Source: a virus. From it: a stretch of 59,230 nt of DNA. Position numbers and translations under genes: made by a program. Where the stretch lies: the IMG/VR virus record IMGVR_UViG_3300005939_000010, positions 1 through 59,230 of that record. The stretch is one strand, 5' to 3'. The first letter of the stretch is position 1, and each line of letters starts with the position of its first letter. Positions 1-59,230 of the stretch are shown here, piece after piece. Under the pieces are notes generated by a model. It was not told the origin of the DNA, did no database searches, and worked only from the letters and a program-made list of their open reading frames with translations.

Positions 1-78
1 ACGGCGGCCAACTGGATTCGCCGGTATCCCGAGCGGAAGCAGATCAAGTTCGCTCTGCTCCGCACCCGTGAGGCCTAA
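1..78 (+). CDS. C-terminal end of a virion gene, probably major capsid protein (partial)
   Basis: The frame is open from the first base and ends at TAA 76-78. It encodes 25 residues ending in LLRTREA. Most of the gene lies outside the window, so the product cannot be identified from sequence. The position suggests the major capsid protein: it is the last gene before a strong terminator, upstream of connector genes and downstream of terminase and portal if the map is circular. A 7-bp hairpin (71-77 with 82-88) overlaps the stop codon. Confidence 0.55.
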   Translation, partial: TAANWIRRYPERKQIKFALLRTREA

Positions 79-109
79 TCTTAGGCCTGACCCCTCTTGA
101 GGCACAACC

Positions 110-143
110 GGGAGGGCTCTTAACAGGGCCCTCCCTTATCTTT
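110..143 (+). terminator. Rho-independent terminator after the first gene
   Basis: A perfect 8-bp stem (110-117 with 128-135, GGGAGGGC/GCCCTCCC) has a 10-base loop and is followed by TTATCTTT. A second small hairpin lies just upstream at 71-88. Such a site after a capsid gene usually trims or attenuates a highly expressed message. Confidence 0.8.
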
Positions 144-156
144 ACTGGAGGAAATT

Positions 157-678
157 ATGAAGGGTCTCCCAAGATCTTTGTCTCGCGGTGCTCACCAGAC
201 TCGCCAGCATGTCAGCCGGCAGGTTGTTGTGGTCGAGGACCTCACCATTGCGGTGGCCGCGACCGGCGAGGCCGTCGGTTTTGGTACCGCCGTCCTTGGT
301 GATTTTCCGGAAGGCAACATCCTGCTCCTGGGCTGTACCGGCTACCTTAAACTGGACGGCTCCGGCGCTGATGCCAATCTCACCGCTGACTGGGAAGGCG
401 ACTTCTCCGTTGGTAGCACAGGCACGGCCGACGCCACGCTGGATAGCACCGACGTCAACATCCTGCCTTCCACGGCGCTGGCTGCCGCCACGGCTGAGAT
501 CGGTGTTCGCACCCGCAGTGTGAATGCCACTCCGGTCATGCTCGACAATACCGACGGTTCCCTGGAAATCAACCTCAGTGCACTCATCGACGCGGCGGAT
601 ATTACGGACGACCAGTCTGTAGACCTTACCGTGAACGGTGAGCTTCAGCTGGCCTATATCGTCCTCGGTGACGACTAA
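157..678 (+). CDS. Small virion protein, possible capsid decoration protein
   Basis: 173 residues; GGAGG (148-152) precedes the ATG. After a basic N-terminus (residues 1-22) the protein is Ala/Thr/Gly/Asp-rich with alternating hydrophobic strands, as expected of an all-beta virion protein. It lacks cysteines apart from one near residue 60. It is the first gene after the capsid-gene terminator, a place where many siphoviruses keep decoration or head-stabilising proteins. The function is inferred from position only; no family was recognised. Confidence 0.6.
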   Translation: MKGLPRSLSRGAHQTRQHVSRQVVVVEDLTIAVAATGEAVGFGTAVLGDFPEGNILLLGCTGYLKLDGSGADANLTADWEGDFSVGSTGTADATLDSTDVNILPSTALAAATAEIGVRTRSVNATPVMLDNTDGSLEINLSALIDAADITDDQSVDLTVNGELQLAYIVLGDD

Positions 679-723
679 CAGTAGTCACCATCCGACGGTG
701 ACTGCCTTTTGTGGGAGTGTAGC

Positions 724-1287
724 ATGGACATGACGATCGCAATCAATGAGGCACTTACCCTGCTCGATCCTGAGGACGACAGCCATTGGACGGTTGACGA
801 CCTACCCAGGATGGATATAATCGAGGGTCTTCTCGACGACAAAAGCATCACGAGGCAGAACGTGACTGATGCCAATCCTGGATTTAGCAGGGGCTCGGCC
901 AATGTCACCAGCACAGAAGAGGTGGCCCAGGCGAGAGAGGCCGTCGTGCTAGATGATCAGCCGATGACCAAGCTCCAACTGGATGAGCAGATCCAGGTCA
1001 TGGATCAGGAAATTGCTTCGCTCCAGAGGGCTCGTAACGAAATCGCCAGAGAACGCGACCAGGTGCAAGAGGCGGAGTTTGGAGGCCATTCACCGGCCGA
1101 TGACACCAAAGCCCGTTTGGCTTACATCAAGTCTCAGCATGAGATCCGCATGGCACGCGCCGGTCGCCGAGCCAACATCTTCAAAATGGTAAGTGCAGGC
1201 GACATCGCCAAGGGCTCTCAGTTGGATGCAGCCATGTCCCGTAAGACGGCTCGCGGCACCCAGCGCCCGCAGCGACCGCCTCTGTAA
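724..1287 (+). CDS. Hypothetical structural-region protein with coiled-coil centre
   Basis: 187 residues from ATG 724, with GGGAG about 7 bases upstream. The frame could be opened at TTG 709, but that codon overlaps the ribosome-binding site. Residues about 75-115 are rich in Glu, Gln and Arg with heptad-like spacing and should form a coiled coil. The C-terminus is basic with Pro and Arg (ends RPQRPPL). It lies between the possible decoration gene and a lectin-like virion gene. No family recognised. Confidence 0.6.
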   Translation: MDMTIAINEALTLLDPEDDSHWTVDDLPRMDIIEGLLDDKSITRQNVTDANPGFSRGSANVTSTEEVAQAREAVVLDDQPMTKLQLDEQIQVMDQEIASLQRARNEIARERDQVQEAEFGGHSPADDTKARLAYIKSQHEIRMARAGRRANIFKMVSAGDIAKGSQLDAAMSRKTARGTQRPQRPPL

Positions 1288-1296
1288 GGAGGAGAA

Positions 1297-1929
1297 ATGG
1301 TACGCCGATGGAATCCTCTAGGCACAAGACAGCAGGCCGACTTCTTCAACGCTCAGGAGCGTCGGAAGGGCCTGCGTCATCCTGGCTTTGAGCTTCATCG
1401 CACCCACGACTTCACCGTAGCCGAAACTGGTATAGCGGTCAGCGGCCTGTTCCCAGACAGGTCGCTGCCTTTTACTGTAGGAACAAAGGTCAAGATCACA
1501 GGGGCCACACCTGCCGGCGTCATATTCGAACTTGGCGATGCCACCACTGGGCTTGCGATCTGGATCGCTGCGGCTGACGACAAACTCTATGCTGCATTTG
1601 GAGATGCCGTCGCCGCTGATGGTGTTACGCTCACAGGGCCCGTCACGGTGGAAGACCAAGTCCTTGACATCGTAGTCGCCGTCATTCCTTCCTCTGGTAA
1701 GGCCAGGATGTGGGTCAACGGTAATCTTGTGGCGTCCGGAGAGGCGACCGGTGGATCGCTCCCGAACGGTTGGGCGGCTGCCAGCAACGGAGCCGTAGCG
1801 ACCGTCGAGGGGACTGTGACAACTCGGGTAGTAGTGTGTGACAGAATCGCCCTGTCTAATGCCCAGGTGATCCTCCCGGTGAGTTGCTACCACAACCAAA
1901 GACCACGTCAATTCAGCGAGGTATCCTGA
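1297..1929 (+). CDS. Virion protein with probable lectin-like (LamG/concanavalin) fold
   Basis: 210 residues. A strong AAGGAGG lies just before the ATG. The central part has the beta-sandwich rhythm of LamG or concanavalin-type domains, with phrases such as KITGATPAGVIFELGDATTG and ARMWVNGNLVASGEATGG (strand, turn, strand, then a display of N/G). In phage heads and tails such domains often bind surface sugars. It overlaps the next gene by one base (TGATG), so the two are translationally coupled. The fold assignment is pattern recognition and not certain. Confidence 0.6.
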   Translation: MVRRWNPLGTRQQADFFNAQERRKGLRHPGFELHRTHDFTVAETGIAVSGLFPDRSLPFTVGTKVKITGATPAGVIFELGDATTGLAIWIAAADDKLYAAFGDAVAADGVTLTGPVTVEDQVLDIVVAVIPSSGKARMWVNGNLVASGEATGGSLPNGWAAASNGAVATVEGTVTTRVVVCDRIALSNAQVILPVSCYHNQRPRQFSEVS

Positions 1930-2783
1930 TGTCCTTCCTAGTTGAAGACGGTTCCGGTAAGAAGGGTGCGACGTCGTATGCGACGATCGCCGAATTCAAG
2001 TCCTACTTCACCGATCGCGGTAGTGCTGCAGCTGTGGCCCTTACTGATCCTGTGATTCAGGCAGGCCTTATTGCTGGAACCGACTACATCGATACACGGT
2101 GGGGACTCAAGCTCAGGGGCACGCGCCGATTCACCACCCTCACTTCTCGATCCGCCTTCACCCTGTCAGCTCAGCCGTCCGATGGTGATACTGTCACAGT
2201 GGGTTCCGCGATCGCCACCTTCAAGACTACGGCCACGCTGGACACCCACGCTGAGATTGGCGACATTCTTTACGACACCCTCAGCAACCTTGCGACGGCT
2301 CTAGCTGCTGCCTCTGCTGCCGCAGCGGACGGCAAGGTTGCTGACTTTTTGTTCCCTAATCCAGACCTAGCAACGCTCGTCATCTATACTGACAACGACG
2401 GTGTGGCTACGACAACGACGGCAGGGAACGGTTCCTTTGATGTAGCGACGTCGACCGGCTGGTCTCTGAACCAGCAGCCCTTGCAGTTCCCGAGATCGAA
2501 TCTGCGGGACTCAACCGGCCTACTTATCACTGGCATGCCAGATCCCCTGAAGGAAGCCACGTTCGAGTATGCCTACCGTTCGACCATCGCCGACCTGGCG
2601 CCGGACCCGACGGTAGACGCCTCTGGTGGGAAGGTAACTGGGTCTCGTAAGAAGGTCGGTCCGATAGAGACAGAGACGACCTTCAGCGCCGATGCCAACA
2701 TCGCTATCACGAAGCCCTACCCAGCGGCCGATCGGCTCCTCCAGGAGTACGTGAAGGGCTCCAATGGAGTCGTGAGGGCATAA
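1929..2783 (+). CDS. Head-tail connector (HK97 gp6-like / DnaT_2 type) with an inserted domain
   Basis: 284 residues from ATG 1929; an in-frame TTG at 1884 lies inside the upstream gene and lacks a ribosome-binding site. The N-terminus (VEDGSGKKGATSYATIAEFK, then a TDYIDTRWG motif) and C-terminus (PRSN, MPDPLKEATFEYAYRS, a basic hinge, YPAADRLLQEYVKG) match the helical phage connector family that databases often label DnaT-like. That family forms the ring under the portal. Residues about 60-180 are an Ala/Thr-rich beta insertion between the two helical halves, so the protein is much longer than the usual 160-190 residues. Confidence 0.75.
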   Translation: MSFLVEDGSGKKGATSYATIAEFKSYFTDRGSAAAVALTDPVIQAGLIAGTDYIDTRWGLKLRGTRRFTTLTSRSAFTLSAQPSDGDTVTVGSAIATFKTTATLDTHAEIGDILYDTLSNLATALAAASAAAADGKVADFLFPNPDLATLVIYTDNDGVATTTTAGNGSFDVATSTGWSLNQQPLQFPRSNLRDSTGLLITGMPDPLKEATFEYAYRSTIADLAPDPTVDASGGKVTGSRKKVGPIETETTFSADANIAITKPYPAADRLLQEYVKGSNGVVRA

Positions 2784-3193
2784 TGGCAGACATCATAGGA
2801 TACACCGCACTGGCCGCAGAGGCCAAGACCCTGATTGAAGGGACCGGTCGGTCCGTAGTCTTCAATCGTTTCGACCAAGCGCCTGCTGATGCCGGTAAGC
2901 CTTGGGAGGGCCCTGCCAATCCAATAGGCACGCCCGATGCCACGGCCACTCTCCATGGAACCTTCGTGCCTCCGGCTGATAGTCGTGCCCTGGGCTTGGG
3001 TGCCATCGACGCAGATCTCCTAAAGCGTAGTGAGCAGATTTGCATTGCAGCGCCGGGGACTGTGAGTCCGCCGTTCGACCTCCGGACAGCGAACCAGCTG
3101 GTAGATGGCGGCACCCAGTGGAAGGTTGTTTTCACACAGACTCTGAAGCCTGGCGACGTTGTGCTACTCTACTTCATTGGAGTGCAGAGATAA
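2783..3193 (+). CDS. Head-tail joining / neck protein
   Basis: 136 residues; start and previous stop overlap by one base (TAATG). Features typical of phage head-closure proteins are visible: N-terminal RSVVFNRFD, then a GKPWEGPANP segment, an FVPPADSRALGLGAID stretch and a beta-rich C-terminus ending in VLLYFIGVQR. It sits between the connector and the tail terminator, the usual place for the stopper that closes the filled capsid. Family assignment rests on motif resemblance and order. Confidence 0.7.
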   Translation: MADIIGYTALAAEAKTLIEGTGRSVVFNRFDQAPADAGKPWEGPANPIGTPDATATLHGTFVPPADSRALGLGAIDADLLKRSEQICIAAPGTVSPPFDLRTANQLVDGGTQWKVVFTQTLKPGDVVLLYFIGVQR

Positions 3194-3630
3194 TGCCAGC
3201 CTCGAGAGACCAAGCCTATTCTGACATCCTCGGCCTTCTCACGACAGCCTGGGTGACGACAGCCAGCCAAAGCGCCTCCCTCATCAAGTGGGAGAACGTG
3301 TCGAATAAGTCCACTCCTCCGACGACTGACACTCCATGGTGCCGTGCGACCGTTCGCCACGCGACAAGCCGACAGGCATCCCTGGCCGGAGCCATGGGGA
3401 CGCGCCGGTTCCGGCGAACTGGAGTCCTCACAGTGTCGGTCTTCTATCCATCTGGCACCGGTTTGCCAGGGGACACAGATCTGGCTAAAATAATCATGGA
3501 TGCCTACGAGGGAGTTACATCCTCCAGTGGCGTCATTTTCAGGGATGTGACGATAAACGAAATTGGCCCAGACGGCGACTTCTTCATGGTGAACGTTGTC
3601 GCAGCCTTCGAATACGACGAAATCAAATAG
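3193..3630 (+). CDS. Tail terminator protein (DUF4128-like)
   Basis: 145 residues from ATG 3193, one base overlapping the previous stop. The order of elements fits the DUF4128 tail-terminator family: a leading helix, IKWENVSN, PWCRATVRHATSRQASL, RRTGVLTVSVFYPSGTG, a helix ending MDAYEG, and a final beta hairpin. Such proteins cap the tail tube as a hexamer and bind the head neck. The gene is followed directly by the tail tube gene, the standard order in long-tailed phages. Confidence 0.8.
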   Translation: MPASRDQAYSDILGLLTTAWVTTASQSASLIKWENVSNKSTPPTTDTPWCRATVRHATSRQASLAGAMGTRRFRRTGVLTVSVFYPSGTGLPGDTDLAKIIMDAYEGVTSSSGVIFRDVTINEIGPDGDFFMVNVVAAFEYDEIK

Positions 3631-3639
3631 GAGTCTCCG

Positions 3640-5226
3640 ATGGCGACGAATTACAAGCTTGATAGTAATGGCACCGGCCTCAGCATTGCCGAGGAGGAGT
3701 CGCTGAAGGTTCTCCCCGGGACGCCTGTCTGGATTCCGGCCGAGCCGAACACCTATCCCGACTTCGGTGGGGAAATCACGAACGTTGCCAGAACCCCGAT
3801 CAACGCCTCCCGTCAGCGGAAGAAGGGTGTGGTCACGGATCTGGATGCGACCGGCGGCCTCAGCACGGACCTGACCCAGGACAATCTTCAGCTCCTGCTT
3901 CAGGGTTTCTTCTTCGCCGATCTCCGCACCAAGGGCGATCTCAAGAACGCTCCTGGTATCACGACCATGACGCTCTCGGTCACAAGTGTCACTGATACCT
4001 TTACGCGTGTTGGTGGTACGACCGACCTGACGACCCTGTTTGCGGTCGGCGATATCATCCTGACCAGTGGCTTTGCCAACTCGGCCAATAACGGTATCCG
4101 CAAAGTCGCGACGGTTGCCGCCACGACTATTACCACGACCCTGGCCGACGGCGCTGGCGGAGCGGACACTACGGTTGACGAGTCTGTCACCTCCAATGCT
4201 TCGATCGTCAAGGTTGGTGTTGAGACTGCGGCTGGTGACATCGATGTTGACATGACCGGGAGCCGACCGGCTCTTACGTCGACCGTCCTGGACTTCACCG
4301 ATCTCGACCTGGTTGTCGGCGAGTGGATCTTCGTCGGTGGTGACAACTCAGCCACGGCCTTCCAAATCAATGCAACCAACAATGGCTTTGCTCGTGTTCG
4401 ATCCATCACGGCCACCAGGCTGGAGTTTGACAAGACCCAGGCCACCATGGTCACCGAGGCCAACACGACTGAGCTGGTTCAGATCTTCTGTGGTCGATGC
4501 CTGAAGAACGAGACCGGCGCTGACATTGTCCGCCGGACCTATCAGCTGGAGAGAACTCTCGGCAAGGCCGACACCGGGGACACTTATACTCAGGCTGAGT
4601 ATGTTGTCGGTGCCATCCCCAACGAGTTCAATGTCAACATCGCCGCAGCCGATAAGGTCACGGCGGACCTGGCCTTCGTTGGACTGGACGCTGAGTATAA
4701 GAATGGAACCGTAGGCCCCAAGGCTGGCACACGGCCGACGCTAGTGGAGGCCGACGCCTTCAATACCTCGTCCGATTTCAGCCGGATCAAGCTGCAAGTC
4801 CACAACGAAAGTGACGGAAACCCTTCGGCACTGTTTGCTTATGCCTCGGACATCAGCCTGACGCTGACCAACAACGTTGTCCCGAACAAGGCAATCGGCG
4901 TCCTCGGGGCCTTTGATGCTTCGGTCGGAACCTTCGAGGTGGGTGGTTCAATAACAGCCTACTTCTCGGATGTCGCTGCCATCGCGGCCGTCAGGGCGAA
5001 TTCCTCCATCACCATTGACGCTCACCTGGTTGCGAACAACGCTGGCATCACCATCGACATCCCACTGATTACCCTGGGCGATGGGAAGCTCAGCATTGAG
5101 CAGGATTCCCCGATCACTCTTCCTCTGTCGATGGAAGCTGCTACTGGTGCCTCATTCGACAGCAATATGGACCATACGATGTTGATGGTCTTCTTTGATT
5201 ATCTGCCTTCGCTGGCTGACGCCTAA
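3640..5226 (+). CDS. Major tail tube protein
   Basis: 528 residues; GGAG before the ATG. The N-terminus (GLSIAEEESLKVLPGTPVW, then VARTPINASRQRKKGVVTDL and a TGGLSTDLTQDNL segment) matches the phage tail-tube family, in which it forms hexameric rings stacked into the tube. At 528 residues it is longer than most tube proteins. The middle section (residues about 110-290) is Thr/Val-rich and probably holds extra beta domains on the tube surface. It stands between the tail terminator and the tail assembly chaperone, as expected. Confidence 0.85.
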   Translation: MATNYKLDSNGTGLSIAEEESLKVLPGTPVWIPAEPNTYPDFGGEITNVARTPINASRQRKKGVVTDLDATGGLSTDLTQDNLQLLLQGFFFADLRTKGDLKNAPGITTMTLSVTSVTDTFTRVGGTTDLTTLFAVGDIILTSGFANSANNGIRKVATVAATTITTTLADGAGGADTTVDESVTSNASIVKVGVETAAGDIDVDMTGSRPALTSTVLDFTDLDLVVGEWIFVGGDNSATAFQINATNNGFARVRSITATRLEFDKTQATMVTEANTTELVQIFCGRCLKNETGADIVRRTYQLERTLGKADTGDTYTQAEYVVGAIPNEFNVNIAAADKVTADLAFVGLDAEYKNGTVGPKAGTRPTLVEADAFNTSSDFSRIKLQVHNESDGNPSALFAYASDISLTLTNNVVPNKAIGVLGAFDASVGTFEVGGSITAYFSDVAAIAAVRANSSITIDAHLVANNAGITIDIPLITLGDGKLSIEQDSPITLPLSMEAATGASFDSNMDHTMLMVFFDYLPSLADA

Positions 5227-5283
5227 TAGCCGCATCAACGGGAGCGCGGCAGGCTATAGCAATACGAGTACGGGAGCAGCAAA

Positions 5284-5742
5284 ATGAGTCTGAAGAGCCA
5301 GTTCAAAACCGACAAGCAGTTGGAAACCAAGGGCATTGTGATCGACTATGGAGAGACCAGAATCACGGTCGCCAGAGCCGGTGGTGCCAACAAGAAATTC
5401 AGCCGCATGCTCGACGCCAAGACCAAGCCCTATCGCAGAGCGATCGCGCTTGGCCAGTTCGACGATGAGCGGGCCAATGCTATCCTCCGTGAGGTCTACT
5501 CTCACACCGTCATCCTCGGCTGGGAGGAAAACACTGGTACCATCGAAGAGCCGAAGTGGGAATCAGGAATTTCTCCGGAGGATGCCGGCGTCGAAGCTGG
5601 TGATACATTGCTGCCGGTGACGCCTGAAAATGTCATGCTCGCCTTCGGCAACCTACCCGACGTATTCTTTGACATCCAGAATCAGGCCTCGGCCAGCGCT
5701 CTCTTCCGCGCGGAGCTGAACGAGCTCGCAGCGGGAAACTGA
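5284..5742 (+). CDS. Tail assembly chaperone, short form (gpG-like)
   Basis: 152 residues. This type of protein binds the tape-measure protein and recruits tube subunits during tail assembly. The gene sits between the tail tube and tape-measure genes and has the Asp/Glu-rich, helical character of gpG. The reading frame ends at TGA 5740-5742, immediately after a GGGAAAC slippery sequence. A fraction of ribosomes should therefore shift to the -1 frame and make a longer product, as in phage lambda. Confidence 0.85.
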   Translation: MSLKSQFKTDKQLETKGIVIDYGETRITVARAGGANKKFSRMLDAKTKPYRRAIALGQFDDERANAILREVYSHTVILGWEENTGTIEEPKWESGISPEDAGVEAGDTLLPVTPENVMLAFGNLPDVFFDIQNQASASALFRAELNELAAGN

Positions 5743-6080
5743 TTGAGGTCCTGCTCTATACGCTGGAGCAGGGCTCTGTCGAAAAGCGTATCATACAGCA
5801 ATGCCTTCGGGATCGTAATCCGATCCCGAAGCGTATTGCGAATGCTCCCGCCCTTATCATGGGGCTGGAGCTGTACTTCACCGCGTGGCTTGAGCTGGAC
5901 CCAGACCGGCCTTCTGGTTGGGGTGTGGGTCCAATACCTTGGAGGTCAATAGGTGATTATGCCAAGGTCTTTAAGATACAAGGAGAACAACGTGACGACT
6001 TCTTCTATCTCGTGAGGGCGATGGACAATGCCTATGTCAAATATGTGCAGGCAAAACGAGCACAGAAAGTGAAGAAATGA
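5284..6080 (+). CDS. Tail assembly chaperone, long form made by -1 frameshift (gpGT-like)
   Basis: Residues 1-152 are shared with the short form. At AAC 5737-5739 the ribosome is expected to slip back one base and continue CTG ATT GAG in the -1 frame to the TAA ending at 6080. This adds 113 residues, for about 265 in all. The T part is open without interruption from the slip site and reads as real protein (GLELYFTAWLELDPDRPS, RDDFFYLVRAMDNAYVKYV). It has no convincing start of its own. Both forms are needed for tail assembly in lambda; here that is inference from the architecture. Confidence 0.85.
5733..5775 (+). promoter_or_regulatory. Programmed -1 ribosomal frameshift site with stimulatory hairpin
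   Basis: The heptamer G GGA AAC lies at 5733-5739 in the correct phase (X XXY YYZ) and directly precedes the zero-frame stop. A perfect 7-bp stem (5750-5756 with 5766-5772, CCTGCTC/GAGCAGG, 9-base loop) begins 10 bases downstream. It can be extended by three pairs including two G-U (5747-5749 with 5773-5775), leaving a 7-base spacer. Both elements are standard for efficient -1 frameshifting. Confidence 0.9.
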
Positions 6081-6562
6081 GCCTCGAGCGGTTTGCCCGA
6101 CGAATGAAATTGCGAGCACGCAACGTGCCTCGTGAGGTCAATAAGGTTGTCCGCAGGGCAGCACTTGCGGTCGACCAGGCGGTCGTCCTCGGCACACCGG
6201 TAGACACTGGCCGCGCTCGTTCCAACTGGATCGTATCCCTGGGCTCTGAGGGGACTGAGCAAAGCCGCAACGCAAAAGGTCAATTCGGAGGTAGGGTCAT
6301 TGAGCCTTACAGCCCAATTCCGGCGGGAACCGATCCCGGTAAGTTCGGTGAGTCCGGCAATGCCCAGGCTGCTATCTCCCAGGGACAGGAACAAATCTCA
6401 CGAAGTCAGCCGGGGGCAGCGATCATTATTGCTAACAACCTGGACTATATTGCACGGTTGAACGAGGGCTCCTCATCTCAGGCGCCAGCGATGTTTGTCG
6501 AAGCAGCTGTGCAGGCTGCGGTCGGCGCTATAAAAGGGGTCACGATAGACACAGGACGCTGA
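6077..6562 (+). CDS. HK97 gp10-like tail/neck protein
   Basis: 161 residues; ATGA overlap with the chaperone stop. It has the VDTGRARSNW motif (residues about 41-50) and a long basic N-terminal helix. It ends in a helix with the LDYIARLNEGSSSQAPAMF pattern characteristic of HK97 gp10-like and minor tail proteins that finish or join the tail. Its place between the tail chaperone and tape measure is less usual than a place in the connector cluster, so the exact role is uncertain. Confidence 0.75.
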   Translation: MSLERFARRMKLRARNVPREVNKVVRRAALAVDQAVVLGTPVDTGRARSNWIVSLGSEGTEQSRNAKGQFGGRVIEPYSPIPAGTDPGKFGESGNAQAAISQGQEQISRSQPGAAIIIANNLDYIARLNEGSSSQAPAMFVEAAVQAAVGAIKGVTIDTGR

Positions 6563-6563
6563 T

Positions 6564-9017
6564 ATGCCTACCGAACGCATCAACATTATCGTTCAGGAGA
6601 AGGGCACACGTGTCGTCAAAAGACGGCTCACCGAGATCGGTGGTGTTGCCCAGAGGTCAGCCCTCGGGGTGAGATCCCTTCAGAGTGCCCTTCTCGGCCT
6701 TGGCGTCGGACTGGCACTCCGGAGTACCATCCGGACTATCGCTTCCTTTGAGCAGGCGTTGTCCACTGTAAAGGCTGTCTCCAGCGCTACGAATACCGAA
6801 TTCCTTCGACTCCGTGACACTGCTAGAGATCTTGGTGCCACAACGCGGTTCACTGCGACGCAGGCTGCTGAGGGCATGGTTGAGCTGTCCAGAGCAGGCT
6901 TTGAAGTCAGCGAGACCTTGGTCTCCGTCAAAGACACGCTGCTCCTAGCACAGGCCGGTTCCCTCGATCTCAAGAGGGCTGCCGAGCTGACTGCCGGCAC
7001 GCTTCGTGGCTTCGGCCTTGCGGCTGATCAGTCCGGACGAGTGACCGATGTCTTGGCCTTCGCAGCCAATAGTGCAGCCACCGATGTGAACCAACTCGGC
7101 GAGGCCATGAAGTTTGTGTCCCCGGCTGCCAAGGGCCTCAACGTGTCCCTTGAGGAGTCGGTCGCTGCCTTGCAGGCGCTTGCTGACGCCCAACTGAAGG
7201 GCTCGCTTGGTGGAACCGGCCTTCGGCAGGTAATGATTGCATTGGAAGCTCCGGCGGCAAAGACCCGGAAGATTCTCTCCTCGGTAGGTCTTACGACAGA
7301 TCAAGTCAGGGTGTCCTCGGTCGGTCTAACCAAAGCTCTGCAAAATCTGAAAGAGGCCGGCATCACAACTGGCCAGGCTTACCAGATCTTCGGCAGACGA
7401 GGCGGTGGCGCCGCCAACATTCTGATCAACTCGGTTCCTAAGATCAAGGCAAATAATGCGGAACTGTTGAATGCAGCTGGTGCGGCCAAGGAAGTTGCTC
7501 GCATCATGGACGACAACCTGAACGGGGCTCTACTGAGAGTGAAGTCGGCCTTTGAGGCTGTTCAACTTTCCCTTGGTGAGTCCGGCTGGAGTGACAGGCT
7601 CCGGGGACTTCTGGACGGCCTCGCCAACGGCCTTCGCTACCTGGCTGCAAATATCGAGATCGTTCAGGGAGTTATCTATGCCTTGGCAACGGCAGCGATT
7701 CCCACTCTAATATCTGCCTTGGTTACTCTGGCTCCTCTGCTCGGTCTGGTCGCGATCGGCGCTGGCATTGGGGCCTTGGTTGCCTACCGTCGAGAGATCA
7801 TGCTAACAGAAGACGGGGTGTCTGACCTTGGCGATCTCATGTCGGCAGTGTGGGAACGTATCATCACCACCGGCCAGATAGTTGTTGACTTCTTCAAGAC
7901 CCAGTTCGGTGGAATCACCACCGCGTTCGACGACATTGAGTTTGGCGTTGCCGATATGGTCATGCTGACCGCCAGGGGCCTAGATGCATGGATCGGCCTG
8001 TGGCGAGGGGCGATCAACGCCATCGTGGCCCTCTTCAAACACCTGGGTCCGGCTCTCAAAGAGATCATGATCGACGCGATGAATGAAGTCTTCGCGGTCC
8101 TTGACGCAGGATTCCGTCGATTCTACACCACCCTGGGTAAGATCCCTGGGCGCATCGGTGAACCCTACCGGCGTCTGGCTCGAGACGGCCTTATCCCTCG
8201 GCTTGAGAACACAGCCGCAGGCTCTACTGAAACCCTGGCGAATGCCGTTGTGGATGGATTCGCCAAAGGCTTTGATGAGATCACGGTGTTCGAGGATTCC
8301 GTCAATGGTCTTTTCGACAGAGCGGATGTAATCGCAAAGGACCGTATTGCAAAAGCTCAAGAACAGGCTGCGGTGGCAGGCTCTACGCTTCCGTCAGGAA
8401 CAGGTGTTGCTCCCGCACCTGAGGAGGGCCCTGCCGCACGCCTGTCTCAACTTCAAGCCGGTGTTCAGGCCGGTCTTGAGTCGATTGGACAGACGATTCA
8501 CAATTTCGGGGCACAGGCTGAGGCAACCCTAGTCAACGCCTTCAACTCGGCGGAGGACGCCTTGGTCCAGTTCGTGACTACTGGCAAGGTCAACTTCAAG
8601 TCGCTGGTAGATTCGGTTCTGGCAGATCTGACTAGACTTCTGGCTCGACAGGCTATCTCTGGCCTGCTCAACGCGATGGGTGGGTCCGGGGGTATCTTTG
8701 GTACCATCGCTTCGGCTTTCAGCCAGGGCGGAGGTGGTGATAAGGCAAGGGCAGCCGGTGGTCCAGTATCGCCAGGACAGTTCTACGTCGTTGGAGAGAA
8801 GGGCCCAGAGCTATTCTCCCCGTCCGCCTCTGGGTCGATAGTCCCGAATGGTGCCGCCCAGAACATGGCGGCTGGCGCCCAGGGAGGAGCGCAGGGTGGG
8901 AACATCACTATAATAAATGTGTCGTCGAAAGAAGAGGCCCTCGCCGCGCTGGAAAGTGCTGAAGGCGAACGGATAGTCGTCAACTACATGAGCGAACAAG
9001 AACGGCAGGTGCAATAA
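6564..9017 (+). CDS. Tail tape-measure protein (TP901 family)
   Basis: 817 residues. This protein sets tail length and is ejected with the DNA. Residues about 55-330 match the TP901 core: SFEQALSTVKAVSSA, LRDTARDLGATTRFTATQAA, GMVELSRAGF, then SPAAKGLNVSLEESVAAL and GLRQVMIAL. A hydrophobic membrane-type segment follows at about 365-407. The C-terminus carries the conserved tail-tip motif GQFYVVGEKGPELFSP. At the usual 0.15 nm per residue the tail would be roughly 120 nm long, an estimate from family behaviour. Confidence 0.93.
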   Translation: MPTERINIIVQEKGTRVVKRRLTEIGGVAQRSALGVRSLQSALLGLGVGLALRSTIRTIASFEQALSTVKAVSSATNTEFLRLRDTARDLGATTRFTATQAAEGMVELSRAGFEVSETLVSVKDTLLLAQAGSLDLKRAAELTAGTLRGFGLAADQSGRVTDVLAFAANSAATDVNQLGEAMKFVSPAAKGLNVSLEESVAALQALADAQLKGSLGGTGLRQVMIALEAPAAKTRKILSSVGLTTDQVRVSSVGLTKALQNLKEAGITTGQAYQIFGRRGGGAANILINSVPKIKANNAELLNAAGAAKEVARIMDDNLNGALLRVKSAFEAVQLSLGESGWSDRLRGLLDGLANGLRYLAANIEIVQGVIYALATAAIPTLISALVTLAPLLGLVAIGAGIGALVAYRREIMLTEDGVSDLGDLMSAVWERIITTGQIVVDFFKTQFGGITTAFDDIEFGVADMVMLTARGLDAWIGLWRGAINAIVALFKHLGPALKEIMIDAMNEVFAVLDAGFRRFYTTLGKIPGRIGEPYRRLARDGLIPRLENTAAGSTETLANAVVDGFAKGFDEITVFEDSVNGLFDRADVIAKDRIAKAQEQAAVAGSTLPSGTGVAPAPEEGPAARLSQLQAGVQAGLESIGQTIHNFGAQAEATLVNAFNSAEDALVQFVTTGKVNFKSLVDSVLADLTRLLARQAISGLLNAMGGSGGIFGTIASAFSQGGGGDKARAAGGPVSPGQFYVVGEKGPELFSPSASGSIVPNGAAQNMAAGAQGGAQGGNITIINVSSKEEALAALESAEGERIVVNYMSEQERQVQ

Positions 9018-10766
9018 ATGGCTTGGTTCAAAGGGACGGCTACCGATTACTGGGACTTCATGGATACCCTGAAGAACCTGGTGAAGGATGATCACATCTC
9101 GGCGGCTGCCATTCTGAATGGCGGCACCGGCTTTGCCATTGGCGATACGATCACGCTTGCCGGCGGAACGAAGTATCACGAGCCGGAAGTCGAGGTCATG
9201 GGGATAAACTCCGGTGACTACGTCACTGTCGCCGTAGTTTCGGCTGGAGGGGCGAACTACGCTGTCGGGGATAAGATTATCCCGGCTGCCGGAACCTTCT
9301 CCGTACCTGTTGAACTGGAGGTCCTGACACTCGCTGGAACCGCCGTAGCCACTGTCGCGATTAATAACCCAGGTATCTGCTCTGCACAGCCCTCGAATCC
9401 TGTAGCGACGACCTCGGACGGCATCGGGACCGGCTGTACGATGACCCTTACGTTTGCGGCTGGCACAGGGATTATCACTGCGATCCACATGGCCGACTCC
9501 GGTGTCTACACGGTCCAGGCCACCAACCCAGTCTCCCAGAACACATCCTCCGGATCAGGCACCGGCGCTAAGTTCACCATGACCTATACCGATACCGCCT
9601 GGGAGACCAAGGTGGATTGGGAAGCTGATGAGGCCACCGCCGTCGTGATAGCTGTGGCAGGAACTGGATACGTTGTTGGTGACAAGGTGACGATCGTTGG
9701 CGGCTCAGGCTCTCACGACTGTGTCGTCAATATTGATACCGTCTCTGCCACTGTGCCGACGGCGGTCTCGGTGTACTCGGCTGGTCAATATAAGACCACG
9801 CCGAGCAACCCTGCCTCGACCTCTGGTGGTACCGGCTCCGGTCTGACTCTCACCATGACCTGGACGCCATCAGCAGCAGAGATCAAATACCTAATGATTC
9901 ATAATACCACGTCGGATCAGTACGTCGGGTGGCGTGCCTTTACGCAATCCACACCGGATGCCGCATACCTCCTTGAGTGCACCGGCTTCACCGGCTTCAC
10001 CTCTGATGTGGAAGTCTGGGCAGATCAACCCGGCGCGTTGGGCAATCTAGAAACCTACTGTCCTTTGTCCGGGGGCGCATCACCAGCAACTGTTACCTAT
10101 TGGATTGCCGTTGACGACAACCGAATCGCCGCAGCCTTCAAGGTAGGTTCCGTCTATCCGAATTTCTATGTTGGTGGGATTGACAAATATCTCACAGCCG
10201 ATGAGTATTCCTATCCTCAACTGATTCTTGGTTGTATAGCCGACGAGCTCCCCTACAACTTCAGTGGTGTTGGCTATGCCGGAATGACAAATCCAGGGGC
10301 TGATAATACTGGCTGGGACGGTCCGGGATATTTGCGGACACCAGACGGCACCTGGATCAAGGTGTTGAATTGGTGGGATGATAGCGGGACTCCCCGCCTC
10401 GTTGACACAACCTACGTTGCCGTCGCCCCTGCTGGAGGAACTGAGCACAACCCACCTGCCGGCGCGAACGGTTGGTATGCTGACTACCGTGCCAATTGGC
10501 AGGACATGTTTGGGGTTCAAACCGCCATCGGTGCAGTCTTTCACGATCTTGGCCGAATCAGTAGCGAATTCGTCCTGATCCCGGCAACATTGTCGTACCG
10601 CCCAGACAACGTGATCTATGGGAATATGATTGGGGTGTTCTCTTTCAATCCGGATGGTGACGTCGATTCTGAGGACCGTATCTATGTTGGAACGGCTGTC
10701 TATCGGTGCTTCCAGAACTGCAACAAGACCAACCGAAACTATTTCTTCTGTATAAAGGAAGAATGA
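9018..10766 (+). CDS. Tail-tip or fibre protein with GxGYxVGDxV repeats
   Basis: 582 residues, starting one base after the tape-measure stop. The first half contains at least three copies of a short beta repeat: GGTGFAIGDTITLAGGT, GGANYAVGDKIIPAAGT and AGTGYVVGDKVTIVGGSG. Between them are Ser/Thr/Gly-rich linkers (for example NTSSGSGTGAKFTMTYT). This repeat is common in tail fibres and minor tail proteins, where it builds elongated beta structures. The second half is Tyr/Trp/Asn-rich and not repetitive. It probably sits at the tail tip; the function is inferred from position and repeats. Confidence 0.65.
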   Translation: MAWFKGTATDYWDFMDTLKNLVKDDHISAAAILNGGTGFAIGDTITLAGGTKYHEPEVEVMGINSGDYVTVAVVSAGGANYAVGDKIIPAAGTFSVPVELEVLTLAGTAVATVAINNPGICSAQPSNPVATTSDGIGTGCTMTLTFAAGTGIITAIHMADSGVYTVQATNPVSQNTSSGSGTGAKFTMTYTDTAWETKVDWEADEATAVVIAVAGTGYVVGDKVTIVGGSGSHDCVVNIDTVSATVPTAVSVYSAGQYKTTPSNPASTSGGTGSGLTLTMTWTPSAAEIKYLMIHNTTSDQYVGWRAFTQSTPDAAYLLECTGFTGFTSDVEVWADQPGALGNLETYCPLSGGASPATVTYWIAVDDNRIAAAFKVGSVYPNFYVGGIDKYLTADEYSYPQLILGCIADELPYNFSGVGYAGMTNPGADNTGWDGPGYLRTPDGTWIKVLNWWDDSGTPRLVDTTYVAVAPAGGTEHNPPAGANGWYADYRANWQDMFGVQTAIGAVFHDLGRISSEFVLIPATLSYRPDNVIYGNMIGVFSFNPDGDVDSEDRIYVGTAVYRCFQNCNKTNRNYFFCIKEE

Positions 10767-11791
10767 TGGCATACCAAACCGGATCATCGACAGGCCAGAC
10801 AGACTTGATCAATAAGCTCCAGACCTTTGCGGCTGCGAACGGGTTCACCGTTAACAACTACGACGCCGGGAACCACTTCTGCTCTATAAGCAGAGCGGCC
10901 GACAACCTGTACTCTACCATCTACTGGGACACTACAACCCACATGGCGATATATCAAGCGCTGGGCTATTCGGGCACCTATGCCCAGCAGCCGTGGAATC
11001 AGGCGAATGACTCTGGCAATGGAAACAGCACTCTTGCACAGATCTACTCTGGACGTAATGTGAACAACATTGGAGCCGGACCCTTCACGTCCTATTACTT
11101 CTTTGCCTACACTGATCCGTATTCCCTACATATCATACTAGAATTCTCCCCTGGGCTTTATCGGCATTTCGGTATGGGCTCATTGCAGAAGTCAAGTACA
11201 TGGACGGGTGGGGCCTACGTCTACGGCCATCACTGGAATAGCCAGAATAGTGGAGCACCACTGGACGATCCTGACGTAGGATACCATTCCGTGTTTCTTG
11301 ACGGGGCGCACGATCCGTCGTACGGCACCTATGGCTACTCAATCAATACCGGAGCAACCCTACATTGTGAGGGCCTACCTAGTCAGCCCAGTGGAGGGAA
11401 GTGGGGTGTCAGTATGTCGGCCTGGGCCAATTACCCACTGGTTGACCGCGCCGCAGTGGATAGGGTCCGCGTCGTGGGAGGTTGCAGAGGTGGGATTGCC
11501 TTGTCGCAATTTGGGTGGCTGCTACCAGACAAGGCAGCAGGCTTCATACCGATTATCCCATTTGAATCTTTCTATGTTGACGGCGACGCAAGCAGCCCTC
11601 CTATCACCTGGCGACACTTGGGAAGGGTCGCGAACGTAGGCCACATCCACCTGCATGGTATTGATCCAGCTGAGGAGCTGACCGTTGGCCCCGATACCTG
11701 GACAGCCTTTCCGGCTGTGCGTAAGGCCATGGTCGGCGGCAACAATCAGGAGTCCTGGAACATGGGTATCATCTACCGAAAGGTGACATAA
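10766..11791 (+). CDS. Virion-associated tail protein, unknown
   Basis: 341 residues from ATG 10766 (TGATG overlap with the previous stop). ATG 10763 is also in frame but sits too near the AAGGAAG. It is rich in aromatic residues, Gly, His and Asn (for example YAYTDPYSLHIILEFSPGLY and GAYVYGHHWNSQNSG), a composition typical of phage tail-tip and receptor-contact proteins. It has no recognised domain. The block of coupled genes around it is tail tip throughout. Confidence 0.6.
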   Translation: MAYQTGSSTGQTDLINKLQTFAAANGFTVNNYDAGNHFCSISRAADNLYSTIYWDTTTHMAIYQALGYSGTYAQQPWNQANDSGNGNSTLAQIYSGRNVNNIGAGPFTSYYFFAYTDPYSLHIILEFSPGLYRHFGMGSLQKSSTWTGGAYVYGHHWNSQNSGAPLDDPDVGYHSVFLDGAHDPSYGTYGYSINTGATLHCEGLPSQPSGGKWGVSMSAWANYPLVDRAAVDRVRVVGGCRGGIALSQFGWLLPDKAAGFIPIIPFESFYVDGDASSPPITWRHLGRVANVGHIHLHGIDPAEELTVGPDTWTAFPAVRKAMVGGNNQESWNMGIIYRKVT

Positions 11792-12177
11792 TGTCTCTCT
11801 CCGATTACCTTGAAAACTGGCTGTTGACGCAGCTGATGGCAGGCAAAACGTTCTTTGTGGGATACGGCTCCGCCGGTGGAGAAAGCTCCTTCACGGAATT
11901 CTCTAGCAACGGATACGCGCGTAAAGCCTATGGCGCTTACACTGTCACGTCAACACCTGGCGATGACCAACATGTGACGAACGACGCGGCCATCACGCAT
12001 GCTGCGGCAACAGGCACCCAAGGCACAGCCACGCATGTCGGTATTTGGGATGCCCTGACGGCTGGTAATCTTCTCGCTGTTGTGTCCTTCGCGGAGTTGG
12101 GTCTAGCCAATGTGTCGGTCATCACTGGAACTCAGATTGAGTATCCCGCTGGTAAGTGTAAACTCCAGATTGACTGA
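11791..12177 (+). CDS. Small tail protein (gp80-like tail fibre family)
   Basis: 128 residues; ATG overlaps the preceding TAA by one base. It begins MSLSDYLENWLLTQLM, a start shared by a family of small phage tail proteins. It continues with FVGYGSAGGES, YARKAYGAYT, and GIWDALTAGNLLAVVSF, the conserved core of that family. It probably sits in or near the baseplate or fibre; the biochemical role is unknown. Confidence 0.65.
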   Translation: MSLSDYLENWLLTQLMAGKTFFVGYGSAGGESSFTEFSSNGYARKAYGAYTVTSTPGDDQHVTNDAAITHAAATGTQGTATHVGIWDALTAGNLLAVVSFAELGLANVSVITGTQIEYPAGKCKLQID

Positions 12178-12185
12178 GGCTACCT

Positions 12186-14666
12186 ATGTCTGTTGCCCTG
12201 AATGGCTCAACCCAGTTCCTCGACATTGCAACTCCTAAGTCTGGATTTCCATTCTCGGTATCGTTCTGGTTCAAGACAACCGATGTCTCTCAGGGTGGAG
12301 CAAATGCGACGCTCGTCTCAAACGACACCGGGACCTCTGGCAGTCAGAACATAAGCCTGCTGAGTGGGCTGACAGCAAACTATCCGGTGACTGCATTTTC
12401 CTACGCCACCTCGTGGTCCACTGCCTATCAGGTGTCGCCATGGCCTGCCAATAGCACGTGGCACCATGTTACGGTAGTGTGGACAAGTTCCTCCAGTCGC
12501 CATGTGCTATTGGACGGAGCATCAAAGGGAACCGGGGGAGGCTCACAAAACACAACAGGCATAAGCTACTTCTCCGTTGGAGCAAGGTTCCGCAATACTC
12601 CGAGTGTCTTCTACAGCGGCTCTATAGCTGAGGTTGTATTCTACGGTTCTGCCCTTTCTGATGCCAATGCAGTCTTACTGGCCAGTGGTACAAACCCCCA
12701 GGACGTGGACGCTGTCAACATCCTAGGCTACTGGACGCTCTATGACGACAACTCAGAAGAGCTTGGTGGGACATCCCTTACTGAGCACGCCTCTCCAACC
12801 TACGCAACTGGTGATCACCCCACAATCAGCGCTGCGGCTGGGACAACCCAGCGGGACATCCAGTTCGACGGCGAAGGCTCGCTGATTGTCACACCAAAGA
12901 TCATCCAGTACCTGGACATCCAGTTCGACGGCGAAGGCTCTCTGATTGTTGAGCCTGGTGTCAGTAACATCAATCATCTAGGCTATGTCTTCCCGTCGCC
13001 TCTCATAGTGAAGCAACCGGATTGGGACCTTGGCTGTGACCAAGGCTCGATAACACCATGGGACAAGGCGATACCGACAGTACTTGATCCATTGGTTTCC
13101 GAGGGCATCGAGCATCAAGTAACAACGACTCCGATGGACCAGAAGAAGCATGTCGGAACTGGCATTTTCACTCCGGTGGAAACCCCATGGTTCGAGCATG
13201 CCCACATGCTCCCACGCGTGGTGCAGAATGTTGGCAACGTAGTCACCGAGCAATCGATTCTGTGCGAGCTCTACAACGCCGACCGGAAAGAGCTGATCAC
13301 AGTTTCGTCAATCACCGACAACCTGGGCGTCGGGTTCCAAGTCATAGGTGTTCCGGCGACTCCATTCAATATAGCATCTCAGGATAGTTTGTCCTTCTCG
13401 ATCAAGGTTCTCCAGTCAGGTGACTTCTCAATTGACGGCGAATATACCATGACGCTGTCAACTGGTGAGGAGTACACCATCTACATCATTGGTAGTCGTA
13501 TTGTCCTTCTACCAGTTCGCCCAGAGGCACCACTGAAGGAGCACCTAATATTCGACACCAAGATCATCGACCATGTGGATGCGTCCGAGCAGCGGATCAT
13601 GAATCGGAAGTATCCGCGAAGTGAATTTGAGATGCGATTCAAGGGTGATGATCGCAAGCGCCTTGAGCTCTTGCTGTTTGATCGACAGTCGAAGGTCATA
13701 GCGGTTCCGGCCTGGCACGAACCGGCCTTCTTGGGTTCGGCTGGGGCAACGGTCGGGACTGACACGATCACAGTTAACACCACAGACTATGCCAACTTCT
13801 TTGTTGGTGGCTATGCTGTTATCCTTCAGGATGAGCACGTCTTTGACGCTTTGAAGATCGATGCCATAACAGCTACTACCATACAGTTCTCGTCTAATTT
13901 GGCAAACAGCTATTCCCAAAACACGCAGGTCTTGCCCCTGATGACAGCCTACACCATGCCGACAACACCTATGGTGAAGGCCGTCTATAATGATCAAGAC
14001 TTCAATGTACGCCTGAAGGTACATGCCTCGGAGAACGATATTGCCTCAGCGGATGCCTTCTCCACCTATAACGGCAAGACCTTTCTTGACGACCCGAACC
14101 TTGTGGAGCGTGACCTGAAGGAGACTCTCGAAACAAAGGTCTACGTCCTGGATAACGGGACCGGCGACTTGGAGCAGTTTGCTGTGTGGGACCACGCAAT
14201 GCGGCACAGCCGTAAGGGATTCAAGACGAACAACCGGCAGGAATTGTGGGAGCTCCGGCAGCTGTTTCACTATCTCAAAGGCAGGCAGGTCTCCCTCTAC
14301 ATCCCAACATTCTCCAAAGATCTGGTGCCAAACCAGACTTTGCTCAACGCCAACAGCACCTTCACAATGGACCACATCGGCTATACGGTAAACGCTCACC
14401 AGCGATGGCCGAAGCAGGTATTCAGAATGCACCTCCTAGACGGTACGATCTTGGTCAGAACGATCCAAGGCTCCGCCGAGGTAAGTGGATCCGTAGAGCA
14501 ACTCACCGTGGATTTAGCATGGCCGTACGATATCGAACCGGAAGACATCGAGCGCGTTGAGTTTCTCGAGAAGATCCGACTGGACACGGACGATATAATA
14601 ATCGTACACCACAATGCTCTCGGGGAGTCCCAGAGCATAGTCGCCACGAAGGAGGTTAGTGACTGA
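12186..14666 (+). CDS. LamG-domain tail/baseplate protein
   Basis: 826 residues. The N-terminal 165 residues form a LamG/concanavalin-like domain: SVALNGSTQFLDIATP, FPFSVSFWFKTTD, WHHVTVVWTSSSSRHVLLDG, SIAEVVFYGSALSDA. Such domains commonly bind carbohydrate. Two identical 12-residue repeats DIQFDGEGSLIV follow, 20 residues apart. The remaining 550 residues resemble baseplate or distal-tail proteins, with WELRQLFHYLKGRQVSLYIP near residue 690-710. The gene lies between the small tail protein and the hub, so a host-contact or baseplate role is likely; that role is inferred. Confidence 0.65.
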   Translation: MSVALNGSTQFLDIATPKSGFPFSVSFWFKTTDVSQGGANATLVSNDTGTSGSQNISLLSGLTANYPVTAFSYATSWSTAYQVSPWPANSTWHHVTVVWTSSSSRHVLLDGASKGTGGGSQNTTGISYFSVGARFRNTPSVFYSGSIAEVVFYGSALSDANAVLLASGTNPQDVDAVNILGYWTLYDDNSEELGGTSLTEHASPTYATGDHPTISAAAGTTQRDIQFDGEGSLIVTPKIIQYLDIQFDGEGSLIVEPGVSNINHLGYVFPSPLIVKQPDWDLGCDQGSITPWDKAIPTVLDPLVSEGIEHQVTTTPMDQKKHVGTGIFTPVETPWFEHAHMLPRVVQNVGNVVTEQSILCELYNADRKELITVSSITDNLGVGFQVIGVPATPFNIASQDSLSFSIKVLQSGDFSIDGEYTMTLSTGEEYTIYIIGSRIVLLPVRPEAPLKEHLIFDTKIIDHVDASEQRIMNRKYPRSEFEMRFKGDDRKRLELLLFDRQSKVIAVPAWHEPAFLGSAGATVGTDTITVNTTDYANFFVGGYAVILQDEHVFDALKIDAITATTIQFSSNLANSYSQNTQVLPLMTAYTMPTTPMVKAVYNDQDFNVRLKVHASENDIASADAFSTYNGKTFLDDPNLVERDLKETLETKVYVLDNGTGDLEQFAVWDHAMRHSRKGFKTNNRQELWELRQLFHYLKGRQVSLYIPTFSKDLVPNQTLLNANSTFTMDHIGYTVNAHQRWPKQVFRMHLLDGTILVRTIQGSAEVSGSVEQLTVDLAWPYDIEPEDIERVEFLEKIRLDTDDIIIVHHNALGESQSIVATKEVSD
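12854..12949 (+). repeat. Two 36-base direct repeats, 60 bases apart, inside the LamG tail gene
   Basis: Copies at 12854-12889 and 12914-12949 differ at one base (G/T at 12881/12941). They keep the reading frame and encode DIQFDGEGSLIV twice. Near-identity at the DNA level, including silent positions, suggests a recent tandem duplication of 60 bases. Confidence 0.9.
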
Positions 14667-15463
14667 TGTCGTACGATGCCTTTGAAGATGCTCAAGAGAC
14701 CGGAGGTAAGATTGAATTCTACACCCTTACCATCGGCAATGAGATATACCGGATGCATGACGACATCGCGGCAACGATCAATATCGCCGGTGACCTCTTC
14801 TATCCGGTGACGGTCAGCCGTGGCCATATTGCTACTGGCGTTGAACACTTGACGATCACCCTCCCGGGAGACCATCTCTTCTCACGGAAGTTCACCAAGA
14901 TCGCTCCTGGGCAGACTGCCACCCTTACGATCCAAGCCTACCATCTGGGTGATACCGCAGACCTGAGGGTCATATACAAAGGCGTCATCCGGTCGGTCGC
15001 GTTCACGAATGGTATGTCTAGTTCTTCATTGTCTATCGTCCCTATCAGTGAGGCCTTCAGTAAAGAAATTCCAGAGAGAACCTTTCAGGCCTCCTGTAAC
15101 AACATATTGTTTGACCCAAACTGCAAGATTTCAGCAGGAGCGAACTACTACGAGACCGCAGTGACTGTGGAGACCGGCAATCTAATTACGCTCCCAGGCC
15201 TTAACACAGCCAAGGGTAATGGGTGGTGCACCGGTGGCTTCGTTGGCTATGGAGTTTTGGACTACCGACTTATTCTTGAACAGGCCGCAGACGTTCTGAC
15301 GCTGGCTCTACCGTTCTACGAAACGGTATTGGCTGCGACCGTCACAGCCTACGCTGGTTGCGACCGATCGATTGGGACATGCAGTTCTAAGTTTGGCAAC
15401 TCCCTTAACTTCGGAGGCTGCCCATACGTACCAACCAAAAACATCTTTGCGACGGGGTTGTAA
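14666..15463 (+). CDS. Baseplate hub protein (BR0599 / DUF2163 family)
   Basis: 265 residues; the start overlaps the preceding TGA by one base. It has the family signatures QASCNNILFDPNCK and AGCDRSIGTCSSKFGNSLNF GGCPYVPTKN (split here only by a space). Cys144, Cys153, Cys232 and Cys239 are arranged like the metal or iron-sulfur ligands reported for the homologous hub of the Rhodobacter gene transfer agent. The protein should form the trimeric hub between tape measure, distal tail and tip. It is followed directly by the large tip protein, as in gene transfer agents and related siphoviruses. Confidence 0.85.
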   Translation: MSYDAFEDAQETGGKIEFYTLTIGNEIYRMHDDIAATINIAGDLFYPVTVSRGHIATGVEHLTITLPGDHLFSRKFTKIAPGQTATLTIQAYHLGDTADLRVIYKGVIRSVAFTNGMSSSSLSIVPISEAFSKEIPERTFQASCNNILFDPNCKISAGANYYETAVTVETGNLITLPGLNTAKGNGWCTGGFVGYGVLDYRLILEQAADVLTLALPFYETVLAATVTAYAGCDRSIGTCSSKFGNSLNFGGCPYVPTKNIFATGL

Positions 15464-15464
15464 T

Positions 15465-18251
15465 ATGGCTTTCTGGCTGATGTTCTTCTTTTGGGCAGCT
15501 TCCTTTGCTGTCTCCCAACTTCTGGCGCCGAAGCCGGACATCGAACATGCGAAGGCTGCCACCCTGGATCAATTCACTTTCCCGACGGCGACCGAGGGGC
15601 GGATCATTCCTCTGGGCTGGGGGACCTTCCGCATCCGTGGCCCCAACGTCATCTGGTATGGAGACTATCTTGCTCGTCCGATCACAGAGAAGATCAACAC
15701 AAGTCTCTTCAATAGTAAGCGCATCACAATTGGCCATAACTACTACTTAGGTATTCAGTTCGGCCTTTGTCTTGGCCCAGTGGCGTTGCGGAAGATCTGG
15801 ATCGGGGACGAACTTGTCTGGTCCGGCAACCAAGCCACCGATGGCGACATAACGATCGACGAGAAAGAAGTCAGGGGCACGTTCTCCTTCTACACTGGTT
15901 CAAAGACGCAGGCCCAGGATCCTTATCTGGCTGTCCACCAAAGCCCATGCCCAGGGTATCGGAACCTGTCCTACGGCGTCCTGAAACAGGGATTCGTAGG
16001 GCCCTCCACTTCGATCAAGCCTTGGTCCTTTGAGGTCTCGCGAATCCCTACTGGCTACACCAGTTATCCGACGGTCAATACCTACGACGCCAACCTGATG
16101 GAAGTCGCCGCAGAACTCCTGACCAATACGGAATGGGGATATGGCTACTCTGCCGCCGAGATCAACACAACCGACTTCTCAGCAGCCGGGGCAACCCTCT
16201 ATAATGAGGGAAACGGATTCAGCTACGTTCTTCAGCAGCAGATGAAGGCCACACAACTGTTGGCTGAACTCGAACGACAAGGGGATATGAAATTTCGCAT
16301 CGATCCGACGACGGGGAAATGGCGTGTCGCCCTTGCCCGTGACGGCTATAGTCTACCATCCCTACGGACCCTAGACTCGACCAACTTGAAGGAGGTTGTT
16401 GATTTCTCTCGAGGTGGATGGGAGCAGACCATCAACTCTGTGCGGATAGGGTATGAGCGGCGGTCCAATAATTACGGGACGAGTTATGCTCCGGCTCAGG
16501 ACGGTGCTAACCTCCAGATCCAAGGTCGGGTTGTGCCGGCAACATGGACCTATCCCGGAGTAAAGGATGACGCTCTTGCAAACAAGGTCTCATGGCGAGA
16601 ACTACGGTCCAACTCTTATCCCCTGGCCAAGGGCCGGTTCAAGGTAGATCGGTCCTTCTGGGATGCTTACGTTGGTGAGGTCTTCGCCCTTACCTATACG
16701 ATCAGAGATCTGACGATCACCAATCTGCCGATGCGCATCACGCGGCTGGACACAGGCAATAAGAAGGATCCCGAGATACTTGTGGATGCGGTTCAGGATG
16801 TCTTCTCCTGGAGGGCTGCCTCTTTTGCCGATCCGGATACTACCAGTTGGGTTGCGCCAGTGAAGACCCTGATCCCCTTCCCGACTGCAGAGCAGCTGGC
16901 CTTTGAGGCTCCCTATGCTATCTCCCGTCGTGATCTCTATCCGTCGGAGGGCCGCATCTGGGTCACTGGTGAGAACCAAGGCCGGGGCGCAACCGGCTTC
17001 ACCATACTACAGCGAAACGGTTCAGGCACACCGTCCGGCTCCTACTATAATGCCGGCGGATCCCAAGGCTTCGCTTTCACCGGAGTCCTAGACGGCGCTG
17101 TCGATAACGATGACACCACAATAGACATTACGACCGACATGAACGTTGCTGAGATCCTAGCCACAACGATCAACGACATCGGTAACAACCTGACCAACCT
17201 TGTTCTGATCGGTGATGAGTTCGTCTCCTGCACAGGCGCGTCGGTGATCTCCGGCGGTATACAGCTCACCGGTTGCTATCGCGGCCTCCTTGACTCGGCT
17301 CAGCAATCCCACGCGGATGCAGTGGATGTCTGGTTCATCAACGCTGGTGGTGACTTGACAGACACAGCCTTCACCATTACCCATACTGTCGACCTGAAGC
17401 TCCTGCCGTTTGATCAGGCCGGCAACCAGGTCTCGGACAGTGACGGAGCTCTCGTTGTCCTTCAGGAAACCTTGGTGTCCCGGGAGCGAAGACCGTATCC
17501 GCCGACCTTTGCGAAGATTGGCGGAGTCCAGTATCCATCGTCTGGTGGTCTTGATTCCCAATGGGGTAGTACGGAAGACACGAAGGGCCTGAAGATCGAG
17601 TGGAACCGTCGGGACTTCCGTATCTATGACGAACTGTCACAGTATGCGGTGGACGCGTCCACGATCAACAGCGATTTCCCAACCAACAACACGACCGAGT
17701 ATGCGGTCGAAGTATGGAACGATCCAGACGGGACACCAACGCTCCTATTCACGACTGGGTGGGACGCGGCGGCGCCAGACTATGCCTACCGAACGGAGAT
17801 CCTTCGGTACACCGACGGCGTGATCCCGACGCGGATGCGTATAAAGATCAAGACGCGGCACACACATACGACTGTAGTCTATGAGGCTACCCAAACCCTG
17901 GACTGGGACTTCGACATAACAAGCACCCAGTTTACCGGCGACAAGAACTGGGGCACGCTGGCTGCCTCAACTGCCTCGAGCACCTGGACGGCGCCAGACA
18001 CTGGCACCTATGCTTTCGCTGTAGCGACGGCGCTTAATGCTTCTGCCAAGGTTCAGGCCCGAATCAACAGTGGCTCCTGGGTCGACGTCATCACTGCCGG
18101 AGGCCTGGCTGGGAACCTTGTAGGTGTGACTGCAGCCGACACAATCGAGGTCCAACACGACGACTCCACGACCGGAGGCCAAACCCTCCTTACCGTAGGA
18201 TCCCCAACGTCGGCCGAGGATGCCTACGCCATACTGGCACTCAATTCCTAA
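15465..18251 (+). CDS. Large tail-tip attachment protein
   Basis: 928 residues from ATG 15465; an earlier in-frame start at 15372 lies inside the hub gene. It begins with a hydrophobic segment (AFWLMFFFWAASFAVSQLLA). Features of phage tip proteins (lambda J or GTA gp15 style) follow: PTATEGRIIPLGWGTFRIRG at residues about 38-57, WIGDELVWSG, LAELERQGDMKFRIDPTTGK and later fibronectin-like beta segments. The last 120 residues (TWTAPDTGTYAFAVATALNA) form a C1q/jelly-roll-like beta domain likely exposed at the tip. It ends the tail block. Confidence 0.8.
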   Translation: MAFWLMFFFWAASFAVSQLLAPKPDIEHAKAATLDQFTFPTATEGRIIPLGWGTFRIRGPNVIWYGDYLARPITEKINTSLFNSKRITIGHNYYLGIQFGLCLGPVALRKIWIGDELVWSGNQATDGDITIDEKEVRGTFSFYTGSKTQAQDPYLAVHQSPCPGYRNLSYGVLKQGFVGPSTSIKPWSFEVSRIPTGYTSYPTVNTYDANLMEVAAELLTNTEWGYGYSAAEINTTDFSAAGATLYNEGNGFSYVLQQQMKATQLLAELERQGDMKFRIDPTTGKWRVALARDGYSLPSLRTLDSTNLKEVVDFSRGGWEQTINSVRIGYERRSNNYGTSYAPAQDGANLQIQGRVVPATWTYPGVKDDALANKVSWRELRSNSYPLAKGRFKVDRSFWDAYVGEVFALTYTIRDLTITNLPMRITRLDTGNKKDPEILVDAVQDVFSWRAASFADPDTTSWVAPVKTLIPFPTAEQLAFEAPYAISRRDLYPSEGRIWVTGENQGRGATGFTILQRNGSGTPSGSYYNAGGSQGFAFTGVLDGAVDNDDTTIDITTDMNVAEILATTINDIGNNLTNLVLIGDEFVSCTGASVISGGIQLTGCYRGLLDSAQQSHADAVDVWFINAGGDLTDTAFTITHTVDLKLLPFDQAGNQVSDSDGALVVLQETLVSRERRPYPPTFAKIGGVQYPSSGGLDSQWGSTEDTKGLKIEWNRRDFRIYDELSQYAVDASTINSDFPTNNTTEYAVEVWNDPDGTPTLLFTTGWDAAAPDYAYRTEILRYTDGVIPTRMRIKIKTRHTHTTVVYEATQTLDWDFDITSTQFTGDKNWGTLAASTASSTWTAPDTGTYAFAVATALNASAKVQARINSGSWVDVITAGGLAGNLVGVTAADTIEVQHDDSTTGGQTLLTVGSPTSAEDAYAILALNS

Positions 18252-18286
18252 CGACGACAACCGTGCCAACAGGCCTGACTGAATGC

Positions 18287-18313
18287 GAGCCCTGGGGACC
18301 CTCTCCTGGGCTC
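18287..18313 (+). terminator. Possible terminator hairpin after the tail block
   Basis: GAGCCC (18287-18292) pairs with GGGCTC (18308-18313), with a few additional inner pairs, downstream of the tail-tip stop. Only a broken T stretch follows, so termination strength is doubtful. It lies just upstream of the small membrane protein gene. Confidence 0.35.
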
Positions 18314-18339
18314 TCATTCGTTCTGGGCTATAATAGTAC

Positions 18340-18627
18340 ATGGCTGACAACGAGACTACCAACAAGCATGTCCTCCTCTCCGACGAAGAGATCAGCGCTC
18401 TCGTTTCCGACGCGGTTCAGCGAGGCGTTCATGAAGGCCTCCTCCGGGTTGGCATTGACACCACCGATCCGATCCAGCTTCAGCGGGACTTCCAATTTGT
18501 CCGCGATCTCCGCAAGACTGCCGACTCAATCAAGTCAAGGGCCCTCCTCACCGCAGTCGGTATAATCGTTGTTGGTACTATAACCATTGCATGGCTTGGT
18601 ATCCGTACAATCTTTAAGACCCCGTAA
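18340..18627 (+). CDS. Small membrane protein (DUF6127-like), holin-like candidate
   Basis: 95 residues. The N-terminal 65 residues are soluble and charged (LSDEEISALVSDAVQRGVHE, DFQFVRDLRKTADSIKSR). One membrane helix follows at about 68-90 (LLTAVGIIVVGTITIAWLGI) with a short cytoplasmic tail. The layout resembles DUF6127-type phage membrane proteins. Standing alone between tail block and repeat array A, it could be a holin-like protein, but no lysis partner is next to it. A TATAAT at 18329-18334 lies only five bases before the ATG. Confidence 0.6.
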   Translation: MADNETTNKHVLLSDEEISALVSDAVQRGVHEGLLRVGIDTTDPIQLQRDFQFVRDLRKTADSIKSRALLTAVGIIVVGTITIAWLGIRTIFKTP

Positions 18628-18650
18628 ATCCCTCTAGACCTACCAACTTC

Positions 18651-18926
18651 GACTCTACCTTGCCCGCGCGACTCTACCTTGGTCTGAAGGTAGAGTCGGA
18701 CCCTGTGTCCCCTGCAATCAGGATAGCGCCCAGCCGACTTCGCCTACTCTACCTACTCTACCTTGTCCCAACTTCCACAGCTGGATGCCCAGGAGACTCT
18801 ACCTTGGTACTCGATACCTTATTCTTTCTTTCAAGGTAGAGTAGGTAGAGTAGGTAGAGTCTGACCTTGTCGATACTAGACTTACGCGCGACTCTACCTC
18901 GACTCTACCTTGCAAGGTAGAGTCGC
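18651..18926 (+). repeat. Repeat array A: 12 copies of an ACTCTACC/GGTAGAGT core
   Basis: Cores in the ACTCTACC sense start at 18652, 18671, 18746, 18755, 18796, 18891 and 18902. Cores in the GGTAGAGT sense start at 18689, 18835, 18844, 18853 and 18916. Positions 18834-18860 are three perfect 9-base tandem units (AGGTAGAGT). 18743-18764 and 18833-18854 form a perfect 22-base inverted repeat. 18901-18924 is a 24-base perfect palindrome, followed by AGATATTTTT, so it could terminate transcription. No gene is present here. A diverged direct copy (array B) lies at 54044-54326. The function is unknown; operator, origin or recombination site are all possible. Confidence 0.9.
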
Positions 18927-18947
18927 AGATATTTTTGATGGATTCCG

Positions 18948-18976
18948 TTTTGCTTTCAGGAGATGTAGCTTATACT
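18948..18976 (+). promoter_or_regulatory. Early promoter P1
   Basis: TTTTGC (18948-18953) and TATACT (18971-18976) are separated by 17 bases. The downstream context TAATGTAGAG is shared with a promoter at 49425. A weak leader hairpin (18981-18984 with 18998-19001) and an AGGGGTG ribosome-binding site precede ATG 19022. The promoter stands at the end of array A and should drive the first early genes. Confidence 0.75.
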
Positions 18977-19021
18977 TAATGTAGAGAGAAGAGAACCCTA
19001 CTAAGTAAAAGGGGTGAAACC

Positions 19022-19282
19022 ATGGCACTAACAAAAACCACAACAGAAGGCATCGCGAATCTACTGGTCAACGGACTCGCCTCTGGGCATCTTAGTATCG
19101 AACGGGTCAACGATGTTATGCGGACGTTTGAGCATCTTGAGATGGAATTTGGTATGGAAGCTGACGAAGAGCTCAACCCCAGAATGGAACAGGGTCATAG
19201 AGTTATCCTGCAGCAGCGCTCGCGTCTTGCTGGTAACCTGATGGATGCTATCCATACAAAGCTGGAAAAGGCTACGGCCTAA
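19022..19282 (+). CDS. Small early protein, unknown
   Basis: 86 residues, acidic and helical; strong AGGGGTG ribosome-binding site, first gene behind promoter P1. No family recognised. First-expressed small phage proteins often target host functions, but nothing in this sequence shows such a role. Confidence 0.75.
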   Translation: MALTKTTTEGIANLLVNGLASGHLSIERVNDVMRTFEHLEMEFGMEADEELNPRMEQGHRVILQQRSRLAGNLMDAIHTKLEKATA

Positions 19283-19319
19283 AGAAGGCCAAACTTCAAT
19301 CAGTGAAAGGGTGAAGATC

Positions 19320-20363
19320 ATGGCACATGAAATCGAAGCACACGACGTCTTTGGTGAGGTCCGTGAGCACGGTGAAAGAGCATGGCATGGCCTCGGGGTG
19401 GGAATCCCGGACGGGTTGGAAACCTGGCCGGCATTCGAGCATATTGGCCTCGGCTGGGAAACTCAGCTGCTTCCGTTGTTCGCGACGCACACCAAGGACG
19501 GGAAGAAGAAACAGTTCAAGGTCCACTCCCATTCCGTCCACATCCGCAAGGACAATCTCCAGGAACTCGGCGTCGTCGGCTCCGGCTACAAGCCGATCAG
19601 CAACAAATCGCTCGCGGAGTTTGCGGACGCCCTGGTCGAGGTAGATAAGTCCGTCACGGTCGAGACAGCCGGTTCGCTCCGTAATGGTCGGTGCGTATTT
19701 GCCTTGGTCCGGCTGCCGAAGGACATCGCGGTGACAGACACCGACATCCTACACCAGTACGTCCTCATCCGCAACAGCCACGACGGGAGCAGCGCCTTCC
19801 AGATCTACCCGACCTCGATCCGCGTCGTCTGCGCCAACACCCTCCGGATGTCCGAACGGGACATTGCTCGAGGCATCTCCTTCCAACACACCGGCGATGT
19901 AGTTGGTAAGATCAACCACGCGCGTCTCGCCCTGGGCTTGATCACTCAGGAATCTGCAAGGTTCGAAGCCCAGGTGCGTGTCCTCGCTGCGAAGCATTTG
20001 AACAAGGACGAGGTCGCTGGCTACTTCCGTGCCTGCTACGACGCGACCTTCGGTGTGGTCCCCGATACGGCTCCCGACGACACGGACACGAGGGCCTCTC
20101 AGCGGTTCATGCGGCAGATCACCAAGCGTGACGCCCTGCTGGAAGTCTGGGGCGCCAACATGGAGAATGAGCGCCAGAGCATGGACGGAATCCGCGGCAC
20201 AGCGTGGGCTGCCTATAACGCGGTCTCGGAATATCACGACCACCAGCGCGGTCGGTTCCTCCCGGTGAGCGAGAGCCAGGGACGTGCCCACAGCAATCTC
20301 TTCGGAACCTCCAACCAGCAGAAGCTCGTGGCCTTCAAGAAGGCCCTGGTGCTGGCAAGCTAA
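19320..20363 (+). CDS. DUF932 phage/plasmid-type protein
   Basis: 347 residues from ATG 19320, preceded by GTGAAG; an in-frame start at 19245 lies within the previous gene. It has the DUF932 signatures AWHGLGVGIPDGLETWPAFE, VHIRKDNLQELGVVGSGYKP, FQIYPTSIRVVCANTLRMS and a helical C-terminal half ending in FKKALVLAS. The family is widespread in phages, plasmids and mobile elements; its activity is not established. Promoter P1 drives it with the small gene upstream, and a terminator closes the unit. Confidence 0.85.
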   Translation: MAHEIEAHDVFGEVREHGERAWHGLGVGIPDGLETWPAFEHIGLGWETQLLPLFATHTKDGKKKQFKVHSHSVHIRKDNLQELGVVGSGYKPISNKSLAEFADALVEVDKSVTVETAGSLRNGRCVFALVRLPKDIAVTDTDILHQYVLIRNSHDGSSAFQIYPTSIRVVCANTLRMSERDIARGISFQHTGDVVGKINHARLALGLITQESARFEAQVRVLAAKHLNKDEVAGYFRACYDATFGVVPDTAPDDTDTRASQRFMRQITKRDALLEVWGANMENERQSMDGIRGTAWAAYNAVSEYHDHQRGRFLPVSESQGRAHSNLFGTSNQQKLVAFKKALVLAS

Positions 20364-20372
20364 GACCCTTTC

Positions 20373-20416
20373 AAACGGGAGGTGGGAAGAAATTCCCATC
20401 TTTCCGTTTTGCTTTT
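20373..20416 (+). terminator. Terminator after the DUF932 gene, overlapping the next promoter
   Basis: A long imperfect hairpin spans 20373-20408. AAACGG pairs with CCGTTT, GAGG with TCTT (two G-U pairs), and TGGGAA with TTCCCA around a GAAA loop. TTTTGCTTTT follows. The last part of the hairpin and the T tract double as the -35 region of the next promoter. Confidence 0.75.
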
Positions 20417-20456
20417 CCTAGATATAGCTTATACTTGAAGTAGAGCAATGGTGCTC
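20407..20456 (+). promoter_or_regulatory. Early promoter P2 with leader hairpin
   Basis: TTTTGC (20407-20412), 17-base spacer, TATACT (20430-20435). The predicted transcript begins with a perfect 5-bp hairpin GAGCA-ATGG... more exactly GAGCA (20443-20447), loop AATGG minus its last G, TGCTC (20452-20456). The same stem with an ACGG loop occurs behind the promoter at 50003. Confidence 0.75.
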
Positions 20457-20472
20457 AAAAGGGAATAACGCT

Positions 20473-20733
20473 ATGAAGCTGACCGAAGCCACCTACGAAA
20501 TCAACAATCGTAAGGTTACAATCAAGAGAATCGAAATTGGCCGAATCGTGTTCTGGATTGGTGATGACTCCTCCTATAAGGCGGAAGTCACTGATGGTGA
20601 ATCTGCTTGGCAGGTAGCGAATAAGGTTCTCGTCATGACCAACGGTGGCCGCAAGAAGGCAAAGGACGTTGCTAATGTAACCAACTCGGAAATCTGCGAC
20701 CTCGGTTGTGTCATCGAGCAGATTGCTTCGTAG
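20473..20733 (+). CDS. Small early protein, unknown
   Basis: 86 residues, first gene behind promoter P2. Beta-rich N-terminal half (YEINNRKVTIKRIEIGRIVFW), helical and basic second half. No family recognised. Confidence 0.7.
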   Translation: MKLTEATYEINNRKVTIKRIEIGRIVFWIGDDSSYKAEVTDGESAWQVANKVLVMTNGGRKKAKDVANVTNSEICDLGCVIEQIAS

Positions 20734-20742
20734 GGAGAAGCC

Positions 20743-20979
20743 ATGTTCATCGGCGGTAAACGAAAACCACACCTGACCGACTTCGTCATTCAGTACTGCG
20801 ACAAGCGGGATGAGTGTGGGAGTAAGACCTGTCCGCAACAGTCGGCCAATGGTAAGGGCATCATCAGGGCCGACGTTGCCTATATTGAAGTGCATCACTG
20901 CCCGAAGTATCGCCCGTTGGATGGCGGTCAGGTAGGAACTGAGGTTCGAGAAATGGGGGTGTGGAAAGATGGCGCTTAG
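20743..20979 (+). CDS. Small cysteine-containing early protein
   Basis: 78 residues; GGGAG ribosome-binding site. Cysteines and histidines (YCDKRDECGSKTCPQQ, VHHCPKY) could bind one zinc ion. It overlaps the next gene by 11 bases. No family recognised. Confidence 0.65.
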   Translation: MFIGGKRKPHLTDFVIQYCDKRDECGSKTCPQQSANGKGIIRADVAYIEVHHCPKYRPLDGGQVGTEVREMGVWKDGA

Positions 20980-21202
20980 GCCAGGAACAACGCGGTGGCA
21001 CTGTGCAACCTGCCAGAAGCATTTCAACACAACCCTAATACACGGCAACGTCGTGAAGTGTCCTGATTGTAGTCGAACGGTGAAGGCTCAAGGCGTTGCA
21101 CATTCGAAGGTCCAGGGCTTGGGTTCTATGTACCAGCAGAATATCGGCCTGGAGCTTTTGTTCGATGCACAGAGGCCAGACCGACAAAATCCGAAGAAAT
21201 GA
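20969..21202 (+). CDS. Small zinc-ribbon protein
   Basis: 77 residues. CATC (12-15) and CPDC (31-34) form a classic four-cysteine zinc ribbon. Such ribbons bind nucleic acid or protein partners. It overlaps the previous gene, so is probably co-translated. The C-terminal half is unremarkable. Confidence 0.7.
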   Translation: MALRPGTTRWHCATCQKHFNTTLIHGNVVKCPDCSRTVKAQGVAHSKVQGLGSMYQQNIGLELLFDAQRPDRQNPKK

Positions 21203-21254
21203 TTTGGCTTCTTCTGGTTTGTAGTGTATTGTTTAGGTAGAGAAGAGAACTCTA
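21203..21254 (+). promoter_or_regulatory. Early promoter P3 with leader hairpin
   Basis: TTTGGC (21203-21208), 18-base spacer, TATTGT (21227-21232); weaker matches than P1 and P2. The leader carries TAGAG (21238-21242) pairing with CTCTA (21250-21254) around an AAGAGAA loop, nearly the same hairpin as at 49458. It precedes the small gene at 21271. Confidence 0.55.
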
Positions 21255-21270
21255 GCCGAAAGGATAAGCC

Positions 21271-21414
21271 ATGAAAACGAACCTGACTATTATCACGATT
21301 GCCTTGATCGCTCTGGTATGGTGTGGTACTGCTCTTGGTAAGTGGGCCAACACTGAAAGCCAGGCGACGGAAGCTCGCTGGAATGAGGCCGTGAGTGTAC
21401 TGGGGTCGAAGTGA
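21271..21414 (+). CDS. 47-residue membrane or exported peptide
   Basis: Begins MKTNLTIITIALIALVWCGT, a basic start and a hydrophobic stretch of about 18 residues. This fits an N-terminal membrane anchor or signal peptide, followed by a charged tail. AAAGGA lies upstream and the gene overlaps the next (GTGA). Confidence 0.65.
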   Translation: MKTNLTIITIALIALVWCGTALGKWANTESQATEARWNEAVSVLGSK

Positions 21415-21656
21415 TAAGCCGGTGCTGTCGTCAGGGATGTGAACTACGTATTTTTGTACACGAGCATGGCATAGGAACCGAGGAGGCCATCCGTCGTCTC
21501 ACAGCAATGGGCCAAGCACAACGACTTGCCTATGCCTACGGCATGAGTCCCAAGAAGTACAAGAAGTGGAAGCGGAAGAAGGTGTGGGCAGCACGAATGA
21601 AATGGCTGTGGAAGTGGGTCGGCGGTTCGATCCTTTGCTTCGCAGCGCTTTCCTAG
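21411..21656 (+). CDS. Small basic protein, GTG start
   Basis: 81 residues, GTG start inside GTGA overlap with the previous stop. Middle part basic and helical (SPKKYKKWKRKKVW); the end is hydrophobic and rich in Trp (KWVGGSILCFAALS). Possibly DNA- or membrane-associated. No family recognised. Confidence 0.5.
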   Translation: MISRCCRQGCELRIFVHEHGIGTEEAIRRLTAMGQAQRLAYAYGMSPKKYKKWKRKKVWAARMKWLWKWVGGSILCFAALS

Positions 21657-21664
21657 GAGGTACC

Positions 21665-22189
21665 ATGAAGATGGCAGAAGAGACCAAGATCTGCAGCAAA
21701 TGCAACCTTCCCAAGCTACTCGACGATTTTCACCGTGGTTGTGTCTGCAAGCTGTGCTTCTCTGAACAAGAGGTAGCACGGAACGACAAGACCCGACCAC
21801 AGGCCATTCGTCTTGGCCAACACTACACCTGTAAGGACGACAACTTCATCCGTGCCCACTACGTAGTCATGACGGATGAGCAGATGGCTCTTCATCTGAA
21901 GAGGACCCTTCAGGGTGTCCGCGCCCACCGGCAGGATGTTCTCTGCCTGATCAAGGTCAGCGACAACCGTCTCCCTGGGCCTGACGACATCGACCATTTT
22001 TGGTTTCGGCAACGCTACGACATTGCGAAGGTCTCGGTTGAGTGCTGGCCAAACGAGGCAGGAGAAACTATCCTTGCGGTCTATAGCCCAGTGGACGCGC
22101 CGGAAGAGGCAATACATGGAGCCCTCGACGCAGCTGGATACAGCACTAAGGTCTTCCTCGCCTGGATGGTGAATAGGGTGAACGTATGA
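21665..22189 (+). CDS. Zinc-ribbon protein with HNH-recruitment-like N-terminus
   Basis: 174 residues from ATG 21665 with AGGAGG immediately upstream; a longer in-frame opening at 21566 lacks a site. CSKC (9-12) and CKLC (26-29) build the ribbon often seen at the N-terminus of phage HNH-type proteins (KICSKCNLPKLLDDFH). No HNH catalytic residues follow. Residues 55-95 look like a small helical DNA-binding segment (MTDEQMALHLKRTLQGVRAH). Function unknown. Confidence 0.7.
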   Translation: MKMAEETKICSKCNLPKLLDDFHRGCVCKLCFSEQEVARNDKTRPQAIRLGQHYTCKDDNFIRAHYVVMTDEQMALHLKRTLQGVRAHRQDVLCLIKVSDNRLPGPDDIDHFWFRQRYDIAKVSVECWPNEAGETILAVYSPVDAPEEAIHGALDAAGYSTKVFLAWMVNRVNV

Positions 22190-22308
22190 TCCGGTTCTTG
22201 GAGGGAGTGCTATGCGGCCTGCTGCTCGGGGCCCTCGGTTGGGACCTGCTCCAAGGCGCGGTGATGAAGGCGGTGAATATTGTTCAGGAGATCGGCCATG
22301 CAGTGTAG
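22186..22308 (+). CDS. 40-residue membrane peptide
   Basis: ATG within ATGA overlap. MIRFLEGVLCGLLLGALGWD is a hydrophobic segment able to span the membrane. It overlaps the next gene by 11 bases. Too small for family recognition. Confidence 0.5.
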   Translation: MIRFLEGVLCGLLLGALGWDLLQGAVMKAVNIVQEIGHAV

Positions 22309-22624
22309 CTCGACGGTGGACATCACCCTAGAGTACAGGGATCGCCAGTTCGTCGTCCAAGAGGTTCCGTACTCGGTCTCCTACGACTACGGCCCTGGCT
22401 GCCGCTACTGTGCCAACGGCGACCCTGGAGAGTCTCCATCGGAGGACTTCCAGTTTACCTGTGGGATGACGGTAGAGGAGGTGATCGAGGTCATTGCAGA
22501 AGCCTTCATCGCCGACTCCGAGGCGGTTCCGGCCTGGGTGGCGGCCGAGGCCTCCAGCATCCTGCACGCGATCCAGAAGGAAGCCTACGACCGAGTCTAC
22601 GACAGGCTGGTCAGCTCCGTCTAG
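22298..22624 (+). CDS. Hypothetical protein
   Basis: 108 residues from ATG 22298 (no ribosome-binding site of its own; probably coupled to the upstream peptide). Beta-rich first half with CRYC and a later Cys; acidic helical second half (MTVEEVIEVIAEAFIADSEA). No family recognised. Confidence 0.6.
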   Translation: MQCSSTVDITLEYRDRQFVVQEVPYSVSYDYGPGCRYCANGDPGESPSEDFQFTCGMTVEEVIEVIAEAFIADSEAVPAWVAAEASSILHAIQKEAYDRVYDRLVSSV

Positions 22625-22670
22625 AGGCGTCGGTATACTACGTCTGAACCGAAACCTTCAGGAGGATACT

Positions 22671-22958
22671 ATGTCTCAACGTGTATGGCGGCTGACAATC
22701 GAAAAGGAGAATGGCAACCTCCCCCAGATCTGTGGATCAGAGGAGGCGATGCGGTCCGAGTTGAACGCTTGGGTGGAGCACGAGAACAGTTCCGCTGACG
22801 AGTGGCTCCAGCACGAGGAGAGTGGACAAACATACCGAAACATCGAGGCCAGCAAGGTTCGCCAGGTGGATGGTTTCATGGACGACGCGGCCAGAAGCCC
22901 TGTCGTCCTCGCCTACCGTTTCATCGACGTACTGGGAATGTTCCTTCTTGAGATGTAA
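22671..22958 (+). CDS. Hypothetical protein
   Basis: 95 residues from ATG 22671, with AGGAGG 7 bases upstream. Acidic, mixed helix and strand. No family recognised. Confidence 0.65.
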   Translation: MSQRVWRLTIEKENGNLPQICGSEEAMRSELNAWVEHENSSADEWLQHEESGQTYRNIEASKVRQVDGFMDDAARSPVVLAYRFIDVLGMFLLEM

Positions 22959-22969
22959 GGGGTAAGGCT

Positions 22970-23311
22970 ATGCAGAAGAGCGAAGCACATGGAATCATGA
23001 GAGACGTTATCCGGAAGCTCCCTGCCGGCTGGAGTGGTAGATGCTGGGACAACTGCGGTTGGCACGTTGAGTGGTTCAACGGCGCTGTGAAGCTCTATTA
23101 CTGCGGGTTGCTCGCCTCCCGAAAGACCGGACGCAACTTCTGGGCCATGGTGGGAGAGCCAGGTAGTCTGGGCGGGATTCCGTTCTTGACGCGACCGAAG
23201 ATTCGACACTTCAGGAATCCCAAGAGTGCAATCAGGAGCGCGGTTCGGTATGCCCAGGATAGGCTTGCTCCGATCCACATGTCACTGGACCAGGTCGAGG
23301 CCTACCTATGA
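22970..23311 (+). CDS. Hypothetical protein preceding the helicase
   Basis: 113 residues; AAGGGG upstream. Tryptophan- and Gly-rich first half, basic second half (FLTRPKIRHFRNPKSAIRSA). It ends inside the ATGA overlap with the SNF2-type helicase gene, so the two are coupled. No family recognised. Confidence 0.65.
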   Translation: MQKSEAHGIMRDVIRKLPAGWSGRCWDNCGWHVEWFNGAVKLYYCGLLASRKTGRNFWAMVGEPGSLGGIPFLTRPKIRHFRNPKSAIRSAVRYAQDRLAPIHMSLDQVEAYL

Positions 23312-24759
23312 CCTACAAGTACAAGACAAAACCGTATGACCATCAGCATGAGGAGTTCACCCAGCATGGGAAGGATCCCTTCCGTGGGTTGTTCTGGGAG
23401 CAGGGTGTCGGCAAAACAAAGCCGGTCATCGACTCTACGGCCTACCTCTATGGCGAGAAGGAGATCGACGGCCTGTGTGTGATAGCGCCGAATGGGGTGC
23501 ACCGGAACTGGGTCTCCGACGAGATCGTTGCCCACATGCCAGACCACATCGCCGAACGGATGCAGTCTCACATCTGGTATAGCACGGACACCAAGAAGCA
23601 CGCACGGTCGTTTGGGTATGCTCTGAACCACGACGGCCTGGCCTGCCTGGTCATGTCCTATAACGCGATCTGGACAAATCGGGGTCGCGACGCATGGAAG
23701 GCTTTCCTCAAGAAGCGTCGGTGCATGTACGTCCTTGACGAAAGTCAGCGAGTCAAGAATCCAAGTGCCAAGTGGTCCAAGCGCCTGCTTGGTTCGGCGA
23801 CAGTTGGGGCTCCCTACCGGCGCACCCTGTCTGGAACACCGGTGACGAACTCTCCGTTCGACATCTACAACCAGCTACGGTTCTTGGTGCCAAATATCTG
23901 GCATCAGTTTGGCATCCGGGAGTTTTCTGCCTTCAAGCAGTACTTCGGCATCTGGGAGCAGCGATACATCAGCGAGGAGAAGTCGTTCCCGCATTGTGTT
24001 GCATACAAGAACCTCAACACGCTACACCAAATCCTACACGAGGTCGGAACGCGATTGACCAAAGACGAAGTCCTTGACCTGCCGCCCAAGCAATTCTCCA
24101 AGCGATACTACGACTTGACGTCTACACAGAAGAGGGCTTACCAGCAACTCAGAGACGACTTCGTTATCGAACTGGAGAATGGGGAGATCACGGCGATGCT
24201 TGCTATCGTCCGGCTCCTGCGGTTCCAGCAAATTTGCTGCGGCTACCTACCAACCGATGACGACAACCCGACACTCCGCGACCTCCCTGGTGGCAACCCA
24301 CGGCTGGCTCTCTTGGTCGATACGATTGACGAGCTCCCACACAAAGCGATCATCTGGGCAAGGTTCACCAGGGACATCGACCTAATCACCCAACACCCGA
24401 AGCTCAAGAACAGATGCGTCTTCGTAGACGGCAGGGTCACAGGGCCCAGAAGAGGCGAGGCGCTTGATGCCTTCCAGAAGGGCAACGACGTGCAGTTCTT
24501 AGTGGCCTCTGCGGCTGCTATCGGAACCGGCGTCACGCTGACGGCCGCACGGACGGTGGTATACTACAGCAACTATTTTGATCTAGAGCTCCGGCTCCAA
24601 TCAGAAGACCGTGCTCACCGCATCGGTCAGGAGCATCCGGTGAACTACATCGATCTGTGCTGCCCCAAGACCGTGGACGTGCAGATCATCGAGTCTCTGC
24701 GGAAGAAGGTCGGTGTGGCCTCTGTCATCACCGGCGACGTTTTGAAGGAGTGGATATGA
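23308..24759 (+). CDS. SNF2-type DNA helicase/translocase
   Basis: 483 residues. It is an ATP-driven motor on double-stranded DNA. Motif I EQGVGKTK (31-38), motif II DESQ (144-147, in place of DEAH/DESH), motif III LSGTPV (174-179), and C-terminal motif VI QSEDRAHRIGQ (431-441) are all visible. The last of these is diagnostic of SNF2 proteins. At 483 residues it is a minimal two-RecA-domain enzyme without accessory domains. It lies at the start of the replication block and may act in replication, recombination or repair of phage DNA. Confidence 0.92.
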   Translation: MTYKYKTKPYDHQHEEFTQHGKDPFRGLFWEQGVGKTKPVIDSTAYLYGEKEIDGLCVIAPNGVHRNWVSDEIVAHMPDHIAERMQSHIWYSTDTKKHARSFGYALNHDGLACLVMSYNAIWTNRGRDAWKAFLKKRRCMYVLDESQRVKNPSAKWSKRLLGSATVGAPYRRTLSGTPVTNSPFDIYNQLRFLVPNIWHQFGIREFSAFKQYFGIWEQRYISEEKSFPHCVAYKNLNTLHQILHEVGTRLTKDEVLDLPPKQFSKRYYDLTSTQKRAYQQLRDDFVIELENGEITAMLAIVRLLRFQQICCGYLPTDDDNPTLRDLPGGNPRLALLVDTIDELPHKAIIWARFTRDIDLITQHPKLKNRCVFVDGRVTGPRRGEALDAFQKGNDVQFLVASAAAIGTGVTLTAARTVVYYSNYFDLELRLQSEDRAHRIGQEHPVNYIDLCCPKTVDVQIIESLRKKVGVASVITGDVLKEWI

Positions 24760-24974
24760 TACGACTACTGATCCTACTACCGATTATGATGGGCCTCGCA
24801 ATCAGTTGCATTCACCATGAGGCGCCGGTGGGCTATACTTACACGGTTCCCATTATAGAGCCGAGCAGGCACGAGCCGGACTGGGTTGGTGAGGTACTCC
24901 TCCGGTGGTGTATTGAGTCGTTGCTGCGAGATCCGAATAAGTTTGATCCGCACGGTATCATAGCAAAGGGGTGA
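24756..24974 (+). CDS. Small probable lipoprotein
   Basis: 72 residues; ATGA overlap with the helicase stop. The start MIRLLILLPIMMGLAISC ends in a plausible lipobox (AIS before Cys18), so the mature protein would be lipid-anchored. The rest is polar. It may act at the envelope, but no function is visible. The presence of lipoproteins points to a Gram-negative host. Confidence 0.6.
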   Translation: MIRLLILLPIMMGLAISCIHHEAPVGYTYTVPIIEPSRHEPDWVGEVLLRWCIESLLRDPNKFDPHGIIAKG

Positions 24975-24976
24975 CC

Positions 24977-25540
24977 ATGGCTAAAGACCCATTCGCAGGT
25001 TTCAGAATTGAGAAAAAGCCCACTGACGAAGCCTTCGCCAAGTTGGACGAACTCATCAGGCAGCTGCTTAAGGCTGAAAAGGACGTAGAGGTAGCTGACG
25101 CGGCCTTGAAGAAGGCCCAGGCGGTGAAGAGGCAACTCGAGGAGTACGATCTGCCAGAGTTCATGGCCGGTCTCGGTCTCTCAGACTTCACATCTACCTC
25201 TGGGCTATGTGTGACTGTCATTAAGAAGATACGAGCCTCTATCGGCGACCGCAAGGCCAAGGCGTTCAAGTGGCTAATAGAGAATGGCCATGGCGGACTC
25301 ATTAAGCGTAGCGTGATGGTCGCGTTCAATGTGGACCAGGGTGATGCCGCTGGTAAGTTGGTGAAGGAATTACGGCTACGCGAGGACTGTGGCGCCGGAG
25401 TAAAGCAGGAGATGAAGGTGGAGGCAGCATCACTGACATCCTTTGTGAGGAAGCAGCTGGAAGCCGGCACCTCAATACCAACCGATGTGTTCGGGGTGTT
25501 CGAGCAAAAGTACGCTAAGATCGATCTCAAGAAAGACTAA
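24977..25540 (+). CDS. Conserved phage protein with N-terminal coiled coil
   Basis: 187 residues from ATG 24977, preceded by AAGGGGTG. Residues 15-60 form a charged coiled coil. The core (AFKWLIENGHGGLIKRSVMV) resembles a phage family with a WLxxNGxxxLIK motif that is often found beside replication genes; its activity is unknown. The pair with the next gene, placed between two helicases, suggests a DNA-metabolism role. Confidence 0.65.
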   Translation: MAKDPFAGFRIEKKPTDEAFAKLDELIRQLLKAEKDVEVADAALKKAQAVKRQLEEYDLPEFMAGLGLSDFTSTSGLCVTVIKKIRASIGDRKAKAFKWLIENGHGGLIKRSVMVAFNVDQGDAAGKLVKELRLREDCGAGVKQEMKVEAASLTSFVRKQLEAGTSIPTDVFGVFEQKYAKIDLKKD

Positions 25541-25611
25541 CGTCCATGTGGACCGTGCCGCAGCGCCGGAGCACGTAAAAGGGTCCGCCGCATTTTGAGG
25601 AGATTCAGGTA

Positions 25612-26433
25612 ATGGCAAAAGACAAGAAAACTGCACTGGCCGCGCCGAGCGCTGCTAATGCATTGGCGAAGGCTGACTTCGGCGAACACGCTGGCGTCGG
25701 CTTCGAGAACCAGACAACTGACGACATCGCCATCCCGTTTCTGGGTCTAGTCCAGGCGCTCAGCCCAGAGAAGGAGGAGAATCATCCGAAGCAAATCCCG
25801 GGAGCCGTGGAGGGGAGTCTGTTCAATACGGTCACACGGGAGCTCTTCGGCGACACGGTATACTTCGTGCCGTGTACCACCGAGCATGTCTACGTTGAGT
25901 GGATTTCCCGCGACGATGGTGGCGGATTCGTCGGCATTCATACCCCTTCGTCCGAATTCGTCAAGGCCTCCAAGGCTGCGGCTGAGCAGTTCAACCACCT
26001 CAAGACCGACGAGGGTCACGAGCTTCAGGAAACCTTCTACATCTACGGCCTCCTGCTCGACGGTGCCAACGGTAAGGCGGGAACCAGCCCGATCGTGATT
26101 GCCTTCACGTCGACCAAGATCAAGAAGTACAAGGCCCTGATGACGAAGCTACATACCGTCAAGTCGACACCGCCGATGTATGCCTTCCGCCTTGGCATCA
26201 CGTCGTGTCCTGACAAGAACAAGAAGGGCCAGCCCTTCAAGAACTTCGAGATTGCTCCCGCCCAAGGCGCTTCGATCATGGACGCGGTCAATCTCCCCGG
26301 CACGGATTTCCAGGGATTGCTCGAAGAGGGTAAGGCCCTTGTTCGGGCAGTTCAGGGCGGTCTGGCCAAGGCTGACCACGCCTCGCAGACCGGTGAGACC
26401 AAGGCCGAGGGCGACGCTGACGAAGTCTTCTAA
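25612..26433 (+). CDS. Conserved phage protein, possible ssDNA-binding or recombination factor
   Basis: 273 residues; TTGAGGAG upstream. The pattern GFENQTTDDIAIPFLGLVQA, then PGAVEGSLFNTVTRELFG and YVEWISRDDGGGFVGIH is a recurrent phage family seen in replication regions. The C-terminus is Ala/Gly/Asp/Glu-rich and ends in DADEVF, an acidic tip like those by which SSB proteins bind partners. No nucleic acid-binding motif was confirmed. A strong terminator follows, so the gene may be highly expressed. Confidence 0.6.
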   Translation: MAKDKKTALAAPSAANALAKADFGEHAGVGFENQTTDDIAIPFLGLVQALSPEKEENHPKQIPGAVEGSLFNTVTRELFGDTVYFVPCTTEHVYVEWISRDDGGGFVGIHTPSSEFVKASKAAAEQFNHLKTDEGHELQETFYIYGLLLDGANGKAGTSPIVIAFTSTKIKKYKALMTKLHTVKSTPPMYAFRLGITSCPDKNKKGQPFKNFEIAPAQGASIMDAVNLPGTDFQGLLEEGKALVRAVQGGLAKADHASQTGETKAEGDADEVF

Positions 26434-26458
26434 GTCTCTTCTGAGTACCTCACTCCAC

Positions 26459-26496
26459 GGCAGCGCCTGCCCACCCCAGCAGGCGCTGCCACTTTT
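26459..26496 (+). terminator. Strong rho-independent terminator
   Basis: Perfect 12-bp GC-rich stem (26459-26470 with 26479-26490), 8-base loop, then ACTTTT. It is the strongest terminator in the early block and separates the two upstream genes from the RecD/Dda-type helicase unit. Confidence 0.9.
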
Positions 26497-26514
26497 GGAT
26501 AAGGAGGTGACGGC

Positions 26515-26589
26515 ATGCTAGAGGTGCGACAAATAGTTGAGATTCTCATTTGTGTTCTGTTTCTGCATATGATAAGGGACAAGCGATGA
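26515..26589 (+). CDS. 24-residue membrane-type leader peptide
   Basis: ATG behind a near-perfect TAAGGAGGTGA. Encodes MLEVRQIVEILICVLFLHMI plus a short basic end. Its stop overlaps the next start (ATGA), so it may simply serve to load ribosomes onto the helicase gene. Confidence 0.5.
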   Translation: MLEVRQIVEILICVLFLHMIRDKR

Positions 26590-27815
26590 AGTGGGGTCGC
26601 CAACAAGAGGAAGCGATCAGCGCCGTAAGGCGGTGGCTAAGGAACACAAGCGATCAGCAAGTCTTCAGGTTGTTCGGCTATGCTGGCACTGGTAAGACTA
26701 CGCTCGCTGTGTACTTAGCAGAGAACGCTGGTCGGGTGCTCTTCGGAGCATACACTGGTAAAGCTGCATCAGTCATGCGGAAGCGCGGCTGCTCTATGGC
26801 CCAAACCATTCACCAGTTGATCTACCTCCCAGCATCTCGGTCAAAGGAGAAGCTCCGCGACCTACAGCGAGACCTCATGGAGGCTGCACATGAACTCCGC
26901 AGTGAGGGAGCAGAACAGGAACAGATCGACAAATCCACGGCTATCATACGAATCAAGCATGATATCGAGATCGAAGAGGCACGGCTCAAACGTCCCCGGT
27001 TCTCACTGAACTTAGACTCGACTGTGAAGGATGTCGACCTCGTCGTTATTGACGAATGCTCGATGGTTGATGAACGTATGGGTCAGGACCTTCTCTCCTT
27101 TGACACACCGGTCCTCGTCCTCGGCGATTCTGCTCAACTCCCCCCGGTGAGAGGTGGTGGCTTCTTTACCGACAAGAAGCCAGACATCATGCTGACAGAG
27201 ATCCACCGGCAGGCGCGTAACAACCCCATCATTGACCTGGCGACAAAGGTTCGTCTCGGCGAGACCCTCATCCCGGGAACCTATGGAGAGTCTGTCGTGA
27301 TGACCGGAAAGCCTGACCCTGCCATAGTAAAGGCTGCTGACCAGATCCTTGTTGGTCGCAACAAGACTCGTCGATATGTCAACTTCCGCATGCGGGCCCT
27401 CCTGGGCAAAGAGGGCGAACCTGCTCCCGTCCCCGGCGATCGACTGGTGTGCCTTCGTAATGATCACGAGGCTGGTCTTCTGAATGGTACTGTCTGGTCC
27501 TGTAGGGACGCGGCCTATGTAGACGGATACGATAGGATCGGGCTGACAGTTGAGGACGAGGACGGCGATGTGACGATCGATGTAGAGGCCCACATGCATT
27601 ACTTCGAAGGCCGGGAGGACGAGCTCCGCCACTGGGAGATAGCTGAGGCCCAGTGCTTTGATTATGGGTATGCCCTGACGACGCATAAGGCCCAGGGATC
27701 ACAATGGCCTCGCGTCTTTGTCTTCAACGAGAGCCACATATTCCGTGGGTCTGCAAGGAAGTGGCTCTATACTGCTATCACGAGAGCTTCAGAACAAATC
27801 ACGATTTGCCAATAG
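26586..27815 (+). CDS. RecD/Dda-type SF1 DNA helicase
   Basis: 409 residues from ATG 26586 in ATGA overlap with the leader peptide. Walker A GYAGTGKT (31-38), Walker B VVIDECSM (153-160), GDSAQLPPV (180-188), LTEIHRQA and a C-terminal UvrD_C_2-like block with TTHKAQGSQ (365-373) and YTAITRAS (395-402) are present. These identify a 5'-3' SF1B helicase like T4 Dda or RecD. A charged helical insertion (residues about 85-140) separates motifs Ia and II. It probably remodels forks or starts replication. Confidence 0.92.
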   Translation: MKWGRQQEEAISAVRRWLRNTSDQQVFRLFGYAGTGKTTLAVYLAENAGRVLFGAYTGKAASVMRKRGCSMAQTIHQLIYLPASRSKEKLRDLQRDLMEAAHELRSEGAEQEQIDKSTAIIRIKHDIEIEEARLKRPRFSLNLDSTVKDVDLVVIDECSMVDERMGQDLLSFDTPVLVLGDSAQLPPVRGGGFFTDKKPDIMLTEIHRQARNNPIIDLATKVRLGETLIPGTYGESVVMTGKPDPAIVKAADQILVGRNKTRRYVNFRMRALLGKEGEPAPVPGDRLVCLRNDHEAGLLNGTVWSCRDAAYVDGYDRIGLTVEDEDGDVTIDVEAHMHYFEGREDELRHWEIAEAQCFDYGYALTTHKAQGSQWPRVFVFNESHIFRGSARKWLYTAITRASEQITICQ

Positions 27816-27823
27816 GAGATTAG

Positions 27824-29617
27824 ATGTCGCAATACGGACCAACCCTGCCATTTTCTGAAGAGCTTCACGCCGAGAAGTATCGCGGCAAGGGTGAGACCTT
27901 CAAGGAGGCAACGAACCGGATAGCTGGAACACTGGAAGATAGCGAAGGGCACTTTAGGGCCTTTCGTGATGCTCTCCTTAATATGCGATTCATGCCTGGT
28001 GGTCGCATTCAAAACGCCATTGGCTCCACCAAGAACTGCACGGCCTACAACTGCTATGTGGCCGGCAAGATAGCCGACTCCTTTGTAGCAGGTGACGGCG
28101 CCATCATGCAGATAGCCTCTGAGGCCGCAGCTACTATGCGAATGGGTGGTGGGATTGGCTACGATTTCTCAACGCTGCGTCCGTGCGGCGACACTATCAA
28201 GAAGCTCCAGTCGCAGTCCTCAGGACCTATCTCCTTCATGGAAATCTTTGACGCGATCTGTAGATGCATTGCCTCCTCCGGCCATAGGCGAGGGGCACAG
28301 ATGGGAATCATGCGTATTGATCATCCCGACATCGAAGACTTCATCAGGTCAAAGCAACCGCCGAAGGCAGCTCAGCCGATCATGGAGCAACTGGCCAAAC
28401 ACCGGCATGGGACGCCGGAGTGGCTCGCTTGGTACCAGGCTCTTCAGGCGGTGTTCCAACTCACAGGGTTCAACATCTCAGTCGCCGTAACGGACGAGTT
28501 CATGAAGGCGCTTGAAGCCAATAGCGAATTCCCTCTAAGGTTCAATGACAAGGTGTATCGAACAACGAACGCGACGGCACTGTGGGACATGCTGATGCGG
28601 TCCACCTGGGATTGGGCCGAGCCGGGAGTCATCTTCATCGACACTATCAACCGGATGAACAACCTGTGGTATTGCGAGGAGATCATCGCGACGAATCCCT
28701 GCGGTGAGCAGCCACTGCCGGCGCACGGTGCCTGCCTCCTGGGCTCTTTCAACCTGACGCAGTACATCGTTCGGTCCCTGGGCCAGACTCGGCCATACTT
28801 TGACTTTGGTGAGTTGATAGAGGATATTCCACACGTGGTTCGGGCAATGGATAACGTGATCGATAAATCCACCTATCCCCTTCCCCAGCAGGAACAGGAA
28901 GCGAAGAGCAAGCGCCGGATGGGGCTGGGTGTTACTGGCCTGGCGAACGCTTTGGAAGTCTTGGGAATGCCTTACGGCTCTGATAGTTTCCAGCGAATGG
29001 AAATGCGAATCCTCATGACCATCGCAAATGAGGTCTACCGTGCATCGGCTCTCCTTGCCCAGGAGAAAGGAGCTTTCCCGTTATATGACCGGAAGTACTT
29101 ATCCTCCCCGTTCATCCAACTCCTCAACGATGACGTGAAGGCTTTGATCAGGCAACATGGGATCCGCAACAGCCACCTCACCTCCATAGCACCTACCGGC
29201 ACCATCTCCCTGTGTGCTGACAATGTGTCGTCCGGTATTGAGCCGGTCTTTTCGTATAGCCAACGGCGAACCGTCAACATGCCGTCCGGCCAGGTAGAGA
29301 CTGACTTCGATGACTACGGCAAGCGCGTGTTCGGTGTTAGGGGTAAGCGATGCCAGGACGTCACCATCGTGGAGCATCTTGATGTGCTGGAAATTGCGAC
29401 TCGCTGTGTAGACTCCGCCGTGAGTAAGACCTGCAACGTACCAGCCGACACACCATGGTCAGACTTCAAGGCCCTCTACGTTGAAGCATGGAATCGCGGC
29501 TGCAAGGGCATCACGACCTTTCAGGTAGGCGGTAAGAGAGCCGGGATTATCAAGTCCACGGATGACGCTGCGGCCTGCAAGATCGATCTACAGACGGGAC
29601 GTAAAGAGTGCGAGTGA
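27824..29617 (+). CDS. nrdJ: Class II (cobalamin-dependent) ribonucleotide reductase
   Basis: 597 residues; TAGGAG upstream. It reduces ribonucleotides to deoxyribonucleotides using adenosylcobalamin. Visible signatures: N-terminal KNCTAYNCYV (redox Cys), NPCGEQPLPAHGACLLGSFN (active-site Cys and Glu), RRMGLGVTGLAN, SIAPTGTISL, KTCNVP, and a C-terminal Cys pair for thioredoxin exchange. No small subunit or activase gene is nearby, in keeping with class II. It feeds the large nucleotide pool needed for this genome. The host must supply or import B12. Confidence 0.93.
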   Translation: MSQYGPTLPFSEELHAEKYRGKGETFKEATNRIAGTLEDSEGHFRAFRDALLNMRFMPGGRIQNAIGSTKNCTAYNCYVAGKIADSFVAGDGAIMQIASEAAATMRMGGGIGYDFSTLRPCGDTIKKLQSQSSGPISFMEIFDAICRCIASSGHRRGAQMGIMRIDHPDIEDFIRSKQPPKAAQPIMEQLAKHRHGTPEWLAWYQALQAVFQLTGFNISVAVTDEFMKALEANSEFPLRFNDKVYRTTNATALWDMLMRSTWDWAEPGVIFIDTINRMNNLWYCEEIIATNPCGEQPLPAHGACLLGSFNLTQYIVRSLGQTRPYFDFGELIEDIPHVVRAMDNVIDKSTYPLPQQEQEAKSKRRMGLGVTGLANALEVLGMPYGSDSFQRMEMRILMTIANEVYRASALLAQEKGAFPLYDRKYLSSPFIQLLNDDVKALIRQHGIRNSHLTSIAPTGTISLCADNVSSGIEPVFSYSQRRTVNMPSGQVETDFDDYGKRVFGVRGKRCQDVTIVEHLDVLEIATRCVDSAVSKTCNVPADTPWSDFKALYVEAWNRGCKGITTFQVGGKRAGIIKSTDDAAACKIDLQTGRKECE

Positions 29618-29661
29618 GCGAGGATTTGTCGTTTTGACTTTCTAGAGGGTAGTATAGTACC

Positions 29662-30546
29662 ATGATTGAATACGACTTACAGGAAGAGCAGATTAAGGAG
29701 TACTTCGCCACAGCACAGGAGCGATACTCCATAATGTTGCGGAGGCGTGATGGGTCACCGAAGCCATGGTCGGATGATCAGGTCTTCAGGAACTGGCGGT
29801 TCTGTAATGTATTCCGCGAGGACGATAAGGTCACTGAGTGGATACGGAAGAACGTTCGGGAGCCTTTGCAGAACAACCCCAAGGTCATCACCGCGATGGC
29901 GGCATGCCGTATCTTCAATCGGATAGCAACCCTTGAGAGATTGGACAAGGCCCATCTCTTTATTGACTGGAACGCGGCTGAGTGCCGTAGGGTAATGGCC
30001 GGTGTCACGCCGGTTGTGGGTGCGGCATACGTCGTCAAAACGCCAGACGGTATGGATAAGCTCAACGGCTGTATTGAGATGGTTGATGCGTTTCAGCGGG
30101 ATGCCGCTAATGTGCTAACACATCTGGCAAGCCACCAACGTGGTCCTCTTTCCCTTGAACAGGTCTGGACAATTTTACAGCGTTTCCCTTGTATTGGCCC
30201 GTTCATGGCCTATGAGATAGTTTCAGACTTACGACACACCTACCTACTCAAGGACGCATGGGATGTATGTCGTTGGGCATGCCCTGGTCCCGGCGCTGCG
30301 AGAGGTCTGTCCTGGATTCATGCTAGGAATATGACGGCAGTTCCGTACGGCGGTAAGAAGGCGTCGGCCGCAGCCATCAAGGCCATGCGGATTTTGCTTC
30401 TTCACTCAACAGCGAAATCGCTGTGGCCGGCAGATTGGCCTCGGTGGGAGATGCGTGAGGTGGAGCATTGGCTCTGTGAGTACGCCAAGTATGCCAAGGT
30501 CAAGCACCTAAGAAAAACCATGAAAGTTAGATATCAAGGAGCGTAG
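29662..30546 (+). CDS. Alpha-glutamyl/putrescinyl thymine pyrophosphorylase-like DNA hypermodification enzyme
   Basis: 294 residues. The N-terminus (YSIMLRRRDG, PWSDDQVFRNWRFCNVFRED, KVTEWIRKNV) and the helix-hairpin-helix-like core (FPCIGPFMAYEIVSDLRHTY) match the AGPT-Pplase clade. These glycosylase-fold proteins are proposed to replace a pyrophosphate on 5-hydroxymethyluracil in DNA with an amino acid or polyamine. The neighbours (glycosyltransferase-like, thymidylate-synthase-family, HD and Nudix genes) support a base-hypermodification pathway. The chemistry here is inference from family and context. Confidence 0.75.
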   Translation: MIEYDLQEEQIKEYFATAQERYSIMLRRRDGSPKPWSDDQVFRNWRFCNVFREDDKVTEWIRKNVREPLQNNPKVITAMAACRIFNRIATLERLDKAHLFIDWNAAECRRVMAGVTPVVGAAYVVKTPDGMDKLNGCIEMVDAFQRDAANVLTHLASHQRGPLSLEQVWTILQRFPCIGPFMAYEIVSDLRHTYLLKDAWDVCRWACPGPGAARGLSWIHARNMTAVPYGGKKASAAAIKAMRILLLHSTAKSLWPADWPRWEMREVEHWLCEYAKYAKVKHLRKTMKVRYQGA

Positions 30547-30548
30547 GT

Positions 30549-31346
30549 ATGAAGATCTGGATACCAACCCGTTCACGACACCTAGTCTTCACGCAGGCAG
30601 GCCGCACGCTGGCACAGCTCATCAAGGTTCCCGAGCTCGTGGATAAGGTGGTCGTCGTCTGTCCCCTTGAGCAATTTGCCTCTTATGCCAACAGGATGCC
30701 CTCTGGTGTTCGCCTCTCAAGCTGCCCCGTCAGCGGCATCACCAACGTCCGCCAGTGGATCGGCCAGGTTGCAAAGGACGAGGGTGACGAGCACTTCTGT
30801 ATGATGGATGATGACCTCGGGTTCCTGATCCGCAAGGACCACCCGGATTGGCACCTGTTTGGTCAGGAACCTCAGCAGACCCTGGATATGGTCAACTACA
30901 TTGAGACGCTGCTGAAGCAGGGCTACGGCGCGGTCGGTGTTTCGGCTCGCGAAGGGCAGAACCGACTGGAAGATTGCCCGACTGACAACACGCGGCTGAT
31001 CCGCGTCCTCGCCTTCAACACGGAAGCCTTCCTGGGCTGTGAGCACGGTCGGGTAGAAGTGATGGAGGACTTTGACATCCTGCTCCAACTCCTTCGTAAG
31101 GGCCTGCCCAACTGTGTCACGGTGAGGTATGCCCAGGGGCAACGACAGACGCAGGAGGCCGGAGGTTGCAGCGACTACCGTTCGCATGCGGTTCATGAGG
31201 CTGCGGCTGAGAAGCTGGCTGAACTGCACGCGCCGTATGTCCGGACCCGGGAGAAGAAGAATAAGTCTGGTGGAGAATTTGGGACACGCAAGGAAGTCAC
31301 AATCGCATGGAAGAGAGCCTATGGCTCGAGTCTGAACGATGCCTAG
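30549..31346 (+). CDS. TET-associated-type glycosyltransferase, probable DNA base-modifying
   Basis: 265 residues, two bases after the preceding gene. It begins MKIWIPTRSRHLVFTQ, has VRQWIGQ (68-74) and a DDD metal/sugar-nucleotide motif in FCMMDDDLGF (83-92), followed by AREGQNR and VMEDFDILLQLLRKG. This order fits the TAGT family of GT-A enzymes that decorate modified pyrimidines in phage DNA. It may add sugar to 5-hydroxymethyluracil or to its amino derivative. It could also be a nucleotide-level enzyme. Position directly behind the pyrophosphorylase-like gene argues for joint action. Confidence 0.65.
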   Translation: MKIWIPTRSRHLVFTQAGRTLAQLIKVPELVDKVVVVCPLEQFASYANRMPSGVRLSSCPVSGITNVRQWIGQVAKDEGDEHFCMMDDDLGFLIRKDHPDWHLFGQEPQQTLDMVNYIETLLKQGYGAVGVSAREGQNRLEDCPTDNTRLIRVLAFNTEAFLGCEHGRVEVMEDFDILLQLLRKGLPNCVTVRYAQGQRQTQEAGGCSDYRSHAVHEAAAEKLAELHAPYVRTREKKNKSGGEFGTRKEVTIAWKRAYGSSLNDA

Positions 31347-31665
31347 GATCCGCCCATCCCACCGTCTGGAGCAGATCACCGACAACCTGGTAACCCTTCG
31401 GCTATTGGCAGGACTGAAGGAAACGCCAGAAGGCTGCTTTGTCTGGCAACGGCACAAAGATCGTCACGGCTACGGCCAAATGTGGTACAATGGTAGAAGC
31501 CACTGGGTGCACCGCCTGTCCTACGCCATCTTCAAGGGCGATATTGAGGAGGGCCTGACAATAGACCACCTATGTCGAAACCGTGCCTGCTGCAACCCAG
31601 AGCATCTTGAGGCAGTTACGCAAAGCGAGAACTCATTAAGGAGATGGCAGTCATGCACGTCATAG
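31339..31665 (+). CDS. Free-standing HNH endonuclease
   Basis: 108 residues. WQRHKDRHGYGQMWYNGR, HRLSYAIFKG, then LTIDHLCRNRACCNPEHLEA is the HNH_3 pattern of phage homing-type nucleases (catalytic His in DHLC, zinc-binding Cys, second His in NPEHL). The start lies 8 bases inside the glycosyltransferase gene and the end overlaps the thymidylate-synthase-family gene. It therefore appears wedged between two modification genes, as homing endonucleases often are. Confidence 0.85.
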   Translation: MPRIRPSHRLEQITDNLVTLRLLAGLKETPEGCFVWQRHKDRHGYGQMWYNGRSHWVHRLSYAIFKGDIEEGLTIDHLCRNRACCNPEHLEAVTQSENSLRRWQSCTS

Positions 31666-32672
31666 AAACGAGAAACGTCCACGAGGCCTTGCCGGAGGTC
31701 ATGCGTTATTTGCAGGAGCATGGTGAAGGCCGCGAGAGTAGGAACGGACCAGTGCTCAAAGCGCCGGGACCTGTGACTATTGTTTACGAACGGCCTACCG
31801 AGCGCGTCATGTTCTGGCCACAGAGGGATGCGAATCCCTTCTTCCACTTGCTTGAGGCCATGTGGATGTTGTGTGGTCGGAATGACGTTGCATTCCCGGC
31901 GTCCATAATAGGCACCATGCGAAACTTCTCCGACAATGGTGTCACCTACAATGGGGCTTACGGCCATCGGTGGCGGAGCCATTTTGGCTATGACCAACTC
32001 AGTACTATTGCGTCGGCTCTGAGAGAGAATCCCGACTGCCGACGGCAAGTCCTAACAATGTGGGACCCCTGGCTTGATCTCGGTCTCGAATCGAAAGACC
32101 TCCCGTGCAACACGCAGGCCTACTTCTCAATCAGTGGTGGTGTGTTGAATATGATGGTGACAAATCGATCCAACGATGCGGTCTGGGGAGCCCTCGGTGC
32201 CAACGCTGTGCACTTCTCTGTACTCCTTGAGTACATGGCCGCAAAAATTGGTGTGCCGGTCGGGACCTACTGGCAGGTAACAAACAACCTGCATCTCTAT
32301 CTCGACAATCACCGAGACTTGATGGAGGAGATGGCTAAGAAGGCATGGCCGTCCACCCAGTCCGAAAGCCCTTATCTGATGGAAGTTGTCAAGACCACCC
32401 CACTGATTCCCCGAGGTGACGTCCACCGTTTTGAGCAGGACCTGGGTGTCCTCCTGGACGACGGTCTTCTCCTGGGCATGACGGACCCCTTCATTCGCAA
32501 GGTGGCTGCTCCGATGCTAATGGCTCTCCGAGCCTATAAGGCCAACGAGGCCCCTGAGAAGTTCGATGCGGCGAGGGGAATTCTCCTCAAGGGTATGGAC
32601 CAAGACGGCGACTGGGCCGCGGCCTCGCTGGACTGGATAAACAGACGTGAGCGTAAGTGGAGGAGTAAGTGA
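31653..32672 (+). CDS. Thymidylate-synthase-family enzyme, possible dUMP hydroxymethylase
   Basis: 339 residues from ATG 31653 (AAGGAG about 10 bases upstream; ATG 31644 is too close to it). It has the family features CRRQVLTMWDP (129-139), catalytic Cys in LPCNTQAYF (Cys152), NRSNDAVWGALGANAVHFS (171-189, Asp175, Asn184) and QVTNNLHLYL. The Asp-to-Asn spacing is one residue longer than in standard thymidylate synthase. With a hypermodification cluster around it, the enzyme may transfer a hydroxymethyl group and make 5-hydroxymethyl-dUMP. Which product it makes cannot be read from sequence. Confidence 0.75.
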   Translation: MHVIETRNVHEALPEVMRYLQEHGEGRESRNGPVLKAPGPVTIVYERPTERVMFWPQRDANPFFHLLEAMWMLCGRNDVAFPASIIGTMRNFSDNGVTYNGAYGHRWRSHFGYDQLSTIASALRENPDCRRQVLTMWDPWLDLGLESKDLPCNTQAYFSISGGVLNMMVTNRSNDAVWGALGANAVHFSVLLEYMAAKIGVPVGTYWQVTNNLHLYLDNHRDLMEEMAKKAWPSTQSESPYLMEVVKTTPLIPRGDVHRFEQDLGVLLDDGLLLGMTDPFIRKVAAPMLMALRAYKANEAPEKFDAARGILLKGMDQDGDWAAASLDWINRRERKWRSK

Positions 32673-33208
32673 TGTCTCTAGAGCCCAGAGTGATCCAGCG
32701 GATCCGCCAGCGCCGGGAAGGCGGGCATACGACGCGGTGTCATACGGTTCCGCATATTGGGACCTACGACGTCGCCCAGCACTCCTGGCATGCGGCTGTA
32801 CTCCTATCGGAGCTACATCCCGGCGCCTCTAAGGAACTACTCCTCCATGTCCTGCTGCACGACGTACAGGAACGATGGACCGGCGATGCTCCGGCCTTTG
32901 CTAAGTGGGCCTTCAAGGATGTGGGCGCAGCCTTATGGAAGGCTGAGGAGAAGGTCTCCAAGGCGATCGGTGTCTGCAACACACTTACTCCCTACGAGGC
33001 CGAGTGGGCCAAAGCCGTCGATGTCCTGGAGCTCTGGATGTGGTGTCTAGACCAGGAGGCCATCGGGAACTGTGGTAATGTGGGCAACCTGAAAGTGAAT
33101 ATCAGCCGGTGGGCTTCAGAGCACCGCGAGAAGCTGCCGATGCCAGCATGGCACTTCTTCAAACAGTATGGATGGCAACGTGAAAGCGATATTCTGGAGG
33201 TATCATGA
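32672..33208 (+). CDS. HD-domain phosphohydrolase (YfbR-like 5'-nucleotidase)
   Basis: 178 residues from ATG 32672, one base overlap with the previous stop. HTVPHIGTYDVAQHSWH gives the first metal His; LLLHVLLHDVQE (57-68) holds the HD pair (His63-Asp64); a later VDVLELWMW supplies the last Asp. It resembles dNMP 5'-nucleotidases of the YfbR type. In phages with modified bases such enzymes can destroy the normal competing nucleotide (for example dTMP); that role is inferred here. Confidence 0.8.
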   Translation: MSLEPRVIQRIRQRREGGHTTRCHTVPHIGTYDVAQHSWHAAVLLSELHPGASKELLLHVLLHDVQERWTGDAPAFAKWAFKDVGAALWKAEEKVSKAIGVCNTLTPYEAEWAKAVDVLELWMWCLDQEAIGNCGNVGNLKVNISRWASEHREKLPMPAWHFFKQYGWQRESDILEVS

Positions 33209-33741
33209 AGCATGATCTAGACACAGCACACCTGGAGCATATCACGCCGGTATGCGACGAGGACAAGGCCGGTCTCAACAAGGCCGAGGCCCAGTACAAG
33301 GGCAGTTGGAAACGGCGCGGTGGCATTGGGGCCTATATGATGCTCTGTCGTAAGTGGGACCGCATCGAGAATGCAATTGAGAGTGATAGCGGCGTCACCA
33401 TGTACGGTAAGAAGGTCTCTCTTCGCCATGCTCTTGCCATGCTGACAGCAAAGCTGGAGCAGTGTGGGTCCAGCGATCTTGGCTCTCAGAATATCGGCCA
33501 AATCTTGGACGTGCTCCAGGGTGTTCAGGGCGACCACCGTTTTGACATCTTCGCCAAAATCGCATCCGACGATCGACCTGAAGGGCTGATTGACGACATC
33601 CGCGACCTCCGCCGGTATCTGGTTCTCGTTGAGGCCGAGATGAGGGCACGCGGCAGCAAGGGTGCTGTATCGACGCATCGCGACAACGTTGTTCAGACAA
33701 CGGTTCTTCCGGAAGCACCTAGTGATGGAGGCGCAAAATGA
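33205..33741 (+). CDS. Conserved phage protein, unknown
   Basis: 178 residues, ATGA overlap. The segment AEAQYKGSWKRRGGIGAYMM followed by LCRKWDRIEN is a pattern found in nucleotide-metabolism neighbourhoods of many phages, with no confirmed activity. Helical throughout; the C-terminus is a basic/Ser-rich tail. It lies inside the modification-replication operon. Confidence 0.65.
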   Translation: MKHDLDTAHLEHITPVCDEDKAGLNKAEAQYKGSWKRRGGIGAYMMLCRKWDRIENAIESDSGVTMYGKKVSLRHALAMLTAKLEQCGSSDLGSQNIGQILDVLQGVQGDHRFDIFAKIASDDRPEGLIDDIRDLRRYLVLVEAEMRARGSKGAVSTHRDNVVQTTVLPEAPSDGGAK

Positions 33742-34019
33742 GTAGAGACAAGACAGACGCTGAGAACTTCATGGAGTTGCAGAAGGCCGTGGTCGCTGCA
33801 ACACGGAAGGCGATTGAGGAGAACGCGGTCGACCTACCAGTCGCAATGCTGGCACAGTACATGCACTCAATCGGCGGTTTCTTCCATGAAGAGGGCTATG
33901 GCACGTCGGGTCCGAAGCACGAGTATCCCTTCAGGCTTCGCGTACAATCAACAATCCGACCGAATATCGAGTCGGCCTCGAAAGTTCGGGTGGTTGAGCA
34001 AGTGTTGGGGTGGGGATAA
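33738..34019 (+). CDS. Hypothetical protein
   Basis: 93 residues, ATGA overlap with the upstream gene and one-base overlap with the Nudix gene. Acidic N-terminal helix followed by a mixed region. No family recognised. Confidence 0.6.
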   Translation: MSRDKTDAENFMELQKAVVAATRKAIEENAVDLPVAMLAQYMHSIGGFFHEEGYGTSGPKHEYPFRLRVQSTIRPNIESASKVRVVEQVLGWG

Positions 34020-34534
34020 TGGAACCCGTTAGAGACATGATCTCAAGGCCAAGGCGTAGGGATCAGATTCGTGAGTATGTGGTCGGGCTGATGTTTGATG
34101 AGGCGATGCAGAAGGTCGTACTCATCAAGAAAGAGCACGGTCCGAAGTGCGTTGTCGGTTTCTGGAACGGGGTCGGTGGTCACGTTGAGCCAGGTGAGGT
34201 CCCGATTGACGCTATGGTCCGGGAATACCGTGAAGAGGCTGGGGTGTTGACTACTCCTTCCGATTGGATGCTGTTCACCGAACTGGACGGAGGGCCGGAG
34301 TTGGAGTCACCTGAGTTCAGGGTGTCCTTCTACTGGGGACGGCGCCAGAGTGCTGTCTCCCGTGCTCGAACCATGACGGACGAACGCGTCGGGACTTTCT
34401 GGGTCGCCGACATCGCTGAAAATCTGCGTGATGAAATCGTCCCGAACCTTTCATGGATGATCCCCTTCCTTAAAGACCCTGGCACCACCAACTACATTCC
34501 GGCGCTTTGCTGCACCTATGAGGATAGCAAATGA
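34019..34534 (+). CDS. Nudix hydrolase
   Basis: 171 residues from ATG 34019. A perfect Nudix box occurs at residues 54-76 (Gly54, Glu60, Arg68-Glu69, Glu72-Glu73, Gly75), the metal site for cleaving nucleoside diphosphate-X bonds. The C-terminal half is beta-rich. Within this operon it may clear or prepare modified (d)NTPs; substrate unknown. It overlaps the DNA polymerase start (ATGA). Confidence 0.92.
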   Translation: MEPVRDMISRPRRRDQIREYVVGLMFDEAMQKVVLIKKEHGPKCVVGFWNGVGGHVEPGEVPIDAMVREYREEAGVLTTPSDWMLFTELDGGPELESPEFRVSFYWGRRQSAVSRARTMTDERVGTFWVADIAENLRDEIVPNLSWMIPFLKDPGTTNYIPALCCTYEDSK

Positions 34535-36510
34535 TACAGCAACCTCTCTTCCAACCTGATGTCGACTGGAAGCCTCCGAAGATCAGCGACCTTCCCTCCT
34601 GGGCAGATGCCCGGAGGGTTTCGGTCGACTGTGAAACGAGGGACGACCACATCAAGAAGCTCGGCCCAGGAGTGCGACGGGGAGGCTACATTTGCGGCTA
34701 CTCCTTTGCGATCGAGGACGGACCCAGCCACTATGTTCCCTTGCGTCATGAGGGTGGCGGCAACGTCCCAAACCCTCAGGCCGCGCTTCAGTATCTCCGT
34801 GACCAGTCTAAGGTCTTCAAGGGCTCGATCTGCGGTGCCGGCTTGCAGTATGACCTTGACTACTTCGCGGAGCAGGACATAATCTTCCGGGAGGCCGAGT
34901 GGTTCCGTGATGTGCAGATAGCCGAGCCACTTCTTGATGAGCTACAGATGTCCTACTCCTTGGAGAATATTGCCAAAAGGCGCGGCATCCCTGGGAAGGA
35001 CGAGGGTGGCCTCTTTGATGTCGGCAGCCTGATGGGTATTAAGAGGAAGGATATCAAAGGCACTATCTGGAGAATGCCAGCACAGCACGTTGCGGCCTAC
35101 GGCATCCAAGATGCGGAGCTGCCTCTACAGCTGCTCCGGCGCCAGGAACGTGAGATCGACGAGGAAAACCTATGGGATATCTACAACCTTGAGTCTAAGC
35201 TGCTGCCCGTTCTGGTGAAGGTCCGGCGACGCGGTGTGCGTGTCAATTTTGACCAACTGGATAAGGTGGCGAAGTGGTCCCTTGTCGAAGAAGGCAAGGC
35301 CCTCGAAGAGGTATACACGCGGACCCTGGTTCGGGTAGCCGTCGGAGATGTCTGGAAGGTCAATGCCCTCGTGCCTGTCCTGCAGAGCATAGGTGTTACG
35401 GTCCCAATGACGGTTCCCAAAGGCAAGTCCAAGCCAAAAGAATCCGTCAGCAACGACTGGCTGAAATCACTGAATCATCCTGTGGCCATAGCCCTCTACA
35501 GGGCACGCAAGATCAACAAGCTCCGGACAACCTTCGCAAACTCCGTACGAGAGCACGCGGTAGGTGACCGGATACATTGCACGCTCAACCAACTACGTAG
35601 GACCGACGACGAGACTGGAGACGACAAGGGAGCTCGTTATGGCCGACTCTCCTGCACCTTACCCAACCTTCAGCAACAGCCGTCCAGGGACGACCCTAAG
35701 CATGACCTATACATCGCCAAGCGTTGGCGGTCGATCTACGTCCCGGACGAGGGCGGCCTCTGGGCCTGCGATGACTATTCCCAGCAGGAACCTCGGTGGT
35801 TGGTCCACTACGCTGAGCACTGCCACTTGAACCCGAAGCTCCCGAAGTTCAACTTCCCTTCGGCCAGTGTAGCTGCGGCCAAATACCGCGACGATCCAAA
35901 TACCGACAACCACACGATGATGGCCCGTATCGTCTACGACCTCGGCGACAACGAGCAGCCGACCAAGGACCAGAGGACCGCAGCAAAGATCATCTACCTG
36001 GGCCTCTGCTATGGTATGGGTGGCGGCAAGCTCGCGAGGTCTCTGGGCCTACCCACCATCTGGAAGGATAAGTGGAACGGTATAGGTAAGTATGAGGCCG
36101 CAGGCCAGGAAGCCCAGGCGGTGCTGGACCTATTCAACACCAGAGCTCCGTTCATCAGAGGCATGGCGAAGGAATGCGAGAGGCGTGCCAAGCGCCGTGG
36201 CTTTATCAAAACCGTTCTGGGTCGGCATTGCCGGTTCCCGAAGAAAACGAACGGTGGCTGGGACTGGTGCCACAAAGGGCTGAACCGTTTGATCCAAGGT
36301 TCCTCCGGCGACCAGACTAAGAAAGCCATGGTCGACGCCGACGCGGCTGGCTACCGCGTGCAGTTGCAGGTGCATGATGAGCTCGACCTGACAGTTGAAA
36401 ATCGTGGCGTGGCAGAGGGATTGGCAATAATAATGCGTGAGTGTGTAACGGCCAACGTCCCATTCAAGGTGGACGTGGAAATTGGGCCCTCTTGGGGCGA
36501 AATCAAGTAG
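34531..36510 (+). CDS. polA: DNA polymerase I, family A
   Basis: 659 residues; replicates phage DNA. The 3'-5' exonuclease domain starts with SVDCET (Asp33, Glu35) and continues to about residue 205, including the YGIQDAELP motif. Polymerase motifs: A, DDYSQQEPR (414-422); B, Arg482, Lys486, Leu490, Tyr494 in the O helix (AAKIIYLGLCYGMG); C, VHDEL (614-618). The residue equivalent to E. coli Phe762 is Leu490. No 5'-3' exonuclease domain is present. Start is ATGA-coupled to the Nudix gene. Confidence 0.96.
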   Translation: MIQQPLFQPDVDWKPPKISDLPSWADARRVSVDCETRDDHIKKLGPGVRRGGYICGYSFAIEDGPSHYVPLRHEGGGNVPNPQAALQYLRDQSKVFKGSICGAGLQYDLDYFAEQDIIFREAEWFRDVQIAEPLLDELQMSYSLENIAKRRGIPGKDEGGLFDVGSLMGIKRKDIKGTIWRMPAQHVAAYGIQDAELPLQLLRRQEREIDEENLWDIYNLESKLLPVLVKVRRRGVRVNFDQLDKVAKWSLVEEGKALEEVYTRTLVRVAVGDVWKVNALVPVLQSIGVTVPMTVPKGKSKPKESVSNDWLKSLNHPVAIALYRARKINKLRTTFANSVREHAVGDRIHCTLNQLRRTDDETGDDKGARYGRLSCTLPNLQQQPSRDDPKHDLYIAKRWRSIYVPDEGGLWACDDYSQQEPRWLVHYAEHCHLNPKLPKFNFPSASVAAAKYRDDPNTDNHTMMARIVYDLGDNEQPTKDQRTAAKIIYLGLCYGMGGGKLARSLGLPTIWKDKWNGIGKYEAAGQEAQAVLDLFNTRAPFIRGMAKECERRAKRRGFIKTVLGRHCRFPKKTNGGWDWCHKGLNRLIQGSSGDQTKKAMVDADAAGYRVQLQVHDELDLTVENRGVAEGLAIIMRECVTANVPFKVDVEIGPSWGEIK

Positions 36511-36518
36511 GAGACACC

Positions 36519-37859
36519 ATGGCACAGAAAGCATTGACGAAGGTAAAGAAAGACGCCATCGCCGAGGACATACTTCTCGGTAGTATGACGCAGCAGGAAA
36601 TAGCCGAGAAGCACGGCGTGTCGAGAGGTTCAGTCAGCACAGTGAAAGCTGAGTACGGACTTCAGGATGCCCAGAAGGTGCGGACCGATGTTGTGACAGA
36701 TCTGGGAACGGATGGTGGATCACTGAAGATCGATTCGACCGAGTTCAAAGGTAATCAGCCGCGCTGGTTGGACATCAAGAACCCACGTGAGTTGCTTAAG
36801 CATTGTGACGTCGATGCTGACGTTTGGATGGTGGACCGGTGCCGTGTCTCTTCATCGGAAGTAACGATGAAGCTGAAGAAGGCAGTCGGTAAGTTGTCAA
36901 CCCACAAGCCGGTTGTCTACACAAATGTCCACGTCTCCATACAGCTCAAGCGCCGGATGCCGTCGGAGCAGGCAACCCTGGCCGCAATTGAGAGGCTACG
37001 TACCAGCAAGATCAGAGTGCCGAAGGTTTCCTACAAGCCGAAGAAGGAAGGCGTCCTCTTAGAGTGGTGCCCGTACGACCACCATCATGGTCTCCTGGCG
37101 TGGGCCCCTGAAGTGGATGCCAGCTGGGATTTGAAGATCTCCGAGGAATTCTTTGATAAGGCTGCCACTGACGTCATTCGCAAGGCATCCATGTTTAATG
37201 TCGAGCGAATCATAATTCCGTTCGGCCAGGACTGGTTCCACTGTAATGATCCGTCCTACGCAACGCCTGCCGCAAAGCATCGGCTTGATATGGAAGGCCG
37301 ATTGATCAAGGTATTTGAGACTGGCTACTGGTCCCTCTTCCGTGCCATCGAACGGTTCCGCCAGATAGCGCCTGTTGATATCGTTTGGGTCCCCGGCAAC
37401 CACGACCCTGAGACATCCTACTACTTGGCGAGGGCCCTGGCCGCCCACTACATGGATATTGATGGTGTGTACCGCAAGGGTGTCACAGTTGACTACACAC
37501 CACGCTCTCGTAAGGTGTACTTGTGGGGTACCAGCTGCATCGGGTTCTCCCATCCCATGGGTCGGGCTCTCTGGGAACGGCAGCGCGGTGTCTTCGCCGA
37601 GCTATTCCCAAAAGAGTGGGCTGCGGCCAACCACCACGAAATCCACACCGGCCATCTACATAAGGTCATGGAGTTGGAGTATATGCAGGCGGACACAGCC
37701 GGCAGCCACACTGTGGTTCGTATGCTGCCGTCCCTCTGTGCTTCCGACAAGTGGCATCACGAGATGGGCTTTCTTGACAAGAACCGTGCCAGCGCCTCCT
37801 TCATTTGGACGAAGGACGCAGGCCTTTCCTGCCAATTCACGACAAGGGTGAAGACGTGA
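36519..37859 (+). CDS. Helix-turn-helix plus metallophosphoesterase protein
   Basis: 446 residues from ATG 36519 (TAGGAG upstream). Residues 23-45 (MTQQEIAEKHGVSRGSVSTV) are a DNA-binding helix-turn-helix. The C-terminal 270 residues carry metallophosphoesterase motifs: PYDHHHG (185-191), FGQDWFH (235-241), VPGNHDPE (291-298) and later HTGHLHK. This resembles SbcD/Mre11-type nucleases or phosphatases. It may process DNA ends during replication or recombination. The two-part architecture recurs in phages but its substrate is not known to me. Confidence 0.8.
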   Translation: MAQKALTKVKKDAIAEDILLGSMTQQEIAEKHGVSRGSVSTVKAEYGLQDAQKVRTDVVTDLGTDGGSLKIDSTEFKGNQPRWLDIKNPRELLKHCDVDADVWMVDRCRVSSSEVTMKLKKAVGKLSTHKPVVYTNVHVSIQLKRRMPSEQATLAAIERLRTSKIRVPKVSYKPKKEGVLLEWCPYDHHHGLLAWAPEVDASWDLKISEEFFDKAATDVIRKASMFNVERIIIPFGQDWFHCNDPSYATPAAKHRLDMEGRLIKVFETGYWSLFRAIERFRQIAPVDIVWVPGNHDPETSYYLARALAAHYMDIDGVYRKGVTVDYTPRSRKVYLWGTSCIGFSHPMGRALWERQRGVFAELFPKEWAAANHHEIHTGHLHKVMELEYMQADTAGSHTVVRMLPSLCASDKWHHEMGFLDKNRASASFIWTKDAGLSCQFTTRVKT

Positions 37860-37860
37860 G

Positions 37861-37965
37861 ATGGATAGACTACTTGTCGGCATCTGTGGTTGCGTGATGT
37901 GGTGGGCTTGGTTTAAGATCCACCTGTGGTATCTGAAATTCTTTTATCCAGGGAGAAAGAAATGA
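37861..37965 (+). CDS. 34-residue membrane peptide
   Basis: ATG one base after the previous stop, ending within the ATGA overlap with the membrane-kinase gene. It encodes MDRLLVGICGCVMWWAWFKI followed by an aromatic and basic end, one likely membrane segment. Weak ribosome-binding site, so supported mainly by tight packing and hydrophobicity. Confidence 0.45.
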   Translation: MDRLLVGICGCVMWWAWFKIHLWYLKFFYPGRKK

Positions 37966-38834
37966 ATGCGTATGTGGTGGCATCAATTACCCTGCTGATC
38001 TTGGCGTTCATACAGAACATCTCGTTCAGCATCGTAAGCCGGTCGCGGAACCGTAACAACATGAGGTTCCACTTGATCGCGGCTTTCTTCAGCAACTCCA
38101 TCTGGTTCCTGACCTTCCGCCATCTGATCAAGGCCGATATGAGCCTCTACCTGTTTCCGTGGTACTGTGTCGGTACGATGCTCGGCTCGGTCTTCGGGGT
38201 GCGAATCTCAATGCTGATCGAGAAGTGGCTCGGCGCTGAGGCGGACTCCCATGTGAAGAAGGTCGACACCGGCAAGCTGAACGAGCGCGTTACTCGCATC
38301 GAAAAGTTCATGCAGATCCAGCGAAGGGACTTTGATGTCGACAAGAAACCAACCATTAAGACAAGAGACCGCCTCCCTGGGAAGCCTTCCGTCTACGTGA
38401 CGGTCGGCTTCTCGCGGTGCGGGAAGACCACCTGGGCCAATCGCCACCGGAAGAATCTGGACGCGACCATTGTCTGCGGCGACGATATCCGTCGTGCTCT
38501 GGGCGACAAGGAGTTTAACTATGCCAGGGAGCCGGTTGTCAATATGGTGCTGTCTCTTGCTGTGAGGGCGCTGGTACTCCGTGGCCAGAACGTGATCGTT
38601 AAGGCAACGAGCCTCCGTAGGGGCGACCGTGCCCAGTGGGTGCGGCTGTCCGAGGATGGGTTGGCTACGGTGAATTGGATTCACTTCGAGAGACCACCTA
38701 TGAAGGAGTGGCAGGCCAGGTGCGTTCAGGCGAATTTTGATTGGCGTATAATAGAACACCAGATAAGAATCTTCGAGGGCCTGGACGCTCTCGAGATCGA
38801 AAACATAGGTGTCATCGATGGGAGTAGGGGATGA
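37962..38834 (+). CDS. Membrane-anchored P-loop kinase (polynucleotide kinase-like)
   Basis: 290 residues from ATG 37962 with GGGAGAAAG upstream. Residues 3-90 contain about three hydrophobic helices (YVVASITLLILAFIQNISF, a second at about 37-53, a third at about 61-85), then a charged linker. Residues 143-290 form an AAA_33/PNK-type domain: Walker A GFSRCGKT (149-156), VCGDDIRRAL (171-180), and KATSLRRGDRAQW (214-226), where PNKs have DATN. The substrate could be an RNA or DNA 5' end, or 5-hydroxymethyluracil in DNA. The fused membrane part is unusual. Confidence 0.75.
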   Translation: MNAYVVASITLLILAFIQNISFSIVSRSRNRNNMRFHLIAAFFSNSIWFLTFRHLIKADMSLYLFPWYCVGTMLGSVFGVRISMLIEKWLGAEADSHVKKVDTGKLNERVTRIEKFMQIQRRDFDVDKKPTIKTRDRLPGKPSVYVTVGFSRCGKTTWANRHRKNLDATIVCGDDIRRALGDKEFNYAREPVVNMVLSLAVRALVLRGQNVIVKATSLRRGDRAQWVRLSEDGLATVNWIHFERPPMKEWQARCVQANFDWRIIEHQIRIFEGLDALEIENIGVIDGSRG

Positions 38835-39214
38835 AAGGCGTAGTCAACTACAATTACTACACAGCTCTGCTGTTTGATCGTCGGCCCGATCTACATATGA
38901 CGGTCCAGTACTACTGCAACTTGACGCCGAGGAAGCTCGGCCAACTCATCGTGAACGTAAACGATCTGATCACAGACTCTGATCTACGACAATTTAAGAT
39001 CAAGCTCGACATTGAGGACTTCTTTGGACCGAAGCATACCGTAAGGGTGCTCCGCCCACATGAGCTGCTGGCACCACCGTGGCTTCTGGCAATTAGTAAA
39101 GAAAACTGGTCTCCGCACATTAGCTGTAAGGACAACGCCTTGATGGTGAAGGCCGACACCTTGGTTATCATGACAAAGAGAAGGGAGATTGTACGGTGGA
39201 ACCTGCTGAAGTAA
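38831..39214 (+). CDS. Probable 2H phosphoesterase (LigT-like)
   Basis: 127 residues, ATGA-coupled to the kinase gene. Two His-x-Thr/Ser motifs are spaced as in 2H enzymes: LHMTVQYY (His22, Thr24) and WSPHISC (His96, Ser98), each next to a beta strand. The family opens cyclic phosphates and 2'-5' bonds. Members include RNA-repair enzymes and the phage protein Acb1, which destroys cyclic-nucleotide signals of CBASS immunity. The protein is short for the fold. Which substrate applies here is unknown. Confidence 0.6.
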   Translation: MKGVVNYNYYTALLFDRRPDLHMTVQYYCNLTPRKLGQLIVNVNDLITDSDLRQFKIKLDIEDFFGPKHTVRVLRPHELLAPPWLLAISKENWSPHISCKDNALMVKADTLVIMTKRREIVRWNLLK

Positions 39215-39690
39215 GAGAGCAAGACCTCGGACTATTACGACGCGCCCTTGGTGTGTCCACTGTGTCCCCTGACCCAACTACCAAGGTCGGTGCGGTTCTG
39301 GCTAACACGGAAGGGATTGTCATAGCTACCGGCTTCAATAGGTTCCCGCGCGGGATCACTCCTGATGCACGGCTGAACGATCGGCCCTTGAAGAATGAGA
39401 TGGTAATCCACGCGGAACCAAATGTGATTCTCCAAGGGCTTGAATTGATCAGCAAGGTTGGTATGTATTTTTGCACGCTGTATATAACAACGTTGCCGTG
39501 TGCCCGTTGCACCGGGATCATCTTGGATGCCAACATTGGCAGCGTTGTGTGCCTGGAACCTACTGCGGAATTCCTTACTCGTTGGAAGGATTCCGTTGAA
39601 CTGTCCCGTAGTCTCTTCGAGGAGGCCGGGGTGCAACTGAAAGAGTATTCACTTGAGGAGCTAGACAGAGATGGCAAAGAGCAGATTTGA
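39196..39690 (+). CDS. dcd: dCMP deaminase
   Basis: 164 residues from GTG 39196 with AAGGGAG 8 bases upstream. It has the zinc-dependent deaminase motifs HAE (72-74) and PCARC (101-105), and an N-terminal phage dCMP-deaminase pattern (SPDPTTKVGAVLANTEGIVI, GFNRFPRGI). It converts dCMP to dUMP, the substrate of the thymidylate-synthase-family enzyme in the same operon. This supports supply of (hydroxymethyl)uracil nucleotides. The symbol reflects function; phage naming varies. Confidence 0.92.
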   Translation: MEPAEVREQDLGLLRRALGVSTVSPDPTTKVGAVLANTEGIVIATGFNRFPRGITPDARLNDRPLKNEMVIHAEPNVILQGLELISKVGMYFCTLYITTLPCARCTGIILDANIGSVVCLEPTAEFLTRWKDSVELSRSLFEEAGVQLKEYSLEELDRDGKEQI

Positions 39691-40018
39691 AGGCCTGTCG
39701 CAGACAGCGATGGTCGCAATCAACAATGCGTGTGCCGAACGGTACGAAGGCGTCAAGAAAGTGTCCCGGTTCCGTTCGAAGGACGACGCCATGGCAACCC
39801 TTCGAACGGTGCTGGCCGATACCGGCGAGAAGATCATCCGCCTGCTGAAGCCGGACTACGTCAAGCGCGGCAAGGCGGCTCCCCGGTTCACGCTCTACCG
39901 TGACGGCATGACCGCGTCCGAGTACGTTGACGCGTGCCTGGCTCAGGATCATCCGCGCGGTGAGGCCATGCGTGATCTCCGCTACGACGCCAACCTGGGA
40001 CTCATCTCCCTTGTCTGA
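39671..40018 (+). CDS. Hypothetical protein
   Basis: 115 residues overlapping the deaminase by 20 bases. Helical, basic (RFRSKDDAMATLRTVLADTG, LLKPDYVKRGK). Placed before the nuclease, it may be a replication accessory protein; no family recognised. Confidence 0.6.
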   Translation: MAKSRFEGLSQTAMVAINNACAERYEGVKKVSRFRSKDDAMATLRTVLADTGEKIIRLLKPDYVKRGKAAPRFTLYRDGMTASEYVDACLAQDHPRGEAMRDLRYDANLGLISLV

Positions 40019-40025
40019 GCGAGAC

Positions 40026-40421
40026 ATGCGACAAAAGGTTGTTCGGTGCCTCCGGTCCCTGGATGCGATTTCGGTCGAGAATCCAGTAGGACCGGGGACG
40101 CCGGACGTGAACTACGTTGAAGGCTGGATAGAGCTGAAGTGGCTCCGGTCCTGGCCGAAACGTGCAGAGACGCCTGTCACGCTTGATCATGAGTTGACGA
40201 CAGAGCAGCGTGCGTGGGCGCGGCGAAGAACCAAACGGGGTGGTAGAGCATGGGTCATGCTCCAGTGTAGGAAGGAGTGGCTCCTCTTCCGAGGTGACGT
40301 TGCCGCCTGCTTCCTGGGCACTGCGACCCGAGCCGAGCTTTACCGGCATGCTACCATCTGGTGGCAAGACGGATTAGACACCAACGGACTTACTGGGGCG
40401 CTCAATGCAACCGAATTATAA
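40026..40421 (+). CDS. PD-(D/E)xK nuclease (VRR-NUC / Holliday-junction-resolvase-like)
   Basis: 131 residues from ATG 40026; TTG 40011 is an alternative start. The catalytic core is GTPDVNYVEGWIELKW: Asp27, Glu36 and Lys38 in the PD-(D/E)xK arrangement, with a conserved Glu nearby. The enzyme could resolve recombination intermediates or cut host DNA. It overlaps the primase-helicase start, which ties it to replication. Confidence 0.75.
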   Translation: MRQKVVRCLRSLDAISVENPVGPGTPDVNYVEGWIELKWLRSWPKRAETPVTLDHELTTEQRAWARRRTKRGGRAWVMLQCRKEWLLFRGDVAACFLGTATRAELYRHATIWWQDGLDTNGLTGALNATEL

Positions 40422-42768
40422 GGCGTCAGTGGAGTTTCTGGAGAAGTGGAGCCCAGGAGGGCCTTGGGTTCTTACCGCCATCTCCCTGGATAAGAAGAGC
40501 ATCGATACGAAGACCTTTCGCAAGGCCGAGGATGTAGAGGCCTGGCTTCAGACATTCGGTGCCGAGAGGAATATCTACTTCTCTGTAAACTCCACGCGGT
40601 ACGATGTATCCAAGAAGCCTATGCGGGAGGATGTGAAGGCTCTCGACTGGCTGCATGTGGACATCGACCCGAGGGCTGGGGAGGATATAGCCAAGGAGCA
40701 GGCACGAGCCTTGGGTATCCTCCAGTCCCCTCCAAACGGCCTACCCAGGCCAACGGTCATAGTATTCTCGGGAGGCGGATACCAAGGCTTCTGGAAGCTG
40801 GAGGACCCGAAGGAGATCAACGGGGAGGAAGCCTTATACGAGGACGCGAAGCGATACAACCAGGCGCTTGAACTCGCCTTTGGAGCAGACAACTGCCACA
40901 ACGTGGACCGTATCATGCGGCTCCCTGGAACGCTGAATCGCCCTGACGCTCGAAAGCGGAAGAAGGGCCGCACAATTCAGCTGGCCTGCCTCATCTCCTG
41001 GGAGGATGACCTCTCCTATCCCCTTTCAAGATTTACTCCGGCGCCAGCCGTCCAGGCTGAACAGTCTGGCTTCGGTGCAACAAAGTCGGTCAAGGTCTCC
41101 GGTAACATCCAACGGATAGACGACGTGAACGACTTGCCGGCGCAGGTCACCGACCTATGTAAGGTAGTGATCGTACAGGGCTCCGATCCTGACAACGCTG
41201 ACAGGTTCCCATCTCGTAGTGAGGCGATCTTCTTTGTCTGCTGTGACTTGGTGCGTGGCGGTGTTGATGACGACACCATCTTCTCTATCCTTACGGATCC
41301 CGACTTCCGGATAAGCTCCTCCGTATTGGACAAGGGCCGTAGTGCGGAGGCCTACGCTATCCGCCAGATCGAGAGGGCCAGGGAGGACGCTGTTGACCCA
41401 CTACTACGGGAGATGAACGAGGACTATGCCGTTGTGCGAATCGGCGGTAAGACGCGCGTCATCTACGAAGAGTGGGACGAAATCCTCGAACGGCACCGGC
41501 TGGTCAAGTCGACCTTTGAGGACTTCCGCAACATGCATATGAACCGTCGGGTCAAGCAGGGAATGGACGCCCAGGGGAATCCGCGATACGTGCCTCTGGG
41601 CAAATGGTGGCTGGAACATGAGAGTCGTCGTCAGTATAAGAGGGTGACGTTTGCACCTGAGCACGAGGTCGCTGACGCCTTCAACATGTGGCGAGGCTAT
41701 TCCTTTGAGCCGGTCCCTGGGAACCAGCATGGTCTATACCTGGAGCATATCCGGGAGAATGTTTGCGAGAATGATGAGGCACTCTACGACTATGTCGTTG
41801 GGTGGATGGCCTCAGCCGTGCAGCATCCTGCTACTCCCGGCCATACGGCGCTGGTGCTACGTGGCGATCAAGGTGTGGGTAAGGGTTTCCTCGCGAGGAC
41901 GTTCGGTAAGCTGTTCGGCCGCCACTTCCTAGCCGTCTCCAACGCCAAGCATCTAACCGGCAACTTCAACGCACATCTCCGTGACTGCGTCGTACTCTTC
42001 TGTGACGAGGCTTTCTACGCTGGCGACAGAACGCACGCCTCCACGCTGAAGACCCTGGTCACCGAGGACTCCATTATGGTGGAGCCAAAGGGTGTGGATA
42101 CCGAGATGGTTGGGAACTGTCTTCACCTAATTATGGCATCGAACGAGGACTGGGTTGTGCCAGCAGGTTACAAGGAACGGCGCTTTTGCGTGCTTGACGT
42201 TGGTGAGGCCCATATGCAGGACGGGGCCTATTTCCGTAAGATCATAGACGCTATGAAGGCTGGTGGCTGGCAGTCCCTACTGCACCACCTGCTGACCTAC
42301 GATCTATCGGGGTTTGAGGTACGGAAGCTCCCGCAGACCAGGGCCCTTCAGGAGCAAAAGATCCATTCGTTCGAGACAACTGACGAATGGTGGTTTCAGA
42401 AGCTGCGTGACGGTAAGGTGATGGCTGAGCACGACGTATGGAAGCCGAACGTGCTGGTCAACGAACTGACCGCTGACTTCACAGACTATACCAAGCTCTT
42501 CCAGAATGCCAACCGACGGGGCTCGGCGACGAAGCTGGGACAGTTCTTGCACCACGCATGCCCAGGAGAGTATCCGGTTCGGTGGCAGGGCCGGGAGACA
42601 GTGGTCTTCCAAGACAAAGCTATTCAACGGCCATACTACTACCGACTTCCATCACTTGACGAAGCACGGAAGCACTGGGACGACAAGTTTGGCGGACCGT
42701 ATATGTGGCCGGAGTGTGAGCAGGAAGGTGGCGGACCCGAGGGAGAAGATGAAAATCTACCATTCTAG
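40405..42768 (+). CDS. Primase-helicase (AEP primase plus SF3-like helicase, DUF5906)
   Basis: 787 residues. The N-terminal domain has archaeo-eukaryotic primase features: VHVD-like WLHVDIDP (82-89, Asp86 and Asp88), SGGGYQGFWKLEDP, and DRIMRLPGTLNRPD. The C-terminal domain has Walker A GDQGVGKG (487-494) and Walker B CVVLFCDEAF (528-537), then ASNEDWVVP and KERRFCVLDV, as in DUF5906 phage helicases. One protein therefore primes and unwinds. It is the central replication enzyme with PolA. The acidic C-terminal tail is a likely protein contact. Confidence 0.9.
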   Translation: MQPNYKASVEFLEKWSPGGPWVLTAISLDKKSIDTKTFRKAEDVEAWLQTFGAERNIYFSVNSTRYDVSKKPMREDVKALDWLHVDIDPRAGEDIAKEQARALGILQSPPNGLPRPTVIVFSGGGYQGFWKLEDPKEINGEEALYEDAKRYNQALELAFGADNCHNVDRIMRLPGTLNRPDARKRKKGRTIQLACLISWEDDLSYPLSRFTPAPAVQAEQSGFGATKSVKVSGNIQRIDDVNDLPAQVTDLCKVVIVQGSDPDNADRFPSRSEAIFFVCCDLVRGGVDDDTIFSILTDPDFRISSSVLDKGRSAEAYAIRQIERAREDAVDPLLREMNEDYAVVRIGGKTRVIYEEWDEILERHRLVKSTFEDFRNMHMNRRVKQGMDAQGNPRYVPLGKWWLEHESRRQYKRVTFAPEHEVADAFNMWRGYSFEPVPGNQHGLYLEHIRENVCENDEALYDYVVGWMASAVQHPATPGHTALVLRGDQGVGKGFLARTFGKLFGRHFLAVSNAKHLTGNFNAHLRDCVVLFCDEAFYAGDRTHASTLKTLVTEDSIMVEPKGVDTEMVGNCLHLIMASNEDWVVPAGYKERRFCVLDVGEAHMQDGAYFRKIIDAMKAGGWQSLLHHLLTYDLSGFEVRKLPQTRALQEQKIHSFETTDEWWFQKLRDGKVMAEHDVWKPNVLVNELTADFTDYTKLFQNANRRGSATKLGQFLHHACPGEYPVRWQGRETVVFQDKAIQRPYYYRLPSLDEARKHWDDKFGGPYMWPECEQEGGGPEGEDENLPF

Positions 42769-42778
42769 TCAAAAAGGA

Positions 42779-42808
42779 TTTTGCTTTCCTCCTGAAATAG
42801 CGTATGGT
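42779..42808 (+). promoter_or_regulatory. Promoter P4 before the metallopeptidase gene
   Basis: TTTTGC (42779-42784), 18-base spacer, TATGGT (42803-42808), then ATACGTAGAAAGGAG before ATG 42831. It matches the early promoter family at the -35 and in the GTAG that follows, but has no leader hairpin. Confidence 0.6.
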
Positions 42809-42830
42809 ATACGTAGAAAGGAGACTCAAT

Positions 42831-43523
42831 ATGGATTTGCTTCAACACAAAGAGGGTATCTGCGGACACACAGTAGCACCACGAATCGGTAAGCGCCTGA
42901 ACATCCATCCGGATGTGAAGAGGCCGCGAGAACGCTACTTTGCTCCTGACTCCCGCCGATGGTGGCGGAAGGGTCAAATGCCGGAGCGAGATTCCTACAA
43001 GCAACGATCTTACTCCGCCGAGGATCGTTTCGCCGACAAGGTCGAGCAACGGACCTTCGCGAACATCACCGAGGCCGCCAAGTATGTCCGGACCTTTATG
43101 GAGAAGCCTTGGTTCCAGCGCCGGTTCCCACTGTTTGCTTCGGTGGTAGTTCGCTACCAACCAGGGACTCGGGTCTCTCGCGGTGGGCCAATGCGGTATG
43201 CCGAGAACCGGAACGAGGTCACAGAGGGCCGGGTCACGCTCTCGTCCTGGGGTATGGGTAAGAAGGGCCGACGCGGTGGTGAAGTTGTCCTACTCCATGA
43301 GATGGCCCACGCAGTCCTGCCGGAAGGGCACGGCCACGACCGACGGTGGGCACGGCACTTCCTGGAGTTCATAGGCTGTATGATGGGGCAGAGTGCTCGT
43401 AAGATCCTGATGGACGAGCTCCGTATGGCAAGGGTGCCGTTCTCCCCATTCAAGCAAATTGAGTTCACGGAGGAGCAGCTGGTACGTCTGGCGGCAGCCC
43501 GACCCAATCCGAAGGGGAAATGA
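42831..43523 (+). CDS. Zinc metallopeptidase-like protein (SprT-type motif)
   Basis: 230 residues from ATG 42831, AAAGGAG upstream. LLHEMAHAVLPEGHGHDRRW (154-173) has HExxH (His156, Glu157, His160) and a downstream His169-Asp170, matching SprT/minigluzincin-type zinc sites. The N-terminal 120 residues are basic and probably nucleic-acid-binding. SprT-like proteases can cut proteins crosslinked to DNA; here they might also process host proteins. The gene has its own promoter. Its start codon lies in the first bases after promoter P4. Confidence 0.75.
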   Translation: MDLLQHKEGICGHTVAPRIGKRLNIHPDVKRPRERYFAPDSRRWWRKGQMPERDSYKQRSYSAEDRFADKVEQRTFANITEAAKYVRTFMEKPWFQRRFPLFASVVVRYQPGTRVSRGGPMRYAENRNEVTEGRVTLSSWGMGKKGRRGGEVVLLHEMAHAVLPEGHGHDRRWARHFLEFIGCMMGQSARKILMDELRMARVPFSPFKQIEFTEEQLVRLAAARPNPKGK

Positions 43524-43903
43524 TGTTAGTCTGCAAATATTGCCAAGCCCAGTTGCTTGATACAAAGGCGGATCGGTGTCCTGCCTGTGGTGCCGTCAAC
43601 TCCATGAGGCCAATACCTAACGGTGGTGTCTTCATGAAGCCGGCAGAGTCTGTCATCCCTCCCGACGAGCTTGACCGGATGATGGGTCTTGACCCGACGG
43701 CCGACCCGTATGGGCCGCGCGGTGTTATTGGCTATCTCAAGGGCGATATAACCTGGCTTGGTTCCAGAGTTGAGTTCGCCAAGATCGTGGAAGGTATCGA
43801 GGTTCGACAAGTGGCTGGGGTGGTAAGCCACATCACCGGCATCGGTTGGAAGAATGACCTGGACCTGGGTCTAGCCCTTTTGATGGAGGCACAGGGTGGC
43901 TAA
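43520..43903 (+). CDS. Zinc-ribbon protein, unknown
   Basis: 127 residues (ATG 43520 or 43523). CKYC (5-8) and CPAC (20-23) make a zinc ribbon. The rest is a mixed domain with a Gly/Leu-rich end. It overlaps its neighbours on both sides. No function visible. Confidence 0.65.
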   Translation: MMLVCKYCQAQLLDTKADRCPACGAVNSMRPIPNGGVFMKPAESVIPPDELDRMMGLDPTADPYGPRGVIGYLKGDITWLGSRVEFAKIVEGIEVRQVAGVVSHITGIGWKNDLDLGLALLMEAQGG

Positions 43904-44108
43904 GAAACGAAAAGAAGTCGTCGTTGAGAAGAACGGTCTCAAGCTGGTTTTCTGGAAGGAAAGTAGGGACGAAGTGAATGTAGACGTCTACCGTGGTGAG
44001 GAGAAGATTATGGAATGGGCCTTTCCCCTACTCCCAGGCTTCAAGAGTCTCCAAGCAGCGGCAGATCTCTGGACAGACCAGGCGATTATTCAGGCGAGGG
44101 ATGTTTGA
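43896..44108 (+). CDS. Small hypothetical protein, GTG start
   Basis: 70 residues, GTG start overlapping the upstream gene by 8 bases, and a one-base overlap (TGATG) with the methyltransferase gene. Basic N-terminus, beta strands, then a helix. No family recognised. Confidence 0.55.
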   Translation: MAKKRKEVVVEKNGLKLVFWKESRDEVNVDVYRGEEKIMEWAFPLLPGFKSLQAAADLWTDQAIIQARDV

Positions 44109-44884
44109 TGGCTGCGACCAAGATCATCAACTACAAGTGGACCACAGAGATGCGGCCTAACGATCTGGCCCCGATCTGGCCCTTCGTCAACGAACCGGTC
44201 GACCTGATCTTCGCTGATCCGCCTTATAACTACGGCGTCAAGTATAAGGACGACGAGACGAGGGACAAGCTCCCGCCAGAGGAGTATCGTGCCTTGGTAG
44301 AGGCCACCCTGTTCAAGCTGTCCAAAATGGTCAAGCCGGGAGGCACGCTCTGGTGGTTGTGTCCCGCTGAGGCAGGTGATTGGGTCTGGCAAGCTATCCA
44401 CAAATATGGATGGCTCCTCTACGGTAAGCCGATCATCTGGTACGAGCGCTTCAGTCAATACCAGCAGAAGAGACTGACGTCGGACTACCGGCTACTGTTC
44501 CCACTCATCGGCGGTGGCCAAACCAAGGCGACAACCTTCAACCCGGACGACATTCGCGTCAAGTCGGTCCGCCAGCTGATGGGTGATCCTCGTGCCAACC
44601 CCGACGGTCGCGTCCCTGGGCATTTATGGGTCGTCTCTCGTCTCCAAGGCAACGCGGCGGCTCGGGTTGACTGGCACACGGCTCAGCTGGGTCCCGGACC
44701 ACTGGAGACCATCGTACAAGGCTGGACGAACCCAGGCGACACCGTCCTCGACGCCTTCGCTGGCTCTGGTTCCCTGGGCGTGGTGTGTAAAGCCCTGGGT
44801 CGCGATTTCGTAGGTATTGACGGCTCGGCCACCTACTGCAAACTGATGAGGCAACGACTGAAGGAGGCGCCAAGTGCTAAGTAA
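44108..44884 (+). CDS. DNA methyltransferase (N6-adenine or N4-cytosine, beta class)
   Basis: 258 residues from ATG 44108. Motif IV DPPY (37-40) comes first and motif I VLDAFAGSGSLG (C-terminal, Asp215) second, the beta-class order. The target-recognition region lies between. It probably methylates phage DNA for protection from restriction or to mark replication. No restriction gene accompanies it. The recognition sequence is unknown. A GTG-started sigma factor gene overlaps its end. Confidence 0.9.
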   Translation: MAATKIINYKWTTEMRPNDLAPIWPFVNEPVDLIFADPPYNYGVKYKDDETRDKLPPEEYRALVEATLFKLSKMVKPGGTLWWLCPAEAGDWVWQAIHKYGWLLYGKPIIWYERFSQYQQKRLTSDYRLLFPLIGGGQTKATTFNPDDIRVKSVRQLMGDPRANPDGRVPGHLWVVSRLQGNAAARVDWHTAQLGPGPLETIVQGWTNPGDTVLDAFAGSGSLGVVCKALGRDFVGIDGSATYCKLMRQRLKEAPSAK

Positions 44885-45593
44885 CACCCAACTGCTCCTG
44901 ACCGGCGCTACCAATAGACTATCAGTCGCTGATGAACAAAGCCTGTTCCGTAGGCTGGTGGCGGCTCGCCGTACTATCGATGCTCTTGAGGCCAAGAAGA
45001 GGCGAATAGCCCAGGAGTCGTCGCAGCTTGGGATCGCACGTCAACAATGGACTGTAGTTCGCAACCAGCTGTCAACGGCCAACCTACCTATCGTGGTCCG
45101 GATGTCACAGAAGTATACGTCTGGTGCCATAACGCAGGAGCAGCTGATATCGGAAGGGCTGGTTGGTCTGTTGCGGTGCATCGACCGGTTTGACCCGGAT
45201 CGGGGATTCAAATTCTCGACCTACCTATGCCGGTCACTGATCAACATCTTCTGCCGGTTCATTGCCAAGCAGCGCCGGCACACCGTTGGTAGAGTGGACG
45301 ATGACGAAAACTACATCAGAGAAACCGAGTCGGCGGAGAGGTTCGACTGTGACGAAGTGGTTGACCTTGTCCACGCCCTGGACACCAACCGAGCCGAGCT
45401 GGATGAAGTTGAGATGGCTGTCGTTCGGTTGTTCTATGGGATCGGGACAAAGGGCGGACCCAAGACCATGCATGAGATTCACCTGATCGTCGGCCTTACC
45501 AAGGGCCGCATCCAACAAATTCACAGCGAGGCTGTGGAGAAGCTGAGACACCTGTTCACTATCTATATGGAGCCAAGCTATGAGACTGAGTGA
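44874..45593 (+). CDS. Phage-encoded sigma-70-family RNA polymerase sigma factor
   Basis: 239 residues from GTG 44874 with AAGGAGG 6 bases upstream. Region 2 is clear: ANLPIVVRMSQKY, QLISEGLVGLLRCIDRFDPD, RGFKFSTYLCRSLIN (residues about 66-137). Region 4 has a helix-turn-helix at about 198-222 (MHEIHLIVGLTKGRIQQIHS). Region 1.1 is absent and a coiled linker (30-60) leads in. It should redirect host RNA polymerase to phage promoters, probably middle or late. The late-boundary promoters are candidate targets. Confidence 0.9.
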   Translation: MLSNTQLLLTGATNRLSVADEQSLFRRLVAARRTIDALEAKKRRIAQESSQLGIARQQWTVVRNQLSTANLPIVVRMSQKYTSGAITQEQLISEGLVGLLRCIDRFDPDRGFKFSTYLCRSLINIFCRFIAKQRRHTVGRVDDDENYIRETESAERFDCDEVVDLVHALDTNRAELDEVEMAVVRLFYGIGTKGGPKTMHEIHLIVGLTKGRIQQIHSEAVEKLRHLFTIYMEPSYETE

Positions 45594-45738
45594 GATCATC
45601 CTGAGGGGTAAGGCGTTGTTGAGTAGGGCCGAGCCGGACGAAGAGCCGATCAGTATGCCGCAGCGTATCATGAAGGGATCGAAAGTGGTTCGTATCCCGA
45701 ACGGCATCCGGAAGCGATTTGGGATGGCGAAAAGATGA
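45580..45738 (+). CDS. 52-residue basic protein
   Basis: Overlaps the sigma gene by 14 bases. It encodes MRLSEIILRGKALLSRAEPD followed by a Pro/basic-rich tail that ends KRFGMAKR. Small, basic, with no recognised domain. Confidence 0.5.
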   Translation: MRLSEIILRGKALLSRAEPDEEPISMPQRIMKGSKVVRIPNGIRKRFGMAKR

Positions 45739-45857
45739 TTGCCCGCCTGGTGCTGACATGCGTAGCGGTCACAATATTTGGTGCGGCGTGGACTATGTGG
45801 CTCGTGCTGAATCGTTTGGCATCGACGTGTCCCAGTTGCGAGACAACCTTGCGATGA
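45735..45857 (+). CDS. 40-residue membrane peptide with CxxC
   Basis: ATGA overlap with the upstream stop. Hydrophobic helix (LVLTCVAVTIFGAAWTMWLV) followed by a CPSC motif near the end. One membrane segment with a possible metal-binding cluster. Confidence 0.5.
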   Translation: MIARLVLTCVAVTIFGAAWTMWLVLNRLASTCPSCETTLR

Positions 45858-45958
45858 CCGTAGGGGAAAGACTGCGGCGCCACCAAGTGGCGTTGAATAC
45901 TGTGGAGCTTTTAAGGAAAGCGAGAAGAATCAATGAAGAGAGTGCGAGTAGCAAGTGA
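45854..45958 (+). CDS. 34-residue charged peptide
   Basis: ATGA overlap with the previous peptide; a longer frame opens upstream at 45760 without a better site. It encodes a helical, basic sequence (TVGERLRRHQVALNTVELLR). Supported by coupling only. Confidence 0.35.
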   Translation: MTVGERLRRHQVALNTVELLRKARRINEESASSK

Positions 45959-46211
45959 AGAGTACGAAATCAGGTTCCACCGATATCAGAATGACGATGG
46001 GGTGATGGAGACTAACTGCCTGATCCTCCATGTCTTCGGTGAGCATAGTATGGTCCCGGTGGCCCAAGCCAGTGTCAAACTCCACCACAAAGACCAGGAC
46101 ATCAAGAAACTTGGCTACAAGCACGCACTCACGACGACTCTGGCCAACAGCGTGTTTGATAAGCCCGAACGGGCCGTGGTCTGGAACGCGATGAAGGAGT
46201 TGTGGGTATGA
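45933..46211 (+). CDS. Hypothetical protein
   Basis: 92 residues; TTAAGGAAAG upstream. Beta-rich, charged, moderately His-rich. Ends in TGA overlapping the next start. No family recognised. Confidence 0.6.
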   Translation: MKRVRVASEEYEIRFHRYQNDDGVMETNCLILHVFGEHSMVPVAQASVKLHHKDQDIKKLGYKHALTTTLANSVFDKPERAVVWNAMKELWV

Positions 46212-47632
46212 GCAACATCCTAATACAGAACAAGGGTGAGCTACCTCTATGGGGCATGCGCCTTCTGGGCCTCTCGAACAAGAACGCGGACCAGATCGGG
46301 CAGTTTGGTACAGGCCTCAAGGAAAGCATCGCTCTCCTGGCGCGGCTGGAGCAGTTGCCGGTCATATTCTCCGGAGACCTGCGAATCGACTTCAAGGTGC
46401 TTGAACGGGACGACCAGCAGGAGATCTGCTTCCACCTGTCTCAGCCCAGAGGAGACTGGGAGGCGTGGAAATGGCACGGGATGGGGATGCATCCTGACTT
46501 CGGTAAGGCCGACTGGAACGATGCGTGGATGATATTCCGCGAGATCATCTGTAATGCCTTGGATGAGTCGGGCGTGGATGATCTCCATCACGACGTGACA
46601 TCGTCGACTCTGGAAGGTGTACCAGGGGCGACCCGAGTATACATCCCTGTCACACCGAAGATCCTGGAGGCCTACACGAAGATCCATGATCGGCTCCTAC
46701 TCCTGTCTGACGTGGCCACCGTGCGGCCGGTGTACCGGGCCCGCATCCTCGCGAAGAAGGCCAACCACCCAGGGCTGCAAGTCTTTCACCGTGGCGTCTG
46801 GATTCAGGAAAGCACTGTGCCGTCCCTCTATGACTACGAGATCGGCGACCTCAAGCTGAATGAGTCTAGGTCGGCCGATTGGTATGACGTCAATAGCAAG
46901 ATAGCCCGTGTGGTGTCCGCCTTTGGCGTAGAAGAGGCCAAGGTGTTGATTGCCCGCATGCTGATTGATAAAGATGCACCCTCCGATGGTGACTGCTGCC
47001 TACCAGATGAGGAGTCCGACAGACCCCACTTCTCGGATCGTGCAAAGTGCTACGAGGAGAAGTGTCTTGCAGCCTGCAGCCACTATACCACCGTGTCAGA
47101 AGGTGAGGCGTGGCGGGAGGCCTTCTCGGCCTTGTTCGGGAACAACGCGGTCATGTGTACGAACGACAAATTCTACTATGACCGGCTGAATGATCTTGGT
47201 AGAAAGCCAGTTATCGTAGAGCATGACGGCCTCCGGTCGTTGCTGAAGGCAGCCGGAGTACCGTTTATGAGTCAGATCCTCACGGAGGAGCAGCAGGCCT
47301 ACGAAGAGCTCCGCGAACCGGACGATGGGGAGAGGGCAGTGTTCGGCCAGGTGTGGGACTTATTCTCTGGCGCCGGAATGACGCAGGGTAAGGCCAAGCC
47401 GGGGCATATGATGTTCCGTCAGCGGCCTGGCAAAGCCGAGGCCGTCTTCGGTGAGTATCGCAAGGGCATTTGCTACATCAACATCGACTATGTCGGCTCC
47501 GCACAGGAGCGAAGGGCCTGCATCGAAGAAATCGCCCACCACCTGTCTGGAGCGATGGACCACAGCAAGGAGTTTCAGCACTACCTCCTTGAGCTGGCCG
47601 ACGCCTTCATGCTAAGAAAGGAAGTCGTATGA
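46208..47632 (+). CDS. GHKL-ATPase-like protein with degenerate metalloprotease-like C-terminus
   Basis: 474 residues from ATG 46208. Near the N-terminus IGQFGTGLKESIALLARL (30-47) looks like the G2 motif of GHKL ATPases (Hsp90, gyrase, histidine kinases). FREIICNALDES (110-121) resembles their N box (Glu112, Asn116, Asp119). The order of these motifs is reversed compared with known GHKL proteins. Near the C-terminus CIEEIAHHLSGAMDHS (438-453) looks like an HExxHH protease site with the first His replaced by Glu440. Function unknown; a chaperone-like or signalling role is possible. Confidence 0.55.
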   Translation: MSNILIQNKGELPLWGMRLLGLSNKNADQIGQFGTGLKESIALLARLEQLPVIFSGDLRIDFKVLERDDQQEICFHLSQPRGDWEAWKWHGMGMHPDFGKADWNDAWMIFREIICNALDESGVDDLHHDVTSSTLEGVPGATRVYIPVTPKILEAYTKIHDRLLLLSDVATVRPVYRARILAKKANHPGLQVFHRGVWIQESTVPSLYDYEIGDLKLNESRSADWYDVNSKIARVVSAFGVEEAKVLIARMLIDKDAPSDGDCCLPDEESDRPHFSDRAKCYEEKCLAACSHYTTVSEGEAWREAFSALFGNNAVMCTNDKFYYDRLNDLGRKPVIVEHDGLRSLLKAAGVPFMSQILTEEQQAYEELREPDDGERAVFGQVWDLFSGAGMTQGKAKPGHMMFRQRPGKAEAVFGEYRKGICYINIDYVGSAQERRACIEEIAHHLSGAMDHSKEFQHYLLELADAFMLRKEVV

Positions 47633-48348
47633 GCATTCGAATCTGTGGCCTATGTAAACGCTACGGAAGCTGTGAGCATCCGGAGAAAGGTTTGGACGTT
47701 GTCGTTCCAAGTTGCCACCTCTTCCGAGACGCTGACACCGGCGACCGCGTGTGCCTCAACTGCGTCAAGTTCAAAGGTAATGGCGCTGGCGGCACCTGTA
47801 GCGGAACGAGGGAGTATGTACAGTATTGTCGATCCTATGAACCTACCCACGGACACCGAGGTATTCCTCAGGGGCGAGTTGATTGCGGTGTCCCGAATAT
47901 GGTGAAGGGTCCGGCAGAATGGCCGAGGCACATCGGCCGTGACCGCCTTGATCTGCTGTTTGCTGAGCAGGCCAAGTTGAACAAGAGAGCCGGTTTTGAC
48001 GTGGAGGAAGTATTCTCAGAACCAGGGAAGATCGACCTCTTATTCGCTGGCCACTGGACCAACGCCTTTGCGACTGCGATGCAGAGTGAACTCTGCGAGC
48101 TCCGCGACTGCACCTACTGGAAGCATTGGTATGCTGAGGCGCGTGAGGGGCGCCAGTACGAAATCTCCGATCTTGAGCACGCCAAGGTTGAGGTTATTGA
48201 CCTCCTGTTCTTCTGGATAAGTCTATGCCAGACCCTGGGCATGGGGCCGGAGGATGTGTACCGTATCTACCATGCCAAGTTGGCGAAGAACCACGCTCGC
48301 CAGGACGATGACTGCACGAGTGAGCAAGCGAAAGGCTACGACATATGA
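47629..48348 (+). CDS. Dimeric (all-alpha) dUTPase with Cys-rich N-terminal extension
   Basis: 239 residues, ATGA overlap. The C-terminal domain (from about 105) has the ExxE and ExxD metal motifs of dimeric dUTPases: SELCEL (Glu154, Glu157) and KVEVIDLLF (Glu188, Asp191), plus a final HARQDDDC tail. It removes dUTP and yields dUMP, feeding the thymidylate-synthase-family enzyme. Residues 5-67 have at least seven cysteines (CGLCKRYGSCEH, CLNC, CSGT...YCRSYEP), an added zinc-binding module not usual in this enzyme. Confidence 0.82.
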   Translation: MSIRICGLCKRYGSCEHPEKGLDVVVPSCHLFRDADTGDRVCLNCVKFKGNGAGGTCSGTREYVQYCRSYEPTHGHRGIPQGRVDCGVPNMVKGPAEWPRHIGRDRLDLLFAEQAKLNKRAGFDVEEVFSEPGKIDLLFAGHWTNAFATAMQSELCELRDCTYWKHWYAEAREGRQYEISDLEHAKVEVIDLLFFWISLCQTLGMGPEDVYRIYHAKLAKNHARQDDDCTSEQAKGYDI

Positions 48349-48527
48349 AGTGGACTGACCGAGAATTGATGTATCTGCGAATCGAGGTCCGCGAGTACAT
48401 GATGCGGCGGACCTTGATCCGGAGTCATGTGGAGAGGCTCTTTTACTTCATCCTACGAACGCGGACCCAGGCAGCCATTCGTAAGATGTTCATGAAAGAA
48501 CTAAGCCAGAACCGGAGGAAGGTATGA
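48345..48527 (+). CDS. Small basic protein
   Basis: 60 residues, ATGA overlap with the dUTPase gene. Highly basic and helical (WTDRELMYLRIEVREYMMRR). Possibly nucleic-acid-binding; no family recognised. Confidence 0.5.
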   Translation: MKWTDRELMYLRIEVREYMMRRTLIRSHVERLFYFILRTRTQAAIRKMFMKELSQNRRKV

Positions 48528-48958
48528 GTACGAAACTACAGATCAACAGCCTGGCCGCGATGGAGCGCCTGCTGGGTGAGGGCCCTGACGATGCGATGGC
48601 CGTAGAGATACGGAAGTCGGTCCTGATCGAGTACGAACGGAAGCACGTTATGCCGGCGCTGGAGGCAAGGGCTGTGGCCTTGGCCCATGTTGCCGGTGAC
48701 CAAGTGTTCTGCGAGAGGAGCACTCACTATCCCCATCGGAACGTGCTCAGGGCGGAGTACGTTGATGCCATCAGGAAGCAGGCGACGGAGATCATTGACG
48801 ACGCGATGCGCACTACCATCCGGGACACCGTAACTGAGGTCTTTGGTGAGCTGACCACCCGTGAGAATATCGCAACGGTGGTAGATGCCAAGATTACGCC
48901 GGAGATCACGCGGCAGGTGCGTCGCTCGATCGAGGAGAAACTCCTTGGCTTCAAATGA
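48524..48958 (+). CDS. Hypothetical helical protein
   Basis: 144 residues, ATGA overlap on the left. Ala/Glu/Arg-rich, almost entirely helical, a single Cys. Its stop overlaps the start of another frame. No family recognised. Confidence 0.6.
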   Translation: MSTKLQINSLAAMERLLGEGPDDAMAVEIRKSVLIEYERKHVMPALEARAVALAHVAGDQVFCERSTHYPHRNVLRAEYVDAIRKQATEIIDDAMRTTIRDTVTEVFGELTTRENIATVVDAKITPEITRQVRRSIEEKLLGFK

Positions 48959-49151
48959 TCCATTGGAGAGGGACTATGGTGTGCTTCTGGGCCTTACTGG
49001 GCCAATTCTTCTTCAGCGTGCCGGCGATTATCGCCGTATCGCCGAAATTGTTGGTGCTGAGTCTTCTGCTGGCAAATATATGTTGTCTCAAGCCCAGAGG
49101 GCGGAAGAGGCAATCGCATCCCTTGGGAGGAAATTCAATGAGCACAGATGA
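48945..49151 (+). CDS. Small helical protein, start uncertain
   Basis: About 68 residues. TTG 48945 has GAGGAG upstream; TTG 48963 and GTG 48981 (with GAGAGG) are other choices. The sequence (DPLERDYGVLLGLTGPILLQ, AEEAIASLGRKFNEHR) reads as a helical protein. The alternative frame here codes for an implausible Cys/Trp-rich run. It overlaps the next gene by 14 bases. Confidence 0.45.
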   Translation: MASNDPLERDYGVLLGLTGPILLQRAGDYRRIAEIVGAESSAGKYMLSQAQRAEEAIASLGRKFNEHR

Positions 49152-49422
49152 TACCTTGGAGCCGGAGCATGTTGAGGCGCTCCAGCAGCATGAGATTCTG
49201 GCCCTACAATACAGCGGCACCAACAACGAGTACCTTGCAGCGGCGAACAAGCTGGCCGCACAGTTCATGCGTGCTAATACGATGCAAGGAGTAGGGCCGA
49301 AGGGTCAGCAGCTTCAGAACAAATACCTTCGCCTTATGGTTGGAGTGTTGGAGTGCTTTGCTGAGGACACCAAGCGCCTGGCCAGCAGCCTTGATACGGA
49401 ATTGACGGATTTATCTGAATAG
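49138..49422 (+). CDS. Hypothetical protein
   Basis: 94 residues from ATG 49138, with GGGAGG upstream. The frame is open further upstream, but that stretch overlaps another gene and lacks a good site. Acidic, helical. No family recognised. Confidence 0.6.
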   Translation: MSTDDTLEPEHVEALQQHEILALQYSGTNNEYLAAANKLAAQFMRANTMQGVGPKGQQLQNKYLRLMVGVLECFAEDTKRLASSLDTELTDLSE

Positions 49423-49424
49423 TA

Positions 49425-49476
49425 TTTTGGTTCCCTCGTCGATAGCTTATACTTAATGTAGAGAAGAAAACTCTAC
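49425..49476 (+). promoter_or_regulatory. Early promoter P5 with perfect leader hairpin
   Basis: TTTTGG (49425-49430), 17-base spacer, TATACT (49448-49453), followed by TAATGTAGAG. GTAGAG (49458-49463), loop AAGAAAA, CTCTAC (49471-49476) form a perfect 6-bp hairpin at the start of the transcript. GGGGTGAAACC then leads to ATG 49495, almost identical to the leader behind P1 (19011-19021). Confidence 0.8.
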
Positions 49477-49494
49477 TAAGTAAGGGGTGAAACC

Positions 49495-49998
49495 ATGAAT
49501 ACGATAGCCTTCAGAAACGAAATTCAGGTCGCGCTGTGGGAAGAAGAGCTTTGCGGACAGATCAGTGACGGCTTTTGGGAAAACACCAAGCCCTTCGACC
49601 ACTGGGAAGTATGGTGCGACGCGGACGTGACCGTTGATCCTGAGCGCGTTGGCTGCAATTTCCTAGCGATCAAGTGTAACTACGACCTGAATCGCACGGA
49701 GCTCCTCGACTGTGTTGGCGACCGTATGTTGGTCCTGGCCCGTTTGGTGAAGCACTACGGCCTGACTGATGGCATTCTCTTCAGTAGGATGATGAGCGAC
49801 AACGGCAGCATCATGGACACCAGCATCTATAAGGGTGCCTGCTGGGACCGTATCCGCGAGAACCTGGTCAGCCGTATGAAGGCTTGGGACGTCTCCGCTG
49901 CCGCCGTTCAGGTAGTAGCCAAGAACGCGGCCTACACGCTGAAGAACATGCGGGTCGAGCTGAAGGACATGAAGAAGATTATCAAGAATCAGGGATAG
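49495..49998 (+). CDS. Hypothetical protein behind promoter P5
   Basis: 167 residues with strong AGGGGTG. Mixed alpha/beta, Trp- and Cys-containing (WCDADVTVDPERVGCNFLAI). It follows the strongest promoter-leader combination in the window, so is likely well expressed early. No family recognised. Confidence 0.7.
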   Translation: MNTIAFRNEIQVALWEEELCGQISDGFWENTKPFDHWEVWCDADVTVDPERVGCNFLAIKCNYDLNRTELLDCVGDRMLVLARLVKHYGLTDGILFSRMMSDNGSIMDTSIYKGACWDRIRENLVSRMKAWDVSAAAVQVVAKNAAYTLKNMRVELKDMKKIIKNQG

Positions 49999-50002
49999 GC
50001 GT

Positions 50003-50052
50003 TTTTGCTTCTGCCGGTTTGACCTTATACTTTAGGTAGAGCAACGGTGCTC
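50003..50052 (+). promoter_or_regulatory. Early promoter P6 with leader hairpin
   Basis: TTTTGC (50003-50008), 17-base spacer, TATACT (50026-50031), then TTAGGTAGAG. GAGCA (50039-50043), loop ACGG, TGCTC (50048-50052) form a 5-bp hairpin, the same stem as behind promoter P2 with one loop difference. Confidence 0.8.
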
Positions 50053-50069
50053 AAGCGAAAGGGTGTATC

Positions 50070-50327
50070 ATGGCGATCGATATGAGATGCGAAGGATGCG
50101 GAGTGGGCCTGGTCAATATAGACGACGGTCCTTTGTGCCCTGCCTGCAAGGATGAAGAGGAAGATACCACCGTCAAGGAAGAGAAGGCCACGCTGCTGGT
50201 TGACGCCATAGCGGACCTCATCTCGGCCAGCCACGACGCCGGTGAGAACCCCGAGAGTATGGGTGACCAGCGCCGGTTGACCGAGACCACGGATGAACTG
50301 AAGCGTCTGGTAGTAGAAATCCTATGA
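50070..50327 (+). CDS. Zinc-ribbon protein, unknown
   Basis: 85 residues. CEGC (7-10) and CPAC (23-26) make a four-cysteine ribbon; the rest is an acidic helical tail. First gene behind promoter P6. Confidence 0.65.
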   Translation: MAIDMRCEGCGVGLVNIDDGPLCPACKDEEEDTTVKEEKATLLVDAIADLISASHDAGENPESMGDQRRLTETTDELKRLVVEIL

Positions 50328-50509
50328 GACGCTTCTTCCGGATGTTCTCCAACTGCCTCCAGATCTATGCCCTCGCAGCCATAGTGTTTCTTGGTCTCAT
50401 AGGCGTGGTGGTGACCTGGCCGGTGGCTCTGTGGGCGATGGGTGTTACAGCAGCATTCGCCCTGATCAGTACGATACTCTATTCTATTGAAGAATGGATT
50501 GATGGCTAA
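50324..50509 (+). CDS. Two-helix small membrane protein
   Basis: 61 residues, ATGA overlap. Two hydrophobic helices: about 14-31 (YALAAIVFLGLIGVVVTW) and 34-53. A holin-like topology is possible, but it is far from any lysis gene. Confidence 0.6.
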   Translation: MRRFFRMFSNCLQIYALAAIVFLGLIGVVVTWPVALWAMGVTAAFALISTILYSIEEWIDG

Positions 50510-50702
50510 CCAAGCAACAACCTGCGAGACGTGTCGGTATGGCATGGCACCTTTCAATCTGGAACCGTGCCGCACCTGCCTCCAAGGCTTCGAGGACAAC
50601 TACGAGCCGAGGGAGGACTGCTTAGGCTATCGCTTCATGGCCGCTGTGATCATCGGGGCCCTGATCCTTGGTGCTGTGGCTCTTTGGGGGATGTACCTAT
50701 GA
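50502..50702 (+). CDS. Cys-ribbon plus membrane anchor protein
   Basis: 66 residues from ATG 50502, overlapping the upstream gene by 8 bases. CETC (8-11) and CRTC (28-31) form a zinc ribbon; residues 50-66 (FMAAVIIGALILGAVALWGM) are a membrane helix. A membrane-tethered zinc ribbon. Confidence 0.6.
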   Translation: MANQATTCETCRYGMAPFNLEPCRTCLQGFEDNYEPREDCLGYRFMAAVIIGALILGAVALWGMYL

Positions 50703-51529
50703 AAGCCAAATGGCTCAAACCGATGGCGGCCAAGCCCTATCGGGCGGACCGGACTACCTTCCCCGCATTGGTGCAGCCGAAGTTCAACGGTATCCGTATA
50801 GAGTGGGATGGCGTCGAAGCCTACACCAGAACACCTCGTGCGGCCAAGCCACACGTCCAGACGATGCTCCACGCATTCGTACCAAAGCTCCCTGAGGGCT
50901 GGGTCCTAGACGGTGAGCTTCTCCTGCCGCGCGGCTTCTCGTTTCAGCAAACCGAGTCAGCCGTCAAGAAGGAAAACGAGCACAGCCCCCTGCTCTACTA
51001 CGCCATCTATGACGTAGACATGCGGGACAATCCGGAGGTGCCGTTCTGGTCGCGATGGGACAACCTCAACTGCTGGTATCCTGGGCTCTCAGTGGAACTG
51101 CGAAAGCATATGATCCTCTCGACCTGTTTCACGGTGAATCATGCCGAGTCAGTAGACCACTGGCTCAACACTTGGATCGGAAGCGGCTATGAAGGCGCCA
51201 TTGTTCGTGAGAGGAACGCCGTCTACAGACATGGGAGCAGTGGTCGGGCGCTGCAGAAGTATAAGAAGCACCTTGATGCAGAATTCGAGATCGTTGGTGT
51301 CAAAGAGGCCACAGGTAAGGACGCCGGCACAGCGGTCTTCATCTGCAAAATGCCTAACTCGGACGAGACCTTTGATGTTCGACCGATGGGCACGTTCGCT
51401 CGTAGGAAGGACTACTGGGACAATCGTGCTGACCTGATAGGTAAGCCCCTGACCGTCAAGTACTGGGACACGTTCGACTCTGGCGTCCCTCAGTTCGGGC
51501 AGGGCATAGCGGTGCGGGACTATGAGTGA
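50699..51529 (+). CDS. ATP-dependent DNA ligase
   Basis: 276 residues from ATG 50699, overlapping the membrane-protein stop by 4 bases. The adenylation site is Lys28 in QPKFNGIR (KxDG with Asn in place of Asp). Other motifs: LDGEL (70-74), EGAIVR (165-170) and LQKYKK (185-190). A C-terminal OB-fold follows. It seals nicks, notably at replication forks. Asn in motif I is seen in some phage ligases. Confidence 0.9.
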   Translation: MKAKWLKPMAAKPYRADRTTFPALVQPKFNGIRIEWDGVEAYTRTPRAAKPHVQTMLHAFVPKLPEGWVLDGELLLPRGFSFQQTESAVKKENEHSPLLYYAIYDVDMRDNPEVPFWSRWDNLNCWYPGLSVELRKHMILSTCFTVNHAESVDHWLNTWIGSGYEGAIVRERNAVYRHGSSGRALQKYKKHLDAEFEIVGVKEATGKDAGTAVFICKMPNSDETFDVRPMGTFARRKDYWDNRADLIGKPLTVKYWDTFDSGVPQFGQGIAVRDYE

Positions 51530-51662
51530 GAGATCATGTAGAAACTGTCGCTATCGCGGTATCCCATGGCCGCATTGCTGGTGCTGTGGGATGTCTATGG
51601 GTAGTGAATGGGCTCCGCGAACGCGGTGGCAAGAATTCTGGAGGTGGGTATGGAGAGGGTGA
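51522..51662 (+). CDS. 46-residue double-CxxC protein
   Basis: Opens with ATG 51522, 8 bases before the ligase stop. MSERSCRNCRYRGIPWPHCW followed by a CCG pattern gives two CxxC-type pairs, then a Trp/Arg-rich tail. It is a zinc-ribbon microprotein overlapped by the next gene. Confidence 0.55.
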   Translation: MSERSCRNCRYRGIPWPHCWCCGMSMGSEWAPRTRWQEFWRWVWRG

Positions 51663-51892
51663 AGGTCAAGCAGAACTATCGAAGTGCGGCGCTGGCGACG
51701 GAACTGGAAATAGCTATGATGAAGCACGGCACTGGCTCCTTTGTCTCCACACATGAAGTCGTCGGCGTTCTTGATGAAGAATTTCGTGAGCTGAAGGACG
51801 AGGTCCACGCCAACGATACCGACGCGGTGCGGAGGGAGTTGCTTGATATAGCGGTTGGGGTGGCGTGTATTGACGCGCTGTCGATGGAATGA
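51650..51892 (+). CDS. MazG-like small protein
   Basis: 80 residues from ATG 51650 with GGAGG upstream (ATG 51608 is a weaker choice). LDEEFRELKDEV followed by RRELLDIAVGVACIDAL gives EExxE and ExxD spacing similar to MazG/all-alpha NTP pyrophosphohydrolases. It may remove (p)ppGpp or non-canonical nucleotides, but is very short. Overlaps the previous gene by 13 bases. Confidence 0.55.
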   Translation: MERVKVKQNYRSAALATELEIAMMKHGTGSFVSTHEVVGVLDEEFRELKDEVHANDTDAVRRELLDIAVGVACIDALSME

Positions 51893-52110
51893 GTGACGCC
51901 GGCAAGGGCGACACGCCCCGTAAGGTAGACCGGGAGTCGTTCAGTAGGACGATGCTCCGCCTCTATGGAGTCCGATGCCCAGAGTGCGGAGGGGATGGGA
52001 TCATTGATGATGCTCCGGCGCTGGACGATACGTGCAAGTGGTGCAATGGCGCCGGACTCATAGAGTCGTGGGTTCATAAGAGATGGTTGGCTCAAGGGGA
52101 ATTTCTATGA
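51889..52110 (+). CDS. DnaJ-zinc-finger-like protein
   Basis: 73 residues, ATGA overlap. CPECGGDG and CKWCNGAG are two CxxCxGxG modules, as in the central zinc domain of DnaJ, and can bind two cysteines pairs to one zinc ion. J-domain is absent. Possibly an adaptor for host chaperones, unproved. Confidence 0.7.
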   Translation: MSDAGKGDTPRKVDRESFSRTMLRLYGVRCPECGGDGIIDDAPALDDTCKWCNGAGLIESWVHKRWLAQGEFL

Positions 52111-52268
52111 GAGACATACTTGGGATGGTCGCGGTGGCTGCTGGTATTGCCGTCCTAACGCTATTGGCGATGGCCTTACTTGCTATAGGCCTCCGTCCGA
52201 CGGCCTGTATCTGTGGGGGCCTGATTGCTGGGTGGTTCGCTATTCGCAGAGTGCGGAGGTGGCTGTGA
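52107..52268 (+). CDS. Small membrane protein
   Basis: 53 residues, ATGA overlap. Hydrophobic from about residue 4 to 30 (MVAVAAGIAVLTLLAMALLA) and again near the end, with a basic tail. One or two membrane helices. Confidence 0.6.
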   Translation: MRDILGMVAVAAGIAVLTLLAMALLAIGLRPTACICGGLIAGWFAIRRVRRWL

Positions 52269-52516
52269 TGAAGGTACCAAAGAAACCGAAGGCCGGGCAG
52301 GTCATTGTGATGCGGAACAGCTACCACAAGGAGTTTGTCCCGGAATATGTCGACACCTTCAAGAACAAGTACGAGGCACTCACGTGGGTGCGGAATAAGC
52401 TGGCTGAGGAGCCGGGAGATCTCTACATGATCTGTCCGATTGCCGCCCTCGGTTGGTCAACGGTCAGGGCGAATCTTAGGAGATGCAACGGTAGGCAGTG
52501 GAGTAACGAGATATGA
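52268..52516 (+). CDS. Hypothetical protein
   Basis: 82 residues from ATG 52268 (one-base overlap). Basic, with a WVRNKLAEEPGDLYMICPIA segment. No family recognised. Confidence 0.55.
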   Translation: MKVPKKPKAGQVIVMRNSYHKEFVPEYVDTFKNKYEALTWVRNKLAEEPGDLYMICPIAALGWSTVRANLRRCNGRQWSNEI

Positions 52517-52794
52517 TGCGGTGTTGGCGGCACCGCTGGATCTATACCTGCAAATCTGAACGGTTCTGCCGGCGCTGTGGTGCTCACCGGTTCCTCACAG
52601 GACTCTTTCCTCAATGGGAGGTGGTGTGGAACTTCAAAGAGCACGGCATACTAGAGGAGGCCATCTGGTGGTTTTCCCTATCAAAGGCGGCACAGGACAA
52701 AGTAGCTGAGAGGTGTGGGCTGTCCCACAAGTCATATGGTGGCTCATTTTCGTACGACTACATCTGTCAGATGCATAGGGAGGAACACGCATGA
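52513..52794 (+). CDS. Cys-rich hypothetical protein
   Basis: 93 residues, ATGA overlap on both sides. CWRHRWIYTCKSERFCRRCG suggests a four-cysteine zinc ribbon; a Trp-rich second part follows. No family recognised. Confidence 0.6.
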   Translation: MMRCWRHRWIYTCKSERFCRRCGAHRFLTGLFPQWEVVWNFKEHGILEEAIWWFSLSKAAQDKVAERCGLSHKSYGGSFSYDYICQMHREEHA

Positions 52795-53077
52795 TCATGG
52801 TCGACGCACTACATCCGTGCCTCGCGACGGGAGGGTGGAGATGGAAGAACGCCTGCCACATGTTCACGGACGGTGATCTGGATTCGCTGCACCTCTTCGC
52901 ACTAAAGTTGGGGGCTGAAGCGGTCCTGGTTCCAGCATAAGCCTCGGCACCTTCCTCACTACGACCTTACAAAGAGCAAGCGCCTGGAGGCCATTCGGCT
53001 CGGTGCAGTTGAAGTGGAACGTGACACGGTGGTCCGGAGTATACAATATTGGAGGCAAGCCGGTGTAGACTGCTAAG
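52791..53077 (+). pseudogene. DUF4031-like gene interrupted by a +1 frame change
   Basis: The first frame (52791-52940) encodes MIMVDALHPCLATGGWRWKN and continues to FALKLGAEAVLVPA before stopping. If one G of the run GGGGG (52910-52914) is skipped, the reading continues as LGLKRSWFQHKPRHLPHYDL and LEAIRLGAVEVERD to TAA 53075-53077. This matches the DUF4031 pattern (D at start, CHM, LHxFA, WFQ, HYDLT, AxxxGAxEV) from end to end. The cause could be a real +1 programmed shift, a loss-of-function indel or a sequencing error. The extended frame ends inside the tRNA gene. Confidence 0.6.
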
Positions 53078-53145
53078 GAGGCAGCCCAGACTGTAAATCT
53101 GGTTTCGGAAACGGGCCTAGTGGGTTCGATACCCTCAACCGGCAA
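53060..53145 (+). tRNA. tRNA-Tyr-like gene (anticodon GTA)
   Basis: 86 bases. Acceptor GCCGGT (53060-53065) pairs with ACCGGC near 53139-53144, with a final mismatch. The anticodon arm CCAGA-CTGTAAA-TCTGG gives GTA (Tyr). A long variable region fits tRNA-Tyr, and a T arm GTGGG-TTCGATA-CCCTC has one mismatch. The D arm can be drawn as CTGC/GCAG but does not fit the standard linker length. No CCA is encoded. The gene may be functional but is degenerate in detail. Confidence 0.65.
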
Positions 53146-53172
53146 TAATCGAGTTCAGTTAGGAGATGCAGC

Positions 53173-53832
53173 ATGAAACGATTCCTTTTGTGCCTGATCG
53201 CTGTCCTGTGCGTTGCCGCAGGAGTGGCAGGCTGTGCTATTTCGCGGAAGGTGACGCCGGCAGTCGTCGACCCTCGTGCGGTCGACTATGCGGCGGAGGC
53301 CGGGGTCATTGACCCGAACGACTATGGCGGCTACGCCAATCTTGAAAAAGCTGTCAAGCTCGAGGCCGCAGTGGCCAACGCCTATGAGCTGAACGACTTC
53401 ACGCTGCACCAGGCCCTCGATAAGAACACGGTAGACGCGCGGCAGTTGGGGCAGATCACGTCTCGTAACACCAAGATAGCACTGGCTCGTGAGGGCCTCC
53501 TCTTCGGAGAGAAGGGCCTCCTCACCCTGGGCCTCGGCATGATCGGGATGGGATCCCTTGGCGGATTTGTAGGACTTCTGAAAAAGCGTAAGGGCGACTT
53601 CACTCCTGCGGAGTTGGAAGGAGCGATGGCTCAAGCCGGTATCGAGGTCGGAGTCAAAGAACGACAGTTCTGCCAGTTGGTAAAGGGCGCTCAGCTGTTC
53701 TTTGATCAGCATCAGGTCGACGACGGGCAAGGAGGCGTGACGGATGACGCGGCGGGCAAGGAATTGAAGGCCGCGATGGGACATATCATGGACACCGACA
53801 CTCGGATGGCAGTGAAAGTGGCCAAAACATAG
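53173..53832 (+). CDS. Lipoprotein with membrane segment
   Basis: 219 residues; TTAGGAG upstream. The signal peptide KRFLLCLIAVLCVAAGVAGC ends in a lipobox (VAGC, Cys21). A hydrophobic segment lies at about 116-138 (LLTLGLGMIGMGSLGGFVGL) followed by KKRKG. The rest is helical, acidic. The protein should be lipid-anchored at the inner or outer membrane. Roles such as exclusion of superinfecting phage or envelope modification are possible but unproved. It is the last gene before the early-block terminator. Confidence 0.7.
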   Translation: MKRFLLCLIAVLCVAAGVAGCAISRKVTPAVVDPRAVDYAAEAGVIDPNDYGGYANLEKAVKLEAAVANAYELNDFTLHQALDKNTVDARQLGQITSRNTKIALAREGLLFGEKGLLTLGLGMIGMGSLGGFVGLLKKRKGDFTPAELEGAMAQAGIEVGVKERQFCQLVKGAQLFFDQHQVDDGQGGVTDDAAGKELKAAMGHIMDTDTRMAVKVAKT

Positions 53833-53875
53833 CTTCGCTTCGCCTCAGCATAGCATGCAGTTCTGAGGCTACCAG

Positions 53876-53908
53876 GCCCTGCGGAACCGAGCCCGCAGGG
53901 CTTTTATT
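53876..53908 (+). terminator. Strong terminator closing the early block
   Basis: 9-bp perfect stem (53876-53884 with 53893-53901, GCCCTGCGG/CCGCAGGGC), 8-base loop, then TTTTATT. It separates the early block from array B and the terminase genes. Confidence 0.9.
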
Positions 53909-54043
53909 CTACATAGATACTCTAATCGCTACAATCGTTAAACAGTATAGATGGTCGAGACGTTGTAGACGGATTAACCGTTATTATCCCTACTATCACG
54001 TTGGAAGTGGTACGATCCCTACAGTCCCTACAGTATACGTCCG
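53909..54043 (+). other. Gene-free stretch before array B
   Basis: No plausible gene. It appears more AT-rich than the flanking genes, with a partly inverted pair CGTTAA (near 53936) and TTAACCG (near 53976). It could contain origin-like or operator sequences; nothing specific is recognised. Confidence 0.3.
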
Positions 54044-54326
54044 GCGCGACTCTACCTTGGTGAGTAGAGTCGAGGTAGAGTCGCGCGTAAGTCTAGTAAT
54101 GGAGTGAGCAGACTCTACGTACTCTACTGACTCTACCTTCAACCCACATTCTCCAGCTGGAGGCCCAGAAGCGGTCAGCGACTCTGGGGCTGGCTCCTGT
54201 ACCTTATACTCTCTATTTAAGGTAGAGTAGGTAGAGTAGGTAGAGTAACTCATTATCCTGGAGGGACTTATGTGCGACTCTACCTTGACTCTACCTTGAA
54301 ACCTTGAATAGACAAGGTAGAGTCGC
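54044..54326 (+). repeat. Repeat array B: nine copies of an ACTCTACC/GGTAGAGT core
   Basis: ACTCTACC cores start at 54049, 54130, 54277 and 54288. GGTAGAGT cores start at 54074, 54221, 54230, 54239 and 54316. 54220-54246 contain three tandem AGGTAGAGT units, as in array A. The spacing from the first tandem core to the next two ACTCTACC cores (56 and 11 bases) is identical to array A, so the arrays are homologous in direct orientation. Separately, 54064-54098 is an exact 35-base reverse complement of 18874-18908. No gene lies here; the function is unknown. Confidence 0.9.
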
Positions 54327-54418
54327 AGGTTATCGGTCGTTGCCAGTCGGATCATCTGCTACCTGGGCTCTGGACCGCCCGACAGCGTCCGCTGTTCCAT
54401 CACCTCAGACTCCAGCAG

Positions 54419-54448
54419 TTTGCCACTGGGCCATAGATTGACTATACT
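54419..54448 (+). promoter_or_regulatory. Possible promoter for the terminase genes
   Basis: TTTGCC (54419-54424), 18-base spacer, TATACT (54443-54448). The -10 ends only six bases before ATG 54455, and AGGAG (54449-54453) lies between. The transcript may be leaderless or start further upstream. Confidence 0.5.
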
Positions 54449-54454
54449 AGGAGT

Positions 54455-55030
54455 ATGAATGAGTCGCCAATTACAATCGTAACAACGCCGACGACAAAAC
54501 TTGAGCCTTTTGACGCCAAGTCCGTTTCGGCCTTGGTCCCGAAGGCTGCTTGGGTCAGCCGGAAGTATGGCACCTTCAAGAAGTGGACTGCGAGGGCCTT
54601 CTCCGACGTCCTGAACGAGATCTGTAACACAGGCGTCATGTACCGCGCGTGCCATGCCCACGGCCTCAGCTATCCCCAGTTCTACAAGCTCCGGAAGGAG
54701 TATTCGGAGATGGAGGAGTTGGTCGAGATGGCTCACGAATTCTACCGCGAGAAGATCTCCCATGTCATCCATGATCGAGCCGTTGATGGATGGGAGGAGC
54801 CGGTCTACTACCAGGGAGAGTGTATAGGCCACGTGCAGAAGTACAGCGACCGCCTCCTGGAGCTCCAGGCCAAACGACACTGTCCCGAGTACCGCGACAA
54901 GTCCCAAGTGGACCACAACGTCACCGGTGGCGTCCTCCTCATCCCCACAGCGCCTGTGACGGACCCAGAGGCCTATATGGAAGAGCTCCGTAAGCGTAAG
55001 GCTATTCCTTCGAAGGTAGTCCCCGAGTAA
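54455..55030 (+). CDS. Terminase small subunit
   Basis: 191 residues; AGGAG directly upstream. The N-terminal helix-turn-helix region (FSDVLNEICNTGVMYRACHA, GLSYPQFYKLRKEYSEM) recognises the packaging site. The following helical part (KISHVIHDRAVDGWEEPVYY) oligomerises. The order (before the large subunit and the portal) supports the call. Its likely DNA target is the repeat region just downstream. Confidence 0.85.
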   Translation: MNESPITIVTTPTTKLEPFDAKSVSALVPKAAWVSRKYGTFKKWTARAFSDVLNEICNTGVMYRACHAHGLSYPQFYKLRKEYSEMEELVEMAHEFYREKISHVIHDRAVDGWEEPVYYQGECIGHVQKYSDRLLELQAKRHCPEYRDKSQVDHNVTGGVLLIPTAPVTDPEAYMEELRKRKAIPSKVVPE

Positions 55031-55086
55031 GCCAATGTGTTCGATCTTGTTCGCCGTTGCTCGCCGTTGCTCGGCTGGGATACCAG

Positions 55087-55218
55087 CTGGTACCAAACTG
55101 GTACACCACATTTGCAGACAATGCAGCGAGGTACAACACAGCGCCCACCTGGTACACTACGTAACACCTTGAAAACGTCGGTCTACCAGCTGGTACACTC
55201 GGAAACCACCTGGTACAC
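55087..55218 (+). repeat. Phased CTGGTACAC iterons between the terminase genes
   Basis: Perfect CTGGTACAC at 55098, 55149, 55190 and 55210; near copies CTGGTACCA at 55087 and GAGGTACAAC at 55128. The start-to-start spacings are 11, 30, 21, 41 and 20 bases, close to whole helical turns, so all copies face one side of the DNA. A short duplication TCGCCGTTGC lies upstream (near 55055-55075). The 219-base gap between terminase genes has no credible gene. This is a strong candidate for the packaging (pac/cos) recognition site. Confidence 0.75.
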
Positions 55219-55249
55219 GCCGTAACAGAGCAATAAGAGAGATACCAAG

Positions 55250-56791
55250 ATGAGTACAGCCCTTATAGACTGGCGTACGACCGAGGGACAGCTGAAGCCC
55301 TACGTTCTTGACGAGCACGGTACGGAGACGGAAGCCACATGGTGTCCTCAACCAGGTAGTCAGGTCCTATTCCTACAGTGTCCAGTTGAGGAGGTCCTAT
55401 ACGAGGGCACGCGCGGACCTGGTAAGACCGACGCTCTCCTGATGGACTTCGCTCAAACTACCGGCCAAGGCTTCGGCGCTGAGTGGCGCGGCATCCTATT
55501 CCGCCAGACATTCCCGCAGCTGTCCGACGTCATAGTCAAGTCAAACAAATGGTTCCCTCTCATCTTCCCTGGGATCAAATACAACGCCTCGGCTCATATA
55601 TGGACCTGGCCCACTGGCGAGACTCTTACGTTCTCCTATGGCATGAGGGAGAGTGACTACTGGAACTATCACGGTAAGGAGTGGCCGTGGCTGTGCTTCG
55701 AGGAACTTACCACCTGGGCCGATCCTAAGTTCTTCCTCAAGATGTTCTCCTGCTGCCGAGCGTCAAGGCCGGGGATGCCGCGAAAGATACGTGCGAGCAC
55801 CAACCCATACGGACCGGGACACAACTGGGTCAAGATGCGGTATGACTTGCCTGTACCACCTGGCGAGATACTCGGCTCCCTGATAGAGGAGAGGGGCGAC
55901 GAAGGGGAGATCATCCCAGCGCGTATGGCTATACATGGCTGCCTTGATGAGAACCAGATCCTACTTACCGCCGACCCGAACTACAAGGGTAAGATCATTG
56001 CCTCCGCCAGGGGCAACAAGGCTCAACTGGCTGCCTGGCTACATGGTAGTTGGGACATCGTCGCAGGTGGGATGTTTGATGACCTGTGGGATGCCACTCG
56101 CCATGTTGTCCCACCCTTCGATATCCCTAGCAGCTGGCGGATAGACCGGTCCTTCGACTGGGGTTCCTCAGCGCCGTTCGCCGTGGGGTGGTGGGCCGAG
56201 AGCGATGGCTCCGACCTACGGCTCGCCGATGGTCGTATATGCTCCACCGTCAAGGGCGATCTATTCCGGATCGGTGAGTGGTACGGCTGGAACGGTGAGC
56301 CGAACGAGGGTGTCCGTATGATTGACAAGGACATCGCTAAGGGTATAATTGAGCGTGAACTGGCCTTGGGTATCTACGACCGTTGTAAGGCTGGTCCAGC
56401 CGACGGAAGTATCTTCAACGACGAGAACGGCGTATGTATTGCATCAAACATGATGGCTCCTATGTTCGTGGAGGGAGAGAAGCGGAGAATTCGCTTCGTC
56501 AGGGCGGACAAACGTCCCGGCACCCGAAAGGCCGGTTGGGAGCTGATGCGACAACGACTCCTCGCTGCGAATCCCGGCGAGGCTGGCCCACGCGAATTTC
56601 CTGGGCTCTTCATATTCAGCACATGCCGGCAGTTCATTCGTACTGTGCCAGTGCTACCACGAGATCTCGACAAAGACCCCGACGATGTGGATACCTCAAC
56701 CGAGGACCACATTGCCGACGAAGCCAGATATCGCGTCATGTTCTCAGGCTGGCGGCCGAAATCGTCCCGAGCCAGAGGCGTCCCATCATAA
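55250..56791 (+). CDS. Terminase large subunit
   Basis: 513 residues. The packaging motor ATPase has Walker A GTRGPGKT (53-60), and Walker B WLCFEEL (147-153) with a catalytic Glu. The C-terminal nuclease has RSFDWGSSAPF (Asp303), a central PADGSIFND and a late EDHIADEARYR. Together these cut and drive DNA into the procapsid. The gene lies directly after the iteron gap, followed 9 bases later by the portal gene. Confidence 0.94.
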   Translation: MSTALIDWRTTEGQLKPYVLDEHGTETEATWCPQPGSQVLFLQCPVEEVLYEGTRGPGKTDALLMDFAQTTGQGFGAEWRGILFRQTFPQLSDVIVKSNKWFPLIFPGIKYNASAHIWTWPTGETLTFSYGMRESDYWNYHGKEWPWLCFEELTTWADPKFFLKMFSCCRASRPGMPRKIRASTNPYGPGHNWVKMRYDLPVPPGEILGSLIEERGDEGEIIPARMAIHGCLDENQILLTADPNYKGKIIASARGNKAQLAAWLHGSWDIVAGGMFDDLWDATRHVVPPFDIPSSWRIDRSFDWGSSAPFAVGWWAESDGSDLRLADGRICSTVKGDLFRIGEWYGWNGEPNEGVRMIDKDIAKGIIERELALGIYDRCKAGPADGSIFNDENGVCIASNMMAPMFVEGEKRRIRFVRADKRPGTRKAGWELMRQRLLAANPGEAGPREFPGLFIFSTCRQFIRTVPVLPRDLDKDPDDVDTSTEDHIADEARYRVMFSGWRPKSSRARGVPS

Positions 56792-56800
56792 GGAGAGCAC

Positions 56801-58240
56801 ATGAGTATCTCTACTACCCATCCACTCTACGCTGAATACCTGGCCGACTGGATACAGATGTCGGACTCCTACGCTGGTGAGCGTAGGGTCAAGGAGAAGC
56901 ATCTACTCTACCTGCCTGCCACACCTGGCCAGATCGAGGACGGCCTCAGGGCAGGGCAAGATGGGGAGACCCACTACAAGGGATACAAGACACGGGCCAG
57001 GTTCCCCAGCTTTGTATCGCAGGCCGTAGAGGCGCTGCTAGGTATCATGCATGCCAAGCCAGCCACCATCGAGCTACCTGCCCAGATGGAAGCCCTCCGC
57101 GAGAATGCGACTGTGAAGGGCGAATCGCTACAGATGCTCCTTCGTAGGATCAATGAACACCAACTGGTAGCTGGTCGCCTTGGCCTATTGGCTGACGTAG
57201 CTAACGACAGCACCATTGGGACCATGCCGTATATCGCTATCTATAAGGCCCAGGACATTATCAACTGGGACGACGGGAAGCGTGAGGAGCTCGTATACCA
57301 GGTGCTCAATATGGTGGTCCTGGATGAGAGTGAGTTTGAACGGGTCAACAACTTCGACTGGAAGCAGGTCAAGAAGTATCGGCTCCTGGTCCTTGGTGAG
57401 TTGCAAGAGAACGCGGCTGAGGGCACGTACCAGATGGGTGTCTACAGGGAAGACGGCACCATGGAATTCGACGAGAACGCCATGATCGTACCGTCTATCG
57501 GTGGTACGACCCTGTCTAAGCTCCCGTTCGTGGTCATCAACAGCAAGGATATCGTCGCCGATCCGGACGACCCTCCTCTCCTGGGCTTGTCCCAACTGGC
57601 AATGACCGTCTACCGAGGCGAGGCTGACTACAGACAGGCGATCTTCATGCAAGGCCAAGACACCCTGGTCCTGATGGGTGGAGATGGTGATAATCCCCGC
57701 ATTGGTGCCGGCGCTGTGGTGAATCTGCCTATCAATGGCGACGCCAAGTATGTTGGTGTCCAGAGCAAGGGCCTACCAGAGATGCGTAAGTCCTTGGAGA
57801 ACGACCGAGCTGAGGCCGCTGAAATAGGCGGCAAGCTGCTAGACTCACGCGGAGGGGAAGCTGAATCAGGAGACGCGCTGCGAATTCGAGTAAGCGCTCG
57901 CACTGCATCTCTCAACCAGATCGCCCAGTCCGGGGCCGAAGGGCTCCAGAGCATACTGCGGACAATCGCTACCTGGATTGGTGCCAACCCTGAGGAGGTC
58001 ATAGTTGAGGCCAATAGGGACTTCGCTGATGACCAACTTGACGGGCAGACCTTGGTACAGTACATGACGGCTAAGAGCCTTGGTGCTCCCCTGTCCAAGC
58101 GCTCTATTCATCGCATCCTTCAGGAGAAGGACTTGACCGAGATGGAATTTGAGGCTGAAATGATCGAGATCGAAGGAGAAGCACCGGAACCAGGTGAAGG
58201 AACTGGAGTTGAAAATGAACCGGGGAACGAGGATGACTAG
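56801..58240 (+). CDS. Portal protein (DUF4055 type)
   Basis: 479 residues; AAGGAG upstream. Recognised by its N-terminal pattern (YLPATPGQIEDGLRAGQDGE, ARFPSFVSQAVEALLGIMHA) and the central KLPFVVINSKDI-LGLSQLAMTVYRGEADYRQ block of DUF4055 portals. It forms the dodecameric ring for DNA entry and exit. The acidic C-terminus (EGEAPEPGEGTG) is disordered. Its position after the large terminase is standard. Confidence 0.85.
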   Translation: MSISTTHPLYAEYLADWIQMSDSYAGERRVKEKHLLYLPATPGQIEDGLRAGQDGETHYKGYKTRARFPSFVSQAVEALLGIMHAKPATIELPAQMEALRENATVKGESLQMLLRRINEHQLVAGRLGLLADVANDSTIGTMPYIAIYKAQDIINWDDGKREELVYQVLNMVVLDESEFERVNNFDWKQVKKYRLLVLGELQENAAEGTYQMGVYREDGTMEFDENAMIVPSIGGTTLSKLPFVVINSKDIVADPDDPPLLGLSQLAMTVYRGEADYRQAIFMQGQDTLVLMGGDGDNPRIGAGAVVNLPINGDAKYVGVQSKGLPEMRKSLENDRAEAAEIGGKLLDSRGGEAESGDALRIRVSARTASLNQIAQSGAEGLQSILRTIATWIGANPEEVIVEANRDFADDQLDGQTLVQYMTAKSLGAPLSKRSIHRILQEKDLTEMEFEAEMIEIEGEAPEPGEGTGVENEPGNEDD

Positions 58241-58539
58241 TGAAGGCGTCCAAGGAGATAGCTCTCCTACGGAACGACCTTGCCGATCTACTTGATGGGA
58301 GTTCATCTAGTGCCCTAACAGTGAAACGGGGCTTTGTTTACCAGCCGGCAAGTGCAGCGTCGGGCCTGACAGTGAGCTATGAACTACGAAGACCAGACCA
58401 TACAATCTACGAATCCGGCACTGCCGAGGAGGTAGATTTGACTGGAAGATACGTCAAGATCTGGACGTTGACGACACCAGATACATGGTACGTACTAATT
58501 AATGATTCCGCAGGTGGTAAGGCCTGCAAGATGTTCTAG
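58240..58539 (+). CDS. Small head protein, paralog of the next gene
   Basis: 99 residues, GTG start overlapping the portal TAG by one base. The second half (DLTGRYVKIWTLTTPDTWYV, then NDSAGGKACKMF) is clearly similar to TGRYYKTFNADAPGWFAEIS and DDQGGKAVKHF of the next protein. Probably a beta-rich head-surface or fibre domain. Confidence 0.65.
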   Translation: MKASKEIALLRNDLADLLDGSSSSALTVKRGFVYQPASAASGLTVSYELRRPDHTIYESGTAEEVDLTGRYVKIWTLTTPDTWYVLINDSAGGKACKMF

Positions 58540-58548
58540 GAGGAAGAC

Positions 58549-58995
58549 ATGGCGAAGACATTTGAAGTTCTCTATCAGGCTCCGAATGCAGCTCCCGGCG
58601 CCACAGTGCAAGTCGATGTGTACAAGGCAGACAAGTCACTGGACGTCGCACAGTCCGGCGCTGCTACGCCGATCGGTACCACCGGCCGATACTACAAGAC
58701 CTTCAACGCCGACGCTCCTGGTTGGTTTGCAGAGATCTCTGACGACCAAGGCGGCAAGGCCGTGAAGCACTTTGGTAAGCCGGAGTGGGGTTCGCACGGA
58801 ATCTTCGACCTGGTTGGAGATGTCCAGACAGCAGTCGACGCAGTTCAGGCAGCAGTCGACGCCATCAACACGGCGGTCGGAGTATCGGATGGGAAGATTG
58901 ACAGCCTGGCGGTCGACGTCACTACCGCCCTCGCTGCACTCTCTGCTTTGGATGTGAAGATCGACGGCCTCGGCAACCCTCCGATGATTGGGTAA
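58549..58995 (+). CDS. Head-fibre-like protein
   Basis: 148 residues; AGGAGGAAG upstream. A beta domain (residues 1-75) homologous to the previous protein is followed by a heptad-like helical tail (AVDAVQAAVDAINTAVGVSD), which should form a trimeric coiled coil, and a final LDVKIDGLGNPP. This layout is common in head fibres and similar decorations. Position between portal and capsid fits that role; it is inferred. Confidence 0.65.
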   Translation: MAKTFEVLYQAPNAAPGATVQVDVYKADKSLDVAQSGAATPIGTTGRYYKTFNADAPGWFAEISDDQGGKAVKHFGKPEWGSHGIFDLVGDVQTAVDAVQAAVDAINTAVGVSDGKIDSLAVDVTTALAALSALDVKIDGLGNPPMIG

Positions 58996-59040
58996 AATAA
59001 CTTCAGGCGCTTTGGAACCTCTGAGAAAGGTAAAAAGCTA

Positions 59041-59230
59041 TGAAGCATTCAGTAGAAGTAGCGAAGCTCAGACGAGAGCTTCCTGACATCCTAGACCCAG
59101 CCCCAAGTGCTGTCGGGCTGGAGTATGTAGAGCGGATATCCTCAGCCTTTGACTACGAGGCCGCTGCTTTCACCAAGGACGACGCCTGGCATGATCTGGA
59201 CCTGTCGTCCATTGTCACGGACACCGACGC
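59041..59230 (+). CDS. Start of a further head-region gene (partial)
   Basis: ATG 59041 with GAGAAAGG upstream; open to the end of the window for 63 codons. Begins MKHSVEVAKLRRELPDILDP and continues acidic. Too short to identify; could be another head or fibre gene. Confidence 0.55.

Follow-up and report, generated by a model that had tools for sequence, protein, structure and literature searches.

A viral locus pairing a TAGT glycosyltransferase with a predicted dUMP hydroxymethylase and an HMUDK_hel protein: a candidate route to glycosylated hydroxymethyluracil

What a virus might build on thymine when it carries one part of a known hypermodification pathway and a glycosyltransferase in the place of another is the question raised by a locus in IMG/VR virus record IMGVR_UViG_3300005939_000010 (the whole stretch analysed, 59,230 nucleotides, is referred to as the window). 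A preliminary description of the window had proposed a thymine hypermodification cluster, and this was borne out as a locus based on 5-hydroxymethyluracil (hmU), with a glycosyltransferase replacing the known chemistry. We consider it likely that thymine is replaced by hmU in the phage DNA and that a sugar is then attached by the TAGT glycosyltransferase, with the protein hel as its DNA-side partner.

Gene content and the predicted supply of hydroxymethyluracil

The genes of the locus were all found on the + strand using Pfam and PHROG profiles. The upstream anchor is the ribonucleotide reductase large subunit (27824..29617), which was named by its position and its similarity to the layout of phages M6 and PaMx11, and which is 73% identical to its syntenic counterpart in L030, a close relative of the window. 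It is followed by hel (29662..30546, 294 amino acids; PF18723 HMUDK_hel, 1.5e-39; phrog_2396, 2e-51), the GT-A glycosyltransferase TAGT (30549..31346, 265 amino acids, MDDD motif; PF20691, 4.5e-16), a homing-type HNH endonuclease (31339..31665; HNH_3, 2.3e-15), a thymidylate-synthase-family enzyme predicted to be a dUMP hydroxymethylase (31644..32672; PF00303 Thymidylat_synt, 4.6e-19; phrog_5131, 4e-123), a YfbR-like HD phosphohydrolase (32669..33208; HD_3, 1.7e-5; phrog_6047, 3.5e-43), a Nudix hydrolase (34010..34534; NUDIX, 2.7e-10) and, as the downstream anchor, a DNA polymerase (34531..36510) with 51-53% identity to M6 gp62 and PaMx11 gp55. The synthase, HD and Nudix assignments proposed earlier were thus confirmed, as were a dCMP deaminase (39196..39690; PF00383, 5.7e-16) and a dUTPase of the PF08761 type (dUTPase_2; 47629..48348, 4.6e-8) nearby. 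The genes had also been placed in one run; the core is indeed tightly packed, neighbouring genes overlapping or lying at most 2 nt apart, but the HNH endonuclease, which presumably has no role in the modification pathway, is inserted between TAGT and the synthase.

Linkage of hel, TAGT and the synthase was repeated in dozens of diverse contigs, and all three genes were found to be under purifying selection (pN/pS 0.21-0.26 against L008, the nearest diverged relative), so that the cassette is more than a chance arrangement. Dozens of uncultured viruses carry the gene set as well, as does one cultured phage, Brevibacterium phage LuckyBarnes.

The window synthase, which shares 49-53% identity with its M6 and PaMx11 counterparts, has the catalytic Cys and carries the uracil-selecting Asn at the position of E. 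coli N177, not the Asp of the cytosine-type hydroxymethylase (Asp179 in T4; PMC6400193). The equivalent Asn was present in 241 out of 241 synthases, whatever the partner. From these gene assignments, the dCMP deaminase and dUTPase would supply dUMP, which the enzyme at 31644 would convert to hydroxymethyl-dUMP for incorporation of hmU into the phage DNA. The HD protein is an ortholog of M6 gp59 and is probably a deoxynucleotidase, while the Nudix hydrolase, whose gene also occurs in kinase-type relatives, probably serves the nucleotide pool.

The TAGT glycosyltransferase and its probable substrate

The earlier assignment of the gene at 30549 as TAGT-type held up: the protein scored 59.8 bits against PF20691 (cut-off 27.5), residues D87-D89 of the conserved DDD motif are invariant, and the structural model (pLDDT 93.4) has a GT-A fold with AvpGT and TarP as PDB fold matches. 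TarP is a wall-teichoic-acid enzyme and GT-A enzymes are versatile, which would fit a transferase that modifies the host surface or a protein while the DNA carries only hmU. This reading is highly improbable given the consistent linkage of the gene to the synthase, hel and the DNA polymerase, and the presence of a DNA-modifying kinase module in the place of TAGT in relatives. We propose that the window TAGT is an hmU-DNA glycosyltransferase; it would glycosylate part of the hmU after DNA synthesis, probably with a host nucleotide sugar as donor, and the expected product is glycosyl-hmU, chemically similar to base J, which would block restriction.

Solitary TAGT homologues lacking alpha- or beta-GT were reported in 288 of 753 phage genomes in a 2026 study, which left their function open and described the T-even TAGT as adding glucose to glucosylated hydroxymethylcytosine (hmC) (PMC13216743). 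Neither an alpha- nor a beta-GT turned up in the window genes that were scanned. The T-even precedent allows that TAGT acts on hmC here too, in a neighbourhood that is coincidental, and LuckyBarnes, the cultured phage with hel and TAGT, was announced with a dCMP hydroxymethylase (PMC6588365). Against this, the uracil-type Asn is found in every synthase linked to hel and TAGT, including gp41 of LuckyBarnes, the deaminase and dUTPase point to dUMP, and the T6 TAGT comes without hel; an hmC substrate is very improbable.

If hmU is the substrate, a helper would be plausible for hmU:A, because T4 beta-GT requires hmU to be mispaired with G in order to glucosylate it in duplex DNA (PMC4111573).

The hel protein and the exchange of its partners

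The window hel is an ortholog of M6 gp55 and PaMx11 gp50. It had been described as AGPT-type pyrophosphorylase-like, and its family is indeed labelled aGPT-Pplase clade 1 in some phage records; it is not, however, the amino acid:DNA transferase (ADDT). That identity was ruled out, ADDT being a separate gene near hel in M6 and PaMx11. Amino acid transfer in the known pathways is the work of ADDT, which in PaMx11 is gp46 (solved as 8z2m/8z2n). The ADDT profile (PF18724) had no match in the window, while the same search was positive in M6, PaMx11, ViI and PhiW-14. Comparison of the hel and ADDT profiles gave a weak match (E 0.015, probability 3%), which is only suggestive of homology. Profile searches placed the two proteins at 29662 and 30549 in PF18723 and TAGT, the first outside ADDT.

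The AlphaFold model of hel (pLDDT 96.3) gave fold matches below significance (best E value 0.13), nearly all of the best 42 being to helix-hairpin-helix (HhH) DNA glycosylases (3knt, probability 0.98), and no solved structure related by sequence was found. The invariant residues, all kept in the window protein, are mostly charged (R52, D55, R83, K133, D189, D201, E273 and K276). No partner-specific residues were found in hel, no fusion to a partner was present in 171 loci checked, and phiMAM1 hel had no match to a second domain. We propose that hel, as a DNA-glycosylase-like protein, may recognise or flip hmU and offer it to the tailoring enzyme. In related phages hel is accompanied by a P-loop hmU kinase (with ADDT acting next), by a transferase of the GT-B kind or by a SAM methyltransferase.

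Relatives of hel in IMG/VR were taken as the best 80 of more than 550 per scan. Among the 210 distinct hel loci listed, the P-loop kinase was near 98 and TAGT near 56, the two together in none; ADDT accompanied 60 of the 98 kinase loci and none of the 56 TAGT loci. Other hel loci had a GT-B transferase, which comes with an FkbM methyltransferase, or a SAM methyltransferase, and 23 of the 210 had no identified partner. Where TAGT sits, the kinase of the known pathway is almost always missing, with L020, which has both, as an exception. On the hel tree, one partner has given way to another several times over, including within the window's own clade; a comparison of independent pairs on this tree showed no joint change of kinase and TAGT, and an opposite one in roughly 9 of 13 pairs (p about 0.004). 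In L030 the flanks are the same (ribonucleotide reductase, hel, synthase, HD, Nudix and polymerase) and ADDT and kinase occupy the place of the window's TAGT.

No 5-hmdU DNA kinase was found in the window, either with PF18748/PF18747 or with a profile of our own of the M6 gp54/PaMx11 gp49 type (E<=1). A P-loop kinase had been noted at 37962; the reading frame exists but starts at 37926 (37926..38834), and encodes a membrane segment fused to a P-loop domain resembling polynucleotide kinase (AAA_33, 9.8e-13; phrog_505, 1.5e-15). With no match to the 5-hmdU kinase families, it was ruled out as an hmU kinase of that kind. Its kinase-like domain, and its presence among the profiled loci only in the window's TAGT-bearing clade, would suit a replacement kinase, with TAGT or another enzyme building on phospho-hmU. 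Such a substitution is very improbable: the gene lies outside the operon core, it is absent from most TAGT and hel contigs within the stretches examined, and there is no ADDT to use the phosphate. Any part of this protein in modification is doubtful.

The pyrophosphorylase and glycosyltransferase had been suggested to work in combination. This was not upheld: the window lacks ADDT and kinase, and the hel family accompanies all partner types. Since PF18723 is found alike with kinase, glycosyltransferase and methyltransferase, it marks hmU tailoring generally and not pyrophosphorylation. It is nevertheless not always needed. Although hel was found at 74 of 76 scorable loci from TAGT scans, L016 and L018 have TAGT with no hel in reach, and in MW202897 hel is missing although TAGT is present together with a synthase of the uracil type.

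That MW202897 manages without hel is also compatible with hel working on nucleotides (the hmdUTP/dTTP pool, or as a hydroxymethylase accessory), TAGT alone glycosylating hmU in DNA. The mostly charged invariant residues could bind nucleotides, and hel would then be kept beside the synthase, which was near hel in 189 of the 210 loci listed. We regard this as rather unlikely, as SPO1, which lacks hel, produces hmU DNA by means of a dUMP hydroxymethylase, and the fold resemblance, weak as it is, is to DNA glycosylases.

More broadly, and tentatively, PF18723 could be a general hmU-DNA presenting protein and not a kinase domain, a view that we find plausible but would not yet call probable. Its exchangeable catalytic partners would then imply thymine hypermodifications so far undescribed in viruses and common in uncultured ones, namely glycosyl-hmU, as a viral counterpart of base J, its O-methylated form and 5-methoxymethyluracil. 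The occurrence of PF18723, named after the kinase, in kinase-less loci makes its role a direct question, and the linkage points to hmU as the likely substrate and to hel as the partner of one group of solitary TAGTs, with LuckyBarnes as a cultured phage for testing. Viral glycosyl-hmU, if true, would add a new class to the bases of virion DNA; it would probably serve against restriction and might be a source of hmU-specific labelling enzymes.

Comparison with known systems

The DNA of ViI, M6, PaMx11 and PhiW-14 contains hypermodified thymine, while that of SPO1 contains hmU only; hel is present in the first four phages and absent from SPO1, T4 and T6. We know of no established chemistry for phages with both hel and TAGT. 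M6 (5-NedU) and PaMx11 (5-PmdU, glycinyltransferase pathway) are Pseudomonas phages of the Mesyanzhinovviridae. The window shares with them orthologous hel, hydroxymethyl-dUMP synthase and HD genes, a dCMP deaminase nearby and a cassette between ribonucleotide reductase and DNA polymerase, but it lacks their kinase, ADDT and PLP/radical SAM or FAD oxidase/acetyltransferase genes and has TAGT in their place.

LuckyBarnes, with the order TS-TAGT-TAGT-hel, is similar to the window in combining synthase, TAGT and hel, neither hmU kinase nor ADDT being found in it by profile searches; it differs in belonging to another phage lineage, in having two TAGTs and in the C-terminal extension of its synthase. 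The beta-glucosyl-HMC-alpha-glucosyltransferase of T6 is of the same family (PF20691 TAGT), but its substrate is glucosylated hydroxymethylcytosine and T6 has no hel, whereas the window combines a uracil-type synthase with hel. Base J of kinetoplastids (beta-glucosyl-hmU) is of the kind predicted here as the product, in which the hydroxymethyl group of hmU carries a sugar; there, however, hmU arises from oxidation of T in DNA by TET/JBP enzymes, whereas in the window hydroxymethyl-dUMP is predicted to be made before incorporation.

Gene layout of the proposed modification locus

The virus contig (59,230 bases) was found to carry a tight, head-to-tail gene run from ribonucleotide reductase (RNR; 27824) through to DNA polymerase (34531), comprising hel (PF18723, HMUDK_hel; 29662-30546, plus strand), the glycosyltransferase TAGT (PF20691; 30549-31346), an HNH gene (31339-31665), a thymidylate-synthase family gene (31644-32672), an HD gene (32669-33208), two unknown ORFs and a Nudix gene (34010-34534). 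The preliminary description had proposed a thymine hypermodification cluster here (29662-34534), and every gene family that it named was matched by Pfam and PHROGs, while its dUTPase (starting at 47629) matched PF08761. The closest cultured relatives of the window hel (~40% identity) and synthase (50-54%) were mostly Pseudomonas phages of the Mesyanzhinovviridae. Other window genes include tail, DUF4055, ligase, sigma factor and replication genes; no major capsid gene was identified on the contig, and its ends may truncate the module for the head. The stretch from RNR to polymerase, in which relatives hold their modification genes, is complete.

Genes at 44015-44884 (N6/N4 DNA methyltransferase) and 44874-45593 (sigma-70-like factor) point to further modification and to transcription control of its own. 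At 37926-38834 a membrane segment is fused to a polynucleotide-kinase-like domain, the counterpart of which in a compared locus (L008:17611-18526) is two separate ORFs.

Recurrence of hel and its partner enzymes

Approximately 350 loci were obtained by querying IMG/VR and GTDB genomes with hel and TAGT, and were annotated with profiles built in this analysis; the best 80 loci were taken per scan and counts are therefore indicative. Among the matches listed for 210 distinct hel loci (hel-query scans only), the P-loop 5-hmdU DNA kinase lay within 9 kb of hel in 98, TAGT in 56, a GT-B transferase in ~20 and a class I SAM methyltransferase in 12, with none of these four in 23. Kinase and TAGT occurred together in none of the 210, and the amino acid:DNA transferase (ADDT, PF18724) accompanied 60 of the 98 kinase loci versus 0 of the 56 TAGT loci. 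In the TAGT-query scans hel was present in 74 of the 76 scorable loci among the matches listed, and one of the loci from these scans (L020) carried both kinase and TAGT.

On a hel tree of 194 rows (a quick build with no mixture model), ~25 changes were required for the kinase label and ~25 for the TAGT label; 13 and 18 of these, respectively, are made unavoidable by starred branches. Across independent pairs differing in kinase, TAGT differed in the opposite direction in ~9 of 13 and never in the same direction (P ~0.004). The clearest swap (L030) is near the window, with flanks kept (RNR 73%, hel 49%, synthase 60% and polymerase 65% identical) and ADDT plus kinase where the window has TAGT. 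The cassette is thus recurrent, and the partner enzymes of hel are exchanged among loci.

The acceptor base is most likely hydroxymethyluracil (hmU), because all 241 aligned hel-linked synthases have the catalytic Cys and an Asn at the E. coli N177 column, irrespective of the partner (kinase, TAGT, GT-B or methyltransferase), whereas for cytosine T4 dCMP hydroxymethylase relies on Asp179 (PMC6400193), a residue one column off from N177 in our alignment.

Further layouts were also observed. Between hel and kinase, locus L032 (8763-10861) encodes a myo-inositol-1-phosphate synthase (8.7e-34) and, next to it on the far side, an ADDT-like protein (6.8e-5), an arrangement that may indicate an inositol-derived thymine modification; two ORFs of similar sizes lie at the corresponding place in L029 (10926-12994). 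Kinase and TAGT are both missing where a class I SAM methyltransferase lies immediately upstream of hel, as in L079:9186-10022, L093:9159-9995, L103:9159-10019 and similar contigs, for which 5-methoxymethyluracil is a possible product; an AlkB-like 2OG oxygenase is nearby in some (L092:5974-6558). An FkbM methyltransferase and a GT-B transferase sit between hel and synthase in L073 (10822-13099) and L331, a predicted further glycosyl-hmU system, perhaps with O-methylation. A radical SAM/SPASM protein adjoins TAGT in L027 (12105-13058), and radical SAM and GT61 genes lie between hel/FkbM and TAGT in L334 (10112-12172); more elaborate tailoring of the sugar is predicted for both. In Hyphomicrobium and relatives (L336, L337, L339 and L355), hel and synthase occur without a known tailoring partner on large bacterial contigs, the longest of 2.7 Mb, and in L336 they lie immediately downstream of a RecA gene; these could represent either an integrated element or host use.

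Proposed roles of hel and TAGT

hel was found in ViI, M6 and PhiW-14, which have hypermodified thymine in their DNA (PMC6449724), and in PaMx11. It was not found in the searched genomes of SPO1, T4 or T6; T4 and T6 decorate hydroxymethylcytosine, and T6 has TAGT without hel. SPO1 makes hmU with no further tailoring. hel therefore follows hmU tailoring, and neither hmU synthesis nor TAGT as such.

Core hel residues (R52, D55, F181, D189, D201, G209, G211 and G215) were 100% conserved and identical whichever the partner, and no partner-specific positions were found among the residues compared. The best matches to the hel AlphaFold model (pLDDT 96.3) were helix-hairpin-helix DNA glycosylases, the PaMx11 glycinyltransferase ranking 18th, all being weak (E-values >=0.1); by our reading, D201 follows the G179 hairpin at a distance like that seen for the catalytic Asp of these glycosylases. 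Accordingly, we propose that hel would bind or flip hmU on behalf of the partner enzyme. By analogy, a tailoring enzyme needing help on hmU is plausible, since glucosylation of hmU in duplex DNA by T4 beta-GT requires a mispair with G (PMC4111573).

The window TAGT was modelled (pLDDT 93.4) as a GT-A glycosyltransferase, with AvpGT (solved with Ara-A) as top PDB match followed by TarP; three consecutive Asp residues (87-89) and D174 showed no variation. None of the window genes scanned was recognisable as a sugar-nucleotide gene, so the donor is by default guessed to be a host molecule, for example UDP-glucose. hel is not always alongside, as MW202897 has TAGT and a uracil-type synthase without it.

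Cultured representatives and known pathways

These families were reportedly first described by Iyer et al. in 2013. Glycosylated hmU in phages is likewise an earlier suggestion, GlcNAc-hmU having been suggested for Mycobacteriophage Acadian (as cited in PMC4111573). Within the literature searched, the present analysis adds the hel-TAGT-synthase cassette, the observation that it is exchanged with the kinase-ADDT module, additional partner enzymes and a cultured representative. In Brevibacterium phage LuckyBarnes, synthase (gp41), TAGT (gp40 and gp39) and hel (gp38) adjoin one another, and no kinase or ADDT was found in its record; it offers a cultured test case with DNA open to direct analysis. 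Its gp41 (L357:7436-8989) has a C-terminal extension of ~270 residues with no Pfam match. Microbacterium phage Pikmin (L358; gp55 and gp45), of a second cultured actinophage group, has hel (2.5e-28) together with a protein that weakly resembles TAGT (0.0043). Acinetobacter phage nACB2 (L360) has a macro-domain protein (4212-4910) immediately upstream of hel, with ADDT nearby.

M6 gp54 matches the 5-hmdU DNA kinase family (PF18748) and gp55 matches PF18723, with PaMx11 gp50 as its homologue; PaMx11 gp46 is the 5-PmdU glycinyltransferase, of solved structure. In public records the P-loop kinases M6 gp54 (L003:6686-7249) and PaMx11 gp49 (L002:9218-9787) are labelled 'terminase small subunit', although the former matches the kinase family. 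At the equivalent position, M6 and PaMx11 carry ADDT, more enzymes, the P-loop kinase, hel, synthase and HD. The window has hel, synthase, HD and polymerase in common with both phages but gave no match to kinase or ADDT in Pfam and own-profile searches, and has TAGT there instead.
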